From positions 1-34,383 of IMG/VR virus record IMGVR_UViG_3300032931_001006: a stretch of 34,383 nucleotides of DNA, one strand, 5' to 3'. The position numbers and the translations under genes are program-made. Within the stretch, counting starts at the first letter, position 1. Each line of letters begins with the position of its first letter. The notes under the pieces are model-generated. The model did no database searches and was not told the DNA's origin. It was given only the letters and a program-made list of their open reading frames with translations. The DNA comes from a virus. Below, one piece after another: positions 1 to 34,383 of this stretch.

Positions 1-378
1 ATCTAATTCAATTGCAAAGTTGCCATAATCCGTCAGCGTAGCATTATACAAATAGACCCAAAACCGCAACTGTTTCCAATCGCCCGACAAATCCCAGTTG
101 ATTGTCTTTATTGCGGTAACATTGGCGCCTGCATTAGAAGTGAGTTTGAGACTTTGCGTACCAGTTTTAAAATTCACCGCATCTGCCGCGCCTGCGCCGT
201 TGGCAATTGTCCAATTTCCTGCGTTCTCAAAGTCCTCATACAATGTGCCAGGACTTAATAGCAAATTCTGCGGCAGCGTCACATAATCATCAGCCACATC
301 ATAGATACCGCCAAGTCCAACAGGGACGAAGCGGGTACGAGGATTGCGAGTTCGTGCTAATCGATTACCTACCAGCAT
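1..378 (-). CDS. partial tail-appendage-like protein, carbohydrate-binding-like domain
   Basis: The frame is open from an ATG at 378 to the left edge (126 codons), so the C-terminus is missing. The start lies one base after the stop of the upstream 314-residue gene, with GGAG about 7 nt before it, which indicates translational coupling. After about 40 residues the protein has the pattern YEDFENAGNW, then TGTQSLKLTS and LRFWVYLYN, typical of jelly-roll carbohydrate-binding or LamG-like modules on phage appendages and secreted glycan-active proteins. I infer a virion surface component such as a receptor-binding or tail-fibre protein. The family is not certain because most of the protein may lie outside the window. 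Confidence 0.75.
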   Translation of the reverse strand, partial: MLVGNRLARTRNPRTRFVPVGLGGIYDVADDYVTLPQNLLLSPGTLYEDFENAGNWTIANGAGAADAVNFKTGTQSLKLTSNAGANVTAIKTINWDLSGDWKQLRFWVYLYNATLTDYGNFAIELD

Positions 379-379
379 G

Positions 380-1324
380 TCATCTCCAACTCAGATATAC
401 CGTACCCGAATAGGCCACCGTACCCGTTACCGCGGCAGATTGCTCTTCTAAAAACAACAACGCATCGTCTCCGTCCACCTGCACGTCGATCGCCGCCTTG
501 ATGGGCATAAGCAGATCGCATTCGGCTACCTCGACGGTCGCAGACAACGCCGCCGAAACCGAAACGCGCACCCAATAAGCAGTAATACCACCCAACGCGC
601 TCGGTACCCACAAACCCAAAGCTGGATTGTCCCAAGAAATCTGCCCATCTCCAGATAGCGTTTTGCCAACCACCAAAATCGTACCATCCGTCAAGTTCGC
701 TACAGCAACCCAGGCAGCCCCATTCCAATATTGAACAGTCATCACTGAATTGTTGGTGTTGACGTTGGCAGTCAGGTCCAAGGCAGCACCGATGAACGGT
801 ACAGGTCCGCCAATAACAACCCAATCACCATTCGCCACTGTATCCAACGCGTCCAAATCCGCATAGGTAGCAACGTTGTTGTCAATGACATTGGCGGAGT
901 AGTCTGTGTAAGCCGCTCCAATATTTATCGTTTTCTGAAACTTAATGGAAGCCAGATCTTTCAGCCGCGGGCGAGTATACGCAACAGATTCTCCAGCACC
1001 TACGGCGCGCGCCAATTTGCTGGCAATTACATAGGGACGAAACACAATAACAGGTTCGTCTGTCAATGCAGTACAACCACGAACAGTTATGTTCGTAGTA
1101 AAGCGAGCCTTTGAGTTTCCTTCTGGATTTACAGCAAAGAGAGGATCCCACGAGAGGGGAGGATATTTTCCGTCCAGCCCAGTAATGGTTCTATGATATA
1201 TAGACGCGAGAGGATTATAAACTCCACTCGTTTTTAATGGATGAGCAAAATCCATAAATTGTCCGTTGGTATCAAGTAGTACTACTCTGTAGGGTAGCCC
1301 CGCCGTAACTTTGAGATCTCCCAT
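380..1324 (-). CDS. probable phage appendage or tail structural protein
   Basis: This 314-residue protein has no enzymatic motif. Its second half carries YWNGAAWVAV, then DGT, then SWDNPALGLWVPSALGG and AYWVRVSVSAAL. That arrangement recurs in phage tail and fibre proteins as a beta-rich repeat, usually W-N-G..W..V followed by Y-W-[IV]-R-V. The start has a clear SD (GGAGG, 7-8 nt upstream). It sits between an FkbM methyltransferase and a carbohydrate-binding-like gene on the same strand and has one base of spacing to the latter. I infer a virion protein near the adsorption apparatus; the exact role is unknown. Confidence 0.75.
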   Translation of the reverse strand: MGDLKVTAGLPYRVVLLDTNGQFMDFAHPLKTSGVYNPLASIYHRTITGLDGKYPPLSWDPLFAVNPEGNSKARFTTNITVRGCTALTDEPVIVFRPYVIASKLARAVGAGESVAYTRPRLKDLASIKFQKTINIGAAYTDYSANVIDNNVATYADLDALDTVANGDWVVIGGPVPFIGAALDLTANVNTNNSVMTVQYWNGAAWVAVANLTDGTILVVGKTLSGDGQISWDNPALGLWVPSALGGITAYWVRVSVSAALSATVEVAECDLLMPIKAAIDVQVDGDDALLFLEEQSAAVTGTVAYSGTVYLSWR

Positions 1325-1333
1325 AATAGCCTC

Positions 1334-2023
1334 CTAAACCTTTTCTTCTGGCCAACAAAGCCAATGAACCGGACAGGGGTCGATGACTTTGTGGCAATAG
1401 CCGGCCCGATTTAATATTGCCTCAACATCTAAGTTGGTATGTCCACGCCAGGCAAGTGCATAATTCATTTCAACGATTATATAAGGACGAAATTTTTCCA
1501 AGACTTTCTCGGCACCCAGCAATACCTCATAATCCCATCCGTCCACGTCACACTTGATAAAATCGAGACGATCAACCATATTGTGATCAATACAGAAGGA
1601 ATCGAGTGTGGTGAAATCAAATTCGCCCGAAGTCTTTCCAAAATCGGTCGCGCCGTTTGTAAGCCATAAAGTCTCGGGAATATTACGTCCCGTTCTATCG
1701 CCCACCGCGGTTGGGACCAGGTGAATATTCAATAATTCGCAGCCGAAGCGCCCTTTGTTGTGAGCAAGGTTAGCCGCAAACATTTTGCGAGTAGCCTCAC
1801 AGGGTTCAAAAGAATAGACCTGACCATATAGAGTAAGAGAACTTAACAGGATAGAATAATACCCCACGTGAGCTCCAAGATCCAAACAAGTCCAATTAGG
1901 TAGAACGTGATCGATTATCCAGTCCTGGGTTTCTATCTCACTGTTTTCGACCCACTGCGCCATGGATGGATAATAAGAAACAACCTCAATGTCAAACCCG
2001 TTCTTGTATTTCTTTACAATCAT
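1334..2023 (-). CDS. FkbM family SAM-dependent methyltransferase
   Basis: The 229-residue protein has the FkbM fold. SAM-binding motif I is LDLGAHVGYYS (residues 47-57), followed by SFEPC (about 71-75), the asparagine/NIHLVPTAVGD block, FTTLDSF, and FIKCDVDGWDYEVLLGAEKVL, the family signature for the D-G-x-E region. FkbM enzymes O-methylate sugars and other small acceptors. I chose the ATG at 2023 rather than an upstream GTG at 2065, because a -10-like TAGAAT (2036-2031) lies 7 nt before it and an extended TATGG precedes that, suggesting a leaderless transcript. A GGGGG run touches the ATG but is too close to act as an SD. It probably belongs with the other glycan-modifying enzymes of this phage. 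Confidence 0.85.
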   Translation of the reverse strand: MIVKKYKNGFDIEVVSYYPSMAQWVENSEIETQDWIIDHVLPNWTCLDLGAHVGYYSILLSSLTLYGQVYSFEPCEATRKMFAANLAHNKGRFGCELLNIHLVPTAVGDRTGRNIPETLWLTNGATDFGKTSGEFDFTTLDSFCIDHNMVDRLDFIKCDVDGWDYEVLLGAEKVLEKFRPYIIVEMNYALAWRGHTNLDVEAILNRAGYCHKVIDPCPVHWLCWPEEKV

Positions 2024-2030
2024 ACCCCCA

Positions 2031-2059
2031 ATTCTACCATAAAATGCAATATTTGGCGA
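2031..2059 (-). promoter_or_regulatory. predicted promoter of the FkbM gene, leaderless type
   Basis: On the minus strand TCGCCA (2059-2054), a 17-nt spacer and TAGAAT (2036-2031) are preceded by TATGG as an extended -10. Only 7 nt separate the -10 from the ATG at 2023, so the transcript should start at or next to the start codon. Confidence 0.5.
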
Positions 2060-2093
2060 TAGCACAATTATTGTTGCTTGACGAAGCAGAAAC

Positions 2094-2318
2094 CTATTTC
2101 TTTTCTCTTCTTCCGCACTTTGTTCCAGTAACCGGATTCTTCTGGTAATACTTTTCTAGTTGCTGTGAGAAATAAACCCCACAAGACCGCTTCGCATTCG
2201 CAACATGATTTTTGCGGGCGTTATTGATCTTGCTCTGGCGCGAGGCAGAGTTACGGGATTTCTCGCGTCCAGAGCGTGTCATGTTTTTGTTTTTCCCTAT
2301 CTTCTGTGATGTTGCCAT
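2094..2318 (-). CDS. small basic protein of unknown function
   Basis: This 74-residue protein is rich in Lys, Arg, Asn and Ser and has no hydrophobic segment. The start is well supported: GGAGAAAAGAG lies directly upstream of the ATG at 2318. The charge suggests nucleic-acid binding, but no family is recognised. It lies 17 nt downstream of the 206-residue gene and 70 nt upstream of the FkbM gene, which has its own likely promoter. Confidence 0.65.
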   Translation of the reverse strand: MATSQKIGKNKNMTRSGREKSRNSASRQSKINNARKNHVANAKRSCGVYFSQQLEKYYQKNPVTGTKCGRREKK

Positions 2319-2335
2319 CTCTTTTCTCCAATCGA

Positions 2336-2956
2336 TTATCGAACTTGTACGCTGTCGTTCAGCGCCTCACGTAGCAATTCCAAGGCGTAATTGACCCGGC
2401 CGCGCCGTTCTTCGTTCAATCCCAAACTGTCTGCCAGCCGGCTTATCAGCCCCAGAATGGTCTGTATCGCGTTATCGGGTTTCCCCAGGATCTGTACGGT
2501 GGGTACGTTGTTTTCGTAAGACACAACCGCGTCTGGAGCGATCGAGAAGTTGTCTGGTTCTTCGGGCGTGTTGGAAAGCGATATCGCGTTCATTTGATCT
2601 ACGGATTGTGGCTCCTCGTTGCGTCCACCATACGCGGCGCGTTCCAGGCGTTCAGCCCAATCATCGAATCGCATGGCCGTGATATAGTGTTCCAGCGATA
2701 ATAGTCCGCCATATTTCTCGCGCCAAACTTCCGGATAAAATGCAGCAGCATGTGCCCAGCGCTGAATGGTAGAACCGGACTTGCCGGCGTAATAGCCGGC
2801 GGCTGCGCAAACAAAGGAAAAGGAATATTTGTCTTTTACCTGTTCGTAATTACGGTTGGCTATATCTCCCACACGCCACTGTAGAGAATCGAGTCCACCG
2901 CGGATAGCGAAGAGTTCATTCTGATCGTCTTGAGTTATACAGTCATTAAACGACAT
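2336..2956 (-). CDS. hypothetical protein with helix-turn-helix-like N-terminal half
   Basis: The 206-residue protein starts at an ATG with AAGGA upstream and overlaps the end of the preceding 121-residue gene by 22 nt. Residues about 20-110 are alpha-helical and include LQWRVGDIAN, then AAGYYAGKSGSTIQRWAH and LSLEHYITAMRF. The spacing looks like a DNA-binding domain in which a glycine-rich turn precedes a recognition helix (STIQRWA). The middle is acidic and low in complexity, and the C-terminus is helical (ELLREALNDS). A replication- or partition-related DNA-binding role is possible but not shown. It is transcribed with the metallophosphoesterase operon. Confidence 0.65.
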   Translation of the reverse strand: MSFNDCITQDDQNELFAIRGGLDSLQWRVGDIANRNYEQVKDKYSFSFVCAAAGYYAGKSGSTIQRWAHAAAFYPEVWREKYGGLLSLEHYITAMRFDDWAERLERAAYGGRNEEPQSVDQMNAISLSNTPEEPDNFSIAPDAVVSYENNVPTVQILGKPDNAIQTILGLISRLADSLGLNEERRGRVNYALELLREALNDSVQVR

Positions 2957-3300
2957 AATTCCTTCTTTCGCCTTTTTACTTTAACCCAATAGGCTGGAGG
3001 GTAATAGCGCAGAACTATTCTTTTTTTTTCATCGGGAACAATCAATTCCAGAACGTAACTATCCAGATCCCGTGCAACTCGATGAGTGGCTATTTTGCTT
3101 GGCTCTAATCTAAACTCGGTTCCGACGACTAAATATTCTAAAACCAACATACGCTCTATTTCGTCCAAGGTGAATGAAGAGTCGTATCCCCAATCGCCAC
3201 CCGGGTCCTTTGCGATATGATATTCGCCGCCGATGAAGAAGTCGGACGGAATTGAAATATCGGGACCGACTAACCGATCTACCATTCTGGCGTTGATCAT
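2935..3300 (-). CDS. hypothetical protein next to the IS insertion
   Basis: This 121-residue protein matches no family I recognise. The first ATG (3300) lies at the left end of the TnpB element, so that codon may partly derive from element sequence. A second ATG at 3285 (MVDRLVGP...) could be the native start. Before the insertion the gene would have followed the 90-residue wHTH-like gene within about 40-60 nt. The C-terminus is strongly basic (VKVKRRKKELCRL). The insertion removed its original 5' flank, so its expression may now be altered. Confidence 0.6.
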   Translation of the reverse strand: MINARMVDRLVGPDISIPSDFFIGGEYHIAKDPGGDWGYDSSFTLDEIERMLVLEYLVVGTEFRLEPSKIATHRVARDLDSYVLELIVPDEKKRIVLRYYPPAYWVKVKRRKKELCRLMTV

Positions 3301-3319
3301 CGAAAATTCGGCGCGGAAA

Positions 3320-3340
3320 CCCCTTGCTTTAGCAATGGGG
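3320..3340 (+). repeat. left-end hairpin of TnpB element 1
   Basis: CCCC and TTGC pair with GCAA and GGGG around a TTTA loop, and the 3' arm has one unpaired T (3336). The right-end hairpin at 4491-4511 and both hairpins of element 2 have the same geometry. Confidence 0.7.
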
Positions 3341-3360
3341 AGGAAGCGCCGCCTCCGTTT

Positions 3361-3389
3361 TTGACACTTTCAAGACGTTGAAGTATACT
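3361..3389 (+). promoter_or_regulatory. consensus promoter driving tnpB 1, leaderless
   Basis: TTGACA (3361-3366), a 17-nt spacer and TATACT (3384-3389) form a near-perfect sigma-70-type promoter. The -10 ends 6 nt before the ATG at 3396, so transcription should start at or within a base or two of the start codon. No SD is present or possible. Confidence 0.75.
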
Positions 3390-3395
3390 TCCGCC

Positions 3396-4481
3396 ATGCA
3401 ACTTACAGCGAAAGTAAAACTTCTTACAGACATTCAACAGACTAACCTTCTCCGACTTACAATGGAACGCGCTAACGCGTGTTGCGATTGGATATCCGGT
3501 GTGGCCTGGGAAGAAAAACGCTTTGGGCAATTTGGATTGCACAAGATTGTTTACAAAGAGGCCCGTGCTGCTTTTCCAGAACTTTCGTCTCAAGTTGTAA
3601 TTCGCTGTGAAGCGAAAGTATCTCAAGCCTACGCGCTGGACAAGAAAGTAAAACGCACTTTCAAGCCATTGGGGGCGATTGAGTATGATGCCAGACTTCT
3701 CACCTGGTATGTGAATAAACACGAAGTTTCTATCTGGGCTTGTGGTGGACGTTTGCGGCTTGCGTTTCAGTGCGGAGATCATCAACTTGATTTGCTTCAA
3801 GGCAAGATTGGACAAGCTGACTTGGTATTGATTGATGGCGTGTTCTATTTGTTCGCTTCGTGTTGGGTCGAGGAAGGCGAGCCAATTGATGTTCAGGGCG
3901 TGTTGGGCGTTGATCTGGGCATTGTAAACATCGCCACCGACAGCGACGGGCAGATTTTTAGTGGCAAGGATATTGATGACAACCGCCGTAAATTTGAACA
4001 TCGCCGCCGCAATCTTCAACGCAATGGGTCGAAGTCGGCCAAGCGCAAACTCAAGAGTATTTCGGGCAAGCAATCTCGTTTTCAGAAGCACACCAACCAC
4101 AAGATCAGTAAGGCTATTGTGCGAAAGGCGCAAGACACCAATCGCTCTATCGCGCTCGAAGAATTGGGCGGGATTAGAGATAGGGTAACGGTTAGACGCA
4201 AACAGCGCGCACGACACGCCAACTGGTCTTTCTATGATCTGCGGGCCAAGATCGAATACAAGGCTAAGAGGGCAGGAATACCTGTGGTTTTGGTAGACCC
4301 ACGAAATACCTCTAAGATGTGTTCTGTCTGCGGCCATATCGATCCTTCTAATCGTCCTACTCAATCCAGTTTCAAATGTGTCCGGTGTGGGTTCGCTGAT
4401 CTCGCCGACCACAACGCGGCAGTTAACATATCTGCCAGGGTAGTTGTAAACCTACCGATGGTCTCAACCCTCACGGGTTAG
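3396..4481 (+). CDS. tnpB: TnpB, RNA-guided nuclease of an IS605-family element
   Basis: The 361-residue protein has the full TnpB layout. RuvC-I is GVDLGIVNIA (Asp173). RuvC-II is IALEEL (Glu255). A zinc ribbon follows with CSVC (309/312) and CVRC (328/331). RuvC-III is LADHNAAVNI (Asp338). The catalytic D-E-D triad and all four cysteines are present, so the nuclease looks active. TnpB proteins use an RNA from the element's right end to cut DNA next to a short motif and so favour element retention. I chose the ATG at 3396 over an upstream TTG because it follows the promoter -10 by 6 nt. Sequence differs clearly from TnpB 2 in this window. Confidence 0.92.
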   Translation: MQLTAKVKLLTDIQQTNLLRLTMERANACCDWISGVAWEEKRFGQFGLHKIVYKEARAAFPELSSQVVIRCEAKVSQAYALDKKVKRTFKPLGAIEYDARLLTWYVNKHEVSIWACGGRLRLAFQCGDHQLDLLQGKIGQADLVLIDGVFYLFASCWVEEGEPIDVQGVLGVDLGIVNIATDSDGQIFSGKDIDDNRRKFEHRRRNLQRNGSKSAKRKLKSISGKQSRFQKHTNHKISKAIVRKAQDTNRSIALEELGGIRDRVTVRRKQRARHANWSFYDLRAKIEYKAKRAGIPVVLVDPRNTSKMCSVCGHIDPSNRPTQSSFKCVRCGFADLADHNAAVNISARVVVNLPMVSTLTG

Positions 4482-4484
4482 GGA

Positions 4485-4519
4485 TAAAAGCTCCCGGCTT
4501 TAGCCGTGGAGATGTTTAC
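4485..4519 (+). repeat. right-end hairpin of TnpB element 1, likely guide-RNA scaffold end
   Basis: The hairpin (4491-4511) pairs CTCC and CGGC with GCCG and GGAG, has a TTTA loop and one bulged T (4507), and starts 9 nt after the tnpB stop. In TnpB systems the right-end transcript is the omega RNA, and the guide follows the element boundary, here about 4519-4520. Confidence 0.6.
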
Positions 4520-4531
4520 GAACTTTTGCCT

Positions 4532-4542
4532 ATTCTACCACA
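4532..4542 (-). promoter_or_regulatory. extended -10 element TGTGGTAGAAT
   Basis: This minus-strand box directly follows the stop of the 90-residue gene and lies about 12 nt from the right end of TnpB element 1. Before insertion it would have pointed at the 121-residue gene. It is one substitution away from the 11-mer repeated elsewhere in the window. There is no good -35. Confidence 0.4.
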
Positions 4543-4544
4543 AA

Positions 4545-4817
4545 TCAATTTATCGCGCGGATCACGTATCCGGGGCGATTGTGATAGGTGCCGGGGAGGG
4601 ATACGCATACTTCGCGGTATTTATTAGGACATTTAGAGACCAATGTTTTCATGATGTCACGCGCCTTGAAACGATCCACACCGTATTTCTCCATAATGTC
4701 CTGCGCAGAAACATCTCCTTCTTGATATGGCTCGACCAAATCGACAACCTCATTTATTGCAGCCAGGATCTCCAATCGTTTCTTTTCTCCTAAGACCAAT
4801 TCAGGCAGATCGCTCAC
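4545..4817 (-). CDS. small winged-helix/HTH-like protein
   Basis: The 90-residue protein has a likely helix-turn-helix at residues 36-60 (SAQDIMEKYGVDRFKARDIM), followed by a beta-rich C-terminus (EVCVSLPGTYHNRPGYVIRAI) that could be a wing. It overlaps the stop of the metallophosphoesterase by 4 nt (ATGA type), so translation is coupled. It is probably a DNA-binding regulator or accessory factor, but no specific family is identified. It was the last gene before the point where TnpB element 1 entered the operon. Confidence 0.7.
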   Translation of the reverse strand: MSDLPELVLGEKKRLEILAAINEVVDLVEPYQEGDVSAQDIMEKYGVDRFKARDIMKTLVSKCPNKYREVCVSLPGTYHNRPGYVIRAIN

Positions 4818-5668
4818 AGTAATTTCTCCTTCGTTCTAACATCGTTGTTGCGGATAAACTTCCATGTATGGGTCAATTTTCCATCAGTAATTTCAAACAA
4901 CGCAAACCCATTCGGCACCAAAAAGCGCGATTTCGTAACCTTACGTCCATGAAACGACATACCGCACATAGATGGCAATACCAGTATCCGAGACGAATAA
5001 TTACCCATGTGAAAGGTTTCGTCCTGATCTCCATGTACATGCCCGCGTAACACCAGGTCAGGTGGACGCATATCGTTGGCCAGACAGCGTATCATCAAAT
5101 CAGTCAAGTAGAATCTGACGTTGTTACCGTTCAAGTAAATCCGTATTCCTTCGCCTGGGCCGTGATGTGAAAAATCCACAAAATATCCCAAAATATCTGC
5201 TTCCCCCTGGTAATTGGCTGCGATATCTTTCTCGGGATACAGTTGCTTGAGCATCTGACAGGTCAATAAAGTGCCACTATGCTCGGTAAAATCGTGCGCT
5301 CCAGTGCCGGCGGCGATACGCAAGGTTTTACAGGACGGAATATCCAGGATGGGCTTGAAATTGTTGGTGGCCATCATCACTTGATTGTATTCGCTGGTCG
5401 TAACGGTTTGTTCTGGAAACCTGTTTCCGTGAAGTAAATCTCCCCCGTGTATTACAATCATGGTTGAGCCTTCTGTAATCCTTTCCACCTCCTTCAGTGC
5501 CGGCAGGTAAATCTCGTCCCATAAATATTCTTGATATCGGTTAAGTGTGACCGGTTCCCATGTCAGTCCCCCATTCGGTCCCTCTTGTAATGTCTTAGTA
5601 CTTGGGTTGAGCAGGCCCAGTTTATGGCCGGCATGGGTATCGAAAATACCTAAAACATATCCTTTCAT
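4814..5668 (-). CDS. calcineurin-like metallophosphoesterase
   Basis: The 284-residue protein carries the two-metal phosphoesterase motifs in order: D-x-H (Asp10, His12 in GIFDTHAGH), GGD (Asp77 in IHGGDLLHGN), a GTGAHD variant of GNHD (His125, Asp126), His168/169 in FSHHGPG, and GHVH (His210, His212). Phage enzymes of this family cleave phosphodiesters or act like SbcD-type nucleases; the substrate here is unknown. The start has AGGAGA 7 nt upstream. It is the first gene of the left minus-strand operon, about 70 nt downstream of a predicted TSS. An Asn-to-Thr/Gly change in the GNHD motif is the only oddity. Confidence 0.88.
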   Translation of the reverse strand: MKGYVLGIFDTHAGHKLGLLNPSTKTLQEGPNGGLTWEPVTLNRYQEYLWDEIYLPALKEVERITEGSTMIVIHGGDLLHGNRFPEQTVTTSEYNQVMMATNNFKPILDIPSCKTLRIAAGTGAHDFTEHSGTLLTCQMLKQLYPEKDIAANYQGEADILGYFVDFSHHGPGEGIRIYLNGNNVRFYLTDLMIRCLANDMRPPDLVLRGHVHGDQDETFHMGNYSSRILVLPSMCGMSFHGRKVTKSRFLVPNGFALFEITDGKLTHTWKFIRNNDVRTKEKLL

Positions 5669-5744
5669 GTTATCTCCTGAAAAGGCGATGCCCGCACGCG
5701 TGGCGCGGGGCGATTATGACGATTTCGCATAGGTTCATACAGGC

Positions 5745-5773
5745 ATTGTACCACCAATCCGTAATAAGTCAAT
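5745..5773 (-). promoter_or_regulatory. predicted promoter of the left minus-strand operon
   Basis: TTGACT (5772-5767 region), a 16-nt spacer and TACAAT (5750-5745), preceded by GGTGG, form a good sigma-70-type promoter on the minus strand. It gives a leader of about 70 nt before the metallophosphoesterase ATG at 5668. Confidence 0.65.
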
Positions 5774-5807
5774 GCCGCAATTTGTTCTAGATCGTTGATA
5801 GTTGATG

Positions 5808-5917
5808 GGAAATTTTACGCAATTCTCATAAATAGTTAATAAAATTCTAACAAATATCTAATAAATATCTAACAAAATTCTAACAAACATCTAACGCGGT
5901 TCTTACACAATTTTCGT
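5808..5917. repeat. degenerate 11-bp tandem repeat array (iteron-like)
   Basis: About eight to ten consecutive 11-bp units run in register. The best are AAAATTCTAAC (5841-5851 and 5874-5884), AAATATCTAAT (5852-5862), AAATATCTAAC (5863-5873) and AAACATCTAAC (5885-5895), with weaker units on both sides (5819-5840, 5896-5906). An 11-bp period puts each unit on nearly the same face of the helix. The array is AT-rich and lies between two divergent promoters, so it could be a multi-site operator or a replication origin. Confidence 0.8.
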
Positions 5918-5933
5918 GTTTTTCGCTCTCGGG

Positions 5934-5944
5934 TATGGTATACT
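5934..5944 (+). promoter_or_regulatory. extended -10 (GTATGGTATACT) for the small divergent ORF
   Basis: TATACT (5939-5944) preceded by TATGG lies 10 nt before the ATG at 5955, giving a leader of only a few bases. The -35 region is weak, so activation from the adjacent 11-bp repeats is possible. Confidence 0.5.
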
Positions 5945-5954
5945 GTTCCCAAAT

Positions 5955-6158
5955 ATGTGGAAATCAAAACATAAACATCACCCAAAAGTAAATCGTAATA
6001 ACACCGACCAATACTACTGGAATGTTATTTTGGTGAGAGAAGAATTGGGGGTCACCAGAGTGGTAAAGGGTGATGGCGTAGTCCGTTCCAAAAAAAGAAA
6101 ATCGAGACAGGCCCACAACACAATTCTGGCGCGATTTTGCCCAAAGCCAGATATATAG
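5955..6158 (+). CDS. small basic hypothetical protein
   Basis: The 67-residue ORF starts MWKSKHKHHPK and is rich in Lys, Arg and His. It has no SD, but a -10 box ends 10 nt upstream, so near-leaderless expression is plausible, as for several other genes here. The charge and the position beside the 11-bp repeat array suggest a DNA-binding or regulatory protein. No homologous family is recognised and a chance ORF cannot be excluded. Confidence 0.4.
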   Translation: MWKSKHKHHPKVNRNNTDQYYWNVILVREELGVTRVVKGDGVVRSKKRKSRQAHNTILARFCPKPDI

Positions 6159-6343
6159 ATCGAAATAGCGCGAAACTCCGGGTACGCTCCGTAGGCCAGG
6201 GCAGTGAAAAGGCATAGCAAATCAAGTGATATGCAACTTGTGTGGAAGGAATACACCTTCCCGGCGGTTGGAATCCGTAATGGTATAGAAAGCGAAAGTA
6301 TTATCTGGTAAACTATAGACACCCTTGCGATTGTCTCCCTAAT
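6159..6343. other. intergenic region without a convincing gene
   Basis: I see no credible gene here. Small pairings exist: GGAAGG/CCTTCC around 6245-6261, and GCATA/TATGC around 6210-6230. TCCGTAATG (6274-6282) recurs at 6421 and 6483. A TGGTATAG box at 6281-6288 resembles the phage extended -10 and could start a transcript that contains the folded segment at 6344-6481. Confidence 0.5.
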
Positions 6344-6481
6344 GGTGAGTGAAGGCGCTACCAGCACCGGCGAAAGCCTACGGCAGAGACATGACGTTTC
6401 GAAACTTATACGCGGCTCCGTCCGTAATGTAAGAATCGTCCCCCTCCAAAAAGGGGGGGACGATTCTGCTTGCCGCTCACC
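6344..6481 (+). ncRNA. candidate structured RNA (multi-branched)
   Basis: The segment can close on itself. GGTGAGTG (6344-6351) pairs with CGCTCACC (6474-6481), one pair being G-U on the plus strand. Inside are a GAAA tetraloop on GGC/GCC (6369-6378), TACGG (6379-6383) pairing with CCGTA (6422-6426), and a 13-bp hairpin (6432-6444 with 6455-6467). The GNRA loop and the wobble pair both favour the plus strand. No convincing gene lies here. The structure was found by eye and not by thermodynamic folding, and no known RNA class is recognised. Confidence 0.45.
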
Positions 6482-6521
6482 ATCCGTAATGTACAAAACC
6501 TCAGGATCTATACTGACTAAA

Positions 6522-6953
6522 TCATCCCCTATCTACAGATGTATCAATAACACCCCAAGCACGGGGGATCCATACTGGAGTTATTTTGGCAGCAACCAAT
6601 TGAGCGATAAGAGTTTTTATACCTTTATTCCAGTCTTCAATCAGTGCGTCGCGCCGGAATAATTCCTCATTGAGTTTTATAATAAGTTTGTCGCGCACGA
6701 CAAGGGTGTCTTGAATGTTTCTGAATTTCTCTTCCAATTTCTCGTATCGTTTTTCTAATTCATCAATACGTTTCAATGCCCCCGTTACTTGTTCAGCGGC
6801 CAATTTAGCTGCCTCTGCGTATTGTTTGGCCGCACCGGCATCACCGCCGGCCTGTTCGCTAGGTAGCATTTTCTTGGCACGCCATAGCATAAAACCGGCC
6901 ATTGAAAGAGTTATAATGGTTCCAATTGTCTGGAGGATACTATTTAGTTCCAT
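6522..6953 (-). CDS. membrane-anchored coiled-coil protein, spanin-like
   Basis: The 143-residue protein has one N-terminal membrane segment (residues about 5-26) followed by basic residues. A long heptad-rich helix follows (about 45-105, including KRIDELEKRYEKLEEKF). That layout is typical of inner-membrane spanins and other phage lysis accessories, though it is not specific. I chose the ATG at 6953 because AGGAGA lies 8 nt upstream; an upstream in-frame ATG lacks a site. It overlaps the preceding membrane protein gene by 14 nt and is last in a three-gene membrane-protein operon, which supports a lysis role. Confidence 0.65.
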   Translation of the reverse strand: MELNSILQTIGTIITLSMAGFMLWRAKKMLPSEQAGGDAGAAKQYAEAAKLAAEQVTGALKRIDELEKRYEKLEEKFRNIQDTLVVRDKLIIKLNEELFRRDALIEDWNKGIKTLIAQLVAAKITPVWIPRAWGVIDTSVDRG

Positions 6954-7254
6954 TCGTTTTTCTCCTGGCAACTCCGCTGGACGCTATCAGGGCCAGGGTG
7001 ATCGTTATCATAGGACGGATCAGCCAGCTTCTGGTGAGTTGCAAGTCTATGGGAATGCCGATGTGCAATGTGTCCAGGAGAACAAAAGTATACAGAACTG
7101 ACCACGCCAAACATATGATGGACAGTCCATATTTTAACCAATGCCACTGCTTTTGTGTTTCACGCACCAGCAGCCATTGATTGCGGAATCCGATGATACC
7201 GATCGCAATAATGGCAATAATGTTGAGCAGAGAGAACAGAGACGCTACGCTCAT
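6940..7254 (-). CDS. small membrane protein, holin-like
   Basis: The 104-residue protein has three predicted membrane helices: residues about 5-22, 40-60 and 78-95. The tail is short and charged (ARRKTNGTK). Size, topology and position between two other small membrane-protein genes fit a class I type holin, which permeabilises the host membrane at lysis. No endolysin lies next to it. The gene starts 6 nt after the stop of the upstream gene and overlaps the next by 14 nt. Function is inferred from topology and context only. Confidence 0.6.
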   Translation of the reverse strand: MSVASLFSLLNIIAIIAIGIIGFRNQWLLVRETQKQWHWLKYGLSIICLAWSVLYTFVLLDTLHIGIPIDLQLTRSWLIRPMITITLALIASSGVARRKTNGTK

Positions 7255-7260
7255 GCAGAA

Positions 7261-7533
7261 TTAGGGCTTCTGATCGAAAATGTCGTGGAGGAAGTTGGCC
7301 CCGCCTCCGGCGAGAATTCCGGTCAAAATTTTGCCTGCCAGTACCGAGCCAAGATATCCCTCGAACAGATTAGTACCAGACAACAGAACCAGACCGGTTG
7401 TGATTACCCAGGTGACATACATAATAAGGAACTTGTCCCATTTGTATTTGTCAAACAGAGGTGTGACAACGGCTTCCACGAGACGGTTCCCGATGGTGGC
7501 TAAAAAGGCAACGACAGCTAGGGTTTCTAACAT
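7261..7533 (-). CDS. small membrane protein, holin-like
   Basis: The 90-residue protein starts at an ATG with AGGAG 8 nt upstream. It has two hydrophobic segments: one around residues 38-56 (MYVTWVITTGLVLLSG) and a less hydrophobic Gly-rich one (about 60-80, GSVLAGKILTGILAGGGANF). An amphipathic N-terminal helix precedes them. Similar small proteins are often annotated as phage holins. It is the first gene of the three-gene membrane operon and has its own promoter (TATAAT at 7570-7565), so this cassette is transcribed separately, as expected for lysis genes. Confidence 0.6.
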   Translation of the reverse strand: MLETLAVVAFLATIGNRLVEAVVTPLFDKYKWDKFLIMYVTWVITTGLVLLSGTNLFEGYLGSVLAGKILTGILAGGGANFLHDIFDQKP

Positions 7534-7564
7534 AAGATTGCTCCTTGTTGATAGATTTTGTTTA

Positions 7565-7575
7565 ATTATACCACA
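7565..7575 (-). promoter_or_regulatory. extended -10 promoter of the lysis-like cassette
   Basis: TGTGGTATAAT on the minus strand ends 31 nt before the ATG at 7533, leaving room for the SD. The -35 is weak, so the TGTGG extension probably compensates. The same 11-mer occurs at 11031-11041 (minus) and 12447-12457 (plus). Confidence 0.65.
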
Positions 7576-7608
7576 AACGTCAATGAGCGAAACTCCCATT
7601 GAAAACCA

Positions 7609-7637
7609 TTGACTTTCAGAGAATATTATGATAGAAT
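7609..7637 (+). promoter_or_regulatory. consensus promoter of the rightward operon from 7692
   Basis: TTGACT (7609-7614), a 17-nt spacer and TAGAAT (7632-7637) form a strong sigma-70-type promoter 54 nt before the first gene. It diverges from the lysis-like cassette promoter, with about 40 nt between the two. Confidence 0.75.
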
Positions 7638-7691
7638 TTCGTAGATAGTCACAATTGGCAAAAAGTGACCAATTACGAAAAGGAGTACAAT

Positions 7692-8429
7692 ATGACAAAA
7701 GATACAAGAGATAGCGAATACGAACCCGATGACTGGCCCGACACAGATCTTTGCGAATGTTTAGAGGATGTTGAATCTCCGCCCAAGAAACCCGGTCTGA
7801 CGCAATTGCTGAAACGATTGAAGGCAATTGACGGTGACGGGCGGGATACTCCGTTTTCCAGGGTGGTTATCTACAAGGATGCCTCCGGTCACGTTGATGA
7901 TTGGAGCGGACACGAAAAATTCAGTTTCCATGGGCTGAAAGACCTGAAACGTTGCTTGGCCGAACTTCCCGATCTTGATGTAAAAGTTGAAACGCCTAGT
8001 CTGCGCAAGTTGCTCCCGCTCCTGCATCATTATGATGTACAAGGTGACGATGCTAATCTCGGTTTTCCAGAATTGCGTCTTTACTCAGATGAGTCGGGGA
8101 TTATCTACGCCAATAAGGAGGAGATCGTTTTTAGTTTTGATAATTTTGACGAACTCAAAGATCATCTCCTCGGTCTCGATGTGGAGATTGCTGGGTCTCC
8201 TCAAGCGGAAGGTCCCAAAGATCCTCTTTTCCCCGAACCGTCTCCCGAGGCTTGTTGCGAGGATTGTTGTTCGGAACCCGCTATTTCAAATAGCGCGGCA
8301 GAAAACATGGTCGCGGCAGAAAACATGGTCGCAGTAGAAGACATGGTCGCGGCATACAGAAAATATTTGCTTTCTATGTTAAATCTGGATTCTATCTTGG
8401 GAGCGCGAGACCGGAATGCGCAGATTTAA
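7692..8429 (+). CDS. acidic hypothetical protein with an internal repeat
   Basis: The 245-residue protein starts at an ATG with AAGGAG 8 nt upstream. It is very acidic at the N-terminus. It has two similar segments that each pair a short basic/hydrophobic stretch with an RVVIYKD..G or ELRLYSDESG strand followed by FSF..(F/L)..LK.(C/H)L (about residues 55-90 and 120-160). This suggests an internal duplication. Near the C-terminus an 18-bp unit encoding AAENMV is repeated almost three times (8298-8351). A CCEDCC cysteine cluster lies between. No family is recognised. It is the first gene of the operon. Confidence 0.7.
   Translation: MTKDTRDSEYEPDDWPDTDLCECLEDVESPPKKPGLTQLLKRLKAIDGDGRDTPFSRVVIYKDASGHVDDWSGHEKFSFHGLKDLKRCLAELPDLDVKVETPSLRKLLPLLHHYDVQGDDANLGFPELRLYSDESGIIYANKEEIVFSFDNFDELKDHLLGLDVEIAGSPQAEGPKDPLFPEPSPEACCEDCCSEPAISNSAAENMVAAENMVAVEDMVAAYRKYLLSMLNLDSILGARDRNAQI
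8298..8351 (+). repeat. 18-bp in-frame tandem repeat, three copies
   Basis: Two copies are identical and the third differs at a few bases. The unit encodes the hexapeptide AAENMV or a close variant (AVEDMV). Because it is in frame, copy-number change would lengthen the protein without breaking it. Confidence 0.85.
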
Positions 8430-8676
8430 TTCGGACCAGATTGTTGTGCCTATGCCGCTTGCGCAAGGCCTGGCTTTGCGTGTAGTTGCTGAGCACATGG
8501 GGCTATCCACCGCTTCTTTAGTGCGAATGTTGATCCGTCGTGGTATCGATGTTGTTCCTACGGTGAAGGAGGTATACGACCCAAAGTACGCAGAATTATC
8601 AAAACTAAACGACTTGCAATTGCTTCAAGCAAAAAGTGGGCCTTTGCCCCAAATAAAACCTAACCATATTTCGTGA
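8416..8676 (+). CDS. small ribbon-helix-helix-like protein
   Basis: The 86-residue protein begins with a short beta-like stretch (DQIVVPMPLAQGLALRVV), followed by two helices (EHMGLSTASLVRMLIRRGID). This order resembles ribbon-helix-helix DNA-binding proteins of the Arc/MetJ type, which bind as dimers. The ATG overlaps the stop of the upstream gene by 14 nt. The C-terminal third is variable and probably disordered. It may be a regulator of the operon from 7609, but the assignment rests only on the predicted secondary-structure pattern. Confidence 0.6.
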   Translation: MRRFNSDQIVVPMPLAQGLALRVVAEHMGLSTASLVRMLIRRGIDVVPTVKEVYDPKYAELSKLNDLQLLQAKSGPLPQIKPNHIS

Positions 8677-8692
8677 AAAACAGGAGTATCCT

Positions 8693-9538
8693 ATGCCTAT
8701 CTCATTACCTGACAACATTAAACCCAAGAAAGTTTTTACCAGCGATTTCCAATACGTTCAGCTTCCCTTTCCTTACCTACGCCTATCCTGGCACAACGGG
8801 AATCCTCATGCCTCCAAAGTCGAGGGCGCCAAGTATTATGGAGGTTGGCAGATTGGCGAAGACCGCGTAAGCGAAGATCTGGCTACGTTCAGTTTCGACA
8901 GTCTACCATCCTATTTCACCCCGGCTACTGAATGGGTGGCCGACAATGGCAAAGTATATTGGGCGCGTTCGGCACGTTACATCTATGCCGCGCCCATCTT
9001 CGCCAAGGACGATTGGTGGGAGGAATTTTCACCTCAAGGCACCAAGGTAAAGCGCCATCGCCTGGATATGCTGGTCTACCTGGCCAGCATCAATAACGCG
9101 GTCTGGGAGCCTTGGGGGCCGGCGGTCCTTTCCGCCAGCGGATACGCGGCATCGGCAGTCGCCAAATCGTTCAAGGACTTCACCAAAGATACATCCGAAA
9201 TCCGCCGGCAGTTCGCGCTTGGCGTGGACGATATGTTCTTTTATGCCTGCTTGGGTACATTTGGTCCCGATCGTGTGAACAAACCGGCAGGCGATAGCGC
9301 TTACGTCCCCTGCACCTTCAATAAACCCAAAGACGGCTGGACCGAGCAGCATCTTACCAACTGTTTTGTGGGCGAGGGTATCGCCGCGGTCATGGTCGAT
9401 CTGCAAATCCAGTCCGAGGCCTGGGCAGCCGATACGCGCGGTGGTCGGCAAAAAGCCGGAGTTGCGGATCCGGGTTCACGCAAGGTTGAGTTTACTCCCG
9501 TGCAGCCAGAAGATCTCACTGATGACATTCCCTTCTAA
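8693..9538 (+). CDS. putative single-stranded DNA-binding protein (SSB-like tail)
   Basis: The 281-residue protein has a clear SD (AGGAG, 7 nt upstream of the ATG). It ends in EDLTDDIPF, matching the acidic-plus-DIPF tip that bacterial SSBs use to recruit partners. The body is beta-rich with many aromatic residues (DWWEEF, AVWEPWGPAVL, ARYIYAAPIF), as expected for a nucleic-acid-binding surface. A canonical OB-fold signature is not obvious, so it may be a divergent phage SSB. The last bases overlap the next gene. Tail motif seen in sequence; DNA-binding role inferred. Confidence 0.6.
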   Translation: MPISLPDNIKPKKVFTSDFQYVQLPFPYLRLSWHNGNPHASKVEGAKYYGGWQIGEDRVSEDLATFSFDSLPSYFTPATEWVADNGKVYWARSARYIYAAPIFAKDDWWEEFSPQGTKVKRHRLDMLVYLASINNAVWEPWGPAVLSASGYAASAVAKSFKDFTKDTSEIRRQFALGVDDMFFYACLGTFGPDRVNKPAGDSAYVPCTFNKPKDGWTEQHLTNCFVGEGIAAVMVDLQIQSEAWAADTRGGRQKAGVADPGSRKVEFTPVQPEDLTDDIPF

Positions 9539-9713
9539 ACGTGCTCATAAAATCGATAAGGCGATCATTAAACTAGATCGCCTTATCGAAACCCTTCATG
9601 AGAACTTCGATCCGCACGATCGTGAAGTTGAGCCGGCTTTGCAGTTACTATCCAAGGCACGTATGAGCCTGGAGAACCTGAAGTTGACCATAGAGAGGAG
9701 TGGCGAGAGATGA
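9522..9713 (+). CDS. small helical hypothetical protein
   Basis: The 63-residue protein is charged and helical (KRAHKIDKAIIKLDRLIETL, then ALQLLSKARMSLENLKL) and could form a short coiled coil. The ATG overlaps the end of the SSB-like gene by 17 nt, and its own stop overlaps the next ATG, so the three genes are translationally coupled. It might be a partner of the SSB-like protein; no family is recognised. Confidence 0.6.
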   Translation: MTFPSKRAHKIDKAIIKLDRLIETLHENFDPHDREVEPALQLLSKARMSLENLKLTIERSGER

Positions 9714-9871
9714 TTCCCTGGCATTGGACGTTGGCGTTTCTGGAAGGTTTTGTTGAGGGATTTCTTGAGGCAACCTTTGTCATGGGGCTGGTAATTCTTG
9801 TCTGTGTCATTGTGAGAATCTTAGCCTTTGGTCTCTATATATTATTTAGAAAGGAGGGCGGAATGAGTTAA
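9710..9871 (+). CDS. small single-pass membrane protein
   Basis: This 53-residue ORF has one strong hydrophobic segment (residues about 22-46) and a short basic tail with RKEGG. GAGAGGAG lies 8-15 nt upstream of the ATG, and the start overlaps the preceding stop by 4 nt. Small membrane proteins of this type are frequent in phage genomes; the function is unknown. Confidence 0.6.
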   Translation: MIPWHWTLAFLEGFVEGFLEATFVMGLVILVCVIVRILAFGLYILFRKEGGMS

Positions 9872-9900
9872 TATTTAACTCAACGAGAACAATGATGCTG

Positions 9901-9920
9901 CGCCGGCCACGAGGCCGGCG
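9901..9920. promoter_or_regulatory. perfect 8-bp GC-rich hairpin
   Basis: CGCCGGCC (9901-9908) and GGCCGGCG (9913-9920) pair around an ACGA loop, with two copies of the over-represented GCCGGC palindrome in the arms. It lies in the gap before the membrane protein at 9945. No T-tract follows, so it is not a typical intrinsic terminator. Confidence 0.6.
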
Positions 9921-9944
9921 ATGATTTCCAAAAAGGAATTTTAT

Positions 9945-10151
9945 ATGGCATGGATACTTAGTATAACAAGCGGCATGATGTTATGGCTTATGGGCAATAA
10001 AAGCAAATGGGGGCCGCGACTGGGAATCGCCAATCAAATTTTATGGATTGTTTATGCGGTTTCAATACATGAATGGGGTTTAATCCCTGGAATTCTTCTT
10101 TATGCTATTATTCACGTTAGGAATTTAATCACTTGGGAGAAAAACGAATAA
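9945..10151 (+). CDS. small membrane protein of a common phage type
   Basis: The 68-residue protein has three hydrophobic stretches. MMLWLMGNKSKWGP is followed by GIANQILWIVYAVS and GLIPGILLYAIIHVRN. This W-G-x-x-x-G/N-x-x-W-I-x-Y-A pattern is familiar from short phage membrane proteins resembling fragments of PnuC-like transporters. AAGGAA lies 8 nt before the ATG at 9945, so I prefer it over the in-frame ATG at 9921. The end overlaps the radical SAM reading frame. Function unknown. Confidence 0.6.
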   Translation: MAWILSITSGMMLWLMGNKSKWGPRLGIANQILWIVYAVSIHEWGLIPGILLYAIIHVRNLITWEKNE

Positions 10152-10956
10152 ATATTCTACGTGTATTTCCTAAACGGAATTCATATACACCTACAGATCC
10201 TATGGTTGCAATTGGCGATCCAGGATTCTTCCGTCCTCCTGCTGACGAAGTTCATATTTCTATTGTATTTACACGGGATATAGAGGAGGGAAAACGTCTA
10301 CAACAGGCATGGAGCAATTATTATCCAATTGTAAAATTGGGTGGGCCGGCATTTGGCGAAATAACCGACGAATTTGTTCCAGGCGTTATGTGAAATTGGG
10401 CGTAACTTTTACTACACGAGGTTGTAACAATAATTGTCCGTGGTGTTTGGTCCCCTGTCGTGAGGGAAAACTAGTTGAGATAGAGAACTTCGCTTCTGGA
10501 TATATTATTCAAGACAACAATTTATTACAGGCAAGTCGCCGGCACATTGAACAAGTATTCAATATGCTCAGACAACAAAATCGTTTCGTTATATTTGCTG
10601 GTGGATTACAGGCAAGTTTAATAAATGATTGGTTCTGTGAGCAATTGAAGACGATTGGAATCGGCAGTCTTTTCTTAGCAGCAGATACAATGGGAGCACT
10701 AAGGCCTCTTGAAAAAGCACTTGCCAAATTGTCTTTTCTCGGGCGTCGTAAATTGCGCGTCTATACTATGATTGGGATGAACGAAACAATTGAAGAAGCG
10801 CAAGAACGCTTAGAGACGGTTTGGAAGTTGGGAGGATTACCGTTCGCTCAACTTTATCAGCCCCCAGACAGACTAATAAAATACGACTATGATTGGCGTA
10901 TGTTATCTCGGGAATGGTCAAGGCCAGCAGCAATGTTTGCGACTCACAAAGGATAA
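10133..10956 (+). pseudogene. radical SAM protein, split by an apparent -1 frameshift
   Basis: Two frames make one protein. The first (10133-10393) contains NILRVFPKRNSYTPTDPM and YYPIVKLGGPAFGE and stops after VPGVM. The second contains YVKLGVTFTTRGC and the Cys triad CNNNCPWC that binds the 4Fe-4S cluster, then AGGLQASL, IGSLFLAADT and RVYTMIG, and ends at 10956. Joining them near 10383 with one base restored gives VPGRYVKLGVTF, the sequence expected for this phage radical SAM family. No slippery heptamer is visible, so a 1-nt deletion or sequencing error is likelier than programmed shifting. The start is TTG at 10133, or an unusual ATA at 10148 after GGGAG. Substrate unknown. Confidence 0.75.
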
Positions 10957-10963
10957 ACAGCAC

Positions 10964-10989
10964 CACCGCGCCGATAACTTTGCGCGGTG
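10964..10989. terminator. possible bidirectional hairpin between convergent genes
   Basis: CACCGCGC (10964-10971) pairs with GCGCGGTG (10982-10989) across a 10-nt loop, between the stops of the radical SAM gene (10956) and the minus-strand pyruvyl transferase (11032). It lacks a T-tract on either side, so intrinsic termination is uncertain. Confidence 0.4.
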
Positions 10990-11030
10990 GGCCGAAAGGA
11001 GAGAGCGATGACGATACATCGCCAAGACAT

Positions 11031-11041
11031 ATTATACCACA
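11031..11041 (-). promoter_or_regulatory. extended -10 TGTGGTATAAT at the end of the pyruvyl transferase gene
   Basis: An exact copy of the recurrent 11-mer overlaps the TAA stop of the pyruvyl transferase. Any transcript would run antisense to the radical SAM gene. It may be a remnant of an earlier gene order or fortuitous. Confidence 0.35.
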
Positions 11042-11805
11042 AATGGGCAGACTTCCAGCAATCGATCTTCAGTGTCCTGAACGTTTATTTTAGGTGCTAC
11101 CCAAAAATCAAGTTCGTCCAAAATCTGGTTCCATGGAATTGTATCGCCCCGTATCTGTACTGCTGTAGGGGGAGTACGAACAGTACCCAGGAAATAGTCC
11201 CAGAACTTAAATCCTTTACCCGCGACACTGTCACTGAATTCCACCCAGACAACAGGAATACTATATGCTTCAGATACAATAAGAACATGCAGGCTGGACG
11301 TGATAACTGTCTCTGCGCAAGATATTTTCCTGATTAGAAATTCAGTATCCTTCATCGGCGAAAGTACCTCGTAGTCGTCACCCCACTTGTATATCATAGC
11401 ACGTTGAACATCCACATAATGGGGAATTACCAGGTGGGGCGGACCTAAAGAAACATTGTCCGGAAACGAAAAATATCTTGGTAGCAAAATTGCCGGATCC
11501 GCGAAGATCGTATTGCTAATATCTACGCTCCGTTTCTTCAACAGCCAGGCGGTAAGCGGTCCGCGTACCGCGGTAGCGATGGTAGTCTTATCACATTGCA
11601 ACTGCATATCATCGGTCATGGCGCCTGTTCCCCACAGGATCGACCCCGGGTGCGCGCAGTGAGCGAGCGATCCTATCGCCAGAACGGTTCCTGTCTGTTC
11701 TCCTGGGTCAGCCCAGATGGGTTCTTTGCCGGTGATGGCTTTGTGGAGAAGAGGGTTGAGGGCATCTCCGAAATTTGGTGAGCGTATCCAAAACAAGTTG
11801 GTCAT
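11032..11805 (-). CDS. polysaccharide pyruvyl transferase family protein
   Basis: The 257-residue protein fits the CsaB-like family, which transfers pyruvate from phosphoenolpyruvate as a ketal onto surface sugars. The N-terminal NFGDALNP matches the family's N-x-G-D start. It continues with VLAIGSLAH, ILWGTGAM, AVRGPLTAWLL, FADPAILLPRYF, VIPHYVD, VLSP, and ETVITSSLHVLIVSEAYSIPVVWVEFSD, the conserved S-x-L-H-x-x-I region. The start lies 3 nt after the upstream gene stop, so translation is coupled. It is the last gene of a short minus-strand operon and matches the glycan-modifying theme of the window. Confidence 0.88.
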   Translation of the reverse strand: MTNLFWIRSPNFGDALNPLLHKAITGKEPIWADPGEQTGTVLAIGSLAHCAHPGSILWGTGAMTDDMQLQCDKTTIATAVRGPLTAWLLKKRSVDISNTIFADPAILLPRYFSFPDNVSLGPPHLVIPHYVDVQRAMIYKWGDDYEVLSPMKDTEFLIRKISCAETVITSSLHVLIVSEAYSIPVVWVEFSDSVAGKGFKFWDYFLGTVRTPPTAVQIRGDTIPWNQILDELDFWVAPKINVQDTEDRLLEVCPFVV

Positions 11806-11808
11806 CCG

Positions 11809-12012
11809 TTATTCTCGCGATAAAAGTTTTAGCCGTATTTCGTGGGGCTTGACACTCTTAACTCTAAAAAAACTGCCGTGTATTTCCAGAATTTCGCCTA
11901 CATGAAACCAGCCTCCATGCTGTGGATATTGTTCTTCCAGTGCTTTTTGGAGTTCCTTGCGATTGGCAGCATTCGCCTCTAACATTACAAATTCGCCTTT
12001 TCCGGTATCCAT
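11809..12012 (-). CDS. small hypothetical protein
   Basis: The 67-residue protein ends in a compact beta-rich half (WFHVGEILEIHGSFFRVKSV) that resembles short phage proteins with an SH3-like barrel, preceded by a helix (NRKELQKALEEQY). Its ATG overlaps the upstream stop (TAATG arrangement), and it ends 3 nt before the pyruvyl transferase start. No specific function can be given. Confidence 0.6.
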   Translation of the reverse strand: MDTGKGEFVMLEANAANRKELQKALEEQYPQHGGWFHVGEILEIHGSFFRVKSVKPHEIRLKLLSRE

Positions 12013-12254
12013 TATTTAGCCTTCTCTAGCGCTTTAGCGATGCGCTCAAGCAACTCGATAACCTTTTGCAAGTCAGTAGGCCCCCATACAGGGCCAGTGT
12101 CTATAATAGGTATAGGACACGCATGGAGAATTCCACTGGGCACAAACATGCCGCAGTTTGCACAAGTCCATCCAGTGCCTGCACATAGGGGCAAGGGGGG
12201 GGTGGTAGAGGGAAAATATCCATCATTCCATACAAGACGATCACCTGTACTCAT
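12012..12254 (-). CDS. small hypothetical protein with CxxC motif
   Basis: The 80-residue protein has a Cys-rich core: WTCANCG, then HAC about 12 residues later, possibly a minimal zinc-binding site. The C-terminal helix is LQKVIELLERIAKALEKA. The ATG at 12254 has GAAAGGTG 7 nt upstream, so it is preferred over an ATG three codons earlier. It is the first gene of the operon that ends with the pyruvyl transferase. Confidence 0.6.
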   Translation of the reverse strand: MSTGDRLVWNDGYFPSTTPPLPLCAGTGWTCANCGMFVPSGILHACPIPIIDTGPVWGPTDLQKVIELLERIAKALEKAK

Positions 12255-12379
12255 AATTTGCACCTTTCTATATCTGTTCGTTTATCCTGTACATATCAGT
12301 ACAATATAATGTAACATTGGGTTGCGTTCTGCTATAATATTATTAAATAACTGTATACAATTATATACGATTCGTTGCA
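12255..12379. promoter_or_regulatory. AT-rich intergenic region with an inverted repeat and promoter-like boxes
   Basis: TGTAC and GTACA arms (about 12290-12305, 6-nt centre) form an operator-like inverted repeat upstream of the minus operon. On the plus strand TATAAT (about 12332-12337) follows GTAACA with 17 nt between and points toward TnpB element 2. A good promoter for the minus operon is not evident. Confidence 0.4.
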
Positions 12380-12402
12380 ATTTGTCAAATAGTGCCATGA
12401 AA

Positions 12403-12423
12403 CTCCCGCATTTATGCGTGGGG
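12403..12423 (+). repeat. left-end hairpin of TnpB element 2
   Basis: CTCC and CGCA pair with TGCG and GGGG around a TTTA loop. T12419 is bulged. The geometry matches the hairpins of element 1. Confidence 0.65.
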
Positions 12424-12427
12424 ATAT

Positions 12428-12457
12428 ATGGCACATTCTCCATAAGTGTGGTATAAT
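12428..12457 (+). promoter_or_regulatory. leaderless promoter of tnpB 2
   Basis: The extended -10 TGTGGTATAAT (12447-12457) ends 6 nt before the ATG at 12464. An ATGGCA box precedes it with an 18-nt spacer. The spacing matches that of tnpB 1 exactly, so both transposon genes appear to be leaderless. Confidence 0.65.
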
Positions 12458-12463
12458 ACCAAC

Positions 12464-13576
12464 ATGCGAATGGCCTATAAGTTCCGTATCAATCCAACGA
12501 AACATCAGCGTATATTGCTCAACAATACGTTGGAACTTTGCCGTTGGGTCTACAACGAAACACTTGCTACTCGCAAGAATGCCTGGGAACAGGAAAAGAA
12601 ATCTATTTCCTGCTACGATACAATCAAATTGCTTCCAGGCTGGAAAAGAGAAAATCCAGGATTGTCGCAGGTTTACTCTCAGGTTCTTCAAGATGTGACC
12701 ATGCGCGTCGATCTGGCATTTAGTGCCTTCTTTCGACGTGTAAAAGCAGGAGAAAAACCAGGATATCCTCGTTTTCGCGGGTATGGTCAGTATGATAGTT
12801 TTACCTATCCCCAAACGGGCTTTGCTCTCGCTAACGGACTGGTTCTTTCGAAGATCGGTACAGTCAAGATCGTCCAGCACCGCCCAATTGAAGGGAAGAT
12901 CAAGACTCTGAACATCCGCCGGGACGCAGTAGGAAATTGGTATGCATGTTTCTCGTGCGACGTTGAACCTATACTACTTCCAGAAAACCCAAAGGCGATC
13001 GGCATCGATGTTGGCCTTTCTAGTTTTGCTACCCTCTCCACCGGCGACAAGATTGCTAATCCCCGCTTCTTTCGTCAGAGCGAGAAGGAACTTGCAAAGA
13101 CACAACGGAAACTCTCGAAGGCGGAGAGGGGCACGCCAGAACGGGCGAAACGCAGATTGGCGGTTGCTCGTGTTCACGAACGTATTGCTAACCGTCGCCG
13201 TGATTTTGCTCATAAACTCTCCCGCCAACTGGTAAACGAATATGGGATCATCGCTCTTGAAAAGTTGAACATAAAAGGAATGCTTCAAAACCACTGCCTC
13301 GCGAAAAGCATCTCGGACGCAGCCTGGAATCAATTCGCGCTATACACTCAATACAAAGCCGAGAATGCTGGTAGAGAGTGCGCATCGGTTCCTTCCAAAA
13401 ACACGTCTAAGATGTGTTCGCGGTGTGGCAATTTGGTCGAGAAAGATTTGTCCGTTCGTGTTCACGATTGTCCTGTGTGTAGTCTAAAAATGGACCGAGA
13501 CGAAAACGCTGCTATCAATATTTTGGCATCGGGGCTACGATGCCTGGGTGCAAGCCCTAGAAGCCCCCGGCTTTAG
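12464..13576 (+). CDS. tnpB: TnpB, RNA-guided nuclease of an IS605-family element
   Basis: The 370-residue protein has RuvC-I GIDVGLSSFA (Asp182), RuvC-II IIALEKLNIKGM (Glu266), a zinc ribbon with CSRC (318/321) and CPVC (336/339), and RuvC-III MDRDENAAINIL (Asp346). All catalytic and zinc residues are intact. The ATG at 12464 follows the promoter by 6 nt and is preferred to an upstream GTG. The stop lies inside the right-end hairpin, so coding sequence and guide-RNA scaffold overlap. The N-terminal half (FRINPTKHQRILLNNTLE...YNETL) belongs to the OrfB_IS605 type and differs from TnpB 1, so this is a separate acquisition. Confidence 0.92.
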   Translation: MRMAYKFRINPTKHQRILLNNTLELCRWVYNETLATRKNAWEQEKKSISCYDTIKLLPGWKRENPGLSQVYSQVLQDVTMRVDLAFSAFFRRVKAGEKPGYPRFRGYGQYDSFTYPQTGFALANGLVLSKIGTVKIVQHRPIEGKIKTLNIRRDAVGNWYACFSCDVEPILLPENPKAIGIDVGLSSFATLSTGDKIANPRFFRQSEKELAKTQRKLSKAERGTPERAKRRLAVARVHERIANRRRDFAHKLSRQLVNEYGIIALEKLNIKGMLQNHCLAKSISDAAWNQFALYTQYKAENAGRECASVPSKNTSKMCSRCGNLVEKDLSVRVHDCPVCSLKMDRDENAAINILASGLRCLGASPRSPRL

Positions 13577-13593
13577 CCGTGGGGAGTAGTCAC
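13564..13593 (+). repeat. right-end hairpin of TnpB element 2, likely guide-RNA scaffold end
   Basis: CCCC and CGGC pair with GCCG and GGGG, with a TTTA loop and bulged T13580. The tnpB stop codon is within the loop region. The element boundary probably lies near 13593. Confidence 0.6.
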
Positions 13594-13613
13594 CAAGAGT
13601 TTTTGCAAAATTG

Positions 13614-13642
13614 TTGACAAATTCGCCAACAACAGTTAAAAT
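13614..13642 (+). promoter_or_regulatory. consensus promoter of the glycan-modification operon
   Basis: TTGACA (13614-13619), a 17-nt spacer and TAAAAT (13637-13642) match the sigma-70 consensus closely. The predicted TSS is about 17 nt before the start codon at 13666. It is 20 nt beyond the right end of TnpB element 2. Confidence 0.75.
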
Positions 13643-13665
13643 AAAAAAAGGAAGGAACTTGCAAT

Positions 13666-14358
13666 TTGACCCCTCGCGTAGTCGTTCTCACCTGCGATCC
13701 CTATCTGTGGTTACTTCAACCTTTCGCGTATCTCTTTTCGCATTACTGGTCCGATTTACAATCAGTGGTCGTTGGTGGGTATTCACGTCCTGATTTCTCG
13801 CTCACTCCCAATTTCAATTTTCATTCTATCGATCGTGTCAACTATTCTGCCGACCGATGGTCAAACGGTCTAATAAAACTCCTGGACGCTATTCCGGACC
13901 AGCATATTATTTTGCTGTTAGATGATTACTGGCTCTGCCGTACAGTTGATTGTGGCGGACTTCAGACGTTGTACGCATACATGCTCACAAAGCCCGAAGT
14001 TTTACGTATAGACCTTACCACGGACAGATTATATTGTGGTGGCATGAAAGACATAGAACCGTATGGGCATTATGATATTATAGAAACGCCACACGATTCT
14101 CCCTACCAATTCAGTACTCAAGCCGGCATGTGGAACGTGAGACTTCTACGGAGTCTTTTGCAACCGAATAAATCGGCTTGGGAAACGGAACTGCAAACGC
14201 AGGTGCCGGCAGAGATGAGGGTATTAGGCACGCGGCAATCTCCTATTCGCTATATTAATGCAATGAACCAGGGTAAGTTTCAACGCGATTTAGTGAACCA
14301 ATTGTCTCCCGAACACCTGGACTATATCGGCCAGAGAGGATGGCTTACCCATGCCTAG
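13666..14358 (+). CDS. glycosyltransferase-like protein
   Basis: The 230-residue protein begins at a TTG codon with GGAAGGA 9 nt upstream. It has a Rossmann-like N-terminus (RVVVLTCDPYLWLLQPF) and a hydrophobic strand ending in acidic residues, IILLLDDYWLCRTVD (about 81-95), in the position of the DxD metal-sugar motif of GT-A enzymes. It then has VLRIDLTTDRL and YQFSTQAGMWNVRLLRSLL, and PAEMRV near the end. Short proteins with this arrangement occur in phages next to other sugar transferases. It is the first gene of the operon. Donor and acceptor unknown. Confidence 0.7.
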   Translation: MTPRVVVLTCDPYLWLLQPFAYLFSHYWSDLQSVVVGGYSRPDFSLTPNFNFHSIDRVNYSADRWSNGLIKLLDAIPDQHIILLLDDYWLCRTVDCGGLQTLYAYMLTKPEVLRIDLTTDRLYCGGMKDIEPYGHYDIIETPHDSPYQFSTQAGMWNVRLLRSLLQPNKSAWETELQTQVPAEMRVLGTRQSPIRYINAMNQGKFQRDLVNQLSPEHLDYIGQRGWLTHA

Positions 14359-14806
14359 CGGGCGTATACATGCCGGTGCCTCAATCTGTTTCTCTATGTT
14401 ATCATTTGTGATACTTTCTGTCAATCAAATTGCATCTTTGACGTATTGTCTTGACATTGCTTTGGGGGTTTTGCTCGGTGTTCTAGTAAGCCCTGATCTG
14501 GACCTGATGGAAAATGGCAATTATTCCATGGTAATATTGCGGAAACGTTCTCCTCTTTTAGCAAAACTTTGGCGGCTATTCTGGTTACCATATGGGAAAT
14601 TGTCACATCATCGTGGAATGTCTCATTGGCCAATTATTGGTACTTTGATAAGAATAGGATATTTGATAATCCCAATTATAATAATCACGATTATACTAAT
14701 TCAGTTGGGGCTTCCTATTATATGGAATGCGTCCTGGTTTGCTCCGCTCATCATTGGCTTAATGATAGCAGATTTTATACACATTGTAATGGACGTGATA
14801 TTTTGA
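14351..14806 (+). CDS. metal-binding membrane protein, DUF2227-like
   Basis: The 151-residue protein has an N-terminal PSGRIHAGASI, then LLGVLVSPDLDLMENG, LFWLPYGKLSHHRGMSHWPIIGTLIR and DFIHIVMDVI. The His/Asp residues and the S-H-H-R-G-x-S-H block fit the DUF2227/YdjM group of predicted metal-dependent membrane hydrolases. Four hydrophobic segments are present. The ATG overlaps the upstream stop by 8 nt. Such proteins appear in several phages without proven function; here it is embedded among glycosyltransferases, so a membrane-linked substrate is possible. Confidence 0.75.
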   Translation: MPSGRIHAGASICFSMLSFVILSVNQIASLTYCLDIALGVLLGVLVSPDLDLMENGNYSMVILRKRSPLLAKLWRLFWLPYGKLSHHRGMSHWPIIGTLIRIGYLIIPIIIITIILIQLGLPIIWNASWFAPLIIGLMIADFIHIVMDVIF

Positions 14807-14819
14807 AAGGAGTTTCATT

Positions 14820-15089
14820 GTGACTGGCAGACGCAGAAATCCTGTAAAAACTTTATTCAAGATAGAAACTCTAATGCCGAACTCTGTCGTTATCATCAAG
14901 CGCGGCTGTGCTATGAATACCAAAAAGAATATGCAACAGTTGGCCGGCGAACTGATGAAGAAAGGCCTTCAAGATATAATTATCTTGACCCTGGATAGTC
15001 TGGACGATTTTCATGCACTGTCTGAAGAACAGATGGGCAAATTGGGTTGGATAAAGAAAGAGAAGGAAAATGGACCGAAACCCGCGTAA
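14820..15089 (+). CDS. small hypothetical protein
   Basis: The 89-residue protein starts at a GTG with AAAGGAG 8 nt upstream. The first 30 residues are basic and beta-like (NPVKTLFKIETLMPNSVVIIKRG), and the rest is helical and charged (MQQLAGELMKKGL, then LDDFHALSEEQMGKLGW). It overlaps the next gene by 20 nt. No family recognised. Confidence 0.65.
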   Translation: MTGRRRNPVKTLFKIETLMPNSVVIIKRGCAMNTKKNMQQLAGELMKKGLQDIIILTLDSLDDFHALSEEQMGKLGWIKKEKENGPKPA

Positions 15090-15552
15090 TACCGCAGTGT
15101 TTATTTTAGCAGTCTATCCCCTGGTTGGACAGCCAGAATATCAAGATAATCTTGCTAAAACTATCAAGGTCGTACAAAAACTTGGCTTTGAGCCTTATGT
15201 TGTCTCTCAACATGATGAACTCTTAATAGAAGCCAACTTGTTTATCAAGTTGGTTGCTCCCTGTTCTCCACTTGAGGCTATTAAGTCATATTGGAAACAA
15301 TACAATTTTGTGTTGATGGACGATGTAGTGTTTGATTCTGGCAATTTGGTCGATATGTTCGAGGAACTTCATCTACCGCGCGTATATGTTTCACTAAATC
15401 TGCGCACATTGGCGGTTGGATTCGAGAATGATGGTACTGATTGGTTGAGATGGATGGGGGAATTGAAAGATCACAAACTCGTTTCTGTACCATTGTCAAT
15501 CTTAAATAACTCTACCAAACTGGAACTTCCATGCGCAACTACGATTTCGTAA
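15070..15552 (+). CDS. hypothetical protein, possibly a short glycosyltransferase-fold protein
   Basis: The 160-residue protein begins with a strand and helix (AVFILAVYPL...NLAKTIKVVQKLGFEPYVVS) and has NFVLMDDVVF (about 78-87), a hydrophobic strand ending in DD as in GT-A domains. It is short for a full enzyme. AAGGAAA precedes the ATG. It overlaps the next gene, a glycosyltransferase-methyltransferase fusion, by 22 nt, and could work with it. The assignment is tentative. Confidence 0.6.
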   Translation: MDRNPRNTAVFILAVYPLVGQPEYQDNLAKTIKVVQKLGFEPYVVSQHDELLIEANLFIKLVAPCSPLEAIKSYWKQYNFVLMDDVVFDSGNLVDMFEELHLPRVYVSLNLRTLAVGFENDGTDWLRWMGELKDHKLVSVPLSILNNSTKLELPCATTIS

Positions 15553-17024
15553 TCTCCGCGTCCTGTTACTTGAGTCCCCAGAATACTATTCGGATGCTAA
15601 AAAGTATTCCAATCATCAAGGCGCGCGTACTACCCATCATTACCTGCCCGCGCGTAGAAGATGCCTGGACAATTATGGCTTACGCCCGAAAGGCCTCGTT
15701 TCCAATAATAATTCTGCATTCTCGGTTGACCAGCCGTTATTTCTGTCAATCCATCGCCTTTGTGTATTGTGTTGAGCACGGAATAACCGGAAAATATTTC
15801 GGTATAGTGGACGACGATATTGAGTTTACAGATGGCGATTTGCTTTCCCATATCAATTCCTGCGCCTCGTTTTCTACCTTTGCGTTTTCGTCCAATCAAA
15901 TTGTTTATGGTTTCAGTTTTATGATTGGCACATATATATATGGTGAATACCACGAAGATCCACCCTGGTTAGATGCACACAATTTGTTTTCGCGATGGGA
16001 AGACAATCTTGCCGCCGGCCTGCCGGATTGCACCACCGGCGTTGATAATGCTGCCTTCGTTGACATAGAATACCAGCATCGCCTGCATTTATTGACGGGT
16101 AAACCGCCGGTAGGCTGTACATATCAACCCATTCTTCACCATACCCGTGTAGACAGTATGGAAGCCTCTCGTGGAAACAGAAATATCGTGATTGATGGCT
16201 ATCGTCTTTGGACGGAGAAATTCGGGCTTGCTCTGGATGGCGCGATGATGGGTTCGGGAATGAACTTTGGATGGCATGATGTATATAAAGCGCTATGTCA
16301 AAAACATTTTCTTCCACTTTATAAAAAACACCTAATTTTTGGGGGATTGTGGACTGATTGGGACGCGATATGGCAAAAATATGGTCAAGAAATCACAGTC
16401 ACATACGAGGTACTAACAATGAAAAGAACAACTCCCGAGATAGTTGATTATCCACCATTTACGGGGAAAGCATTGAGATTGGGATTAGCGCAAGGCTATC
16501 TTTACTCATGGGAGGTTTTGACTATCCAGGTGTTCACACACGCTCTTCCGCCAAACGCGGTCGCAATAAATATTGGGGCCGGCGCCGGAACTTCTGGCTT
16601 GGCTATGGCAGAGGCGCGCCTGGACCTAATCCCAAATATTTATACAGTAGACGTGGCCGAAAACAATCGGGTTCTCGGGCTGGTCGCCGAACGGAACTCT
16701 TTTAGCAAATACCATATGCCTTTAGTAAATCAAATCCATGGCGATAGTTACAACGTGGGAATGTGTTGGGATAAAGGGCCCGTGGACATGGTATTTGTGG
16801 ACGGCGATCATTCCGTGTACGCGGTTGAACGCGATGTTCAGGCTTGGCTTCCACATATTAAAGATGGCGGTTTTATGCTCTTTCATGATTACGATCATGC
16901 TATGTATTCGGGTCTTAAACCTGCCGTCGATCGCTTGATGGCTGACCACGAGCAGCTTATGGTTGTGGATCTCCTGGCCGTCTATCGTGTACGTAAACTA
17001 GAAAACAAAACGAAGGAAGGATAA
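15531..17024 (+). CDS. glycosyltransferase-methyltransferase fusion protein
   Basis: The 497-residue protein has two parts. Residues 1-295 form a GT-A-like domain with YFGIVDDDIEF (DDD at 94-96) and SSNQIVYGF. From Met297 a class I SAM methyltransferase follows: INIGAGAGTSG (346-356), NIYTVDV, DMVFVDGDHSVYAVERDV, and WLPHIKDGGFMLFHDYDH, the Methyltransf_24 pattern. Met297 (16419) has GAGG 8 nt upstream and may also start a free methyltransferase. The same domain is repeated in the next gene. I infer sugar transfer coupled to methylation of the product. Confidence 0.82.
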   Translation: MRNYDFVISASCYLSPQNTIRMLKSIPIIKARVLPIITCPRVEDAWTIMAYARKASFPIIILHSRLTSRYFCQSIAFVYCVEHGITGKYFGIVDDDIEFTDGDLLSHINSCASFSTFAFSSNQIVYGFSFMIGTYIYGEYHEDPPWLDAHNLFSRWEDNLAAGLPDCTTGVDNAAFVDIEYQHRLHLLTGKPPVGCTYQPILHHTRVDSMEASRGNRNIVIDGYRLWTEKFGLALDGAMMGSGMNFGWHDVYKALCQKHFLPLYKKHLIFGGLWTDWDAIWQKYGQEITVTYEVLTMKRTTPEIVDYPPFTGKALRLGLAQGYLYSWEVLTIQVFTHALPPNAVAINIGAGAGTSGLAMAEARLDLIPNIYTVDVAENNRVLGLVAERNSFSKYHMPLVNQIHGDSYNVGMCWDKGPVDMVFVDGDHSVYAVERDVQAWLPHIKDGGFMLFHDYDHAMYSGLKPAVDRLMADHEQLMVVDLLAVYRVRKLENKTKEG

Positions 17025-17025
17025 C

Positions 17026-17691
17026 ATGACAATAATTATCGATCGTGAAGTAGAAACAGACGCAAATGGTATCGCCATTTCCAAAACCAATTATCGACCG
17101 TTCACCGGCGGAGCATTGAAGTTGGCCGCGGCAGTTGGCTTTCTTTATCCCTGGGAGGTTCTTGTTCTTCAGGTATTTACCCGCGGGTTGCCCCTAAACG
17201 CCGTCATTGTGAATATTGGCGCAGGCGCAGGCACGTCCAGTCTGGCTATGACAGAAGCGCGCATGGATCTGATAAAAAACATTTACTCAATAGATATTGA
17301 GGGAAAAGACAATCCCAGGGGCAGTTTGGTTGGAGAGCAACACGCCTTTACTCAATACAATACGCCGCTTATCAATCAGATTCTGGGCGACAGTTACGAT
17401 GTGGGAATGGCGTGGGATAAAGGTCCCGTAGACATGGTTTTTGTGGATGGCGATCATTCGGCCAAAAGTGTAGAGCGTGATATTCAGGCCTGGTTACCGC
17501 ATATCAAGGATGGCGGTTATATGTTGTTCCACGATTATAACAATCGCGTATTTCATGTTCTGAAACCCGTCATCGACCGTATGATGTCCAAACACGAATT
17601 GATCGTGATTGTGGATACGGTGGCTGTCTATCGGATCAGCATCCATAAACCTGTAAAGAGAGGACGTAAGCCCAATGTACAAAAAGAGTGA
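17026..17691 (+). CDS. class I SAM-dependent methyltransferase, duplicate of the upstream domain
   Basis: The 221-residue protein repeats the C-terminal domain of the preceding fusion. The shared blocks are PFTGGALKL, YPWEVLVLQVFTRGLP, VNIGAGAGTSSLAM (SAM motif I), QILGDSYDVGMAWDKGPVDM, FVDGDHSAKSVERD, and WLPHIKDGGYMLFHDYN. Similarity extends to the DNA, so the duplication is fairly recent. It begins 1 nt after the upstream stop. The two copies differ around the loop after motif I (VAENNRVLG versus IEGKDNPRGS), so substrates may differ. The C-terminus is basic (KPVKRGRKP). Confidence 0.85.
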   Translation: MTIIIDREVETDANGIAISKTNYRPFTGGALKLAAAVGFLYPWEVLVLQVFTRGLPLNAVIVNIGAGAGTSSLAMTEARMDLIKNIYSIDIEGKDNPRGSLVGEQHAFTQYNTPLINQILGDSYDVGMAWDKGPVDMVFVDGDHSAKSVERDIQAWLPHIKDGGYMLFHDYNNRVFHVLKPVIDRMMSKHELIVIVDTVAVYRISIHKPVKRGRKPNVQKE

Positions 17692-17857
17692 GATTGTCGC
17701 CGGCTTTGCCTGGGCCAGTGTTTTGCTTATGCCCTGGTTTATGATATTGGGAGTTGTTGCCGTAACGTGGTTGAGTTCCGGAGCGTGGGTATTCTTTCTG
17801 GTGGTGGCTATTCTGGCCAGCGCGATGCAGCATGGGGTGGAAGTGAAAAAACCATGA
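17675..17857 (+). CDS. small membrane protein
   Basis: The 60-residue protein has two hydrophobic stretches (FAWASVLLMPWFMILGVVAV and WVFFLVVAILAS) and a short basic tail. It overlaps the methyltransferase gene by 17 nt and the next gene by 4 nt. Unknown function; topology suggests a membrane anchor or accessory for the glycan enzymes. Confidence 0.6.
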   Translation: MYKKSEIVAGFAWASVLLMPWFMILGVVAVTWLSSGAWVFFLVVAILASAMQHGVEVKKP

Positions 17858-18006
17858 CTACATTTCAGAAAATAGGATTGCTTCTGGTTCTTGTTTCACT
17901 AGCATTTCTTCCGAAAATAGATAGCACAGTTGAACAACTTGCGTTGGTAGGGCTGTGGTATCTTGGTGTTTTTTTGTTTCTGTGGGAAAATGAGGCAAAG
18001 AAATGA
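17854..18006 (+). CDS. small membrane protein
   Basis: The 50-residue protein has two hydrophobic segments (IGLLLVLVSLAFL and LALVGLWYLGVFLFLW). It is linked by 4-nt overlaps to the genes on both sides (ATGA at each junction), a sign that it is translated as part of the operon. No family is recognised. Confidence 0.6.
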   Translation: MTTFQKIGLLLVLVSLAFLPKIDSTVEQLALVGLWYLGVFLFLWENEAKK

Positions 18007-18959
18007 CCTTGCGCGTTAAGATGGTTCCGGAGCTGAAACAGGTAGAAAAGGGAGAAAGCGGTATTATCACCATTATCCGCAAATATGCCAAGCATTTCCC
18101 TGCCTATGATATGGAATTGGTCGGCAAAGATGTCTCGGAATTTGACCTGTATGCAGTCCATGCTGGTATGCAGGATGCTAGATATCCGGCAAATATCCCG
18201 ACCGTCGCCCACTGTCATGGCGTCTACTGGACCAGCATGTACCAGGCCTCTCAATGGGAATGGTCGGCCAACGCGGACGTAATAAACTCGCTCCGTCACG
18301 CCCACGTTATTACCGTTCCGTCTACCTGGGTCGCAGAAACCATTCAACGCGATATGCACAGAAACCCCGTGGTTCTTCCACATGGAGTGGATTGGAATGA
18401 GTGGCAGCATCAAGAGGCAAAACAAGGATATATTATTGGGTACGCCAAGAATCGTGCCGGCCAGGACGTCTGTAACCCAGCCTATCTAAATCCTCTGGCG
18501 TCTTCATTTCCCAATATCAAGTTCTTGTCAACATTTTCCCCCGAAAATCCACCGCCGAACATCGAGATTACAGGAGTTCTCCCTTACGAGCAGAACAAGA
18601 AAGTAGTACAGCGCGCGGATATGTTTGTGTCCTGCACTCGCGAGACCTTCGGCATAGCCATTCTGGAAGCCATGGCCGCCGGCCTGCCTATCCTTGGCTG
18701 GCGTGAGGGCGGTTTGGTGGATCTAGTGTTGCATGGGGTTAATGGATATCTGGCACAACCTTACGATTACTCCGATTTGGTACAGGGTATGGCGTACTGT
18801 ATCCAACATCGTGTCGCGCTAGGTGCTAATGGGCGTGAGATGGCGCGTAAGTGGACTTGGGAAAAAGTATGCGCGCAGGTTGCCGATATTTATCGGAGCG
18901 CAATACAGAAGGCGAGAATACCATCTATGACTGTCGATCCAATTCTTTATCGGCTTTAA
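18003..18959 (+). CDS. GT4 family glycosyltransferase
   Basis: The 318-residue protein is a GT-B glycosyltransferase, shorter than typical GT4 enzymes because the N-terminal domain is reduced. It has AHCHGVYWTS, TVPSTWVAETI, VVLPHGVDW (the start of the second domain), NIEITGVLPYEQ, and the signature TRETFGIAILEAMAAGLPILGW with the E-x7-E pair, then VNGYL. It likely transfers a sugar from a nucleotide donor onto a surface or lipid-linked acceptor. It starts at an ATGA overlap, and its last 35 nt overlap the antisense HNH gene. Confidence 0.88.
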   Translation: MTLRVKMVPELKQVEKGESGIITIIRKYAKHFPAYDMELVGKDVSEFDLYAVHAGMQDARYPANIPTVAHCHGVYWTSMYQASQWEWSANADVINSLRHAHVITVPSTWVAETIQRDMHRNPVVLPHGVDWNEWQHQEAKQGYIIGYAKNRAGQDVCNPAYLNPLASSFPNIKFLSTFSPENPPPNIEITGVLPYEQNKKVVQRADMFVSCTRETFGIAILEAMAAGLPILGWREGGLVDLVLHGVNGYLAQPYDYSDLVQGMAYCIQHRVALGANGREMARKWTWEKVCAQVADIYRSAIQKARIPSMTVDPILYRL

Positions 18960-19518
18960 TATGACAATCTCTACACAGAGGAATTATATCAAGCCAATGT
19001 TCTCTTTCGTAGCCAAGATAATGATGGTATCCAATCGCAATATTATTGCAGCACTTACATTCTTGGGTATTTACTTTTGGCAACCTCTCAGATTGAACTT
19101 CAGTGTTTACCTTCCCGCGCGCTTTTCTGCGATTTGGATATTTGTCGCGGTTATTTTTTTGGACTTTTCTGCCTTTTTCGCTAAGTTCCCAGAGTTTTTT
19201 GCGAAGTTTGGTTTCTGGTCGTTCATTATCATGTTTAACTGCTTGTTTTCTTTTTTCGGACTTGAGGTATTCTTCGCGGTGTTTTTGGCGTCTATCGGCA
19301 ATTTCATTTTGGTGTTGAATTTTATAGATTGCAGTTCTATCTCTATCCTTTTTAAGCCGTTCTTCATAACTTTTTTGGCCTCTATCTGTTTTTCTCCATT
19401 TTGCCCCTGCAATTTTTTTGCATTTTTCGCATGGTTTTGTCAAAATATCATTATAACAATAGAACTCAGAACTTGGTTTGAAAGTTTGGCATTTATTACA
19501 AAATATTTGTTCTTCCAT
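18925..19518 (-). CDS. HNH endonuclease, free-standing homing type
   Basis: The 197-residue protein begins at an ATG with GGAGG 7 nt upstream. Its N-terminal zinc site uses Cys7, Cys10, Cys30 and Cys33. A long Lys/Arg/Glu-rich helical region follows (about 45-145), and a C-terminal HNH-like domain holds CKCC, GYHHYLGYE, IPLCRDCH (Cys182, Cys185, His186). It lies antisense inside an otherwise plus-strand operon and overlaps the GT4 gene end by 35 nt. Such free-standing HNH genes invade phage genomes. It lacks the GCCGGC palindrome common elsewhere, consistent with separate origin. Confidence 0.85.
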   Translation of the reverse strand: MEEQIFCNKCQTFKPSSEFYCYNDILTKPCEKCKKIAGAKWRKTDRGQKSYEERLKKDRDRTAIYKIQHQNEIADRRQKHREEYLKSEKRKQAVKHDNERPETKLRKKLWELSEKGRKVQKNNRDKYPNRRKARGKVNTEVQSERLPKVNTQECKCCNNIAIGYHHYLGYEREHWLDIIPLCRDCHIKADKELDRQS

Positions 19519-19557
19519 ATAGCCTCCGTAAACAAAATTGCCCTTGTTTCCCGAATG

Positions 19558-19635
19558 TGTCACCAAGCGGTCTACAAGAGCAATTTTATATATTATAATT
19601 TATGGTCGGGAATAAAGCAAGCCCGCTTGGTGACA
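19558..19635. repeat. 13-bp perfect inverted repeat flanking the HNH promoter
   Basis: TGTCACCAAGCGG (19558-19570) and its exact complement CCGCTTGGTGACA (19623-19635) are separated by 52 nt that contain the predicted HNH promoter. One arm would be in the 5' leader and the other just upstream of the -35 box. Confidence 0.85.
19592..19620 (-). promoter_or_regulatory. predicted promoter of the HNH gene
   Basis: TTGCTT (19620-19615), a 17-nt spacer and TATAAT (19597-19592) lie on the minus strand, about 75 nt before the HNH ATG. Perfect inverted-repeat arms flank it. Confidence 0.65.
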
Positions 19636-19669
19636 TCTTTATTATACACTAATGAGAGGAATTTGTCAA

Positions 19670-21850
19670 ATGGGCTGTTTGCATGATCCATTGGTAACTG
19701 TAGTAATACCTTGTTTTAATTATGCTAATTATGTAGAACGATCCATAACAAGCGTTATGAATCAGACTTACAATAATCTGGAGTGCTTTATCGTTGACGA
19801 TGGTAGTACCGACAATTCCAAAGATGTAATTGTCAAGGCAATTGAACATGACAAACGGTTCGAATATATCTATCAGTCTAATTGCGGCGTAGCGGTTGCT
19901 CGAAATCATGGTATTTCACTGGGGAAGGCCCCATTTATTTTGTGCCTCGATTCTGATGACTGGATCAAGTCGGAATTTATTCAAGTATGTGTTGAACCTT
20001 TATTAAAAGACCGTTCGTTGGGTATCTCGTTTACCAGCATGGAGGCTGTAACTCCTGATGGAAAGATATATCAAACGCGCTGGCCACCAGATGTTCCTTT
20101 ATTTGATCAACAGGTAGCGGGGCAGAACCAGGTGCCAACCTGCTGTGTATTCCGTCGCGAGGTGTGGGAAAATTTGGGAGGGTATCGCGCGCGCTATGCG
20201 CCCGAAGGATGTGGATCGGAAGACGCCGAACTCTGGCTGCGTATGGGTGCTAATGGGTGGGGATATACCAAGGCATCTACCGCGCGTATGTTTAGTTATA
20301 GCCTTGGAGGTAACACAACCAAAAGCAGAGATTATCGAGAACCCAACTGGACGTCTATGCACCCATGGACAATGGACAAACAACACCCAATTGCATCTCT
20401 AGCGACTGCGGCGCGTGGCAGCCATCCCGCACGTATCTACGATACCCCCGCAATCAGCGTAATAATCCCAGTGGGCCCTGGACACGAGTTGGATATTATA
20501 GAGGCGATAGATAGTTTAGAAGCACAGGACTTCAGGATGTGGGAAGTAATACTTGCGCTGGATGGAGTAGACGAGCAGATTATCGCGCCCGTGTTGAAAT
20601 CCTATCCATTTGCGCGTGTATTCCGCACCGAGAATGGGCCAAGGGGCGCCGGCGCAGCGCGTAACCTGGGGGCGAAGAATGCTCGGGCGGGGTTGTTAGT
20701 GTTTCTGGATGGCGACGACTATCTATTACCGGCTGCGCTTTCCTCTATGCTCCAGGAATTTAGCAAAGAAGAATCAATCGTGTATGGAGATTGTGAGGCT
20801 TACGCGATCATTGACGACGTTACGAAACTGGACGAACGGATGCAAAGGAATATTTTGGAGCGTAACAAGAAAACCAAGAAGACCTACATACGTTTTCCCG
20901 CCGCAGATTACAATTGCGAACTCGCTCAATCTATGCCCAACAGCGATGATCCAGAAAGTTTATATCTCGTTGCTCATGTTACCTGCCTTCTGCCAAAACT
21001 TTGGCATGATGCCATTGGTGGATTTGATGAAGAGATGGTTTCGTGGGAAGACATCGATTGGCACTGGCGATTATCCAAGGCAGGCTATTGTTATCGCCGC
21101 CTACACCAGGATATTTTTGTATACCAACTTGGATCTGGCAATCGCAGAGAAAAGGGTAGACAAAACTGGCAATCTTTGTTACAATATCTAAAAGATAAAC
21201 ATGGAGGATTGAAAATTATGCCTTGCAAATCTTGCGGTGGCGGCGGCTCCGGAAATCCTCCGCCCATCAAAAAAATTTATCCTGGAGAAGTCGCGAAGGA
21301 GAACTCTATGGCACGTTTTACTGACGATCAAGTCGTCTTAGCGGAGTATATGCACCCCAATCGTGGGCAACACGAGGTAGTGGGGGGTGCTACAAAGACA
21401 AAGTATGGATATCGCGGGGGTGGAGAAGTATTTATGGTACATATTGACGATATCGCTGCCCAACCGATGTATTTCCGTCAAGTTCGCCTGGACAATGTAA
21501 TCGTTCCCAAAGCAGAGGTTCAGTTACCTCCACCGCCGCCGACGATCGTCAATCCGGCACAACCAGCAATGCCTATTCCCAAACCGCCCACAACCGAATC
21601 TGTTCCACTCGATCTCCTCGCTGACGCGGTAGAGATTGCAAAACCTTTCCTGGACGAATTGGAAGAAATGGATGTCGATGTTATTCCAGGCGTTACACAG
21701 GCGATCTCGAAGCAGATGCGCGAACGAGGCATTACCACGCCCCGAACCATCATGGATTCCGGGATCGAGGGACTACAAGAATTAAAAGGTGTGGGCCCCA
21801 ACCGTGCCGCAGCGATTGTAGGGTGGGTTGCAGGACGCGTAGGGCTGTGA
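19670..21850 (+). CDS. tandem GT2 glycosyltransferase fused to a C-terminal helix-hairpin-helix protein
   Basis: The 726-residue protein has three parts. Residues about 5-250 are a GT2 domain (VTVVIPCFNYANYVERSI, VDDGSTD, LDSDDW). Residues about 265-500 are a second GT2 domain (ISVIIPVGPG, ALDGVDE, FLDGDDYLLP). From Met517 comes a phage-type region starting MPCKSCGGGGSGNPPP, with a proline-rich linker and a C-terminal helix-hairpin-helix (LQELKGVGPNRAAAIVGW). That Met (21218) has GGAGG 10 nt upstream, so a 210-residue free form is likely too. I prefer the ATG at 19670 over 19652 because GAGAGGA lies at the right distance. The combination of sugar transferases with a DNA-type HhH is unusual. 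Confidence 0.8.
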   Translation: MGCLHDPLVTVVIPCFNYANYVERSITSVMNQTYNNLECFIVDDGSTDNSKDVIVKAIEHDKRFEYIYQSNCGVAVARNHGISLGKAPFILCLDSDDWIKSEFIQVCVEPLLKDRSLGISFTSMEAVTPDGKIYQTRWPPDVPLFDQQVAGQNQVPTCCVFRREVWENLGGYRARYAPEGCGSEDAELWLRMGANGWGYTKASTARMFSYSLGGNTTKSRDYREPNWTSMHPWTMDKQHPIASLATAARGSHPARIYDTPAISVIIPVGPGHELDIIEAIDSLEAQDFRMWEVILALDGVDEQIIAPVLKSYPFARVFRTENGPRGAGAARNLGAKNARAGLLVFLDGDDYLLPAALSSMLQEFSKEESIVYGDCEAYAIIDDVTKLDERMQRNILERNKKTKKTYIRFPAADYNCELAQSMPNSDDPESLYLVAHVTCLLPKLWHDAIGGFDEEMVSWEDIDWHWRLSKAGYCYRRLHQDIFVYQLGSGNRREKGRQNWQSLLQYLKDKHGGLKIMPCKSCGGGGSGNPPPIKKIYPGEVAKENSMARFTDDQVVLAEYMHPNRGQHEVVGGATKTKYGYRGGGEVFMVHIDDIAAQPMYFRQVRLDNVIVPKAEVQLPPPPPTIVNPAQPAMPIPKPPTTESVPLDLLADAVEIAKPFLDELEEMDVDVIPGVTQAISKQMRERGITTPRTIMDSGIEGLQELKGVGPNRAAAIVGWVAGRVGL

Positions 21851-21851
21851 T

Positions 21852-21974
21852 ATGGACGCTACCATTATTTGTGTTGGAACGACTAGTATAGCAATATCTA
21901 TTATTGTCTGCTGTATTTTAGCTTTTCGTGAACTTCGGAAAGTTAAAGGACAATTGAATAATGATGGATATTAA
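21852..21974 (+). CDS. small single-pass membrane protein
   Basis: The 40-residue ORF has one hydrophobic segment (TSIAISIIVCCILAF) followed by charged residues (RELRKVKGQ). It begins 1 nt after the upstream stop and ends 3 nt before the next gene. The close packing supports it as real; no SD is obvious. Confidence 0.5.
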   Translation: MDATIICVGTTSIAISIIVCCILAFRELRKVKGQLNNDGY

Positions 21975-21977
21975 TTT

Positions 21978-22736
21978 ATGATTACTGTTTCTTTGGGCTG
22001 GGGACGTCAAAGTTTTTGTTTGTTAACAATGTCTGTGTTCGGTGATCTTCCACCTATTGATTTCGCTGTTTATGCAGATACTACACATGAAAGTAAATTG
22101 ACCTATGAATTTGCTGCACGATGGACACCTTGGTTACAAGAACATGGAATAGTAGTAGTAATAGTAGGTAGTCACCCCAAGATGGCGATTGTAGATAAAT
22201 ATGGTGGATGTCAATTACCTTGCTATACCCTCAACGAAAGAGGAGTAGGGCGAATTCGCCGGCAATGTACTCATGAATGGAAAATACGTCCAATCCGTCA
22301 ATGGTTGCAGGCAAACCGCAATAAAAAATCCGTGGAACAATGGATTGGCATCAGCCTAGATGAATTTCAGCGGATGAAACCTAGTAACGTAAAATACATA
22401 ACTCATCGCTGGCCACTTATTGAAAAGAGAATGACACGTTATGATTGTGAATTATACTTAGCACAACATGGAATTGAAATACCGCCAAAAAGTGCTTGCA
22501 CTTTTTGTCCATTTCATAATACTGCTGAGTGGAGACAAATCAAAACAATACCCGAGGATTGGGAAGAGGCAACAACAATTGATCGAGCAATCCGTAAGGT
22601 TCGCCCGCCTTGGGATTTGTTTGTACATCCATCATGTAAGCCGCTTGAAGAAGTTGATCTACGAACTGATCAAGATCGAGGGCAATTGCAATTTGAAGGA
22701 TGGGACGCGGAATGTACAGGATTGTGTGGGGTGTAA
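21978..22736 (+). CDS. phage PAPS-reductase-like (adenine nucleotide alpha-hydrolase) protein
   Basis: The 252-residue protein fits the phage branch of the PAPS reductase/DndC-like superfamily. A modified PP-loop, SLGWGRQSF (5-13), is followed by FAVYADTTHES and LNERGVGRIRRQCTHEWKIRPI. It then has WIGISLDEFQRMKPS and IPPKSACTFCPFH, the Cys-x-x-Cys-P motif that in relatives carries an iron-sulfur cluster. Superfamily members activate substrates with ATP, as in sulfur incorporation or base modification. No dnd or dpd partners lie nearby, so the role is unknown. The ATG lacks an SD. Confidence 0.8.
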   Translation: MITVSLGWGRQSFCLLTMSVFGDLPPIDFAVYADTTHESKLTYEFAARWTPWLQEHGIVVVIVGSHPKMAIVDKYGGCQLPCYTLNERGVGRIRRQCTHEWKIRPIRQWLQANRNKKSVEQWIGISLDEFQRMKPSNVKYITHRWPLIEKRMTRYDCELYLAQHGIEIPPKSACTFCPFHNTAEWRQIKTIPEDWEEATTIDRAIRKVRPPWDLFVHPSCKPLEEVDLRTDQDRGQLQFEGWDAECTGLCGV

Positions 22737-22765
22737 TTGCAAGAAACCGCGTAATATGGTATAAT
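22737..22765 (+). promoter_or_regulatory. consensus promoter before the DUF1360 gene
   Basis: TTGCAA (22737-22742), a 17-nt spacer and TATAAT (22760-22765), preceded by TATGG, form a strong promoter. The predicted TSS is near 22772, so the leader is about 58 nt and contains a hairpin. Confidence 0.75.
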
Positions 22766-22795
22766 TTCTGCAATTGAATAAACACTCTTTGGGCC

Positions 22796-22823
22796 GCACT
22801 GGCTTTATAGTCAGTGCATTTTT
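22796..22823 (+). terminator. hairpin with T-tract inside the DUF1360 leader (attenuator-like)
   Basis: A 9-bp stem (22796-22804 with 22809-22817, one G-U pair) with a TTAT loop is followed by ATTTTT. It looks like an intrinsic terminator but lies between the promoter at 22760 and the ATG at 22830, so it should act as an attenuator or terminate a short RNA. Confidence 0.6.
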
Positions 22824-22829
22824 AATTAT

Positions 22830-23168
22830 ATGGATATAGTTGTTTTTTTGACACTTGTTTTTGCCACCTGGCGCATAGCCCATCTTCTTGCAGAAGAAAA
22901 TGGCCCTGCCGAAATTTTTGCAACTTTGCGATATTGGTTAGGTGTCCGGTACACGCCGGAACCACCATACACAAAATATGGCAGAAACATGTTCTCGAAA
23001 GCAATTATATGTAAATGGTGTTCCAGTGTTTGGATAGGTTTATTCTGGACAATACTATATACAATTTGGCCTCCACTGTGGTTTATTGCGCTACCTTTTG
23101 CATTGAGCGCGGGAGCGATTATGGTTGATGAAGTTTTGGCGATGAAGGACACTAATGGCAAGAGCTAG
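22830..23168 (+). CDS. DUF1360 family membrane protein
   Basis: The 112-residue protein matches the DUF1360 pattern: an N-terminal hydrophobic helix with ATWRIAHLLAEENGPAEIF, then LRYWLG, KWCSSVWIGLFW, and a second hydrophobic region (PLWFIALPFALSAGAIM). These proteins occur in phages and Bacillota without known function. The leader before the ATG has a T-tract and no SD. It overlaps the next gene by 14 nt, which links it to the tail module downstream. Confidence 0.8.
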   Translation: MDIVVFLTLVFATWRIAHLLAEENGPAEIFATLRYWLGVRYTPEPPYTKYGRNMFSKAIICKWCSSVWIGLFWTILYTIWPPLWFIALPFALSAGAIMVDEVLAMKDTNGKS

Positions 23169-24435
23169 TACCCCGACATTGTTATCTCCGGAAAGATATT
23201 CCAAGATTATGGGGATCGTGCCTCCTCATTTTAATCAGGGATTGTCAGGGAATTTGTTTTCCGATAGCGCGTGTAGCGATGTCTGGTATCAGTGGCCGTG
23301 GCAGAGCGCGGACAGTGTAGCCCGCGAAGATCTGGCGCTAGAGATACATACGGCAGAAGAAGAACTGGCCATGCTTGTGGGTTACTACCCGGCCCCGAAA
23401 TATGTTGTCGAGGATCTGTACGATTATCCCCGCTATCATCGCCCCGACCTCTGGCAGACCGACATGAGTAACGTGCGGGGCGCTCCCAAAAGCATCAATC
23501 TGCGCAAAGGGCGTGCTCGCTTTATTGGACCCGGGCGCAGAACAGTAACGTTGATTGGTACTGCAACAACTGTTGGAGCAACCCTTGTATATTCAGACGC
23601 AGACGGTGATGGGTTTGTTGAGAATGCACGTATTGTTCTGCCCACTACGCTTACCGATGTAAACGAGGTGAAGGCTTATTTTCCTGGATTTAGTGGATCT
23701 CCCGAATGGGAGATCCGCACAGAACGCAGCAAAGTAATTGCCGCCGGCAATCTGACAATGAATTTCTACGTTTGGCAATTGGTAGATCCTGATTTGTGGG
23801 AAGCCTTTCCTCCTGCCGGCGGATTAGTTCCTATAACTCTGGCTGTACTGACTAATTTATTGGCATCGGTCGAGGTCTACCGCGAGCACCGTGATACTAC
23901 ACAGGCCGGCTCTGAGTTTCTATGGAACGGCGACGCCGGCTGCGTTTGCGGCGGGACTGGCTGCGCGTTATGTTCGTATACAACGGTAGATGGTTGTCTG
24001 TATGCGCGGGATCCTGTGGCGGGGATTGTGGTGCCTATGCCGGCAACCTATGATGCTGTCTCGGGTACTTGGGGTGGAGCATCTTGGTTTGATTGCCGCG
24101 ATCCGGACATGGTAAAACTTTGGTATCAATCCGGTGACATCGATCAACGATACCTGGCAAATCAAACACACGATCCGCTCAGTGACCGCTGGGCGCGCAT
24201 CATCGCCTATATGGCAACGGCACGTCTGGAACGTCCATTCTGTACGTGTGGGAACTCCCATGCTCTAGCAGAATGGTTGCGGGAAGATTTAGCTTTTACT
24301 CCACAGGGTAGTGGTGCAAGATACACGACACAGGATGTATTAGACTCTCCCTTCGGCACACACCGAGGAGAAGTTATGGCGTGGATGCAAACTAAAAAAC
24401 TAACAGAAAGAATTATGCGAGGTATCACGGTATGA
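23155..24435 (+). CDS. hypothetical virion-associated protein
   Basis: The 426-residue protein starts with an ATG overlapping the DUF1360 gene. Three sections are visible: a helical start with LVGYYPAPKYVVED, a beta-rich middle (about 115-220: RTVTLIGTATTVGATLVYSDADGDG), and a Cys-rich section with CVCGGTGCALC and CTCGNSHALAEWL, which could bind zinc or iron-sulfur. It sits directly before tail genes, so I infer a neck or connector component. No conclusive family match is visible. Confidence 0.65.
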   Translation: MARASTPTLLSPERYSKIMGIVPPHFNQGLSGNLFSDSACSDVWYQWPWQSADSVAREDLALEIHTAEEELAMLVGYYPAPKYVVEDLYDYPRYHRPDLWQTDMSNVRGAPKSINLRKGRARFIGPGRRTVTLIGTATTVGATLVYSDADGDGFVENARIVLPTTLTDVNEVKAYFPGFSGSPEWEIRTERSKVIAAGNLTMNFYVWQLVDPDLWEAFPPAGGLVPITLAVLTNLLASVEVYREHRDTTQAGSEFLWNGDAGCVCGGTGCALCSYTTVDGCLYARDPVAGIVVPMPATYDAVSGTWGGASWFDCRDPDMVKLWYQSGDIDQRYLANQTHDPLSDRWARIIAYMATARLERPFCTCGNSHALAEWLREDLAFTPQGSGARYTTQDVLDSPFGTHRGEVMAWMQTKKLTERIMRGITV

Positions 24436-24710
24436 GACGTGTAAAATGGACTGATCCGAATGGATGGATTCATTGTTCGCTAATACGAGACAGTGACCCG
24501 GAAGAGTCCGCCCCCAAAGGCATTCCGTGCGATCCGCCCGACATCAATCGAATAGATTGGGAGGCGGTGAAGCGCGATTTACATAACCTACTCACCGAAC
24601 GCGAGTTGATAACTATGGCGGATATCTATCGCAAGAGTGAGCACATCAGGAGTGCAACGCAAGCGGTTTTGTATGAACGCTTGCTTGAACTCTACAAACA
24701 ATCTCCTTAA
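24432..24710 (+). CDS. hypothetical small protein of the virion module
   Basis: The 92-residue protein begins MRRVKWTDPNGWIHCSL with a beta-like start, then DINRIDWEAVKRDLHNLL and a helical end (TQAVLYERLLELYKQ). Its ATG overlaps the previous stop (ATGA) and it ends 10 nt before the major tail protein. Possibly a head-tail or tail-terminator component by position; unproven. Confidence 0.65.
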   Translation: MRRVKWTDPNGWIHCSLIRDSDPEESAPKGIPCDPPDINRIDWEAVKRDLHNLLTERELITMADIYRKSEHIRSATQAVLYERLLELYKQSP

Positions 24711-24720
24711 GGAGGAACAA

Positions 24721-26229
24721 ATGGGAAAATCTTCAACCCCATCCCAAACCGGCCTAAGCCGTGTGTTTATCATCGAAGGCCGCGCACGAGGAGACCACGC
24801 ACCCCGTTATCAGACCTGTCTGCGTATGGCTGGTATTACTTGGGGACAGGGCGCAATGACTGCGATCGAATGCCCTTCGGACACGAAATATGATGAGTTC
24901 GAGGAAGTTGGCAAGATCAAGGGCGCGAAAGAACGTCCCAGCACCAGCCTGGAGGGTTTATATGCACTGGATGTCAGGAGTGAGTTGCTGCGCATCACGC
25001 GCAAGGGCTGTTCCATTGACGTACAACTGCATTTAGGTGATTGTACAGACCCAACCGCTTTCTCGAAATACAAGAAAGTCTTGATTTGCGAGGATGTTAA
25101 CATCTCGAACTGGACAACCGGAGATCTTGGCGCGCTCGCCTCTGGCGACCGTGCAAAGGTCAATGAAACCGGCGAAATCAGTGCCAAAGACCTGTATGAG
25201 GTTCTGCCATTGACATTCGCGGAACGGGCTGGCTCTATCGTCACGAACGAAGTTCTGGACGTGACCCTGTGTGACTCGGTATCTTGTGGCGAGTGTGATG
25301 AGGAATCGGATGGTTGCCAAAAAGTTTTGGCTATCACCAAAGGTGCAGGTGGTTCTCCTGGCACTCCCCCGGATGTGGTATTCACCATTGACGGCGGAGC
25401 GACATGGTTCGCGCACGATATCGATTCCATCCTTACTGCCAACGATCCAACCGGCATTGCCTGTTTGGGCCTGTATGTGGTTATAACCTGCGCCACCGAG
25501 CTTTCTCTGAACTACGCACTGTTGAGCGAGTTCAATGGCGTAACCGATCCTGCTTTCATCAAGGTCACTACTGGCTTCGTCGCCGGCGGTGGGCCTCAGG
25601 CGATTGACAGCGTGGGCAACTACGCTTTCATCGTTGGGAATGGCGGATATGTGTATGGTACTTCCGACCCAACCGCCGGCGTAACCGTCTTGGATGCCGG
25701 CGTAGCCACTCCGAACACATTGTTCGCGGTGGACGCGTTGAACGATTCGTTCGCGGTAGCGGTAGGCGCAAATAGTACTATCGTAAAAACCGAAGACGGT
25801 ACTACCTGGACGCTCGTGACTCCCCCAACCGGTGTAGCCATTACCTACAACTGTGTCGCTGTAAAGAGCGAGTCAGAATGGTGGATTGGTGCATCGACTG
25901 GCAATCTGTATTACACCACCGACGGTGGTGTGACGTGGGCGATCAAAGCCTTTACTGGCTCTGGTGTGGGTGCAGTAGAAGACATCGTATTTGCAACAGA
26001 TTCGGTTGCCTACCTGTCTCACACAACTGCGGCCCCGCATGGTCGTATCCTGCGCTCTATCGACGGCGGCAATAGTTGGATAGTCTTGCCCGAAAGTACC
26101 GGCACACTGCCGGCAAACGACAAGATCAATGCCATCGTTGCCTGCGCGTTTGATCCTAACAATGTGGTCGGCGGAGGTCTTGCCGATCTTACCGCGGACG
26201 GCTTCATTGTGGTTGGTGTAGGCCCGTAA
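24721..26229 (+). CDS. major tail protein with C-terminal Asp-box beta-propeller
   Basis: The 502-residue protein starts at an ATG with AAGGAGG upstream. The first about 200 residues are a compact beta-rich domain as in phage tail-tube proteins. The rest holds four Asp-box motifs: TIDGGATW (about 222), TEDGTTW (357), TTDGGVTW (399) and SIDGGNSW (446). They indicate a BNR/sialidase-like propeller. Many copies would decorate the tail tube. A hairpin follows the stop. Position just before the tail assembly chaperone and tape measure supports the major tail call. Confidence 0.75.
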   Translation: MGKSSTPSQTGLSRVFIIEGRARGDHAPRYQTCLRMAGITWGQGAMTAIECPSDTKYDEFEEVGKIKGAKERPSTSLEGLYALDVRSELLRITRKGCSIDVQLHLGDCTDPTAFSKYKKVLICEDVNISNWTTGDLGALASGDRAKVNETGEISAKDLYEVLPLTFAERAGSIVTNEVLDVTLCDSVSCGECDEESDGCQKVLAITKGAGGSPGTPPDVVFTIDGGATWFAHDIDSILTANDPTGIACLGLYVVITCATELSLNYALLSEFNGVTDPAFIKVTTGFVAGGGPQAIDSVGNYAFIVGNGGYVYGTSDPTAGVTVLDAGVATPNTLFAVDALNDSFAVAVGANSTIVKTEDGTTWTLVTPPTGVAITYNCVAVKSESEWWIGASTGNLYYTTDGGVTWAIKAFTGSGVGAVEDIVFATDSVAYLSHTTAAPHGRILRSIDGGNSWIVLPESTGTLPANDKINAIVACAFDPNNVVGGGLADLTADGFIVVGVGP

Positions 26230-26244
26230 ACTTTTTGTGCAATC

Positions 26245-26274
26245 GTAGCAGGCTGAGAAAACTCAGCCTGCTAC
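26245..26274 (+). terminator. strong hairpin after the major tail protein gene
   Basis: A perfect 13-bp stem with an AAAA loop (26245-26257 and 26262-26274) lies 15 nt after the stop. The run after it is only CAACCTTTC, so termination may be partial, as often seen after highly expressed tail-tube genes. Confidence 0.65.
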
Positions 26275-26306
26275 CAACCTTTCAAAACTTCTGACTGGAG
26301 TGTTAT

Positions 26307-26837
26307 ATGGCTGAAAAGAAATCCCCCGCTTTAGTAGTGGCGCATGAACTTGCAGGCGTCAAAGACGATATCATTATTCTGTCTACGGGATATCGAGCGA
26401 AGATCAAACCGGTCTCTGTCACCCTTGTTGATGCTGCTGTAAGCAAAATCGTAGACCCCGATCCCCCCATGGTTATGATTGAAGATAAGGGCCGAGAAGA
26501 ACCCAACCCTCTCGATCCAAAATATCTCAGGACCCTGAACGAAAACATGCACAAACGTTCTATGGCATCTGTAGATATTATGATCTTGATGGGCGTAAAG
26601 TTGCTCGATCCAATCCCCGAGGATTCGGAATGGCTTATTCCGCTTCAGCAATTACAGCGCTTGGGGCATATCGATCTTTCTATGTATGATTTGAAAGATG
26701 ATTTAGATCGCGAGTTTGTGTTCAAGCGTTTTGTCGCGATTGGCAACGACGACTTGAAGTTGGTGACTGCCCGTATGGGAATCTCGGAGGCTGATATAAA
26801 GGCCGCCGAGGCCGCCTTTCCAGGTAACCCGGCATGA
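26307..26837 (+). CDS. tail assembly chaperone, short (G-like) product
   Basis: The 176-residue protein lies between the major tail protein and the tape measure, the usual place of the chaperone. It has an SD (GGAG). It is helical and acidic, with SEADIKAAEAAFPG near the end. Frame 0 stops at 26835, but an adjacent open frame with no start continues for about 83 codons, so a longer G-T form is expected by frameshifting. It likely coats the tape measure during tail assembly. Confidence 0.75.
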   Translation: MAEKKSPALVVAHELAGVKDDIIILSTGYRAKIKPVSVTLVDAAVSKIVDPDPPMVMIEDKGREEPNPLDPKYLRTLNENMHKRSMASVDIMILMGVKLLDPIPEDSEWLIPLQQLQRLGHIDLSMYDLKDDLDREFVFKRFVAIGNDDLKLVTARMGISEADIKAAEAAFPGNPA

Positions 26838-27090
26838 AGAGCCGATTCAGAATTACCCGGTAAGTTCCAAGAACCAGGTAGACGCAGGTATACGATACTC
26901 GACGCGGTTTGCTGAATTTGAAGCTTGTATTGCGGCCGGCCTGGATTTGTGGAAATGGGAAAGTGGACTATATTATACGCCGTTGTTCAAGGCCTATGTA
27001 GTTACATGGAAAACTCTTCACGAGATGATAGAAATGCACCAGCAAGACGCAACTGCGCAGAAGCAGGAGGAACAAGCCAGGAGTAAGTAA
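26800..27090 (+). CDS. T-like extension of the tail assembly chaperone, read by +1 frameshift
   Basis: This frame is open from 26800 to a TAA at 27088 and has no start codon before Met-Ile-Glu-Met near its end. After the likely slip at TTT-C (26817-26820) it encodes CAG GTA ACC and continues with DAGIRYSTRFAEFEACI, WKWESGLYYTPLFKA and a helical Glu/Gln-rich end. The next gene (tape measure) starts 2 nt after the stop. In phages the T-like domain is made only as a frameshifted fusion. The +1 direction, rather than -1, follows from stops in the alternative frame. Confidence 0.7.
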   Translation, partial: RPPRPPFQVTRHEEPIQNYPVSSKNQVDAGIRYSTRFAEFEACIAAGLDLWKWESGLYYTPLFKAYVVTWKTLHEMIEMHQQDATAQKQEEQARSK

Positions 27091-27092
27091 TA

Positions 27093-30000
27093 GTGTTACA
27101 AGAAACCGGTGTTCAATTCATCAATACAGGGTTAGTCAGCACTTTAGCTGGATTAACCCAATATAATACCGCGTACACGAAGATGACACAAGCGGTGGTG
27201 AATTCAACGCGTACTATAAATAATTCGCTCAACACCGTTACAAACAATTCCAGCAAAAGTTTTTCGCTAATCGGTAGTGTAGTGAATAATTTCTCCAACA
27301 GTTTATCAAATTCAACTGCCGGCGTATCTCGTTTCGGAATGGGTCTCAAACAATTAATTCTGACTATGACTGGTTTTATTTTCTTGAAACGCGTCATAAA
27401 CGATTTGTTTGATAGTTTGCGTAGCCTATGGGACACGATGATTACGGGAGCCAGCAACACAGAATTATTGACTATTCGTTTTCGCAACTTGGTGGCAATT
27501 TCCATTCAAAATACCCAAGGGATTGACGACTATGCCACTGCGCTTACGATGGCACTAAACCCAGCAAAAGACTTGTTGGATTGGGTTAATGTAGTGGCGG
27601 TGAAGACCATCTTTAGTCGAGATGAAGTTGCTACTGTACTCTCGCTCGGTATGGCATTTGATATGACCGCCGGTCAATCAAAAACGCTGACCAAAGCCAT
27701 GATAGACTGGGCATCCGGCATGGGCCTGCAAGATGATGCCTTACAACGTATGGTGGTTAACTTTGGCCAGATGTTGCGTATGGGGAAGATTACCCAACGT
27801 GAATTGCGCGACTTGGCAATTGGTGGTTTGTTCCCCGTCAACGAGGCATTAAGACGTATTGGAGAGCGAGCAGGATTAACGGGAAAGGCATTGTCGGACT
27901 TTATGACAAAGACGGCCACCAGCGGTCTGCCAGTCAATGCCCTTTTGACTGAATTTGTTGCCATCGCTGGAGAACGCTTCCCGGATGCCGGCGAGCGTAT
28001 GGCAAAAACCTGGAAAGGCGTAACCCAGAACATCAAAGACTTTGTTACTACTATTATGGGTGCAGCATTACTTGGACCCACCATGAACAAGATTGTCGGT
28101 TCTCTTTCCGATTTATTAGACCAGGCTCTATCCCCTGCTGTACGCGGAGCGGCTACTGAACTTGGGGAACGGTTGGCAACAAGCCTAGAGAAAGTGTGGG
28201 GGGCAATGAAAAATGTTGCCGGAGCCATGAGCAATCTCGCCCGAGCATTTGGAATACCCATTCCGTCTATTTATGAAGTTGTTGCTGCTGTTGAAGTTTT
28301 TGTAAATTATATTTCGGAAGGACTAAATGATGCCGCGGATGCAGTAAACAGTTGGCTGACTACAACCGGAAGTACATTTTCGAAGGGTGCGCAAGAGTTT
28401 CTACAGTGGGGCCTTGAAATGGTAACACAATTCGCCATTGGTATTATTCAAGGTGCAACTACAGCCTTGGTTGCTGCCATGAATATTATTTCTTCTGTCC
28501 TCGCGTTTTTCTTGGGGCCTGGGTCACCGCCACGTGTAGCTCCCGACATTGATATTTGGGGCGAGAGTGCGATGAACGAGTTCTTAAAAGGTATGACCAA
28601 GGCTGATTTCGACATCTTGAAAGATCTGCAAGGACCATTACAGTCCGCGCTAAACGTTATGGCCGCGCTTGGCCTAATTGCGAAAGATCAAGTTGGACAA
28701 ATATTCTACAATCTCTCTAAACAGATTATCGCTGCTATGCACCAATTTGAGAAGACCGGCAAGGTCAGCGAGGCTTTGTTTGCCTCCATTCATAAAGCCG
28801 GCGGAGCGATGGGAGATGAATTAGAGAAACTGGCGCGTTTACAATTCGCGCTTTTAGCAGCCACCAAGGCGCTTGAGAGAGCGCAAAAGGAATTGAACGA
28901 TGCTCGTACTGCCGATAAAACTGCGGCAAGCCGCGTAGATGCTTTAACAAAAGAATACCGTGATTTGGTAGATGCTGGAGCGAGCAAAGATATCCTGGAG
29001 GCTAAACGCGCGGAAATCAAAGCCGCGATGGACGAACGCGATCAGACCAAAGAGAATATTGCGTTGGCAGAAGATAAAGTAAAGACTGCCGAGGACGTTC
29101 TTGCGCCTCTTAAAGAACAGGTAGCATTACAAGAACAGTTGATTGCGCAGATGATAGCACTAGCTCAAGCCCAGGTTGATGCAGCGGAAGGAGCAGGTGG
29201 TGGTATTGAAAATGTATTCAAAAATATGGGCGATTCTCTTGCAGAATTCAACGAGAATATGGAAGTTACAAAAGTAAAGATGGCCATCGCCCAGGTAGAA
29301 TTCGAGAACAAAATCGATGCAATGAGTCGTAGAATGAGCGTCAAGCTTGGAGAAATTTTTGCGCCGATTGTAGAACAATGGAATAAAGAAATAACTCCTT
29401 CCATTACTAGAATTACCAATTCATTTAATCGCATGTCTGACAATATTGAAAAGATATTTAATAAAGTAAGTGGAAAAGGAAGCGGTGCCGAAAACTTTAT
29501 AAAAGTTCTAGGGAAGATTGTGGGATACATTTTGGGATTTCGTGTCGTCATCGGTATTATAAAATGGATATTTTCTCCGCTGGCTGGAATTTTCGCGACC
29601 GTGGCGAAACATGGAGCGACCATTGGTGGCATACTCAAAACAATAATTGCTATAGGCGGAGCGGTGGTGGCGTTTATTTCTTCGTTATCTTTGTTTACAA
29701 TCGCTGTTATCGCTGCCGTAGTGGTAGCTATAGTTTATATTATATCGCGTTGGGATGTCTTAAAAGAACAATGGCAGGCATTCGTAGATATGCTTGGTGC
29801 TTTCGGGAATTCCCTTTCGCGATGGATGGTAACCGCCTTAGATAAAATCCAAAAGTTTTTTGATGGTGTTCCCGGCGAGATTTCTAAGATTGGTCCAGCA
29901 ATTGGAACCGCTCTCAACAATGTAATTACAAGTTTGGGAGAATTCCTTGGAAATGTAAAAACGTGGTTTGAAAATGTTCTCAAAAAGGTAGGGGAAGGAT

Positions 30001-30635
30001 TGTCCCCCATAGGCGAAGCCTGGAATAATTTCTGGAAAGGCATAAAACAATTCGCTACGGATATCTTTGAGGGGGCTGAAGGTATCTGGGCCAAGATTAT
30101 AGGCTGGCTGGCAGGAGTATGGAATGCCATCGTTATATTCATGGCTGACACACTTGGGGAAACCGGTATCGGTCAGTTTATAAAAGACTTTGTAAAAGCC
30201 GGCGAAGATCTAATTATGGGGTTAGTACAGGGAGTCATCAACAAAGCACAAGAGTTTAAAGATACAATCGTCAATGCGGTAAAAGATGCCTGGAACGGCG
30301 TTATAAATTTCTTAGATATGCGATCTCCGTCTCATTTGTTCGCCAAAGTAGGAAAAAATATTATGGCGGGCATGACACAGGGGATTACGGACGGTACACA
30401 AGGCGCAGTAAATGCTATGATAGGTGCAGCATCTAAAATATCTATGGCCAGTTCTATCTCAGTTAATGCAGCACAAACCGGCAGAAATTACCAGCCCGCT
30501 ACTGTCGCCGCTTCCCCAATTTACAATACCCGTTCATCGAACAAGGTGACGAATTATAATCTCAGTATGGCTACTGCTAAATCAACCGGCAATGTCCAAA
30601 CAGATTTTGCTATAATGGAAACCCTCGCAGGATAA
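27093..30635 (+). CDS. tape measure protein
   Basis: The 1180-residue protein starts at a GTG with AGGAG 10 nt upstream. The N-terminal third holds the tape-measure-type region (LRDLAIGGLFPVNEALRRIGERAGLTGKALSDFM). A long coiled coil rich in Ala, Glu and Lys follows (about 590-780), then hydrophobic helices (about 800-890) and a C-terminal block with DMRSPSHLF and GKNIMAGMTQGI, typical of tape measures. By the usual scaling of roughly 0.15 nm per residue the tail would be near 175-180 nm. It sits directly after the chaperone. Confidence 0.92.
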   Translation: MLQETGVQFINTGLVSTLAGLTQYNTAYTKMTQAVVNSTRTINNSLNTVTNNSSKSFSLIGSVVNNFSNSLSNSTAGVSRFGMGLKQLILTMTGFIFLKRVINDLFDSLRSLWDTMITGASNTELLTIRFRNLVAISIQNTQGIDDYATALTMALNPAKDLLDWVNVVAVKTIFSRDEVATVLSLGMAFDMTAGQSKTLTKAMIDWASGMGLQDDALQRMVVNFGQMLRMGKITQRELRDLAIGGLFPVNEALRRIGERAGLTGKALSDFMTKTATSGLPVNALLTEFVAIAGERFPDAGERMAKTWKGVTQNIKDFVTTIMGAALLGPTMNKIVGSLSDLLDQALSPAVRGAATELGERLATSLEKVWGAMKNVAGAMSNLARAFGIPIPSIYEVVAAVEVFVNYISEGLNDAADAVNSWLTTTGSTFSKGAQEFLQWGLEMVTQFAIGIIQGATTALVAAMNIISSVLAFFLGPGSPPRVAPDIDIWGESAMNEFLKGMTKADFDILKDLQGPLQSALNVMAALGLIAKDQVGQIFYNLSKQIIAAMHQFEKTGKVSEALFASIHKAGGAMGDELEKLARLQFALLAATKALERAQKELNDARTADKTAASRVDALTKEYRDLVDAGASKDILEAKRAEIKAAMDERDQTKENIALAEDKVKTAEDVLAPLKEQVALQEQLIAQMIALAQAQVDAAEGAGGGIENVFKNMGDSLAEFNENMEVTKVKMAIAQVEFENKIDAMSRRMSVKLGEIFAPIVEQWNKEITPSITRITNSFNRMSDNIEKIFNKVSGKGSGAENFIKVLGKIVGYILGFRVVIGIIKWIFSPLAGIFATVAKHGATIGGILKTIIAIGGAVVAFISSLSLFTIAVIAAVVVAIVYIISRWDVLKEQWQAFVDMLGAFGNSLSRWMVTALDKIQKFFDGVPGEISKIGPAIGTALNNVITSLGEFLGNVKTWFENVLKKVGEGLSPIGEAWNNFWKGIKQFATDIFEGAEGIWAKIIGWLAGVWNAIVIFMADTLGETGIGQFIKDFVKAGEDLIMGLVQGVINKAQEFKDTIVNAVKDAWNGVINFLDMRSPSHLFAKVGKNIMAGMTQGITDGTQGAVNAMIGAASKISMASSISVNAAQTGRNYQPATVAASPIYNTRSSNKVTNYNLSMATAKSTGNVQTDFAIMETLAG

Positions 30636-30639
30636 AAAC

Positions 30640-33237
30640 ATGGGAAAATCAAAGAAAAATATTTATCGTGAGGTGCCGGAACCCATTACCGGGTATATTC
30701 TAAATCCTGACCACGTGAACTTCAGCGTAATCGTAACCGAGAGACGTGTCAATTATGTTAGTAATCCAAGTGTGGAAACTAATATTACTGGATATACTGA
30801 TTATTTAGGGGGTTCTGGAGTACAATCGTCCACACGTGCTCGCCGTGGAATTTATAGTATGGAAGTTACACCTGGGGTAGACTTACAGGCTGGAGTATAT
30901 TACTTGATCGTTTCTTCTCCTACTGTTTTTATTGCGGGGGCCTATGCAATTAGTGTAGATGTATGGGCTGCACCAGGAGTTCCGTTGATTTTATCAATTA
31001 GGGAAAATATTACAGAAGTAATTCTTCTTAAATTTACTGGTAAGGGAAGATGGGAACGGGTTTCGGGACTTTATACTTACGTTGATACTGCCAGAAATCT
31101 TGCGATATATATTCGCAAAGACAATAGTCCATCATTATTACTTTTCTATTTTGATGGACTTCAATGTGAGCGCGGTGCATATCCTACCACCTATATTGAT
31201 GGTGATCAAGTAGGTTATAAGGCTGGTTTGTTGGATTATTTTTGGTGGGGGCCGACCCATGCCGGTTACAGCGTGCGTACCGGAAATTGTCGCTCGGGTG
31301 GGCGCGTTGTACCGATTAAAGATTTGGGTCTTGAGGTTATGAGTGTGACAGGACTAGGAATGGCCGGTGTCAATAATGATATCATGGCTTATGGTACTTT
31401 GGACGGTGGAGAATACCATAACTCGAATGTTCCTTCACGCCAGTATACTTTGGCGGGCCCTATGTTTGGAAAATTTCAGGGTGAATTACAGCGTAAACGC
31501 AGTTCCTTAATCAACGCCATTAAGCCCGATCTCGTTATCCCAAAGCAGCCTGTTGTTCTACGTTATAAATTCAGCGATCGATGCGAGGATGAAGGATTGA
31601 CTCTAGAAATACCCAGCATATATGTAGAAGGAATGGGAGGGCAGTTTGACAATTACCACCAAGAACGGATTGCTCTAACCTTTGTAGAGCCTTATCCTTT
31701 TCTACTAGAAGATGGACAGAGCGGTATTGAGTTGACCGATATAACCCATCTCCATGCTACAACTTGGGCATTTCGCACCAACAATTCTCAGCCAGGAACA
31801 TGGTACAATCAAGGGAATCTTACCGGCGGCGATGGAGTCGTTTTTGATATCATTCAGTCTCAAAGGGGAGGACTTTTTCTGGTCGGGGATTTCGATACAA
31901 TTCCTGCTGGCAACACGTATTATATGGTATTTATGCGCTTAGACACGCGTGTTTATACTCATTATGACAACATGGGCGGGGCAGATGACATAATACGCGT
32001 AATCCATGAAGCCCTGAATGGCAATTTGTACGTGGGTGGAGATTTCGTGCATTTGGACCCGTTCGGCACCCCAACAGTCTGTAATTACGTAGGGTATTTT
32101 ACTGGACAGTATACTAATTTAGTAGAACATGACATGGACAGTGGCACCGACGCGCGTGTGTTTGCCATCGCTACTACTTATAACGGAGACGTTTATGTCG
32201 GAGGAGATTTTGCCCATGTTGGAGCCGGGCTAATAGACGCTCCTTATATTGCCAGGTTTACTGCTGCCGGAGTATGGGAAAATATTACACCTGGCGTGGG
32301 CTTCGATGGGCGCGTCAAAGCAATTGTTGTCGGAGCCGACGGGAAAGTATATGTCGGTGGTAGTTTTACTCACTTAAATTTAATAGATTATAACTGCGTT
32401 GCTGTTTACGATCCGGTCGCCGGCACCTGGGATACTCTTGGTGATGGTGTAGCGGGGGGAATTGTACGCGACCTCTGTTTCGGCGCGGACGGAAGGCTTT
32501 ATGCCTGTGGAACATTTACTGCCCCCGGCTATATGGCAGTATTCAATGGCGCTAATTGGGAATGGCTGGGTATGGGGATAAGTGCTACGGTTTTGGGTAC
32601 AACCGTTATTAATAAAATGTGCCTTGGGCCGGACGGCAAAATATATTTTGCTGGTGATTTTGCAATACCAGGCCCGTCTACAACAATGAACGTCGAATAC
32701 GCTTCCTGGGATGGTTCTACCTTTGGATTTCTGGATGCACAACCTCCAACTGAGGGCGCCCCAAATTTTCAAGCCTGTGATGGACTAGCTATCTGTGTTA
32801 CTAATGCCGGCGAGGTTGCCGTAAGCTTCGATTATGCTACTGCCGTCAGTGATGTTTTCTTTTGTGGTATAGTCAACACCGTTATAAATAATGGCAGTGC
32901 TATCGCCCATCCTACATTTGTATGCCGTATTAGCGGTGGAGTCTACAACTATTTATATATACGCAACGTTGATACAGGAGATGAACTGCGTTTCGAGGTC
33001 AATATGGACGACGGAGGCTGGTTTTTAGTTGATTCCACCCCTGGAAATTATCGCTCCGCATCGAATTATCGTTCTGTGGAACAAATGTCGTTCGACGGCT
33101 CGGATATTGCAACATTCAAATTGATTCCAGGAACCAATCGTATCTCGGTATTTTCCACCCGTGGCGTGGGAACAACGGCGATTACAGGTTTATATTGGCG
33201 CAATAATTATTGGGGACTGGACGATGGGACATTCTAA
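30640..33237 (+). CDS. distal-tail-like protein with carbohydrate-binding module and beta-propeller
   Basis: The 865-residue protein follows the tape measure, the place of Dit proteins. Residues about 40-195 resemble a carbohydrate-binding module inserted near the N-terminus (NPSVETNITGYTDYLGG, GVYYLIVSS, LQCERGAYPTTYIDGD). Residues about 225-350 continue the structural domain (DLGLEVMSVTGLGM, VLRYKFSD). Then come five G-x-[LV]-Y-x-G-G-x-F repeats (GNLYVGGDF, GDVYVGGDF, GKVYVGGSF, GRLYACGTF, GKIYFAGDF), typical of a propeller of the kelch/delta-60 kind. A C-terminal beta-rich domain closes it. It likely forms the tail tip and contacts host glycans. Confidence 0.75.
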   Translation: MGKSKKNIYREVPEPITGYILNPDHVNFSVIVTERRVNYVSNPSVETNITGYTDYLGGSGVQSSTRARRGIYSMEVTPGVDLQAGVYYLIVSSPTVFIAGAYAISVDVWAAPGVPLILSIRENITEVILLKFTGKGRWERVSGLYTYVDTARNLAIYIRKDNSPSLLLFYFDGLQCERGAYPTTYIDGDQVGYKAGLLDYFWWGPTHAGYSVRTGNCRSGGRVVPIKDLGLEVMSVTGLGMAGVNNDIMAYGTLDGGEYHNSNVPSRQYTLAGPMFGKFQGELQRKRSSLINAIKPDLVIPKQPVVLRYKFSDRCEDEGLTLEIPSIYVEGMGGQFDNYHQERIALTFVEPYPFLLEDGQSGIELTDITHLHATTWAFRTNNSQPGTWYNQGNLTGGDGVVFDIIQSQRGGLFLVGDFDTIPAGNTYYMVFMRLDTRVYTHYDNMGGADDIIRVIHEALNGNLYVGGDFVHLDPFGTPTVCNYVGYFTGQYTNLVEHDMDSGTDARVFAIATTYNGDVYVGGDFAHVGAGLIDAPYIARFTAAGVWENITPGVGFDGRVKAIVVGADGKVYVGGSFTHLNLIDYNCVAVYDPVAGTWDTLGDGVAGGIVRDLCFGADGRLYACGTFTAPGYMAVFNGANWEWLGMGISATVLGTTVINKMCLGPDGKIYFAGDFAIPGPSTTMNVEYASWDGSTFGFLDAQPPTEGAPNFQACDGLAICVTNAGEVAVSFDYATAVSDVFFCGIVNTVINNGSAIAHPTFVCRISGGVYNYLYIRNVDTGDELRFEVNMDDGGWFLVDSTPGNYRSASNYRSVEQMSFDGSDIATFKLIPGTNRISVFSTRGVGTTAITGLYWRNNYWGLDDGTF

Positions 33238-34364
33238 TGGCGACTGAATACGAGATAGTATTACTTGACCCGCGTGGTAATGTTTTGACCAAAAATCTGA
33301 CGGCCTTTACATCTTTGGAATACGCGCGCAAAGTCAATGACGTGGGAAGTCTTACCATGAAACTTCCTGCTACATTTCCTTTATACTGGTTCGGACGTGA
33401 TTATCGTATCGAGGTTTGGCGTTCTATCGACCAACGTCCTGCATACTTGGAAGGTGATACTCAATGGTTGATCCGCAAAATTAATCTGTCGTACAACCAG
33501 GGAGATCGTGTGCTTGCCGTCACCGCCTACGATCTCAATTCTCTTCTGAAGCGACGTATAGTAGCCTATCCCGCTGGCGATCAAACATATACAATAAAAG
33601 CTGGCTATGCCGATGATATGATGAAAGAGATTGTATCCGAAAACTTTGGGATTGGTTGCCTGGACGGAGACCGAGACTGGGAGATAAATGGCTGGCTGGC
33701 TATCCAGGAAGATTTTGGGTTGGCTTTTCCAGTAGAGAAAGAATTTGCTCGTCGTATTGTATTGCCCATATTCCAGGAATTGGCCGCTTACAGTTACGAA
33801 TGGGGAATTTATTTAGCATTCGATTTTTACCGTAAATCTCGTAACCTTATAGCATTCCGAACCTATATCAATCAGCGCGGGGTCGACCATACGAAAGGCA
33901 GCCCAAGCCCCATTCTGTTCGGCGCCAAGTACGGCAATTTTGTCGACGACGAATACATTGATGATGGCACAGATGAGGCTACGTTTATCTACGCCGGCGG
34001 CCAGGGCGAAGAAGCAGCTCGTATTATTGGCTCCGCGCAAGATGATGCGCGTATCGGCGTTTCTCCCTTTGGTCGTATTGAGGGCTGGGTGGATGCGCGT
34101 CAGGCTGAACTCATCGCCACGGTTACCGATGAAGCGGAATCGGAGTTGCGTCGACGGGTCCCCAAGCGTACAATATCGGGCAAGGTTGCCGATATTGACA
34201 GTTGCCGATATGGCCTGCACTATAAGTTTGGCGACAAAGTAACTGTCGAGACAGACGAAGTGTCTGTGCCGGCCTTCGTCGATTCTGTCCATGTTACAGT
34301 CAACGAAGGCAAAGAAACCGTTGATATAGTATTGGAGGCTGAATGGTCAGCGAAACAGACCTAA
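33237..34364 (+). CDS. Gp37-like siphovirus tail protein
   Basis: The 375-residue protein starts at an ATG overlapping the upstream TAA (TAATG). It has the layout of the ReqiPepy6 Gp37-like/tail-associated family: YEIVLLDPRGNVLTKNLTAFTSLEYARKVNDVGSL-type N-terminus (seen in pieces), VLAVTAYDLNSLLKRR, SYEWGIYLAFDFY and GKVADIDSCRYGLHYKFGDKV. It forms part of the tail tip hub next to Dit. No peptidase motif is evident. Confidence 0.82.
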   Translation: MATEYEIVLLDPRGNVLTKNLTAFTSLEYARKVNDVGSLTMKLPATFPLYWFGRDYRIEVWRSIDQRPAYLEGDTQWLIRKINLSYNQGDRVLAVTAYDLNSLLKRRIVAYPAGDQTYTIKAGYADDMMKEIVSENFGIGCLDGDRDWEINGWLAIQEDFGLAFPVEKEFARRIVLPIFQELAAYSYEWGIYLAFDFYRKSRNLIAFRTYINQRGVDHTKGSPSPILFGAKYGNFVDDEYIDDGTDEATFIYAGGQGEEAARIIGSAQDDARIGVSPFGRIEGWVDARQAELIATVTDEAESELRRRVPKRTISGKVADIDSCRYGLHYKFGDKVTVETDEVSVPAFVDSVHVTVNEGKETVDIVLEAEWSAKQT

Positions 34365-34383
34365 AAATTATTGGACGTATCAA
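34343..34383 (+). CDS. start of the next tail-module gene, cut by the window edge
   Basis: An ATG with GGAGG upstream overlaps the end of the Gp37-like gene and stays open to the right edge (MVSETDLKIIGRI...). The tail operon therefore continues beyond the window. Confidence 0.6.
   Translation, partial: MVSETDLKIIGRI

Follow-up and report, generated by a model that had tools for sequence, protein, structure and literature searches.

In the Gtr O-antigen conversion cassettes of temperate phages, GtrB has C-terminal membrane segments and acts on polyprenyl phosphate, and the glucosyltransferases of T4 act on hydroxymethylcytosine in phage DNA. Mycobacteriophages glycosylate their capsid and tail tube using their own glycosyltransferases (PMC12363180, PMC12619734), and both articles cite Freeman et al. 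2023 for virion glycosylation in Che8, Corndog, and Myrna. We analyzed a stretch of 34,383 nucleotides of viral DNA (the window) and its relatives, which, like virion-glycosylating phages, encode glycosyltransferases (GTs) recognizable by Pfam match or fold. To judge from its sequence, the window carries a cassette for sugar addition that is conserved in a little-known group of uncultured phages, beside capsid and tail genes. The best reading is a variant of the virion glycosylation known from mycobacteriophages, with a putative acceptor and glycan.

In Che8, Corndog, and Myrna the acceptors, capsid and tail tube, are known, whereas the acceptor here is putative; the window's group also differs in having a single GT4-GT2-GT2-beta(-HHH) polypeptide (HHH, helix-hairpin-helix) encoded beside tail genes and capping genes that include those for a pyruvyl transferase, a sulfotransferase, and amino-sugar enzymes. 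No Mycobacterium phage was among the organisms of 97 GT matches (tblastn, E-value of 1e−5), a search whose reach ends short of distant GT-family homology. Homologues of the pyruvyl transferase (27 to 31% identity) occur in isolated phages, among them Cobetia phage Carin-5, and in Lak megaphages and others, but in Carin-5 the gene lies among replication-type and hypothetical genes, with no annotated GT cluster. Thermobifida phage P1312 encodes an O-methyltransferase and a glycosyl/glycerophosphate transferase shortly after its tail genes; however, it gave no match to the triple GT, and its weak similarity is confined to the methyltransferase. With 25 kb of the window as query, a DNA-level search of INPHARED returned no match, and we found no description of the cassette in the literature searched, which took in few subscription journals.

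The cassette and its boundaries

The features of the window are as follows (coordinates in the window, with strand).

1334–2065, minus: FkbM-type methyltransferase (Methyltransf_21, E 9.3e−17); 61% homologue in the relative G001
11032–11805, minus: polysaccharide pyruvyl transferase gene, facing away from the operon (PF04230, E 7.9e−7); 65% homologue in the same place in the relative L002
12360–12388, minus: promoter facing the pyruvyl transferase, TTGACA-17-TATAAT; L002 counterpart at 4967–4939
12446–13576, plus: TnpB/OrfB (IS605 family) gene between the divergent promoters
13614–13642, plus: operon promoter, TTGACA-17-TAAAAT; matching promoter in L002
13666–14358, plus: GT-A-fold glycosyltransferase by structure model, TTG start, conserved cassette gene with homologues in relatives
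14351–14806, plus: DUF2227 membrane protein of a metal-binding family (Pfam E 9.2e−16), TM-like segments; 54% in L002
14820–15089, plus: small conserved protein; 58% in L002
15070–15552, plus: conserved 160-aa protein; 60% in L002
15531–17024, plus: putative DDD-motif enzyme (residues 1 to 295) joined in one ORF to Methyltransf_24; in L002 the two are separate genes
17026–17691, plus: second Methyltransf_24 copy (E 1e−18)
18003–18959, plus: GT4 domain of the triple GT, a separate ORF in the window (Glycos_transf_1, E 1.1e−17)
18925–19566, minus: putative antisense HNH-type endonuclease gene, CxxC..HH..CxxCH pattern, own promoter at 19669–19641
19670–21217, plus: GT2-GT2 domains of the triple GT (Glycos_transf_2 and comparison with relatives)
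21317–21493, plus: novel beta domain (RGxH...YGY...VHxxD), constant in the enzyme's C-terminus, model pLDDT about 86
21659–21847, plus: HHH domain (HHH_5, E 3.8e−5; Z 9.8 to RadA)
21978–22736, plus: PAPS-reductase-like gene (phrog_424, E 6.1e−37)
22796–22817, plus: intrinsic terminator at the cassette end; L002 counterpart at 12278–12304
22830–26837, plus: conserved block after the cassette, with a small TM protein, structural-type gene 23155, a tail-tube-type gene with BNR/Ycf48 propeller (24721–26229), and gene 26307
27093–34364, plus: tape measure and minor tail proteins (PHROGs matches)

A preliminary description of this DNA had proposed one operon with a consensus promoter. The promoter is backed by its L002 counterpart (TTGACG-17-TAAAAT at 4988, directly 5′ of the homologous gene), but the "operon" includes an antisense gene, because the HNH-type gene within it is on the minus strand. 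That description had passed over this gene, the DUF2227 gene, the TnpB element, and the beta domain with HHH. In both the window and L002 the cassette ends in a terminator before the tail genes begin, so that it is a neighbor of the tail block and not part of its transcript, a point against the virion reading proposed below.

In the window, insertions have broken up the cassette. The TnpB gene, with both OrfB_IS605 (E 7.3e−29) and TNB (E 5.8e−20) domains, belongs to an element that parts the pyruvyl transferase from the operon and is missing from L002; it is outside the glycan system. Its similarity to Anaerolineales (62%) is the sole hint of a host. The HNH-type gene (DUF968, E 1.8e−5, at 25.3 bits below the cut-off of 27.8) splits the triple-GT gene, which is one uninterrupted ORF in relatives, and was found in none of the relatives read. 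An Rfam scan at the gathering threshold brought up neither introns nor other RNA families, so the insert is not recognizable as an intron. We propose that its arrival at the border of the GT4 and GT2 domains would have split the enzyme, which may thus be made as two chains in the window.

The triple glycosyltransferase

The constant part of the cassette is one large enzyme with GT4, GT2, and GT2 domains and a small novel beta domain, usually followed by HHH. It is a single protein of 908 to 1,089 aa in 7 of the 9 relative records (the remaining 2 are cut by contig ends) and is found in 10/10 records of the phage group, with domain order and downstream genes alike. The GT4 and double GT2 proposed earlier both proved to be parts of it: the final codons of the window's GT4 ORF are supplied by the HNH-type insert, and two stretches of ORF 19652–21850 match Glycos_transf_2 (E 1.1e−51), with a likely ATG start at 19670 preceded by GAGAGGA. 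The resulting 732-aa protein ends in the beta domain and HHH. The catalytic motifs ETFGIAILEA, CLDSDD, and FLDGDD are intact, even where the gene is split. The beta domain has a profile match in all relatives (E 1e−23 or better) and none in any known phage record in a protein-level search with the beta/HHH region of L025. In a structure search with the C-terminal model, HHH took up the matches, and the beta domain was barely probed.

Could the enzyme act on DNA? HHH is a common DNA-binding fold, as the structure matches show, and might hold the GTs on phage DNA, where the caps would complete a bulky hypermodified base that protects against restriction; virus-encoded GTs are known to hypermodify DNA (Pyle 2024, as cited in PMC12619734). 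As in T4-type DNA glycosylation, phage GTs would work inside the cell, with HHH as a possible tether. However, the beta domain is constant, whereas L043 and L044 lack HHH, and the genes lie beside structural and not replication genes, which in G001 are elsewhere, from about 48 kb. Moreover, a thymidylate-synthase-type hydroxymethylase was found in 0/7 records (including those of 80.5 kb, the longest, and 70.3 kb; completeness not certified), with positive controls matched. A search for TET/JBP oxidases, an alternative source of such a base, gave no match, but neither did its controls, and it bears on neither side. We consider a DNA acceptor unlikely.

The host surface is another conceivable target, through seroconversion or superinfection exclusion, and the preliminary description had suggested a change of the host envelope that blocks other phages. 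Bacterial surface polysaccharides can carry methyl, pyruvyl, and sulfate caps, and GtrB-like PHROG families match one GT2 domain of the triple GT, a likeness to the Gtr cassettes. This match is confined to the catalytic domain, however, and the triple GTs of the window, L002, L005, L022, and L025 showed no TM-like segment, unlike GtrB. In contrast to the Gtr cassettes, there are several soluble GTs, no membrane-bound GtrB, and no recognized flippase: GtrA had no match among the cassette ORFs scanned, a set that did not include the smallest TM ORFs (17675 and 17855). A tyrosine integrase was found in none of seven records (completeness not certified), which makes a benefit to lysogens unlikely. 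Nor would such an action account for why the cassette stays linked to capsid-type and tail genes, as described below, down to about 35% identity. The suggested envelope change thus gained no support, and we regard an action on the host surface as quite improbable.

Other cassette genes and capping enzymes

The GT-like protein at 13666–14358 has no Pfam match, but its model is predicted to have a GT-A fold, with a Z-score of 13.4 to B4GALNT1 (163 residues, rmsd of 3.1), which we take as evidence for the fold and not for the substrate. Homologues are present in G001, G003, G004, G006, G007, and G009, that is, in 6 of the 7 relatives that could be checked. This protein found no relative in the bacterial genomes scanned, nothing in a protein-level search of known phages, and no usable PDB profile match. 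The possible short GT at 15070–15552 was not confirmed, as family and profile searches came back empty. At 15531–17024, the methyltransferase half of the proposed GT-methyltransferase fusion holds (C-terminal Methyltransf_24, E 2.6e−16), but the GT identity of the N-terminal half found no family match, no usable PDB profile match, and nothing in a comparison with GT profiles, for which the profiles were thin; a scan of viral contigs with this protein alone also found nothing. The second methyltransferase copy was borne out, with 63% identity between the two copies.

The FkbM and pyruvyl transferase genes were likewise correctly recognized. The former adjoins a virion-type gene (380–1324, minus strand), and its G001 homologue sits within the head-gene block; the latter is confined to the pair of the window and G001 among the three records searched. 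The PAPS-reductase-like gene, which is not in L002, is only a candidate for a tie to the cassette. The reported lack of nucleotide-sugar genes is borne out only in the window and in its 80.5-kb relative, where DegT and epimerase families were not found, but other members of the lineage carry both.

Linkage to capsid-type and tail genes

Scanning with tail protein 23155 identified five contigs, 5/5 with the triple GT upstream, and scans with a GT or the beta domain alone led to contigs with the corresponding tail genes downstream. In five relatives a capsid-type gene lies upstream of the triple GT on the same strand, placing the cassette between capsid-type and tail genes (about 1.6 kb in G009, 2.7 kb in G008, 4.5 kb in G007, 8.5 kb in G004, and 15 kb in G003). 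The terms capsid-type and tail-tube-type reflect gene position alone, with no family or PDB profile recognizing either as such; the capsid-type protein had no usable match in the PDB profile search, and the tail-tube-type protein had one 10% partial match among known phages. The 23155 protein found nothing in a protein-level search of known phages. Identities among relatives cover the same range in the triple GT (36 to 69%) as in the tail proteins (33 to 72%); the correlation of their divergence is weaker once the closest pair is removed.

The smallest version of the cassette, in L044, consists of a capsid-type gene, the GT-A enzyme, Methyltransf_24, the triple GT, and tail genes. The flanking set differs strongly between relatives (FkbM and Methyltransf_24 methyltransferases, pyruvyl transferase, DegT aminotransferase, epimerase, and sulfotransferase), and two mobile genes have inserted here, as might be expected of accessory sugar genes that form no single system and lie beside tail genes by coincidence. 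Against this stand the constancy of the triple GT and its downstream genes throughout the group and the intact catalytic motifs, and we consider such a coincidence very unlikely. The preliminary description had named relatives lacking most of the genes in random combinations as a finding that would refute it, and this is half the case: the caps do vary by phage, but every relative of the group has the triple GT, and most have the GT-A gene.

Proposed role in the virion

The preliminary description proposed that an existing acceptor is decorated with a capped oligosaccharide specified by the phage, and the data agree with this. It considered two acceptors, host envelope and virion, of which we favor the virion, because the core enzyme adjoins the tail genes and follows a capsid-type gene in several genomes. 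The cassette thus probably serves virion glycosylation, in which a short, chemically capped sugar chain coats the phage particle and not the host surface. In the infected cell, soluble phage GTs would build the oligosaccharide on a virion protein, using nucleotide sugars that would be made by the host in the window's lineage. The GT-A enzyme and the triple GT could together account for up to four transfer steps, whose number and order we infer, as we do a benefit to the phage. The beta domain, with HHH optional, would guide the triple GT to its protein target, and the methyltransferases (FkbM and Methyltransf_24) and the pyruvyl transferase would add the caps. A fixed GT core with exchanged caps would be expected if the outer chemistry of the particle is under diversifying selection.

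More tentatively, virion coating could be a core trait of an uncultured clade, perhaps living on Chloroflexota, in which the beta domain steers a three-in-one GT to a structural protein, such as the propeller-bearing tail-tube-type protein, while exchangeable genes for methyl, pyruvyl, amino-sugar, and sulfate caps, lying between the capsid and tail genes, would serve as a cassette for chemical variation. If this is true, virion glycosylation would be a fixed property of a further clade of tailed phages and not a quirk of actinobacterial phages, and the GT4-GT2-GT2-beta fusion beside tail genes would be a marker for its detection in metagenomes. The beta domain offers a candidate, open to experiment, for the means by which a phage GT locates its protein, and the exchangeable capping genes would mean that the outer chemistry of the particle is under a selection of its own.

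Results

The window spans an entire linear IMG/VR virus record, 34,383 bases long, that carries no tRNA genes and has no nucleotide-level match among 50,697 phage records. Pfam mostly confirmed the gene families assigned in the preliminary description, namely, GT4, two GT2 domains, two Methyltransf_24 copies, FkbM, and pyruvyl transferase. The first operon gene (GT13666; 13666-14358), described there as glycosyltransferase (GT)-like, has no match in Pfam, but its AlphaFold2 model (pTM 0.70, five homologues as input) has a GT-A fold with a best Z of 13.4 across 163 residues. For neither the short 15070 ORF nor the N-terminal half of 15531 did family and profile searches return a match that would show it to be a GT. 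The following features lie at and beyond the end of the cassette:

22796-22817: terminator closing the cassette; L002 (a locus from relative G001) has a corresponding one
From 22.8 kb, + strand: tail genes, including those for the tape measure protein and minor tail proteins

A PAPS-reductase-like gene (21978-22736) adjoins the triple GT (GT4-GT2-GT2), and a gene for a radical-SAM-type protein (phrog_9298; 10309-10956) is not seen at the corresponding place in L002. The cassette of relative G004 contains an unassigned gene whose start may resemble an ATP-pyrophosphatase (L053, complement 4694-5482), as well as a sulfotransferase-like gene.

The triple GT was found in ten records, which represent about nine lineages, as the overlapping part of G002 and G003 is near-identical. 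Tail-type genes follow it on the same strand within ~5 kb in 8 of the 9 lineages; the remaining one, G008, has a contig that stops at the small membrane protein. In the linear G003 record, the triple GT stands at one end and the tail genes at the other; in the near-identical G002 they are joined. When 2.9 million viral contigs were scanned with 23155, a structural-type tail protein, five were returned, each with the triple GT (whole or cut by the contig end) upstream. A scan that used just the small beta domain added three contigs, again with the same downstream genes, and a GT-motif scan recovered members of the same phage group among unrelated GTs. In five genomes a capsid-type gene lies 1.6 to 15 kb upstream on the same strand, and the interval from it to the tail genes holds sugar genes. 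It owes its name to its place in G001, where it follows the terminase, portal-type, and protease-type genes. G001 carries its head block on the opposite strand; the window stops short of this block. The capsid-type gene of G008 (5884-7299, L049) has one in-frame TAA, which may be a sequencing error, a pseudogene, or recoding.

Pairwise identities span similar ranges for the triple GT (36-69%) and two tail proteins (33-72%). The triple GT correlates with 23155 (Mantel r 0.83, p 0.003; 0.57, p 0.05 without the closest pair) and with the tube-type protein (r 0.52, p 0.013; 0.25, p 0.30 without that pair). These values are compatible with vertical inheritance but are not strong proof of it.

L002 (from the 80.5-kb record G001) is mostly collinear with the window, with 54-72% identity for cassette and tail proteins, and reveals three disturbances in the window. 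The GT4 and double GT2 are one protein of 1,050 amino acids in L002; in the window, an opposite-strand HNH-type gene with its own perfect sigma-70-like promoter occupies the GT4/GT2 domain border. Both halves are open and keep their catalytic motifs, and the second has its own ribosome-binding site (GAGAGGA ahead of ATG 19670). A 16-nt inverted repeat (19558-19635; 94% complementary, 46 nt apart) lies at the start of this antisense gene (18925-19566). Secondly, a TnpB gene separates the two divergent promoters; in L002 their -35 boxes are ~20 bases apart. The arrangement supports the promoter at 13614 as original to the operon and links the pyruvyl transferase to it as its divergent partner. 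No recognized TnpA lies beside TnpB (IS605 OrfB; 12446-13576). Thirdly, Methyltransf_24 is single in L002 and doubled in the window, with one copy fused to its upstream neighbor. The two copies are 63% identical, about as distant from each other as each is from the L002 copy, hence the duplication is not recent.

GT13666 is present in the window and, as a homologue, in six relatives, a count in which G002 and G005 are cut off at that region; none lies between the capsid-type gene and the triple GT of G008. Other genes vary: Methyltransf_24 (window, two copies; G001, G004, and G009), FkbM (window, G001, and G003 by profile; L041 by BLAST at 33%), and sulfotransferase (L025 and L041 by Pfam; L053 by BLAST). 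Among the records searched, the pyruvyl transferase is confined to the window and G001. The reported lack of nucleotide-sugar genes holds for this pair and does not extend to the system, since relatives encode DegT aminotransferases (G003, G004 with two, G006, and G008) and epimerases (G003 and G004). The smallest arrangement, L044, consists of the capsid-type gene, a GT-A, Methyltransf_24, and the triple GT, followed by tail genes. An ORF with long Arg/Ser repeats near one cassette (L005:546-935) is possibly a repeat-expansion artifact. A different phage (L027; IMGVR 3300030419_004603) has a large sugar cluster at ~2.6-20.5 kb with GT-like genes, epimerases, FkbM, and a GT13666 homologue (27%).

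Discussion

What do these enzymes modify? We propose that up to four transferase domains would build a short chain, which would be capped by methyltransferases and the pyruvyl transferase and attached to a virion protein. The C-terminus of the triple GT comprises a Cys-rich linker, the beta domain (predicted model, pLDDT ~86), a proline-rich linker, and a helix-hairpin-helix (HHH) domain resembling domains of RadA and NusA (Z 9.8 and 8.3). The beta domain was not found in any other protein of the loci compared, and the beta/HHH region of L025 matched nothing in known phages. The strongest argument for DNA as the acceptor of the sugars is the HHH domain; however, two relatives lack it yet retain the beta domain. 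The records searched contain no TS-type hydroxymethylase, which speaks against DNA, and no membrane GT or integrase, which speaks against a cassette directed at the host envelope. Together with the linkage to structural genes, these absences make a virion protein the most likely acceptor. Our guess, from its position, is that the tail-tube-type protein (24721-26229), which has a C-terminal Ycf48/BNR propeller in 7/7 aligned homologues, is the natural candidate.

The host may be hinted at by TnpB, whose closest relatives in bacterial genomes come from MAGs of Anaerolineales (62 and 59%); a MAG of Nitrosotalea follows at 54%. In G001, an 820-aa DNA methyltransferase-like ORF (69896-72358; L016:12896-15358) has an intein-like segment (CLSDDTEILTRRGW...) after the N-terminal motif.

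According to PMC12363180 and PMC12619734, the mycobacteriophages Che8, Corndog, and Myrna have virion proteins glycosylated by their own GTs, and we infer that the present cassette would work alike. Pyruvyl transferases also have precedent in phages, as homologues occur in known ones. The cassette would thus be a variant of a known phenomenon, in another genetic form and in another phage group.

Follow-up and report, generated by a model that had tools for sequence, protein, structure and literature searches.

How could an open reading frame that sits directly before a tape measure gene be translated, when it overlaps the end of the preceding gene and has no start codon of its own in the overlap? 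The question arises at the right end of the virus record IMGVR_UViG_3300032931_001006, all 34,383 bases of which were analyzed (hereafter the window) and whose tail genes there run in the order tube-like gene, G-like ORF, +1-frame ORF (T) and tape measure gene. Comparison of the window with ten relatives, eleven loci in all, points to an answer: the two frames very probably encode a lambda-type G/GT pair, made by +1 slippage at a UUU_Y site (UUU followed by a pyrimidine). The features of the window that bear on this reading, all on the plus strand, are as follows.

24637..26229, plus strand: presumed tail-tube gene (530 aa) 5' of G, with an N-terminal tube part and a C-terminal YCF48/BNR-like repeat region; a homologous ORF is present in 11 of 11 loci.
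26307..26837, plus strand: putative G-like tail assembly chaperone (176 aa), the product of ordinary decoding; homologues in ten relatives.
26800..26837, plus strand: overlap in which the G frame and the T (+1) frame are both open, as read from the reading frames.
26814..26822, plus strand: predicted shift site GCC_TTT_CCA (E, P and A codons); TTT in 11 of 11 loci, a single-codon column.
26817..26820, plus strand: slippery tetranucleotide TTTC, with a predicted move of tRNA-Phe from TTT (26817-26819) to TTC (26818-26820); from the alignment.
26821..27090, plus strand: T-like extension, 89 codons after the predicted shift, with a TAA stop at 27088-27090; from the fused translation, with a conserved F-x-[VI]...P-[IV] start and LDLW.WE core.
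27093..30635, plus strand: tape measure protein (1180 aa) with a GTG start at 27093, 3 nt past the T stop; matches PHROG tape-measure families, best E 4.7e-28.

The T frame comprises 96 codons from 26800 to its stop, and the predicted GT fusion, by fused translation, is 260 aa long. The original prediction, made from the window alone, had described 83 sense codons past the G stop without a start codon, a +1 frame open from 26800 and TTT-C at 26817; these statements are exact to the base. Its further observation that the -1 frame "meets a stop at once" is also borne out, the stop lying 8-10 nt after the first T of TTT at the window site. The designation of 24637-26229 as a tail-tube gene is our assumption from its position: no tube family among PHROGs matched it, and its match to PF14870 (E 4.6e-5) is under the curated cut-off. 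A tube-like gene with C-terminal YCF48/BNR-like repeats, that is, a propeller-like decoration built into a tail tube, would be unusual. Elsewhere, the window encodes an IS605 OrfB / TnpB-like transposase with a Cas12f1-like TNB domain (12446-13576). The region that separates it from the structural genes (15531-22736) codes for glycosyltransferases, methyltransferases and a PAPS reductase.

All ten relatives occur in uncultivated viral contigs, with 33-66% identity to the window in G and 26-55% in T. Searches of viral contigs with the window G found one of them (L001) and with a single T sequence none; a profile of two T sequences added three (L125, L126, L127), and a fused G-T profile added six more (L130, L131, L132, L135, L136, L137). 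The fused profile matched 47 stretches, ten of which were confirmed, four of these being already known. Repeats were counted once: the L001 contig, returned also as L003, L060, L123, L124 and L133, was merged into a single locus, and L128, L129 and L134 were dropped as repeats of L125, L127 and L126. The T region of L137, missed by tblastn, was read off the sequence 3' of the slip site, where the same motif is present. Three pairs (the window with L001, L130 with L132, and L136 with L137) are 51-66% identical in G, and the effective number of loci is for that reason nearer eight than eleven. Among annotated phages, tblastn gave no close relative for the G and tube proteins of the window, the G proteins of L136 and L130, or the T of L131, and only distant partial matches (460 records) for the window's tape measure protein; genome contigs held no relative for G or the tube protein. 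A degenerate DNA pattern built around the site matched at least 119 stretches and was set aside as unspecific, as tblastn of six window proteins against 122 loci returned the window and the L001 contig only.

Gene order is read directly from these contigs, and in 11 of 11 loci the G and T frames lie between a presumed tail-tube gene and a long, tape-measure-like ORF. A homologous tube ORF of about 500 aa stands 5' of G in every locus (that of L136 is cut by the contig end), and an ORF of 632-1444 aa stands 3' of T in every locus, identified as tape measure by PHROG in the window, by similarity to the window's protein in four relatives, and presumed to be one from position and length in the other six. 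In L125, whose slip site is at 6003, a second tube-like ORF stands about 2.4-4.7 kb 5' of that site and just 5' of the 499-aa one; it is 758 aa long and matches the window tube with E 5.5e-164. This suggests that the tube gene of L125 has been duplicated.

This arrangement supports the proposal, made already for the window, that the frames encode a tail chaperone, through both gene position and overlap architecture in the window and its ten relatives; a T that lacks its own start and overlaps the end of G is a feature of G/GT pairs, and it is present here. Because neither a significant match to a named family nor a clear fold match was obtained, the term "tail chaperone" is based on where the two frames stand among the tail genes and on how they overlap. 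Neither PHROGs nor Pfam gave a match to the window G or T at E 0.1, and five-member alignments compared with families gave matches to single members only (E 0.034-0.21), from unnamed or unrelated families. Two G models, with mean pLDDT of 77.8 and 86.6, had no Foldseek match at E <= 0.001. Similarity of a G model to the HK97 chaperone 2ob9 was weak (E 2.9), as were the alignments to it (Z 2.9, rmsd 6.5, 100 aligned; also Z 2.7, rmsd 3.7, 79 aligned). In BFVD, named tail or tape-measure chaperones made up 7 of the best 50 matches for one model and 6 of the best 50 for the other, all at E > 0.05.

Is T translated at all? Metagenomic records can contain single-base errors, and a break in frame could in principle be an assembly error or mark a decayed gene; yet the identical break occurs at the identical place in 11 separately named contigs, T being in the +1 frame relative to G in each. 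That relation is a direct observation, as is the coding-like manner in which T has changed, and this explanation has close to no probability. Past the G stop, the log10 probabilities of the T frame remaining open add up to -20.2 over the 11 loci (from base composition, with sequences treated as independent). Over the same region, T-frame differences between the window and L001 number 31 at codon position 1, 17 at position 2 and 45 at position 3 (83, 83 and 84 sites compared), so that changes fall mostly at third positions, the pattern of a translated frame. Conservation of the T protein sets in exactly at the slip codon (F-x-[V/I]) and thus partly before the G stop; a P-[I/V] pair, present in most loci, and the LDLW.WE-like core follow. 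The overlap reads V-T-R in 4 of the first five loci aligned, with synonymous changes in the T and R codons.

The codon at which this conservation begins is itself constrained in G. An in-frame TTT occupies a single alignment column in all 11 loci; it is followed by C in ten and by T in one (L001). Ten loci, the window included, thus present UUU_C at the start of an overlap with a +1-frame downstream product, and L001 presents UUU_U, leaving TTC or TTT as the +1 re-pairing codon in every locus. TTT makes up anywhere from 10 to 77% of Phe codons in the contigs' own ORFs; given each contig's codon use, and treating loci as independent, the probability of TTT in 11 of 11 is about 10^-5.0, and that of a pyrimidine after it in 11 of 11, from the contigs' own usage and under the same treatment, about 10^-5.5. 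Of the degenerate G columns, 43 share one residue across 8 or more of the 11 sequences, and the slip Phe is the sole one among them with a single codon. In the three remaining columns that have four or more Phe residues, TTT is used in 1 of 6, 4 of 7 and 0 of 4. This conservation, which is observed directly, supports TTT-C as the slip codon, as had been proposed from the window, by finding it in the same column in ten relatives. The A-site codon is freer (CCA, TCA, CGC, CCG, CGA, CCG, CGG, CCG, CCA, CGC and CGG in the 11 loci): CGN in five, CCN in five (CCA in the window) and TCA in one, and it is therefore not restricted to CGN.

A constrained codon at the head of T does not by itself fix the direction of slippage, since -2 and +1 shifts lead into the identical frame, and the original prediction had allowed either. 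A -2 shift has a precedent in Mu gpGT (PMC3498833; papers are cited here by PMC number, each for the passages that bear on the point). The two moves would, in contrast, demand different re-pairing partners. The bases available for -2 re-pairing (positions -2, -1 and 0) are unconserved and poor partners (CCT in 6 of 11 loci, otherwise GGT, CTT, CGT, CAT or TGT), whereas the +1 partner is TTY in all 11. Since the -2 partner varies and the +1 partner is fixed, +1 is preferred; that half of the earlier alternative gains support, and a Mu-like -2 shift now appears very improbable. A comparison with homologues, which had been suggested as a check, places T in the -1 frame in 0 of 10 relatives, and the lambda-type combination of a -1 shift with a slippery heptamer was not encountered.

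Independent initiation of T within the overlap, coupled to termination of G, would make a shift unnecessary, and a candidate start can be named: five of the 11 loci (L125, L126, L127, L130, L136) have a GTG whose distance from the first T of TTT is 7 nt downstream. The other six lack it, however (the window and L001 have GTA), and the earliest ATG, GTG or TTG in the window's T frame is a TTG only 110 nt past the G stop. Across the 11 loci there is no conserved T start codon, the finding that bears on the separately initiated T named at the outset as a result that would count against frameshifting. Separate initiation would also leave unexplained why TTT is the only single-codon column, and we regard it as quite improbable. 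(In the five viruses that have it, the GTG probably encodes a conserved Val and is possibly an extra start.)

It is less probable again that the shift takes place at the G stop codon, as in prfB, or at some other codon of the overlap. In prfB and in the tsh genes of Listeria phage (for tsh, PMC5009743), a stop codon strongly stimulates +1 shifting. Here, though, the G stop follows TTT at 12, 18, 21, 33, 45, 51 or 60 nt, depending on the locus, and with so variable a position it is not part of the signal; T-frame conservation, moreover, already begins at TTT. No other codon with full +1 cognate re-pairing was seen in the window's overlap.

For +1 slippage at UUU_Y we propose the following course of events. 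Most ribosomes would read G through to its stop. In some cases a P-site tRNA-Phe, which reads both UUU and UUC, would slip one base forward from UUU to UUC (UUY across the family), after which reading would continue in the T frame to yield a GT fusion. The two products would then form a lambda-type G/GT tail assembly chaperone pair. If the lambda pair is a guide, the G part would serve to coat the tape measure protein, and recruitment of tail-tube subunits would fall to the T part. In this model the movement of the tRNA and how often it happens are predicted, as are the fusion protein and its role.

Stimulators that might accompany the slip site were sought around it, and no universal one was found across the 11 loci. 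Within the 90 nt past the slip TTT, the predicted fold is stronger than in shuffled sequences in five loci (L001, L125, L127, L131, L135; z -2.35 to -3.95), and the window shows no such effect (z +0.65). RNA structure was rejected as a family-wide stimulator, both on the evidence of the window and from a positional scan, in which the mean is similar far downstream; a signal equally present elsewhere in the scan is not specific to the site. The folds in those five loci could be lineage-specific stimulators, as far as folding predictions can suggest. A purine-rich, Shine-Dalgarno-like stretch lies 5' of the site and in most loci ends 17-24 nt before TTT, a spacing too great for stimulation of the RF2 type; it coincides with conserved Glu codons, and for both reasons a role as stimulator is unsupported. 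Nor is the A-site codon of the window, CCA, clearly rare (12.6 per 1000 vs 14.0 for CAG). Usage of the +1 A-site codon exceeds that of the 0-frame codon in 9 of 11 loci, often slightly. No tRNA genes were found in the window. Transcriptional slippage is disfavored because the run of T is short.

Across these 11 diverged sequences, which form an evolutionary series, the only degenerate codon of G that stays fixed is the one in the four-base +1 site, and the family offers a clean test of what else, beyond UUU_Y, +1 slippage needs in prokaryotes. A practical search rule for unannotated GT genes in viral contigs follows: look for TTT then C or T at the place where T-frame conservation begins. A broader idea, which we offer tentatively and consider rather doubtful as it stands, is that UUU plus a pyrimidine is a second standard tail-chaperone signal, kept or reinvented in unrelated bacterial and archaeal viruses, requiring no fixed RNA structure and tolerating nearly any A codon that starts with C. 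If this were true, the conserved signal would barely exceed four bases, and UUU_Y would conceal many of the T genes that seem to be "missing" from unannotated phages.

No study listed in a literature search dealt with TTT-C sites in the chaperones of bacterial phages, which is not a claim of absence from print; Schwartz and Curran reportedly treated UUU-pyrimidine sites in 1997. The lambda G/GT pair resembles the present one in gene position and in having one short and one extended product (PMC5009743), and differs, like most chaperones, in using a -1 shift on a heptamer rather than a +1 shift at UUU_Y. The SPP1 chaperone has a putative -1 shift at UUUUUUC (PMC6316719). Most tail-chaperone frameshifts are indeed -1 according to PMC10885494, whose relevant passages state no general motif for forward shifts. 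Forward shifts do occur among the SEA-PHAGES chaperones, a point of likeness: in the PRFect set, built on SEA-PHAGES chaperone annotations, they account for 350 of 2718 positive training sites (PMC10885494).

The closest mechanistic parallel comes from a eukaryotic RNA virus with an unrelated product. For the +1 site of influenza A PA-X, UCC_UUU_CGU, P-site slippage from UUU to UUC, the movement proposed here, was argued from a junction peptide, and its authors predicted a wider UUU_C class with limited A and E codons (PMC3498833). The present series fits that class, with the differences that its E codon is free and that the A codon of the window is CCA.

Within tail chaperones themselves, +1 shifting at TTT-C is an idea already proposed, for HSTV-2 and for HF1-like haloviruses. 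The HSTV-2 shift is called "very likely +1" in a review (PMC5009743). In this virus (Hafunaviridae) the chaperone is annotated as a joined gene, and its overlap contains TCC TTT CGC in frame with G, nine bases identical to those at the L125 site, whereas its G has no detectable protein similarity to the window family. In the HF1-like haloviruses a TTT-CGC motif lies within a conserved 15-bp region, and TTT-CGn-type +1 shifting has been suggested (PMC7230728). We checked the sequence of HF2, whose chaperone gene reads AAG TTT CGC in the G frame. HF2 is alike in its G/T overlap 5' of the tape measure gene, its +1 frame and its TTT then C near the G stop; it is unlike in that these are archaeal myoviruses, in which the motif was noted in one close group. 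HMMs of the window family did not detect HF2 G, HF2 T or HSTV-2 G (full-sequence scores <= 0.1 bits; for HSTV-2 the comparison covered the G half), and the window family apparently belongs to a different virus group than these precedents. What is added here is a site that stays fixed across great divergence, kept at low protein identity unlike in HF2, and an A-site codon that is CCN as often as CGN.
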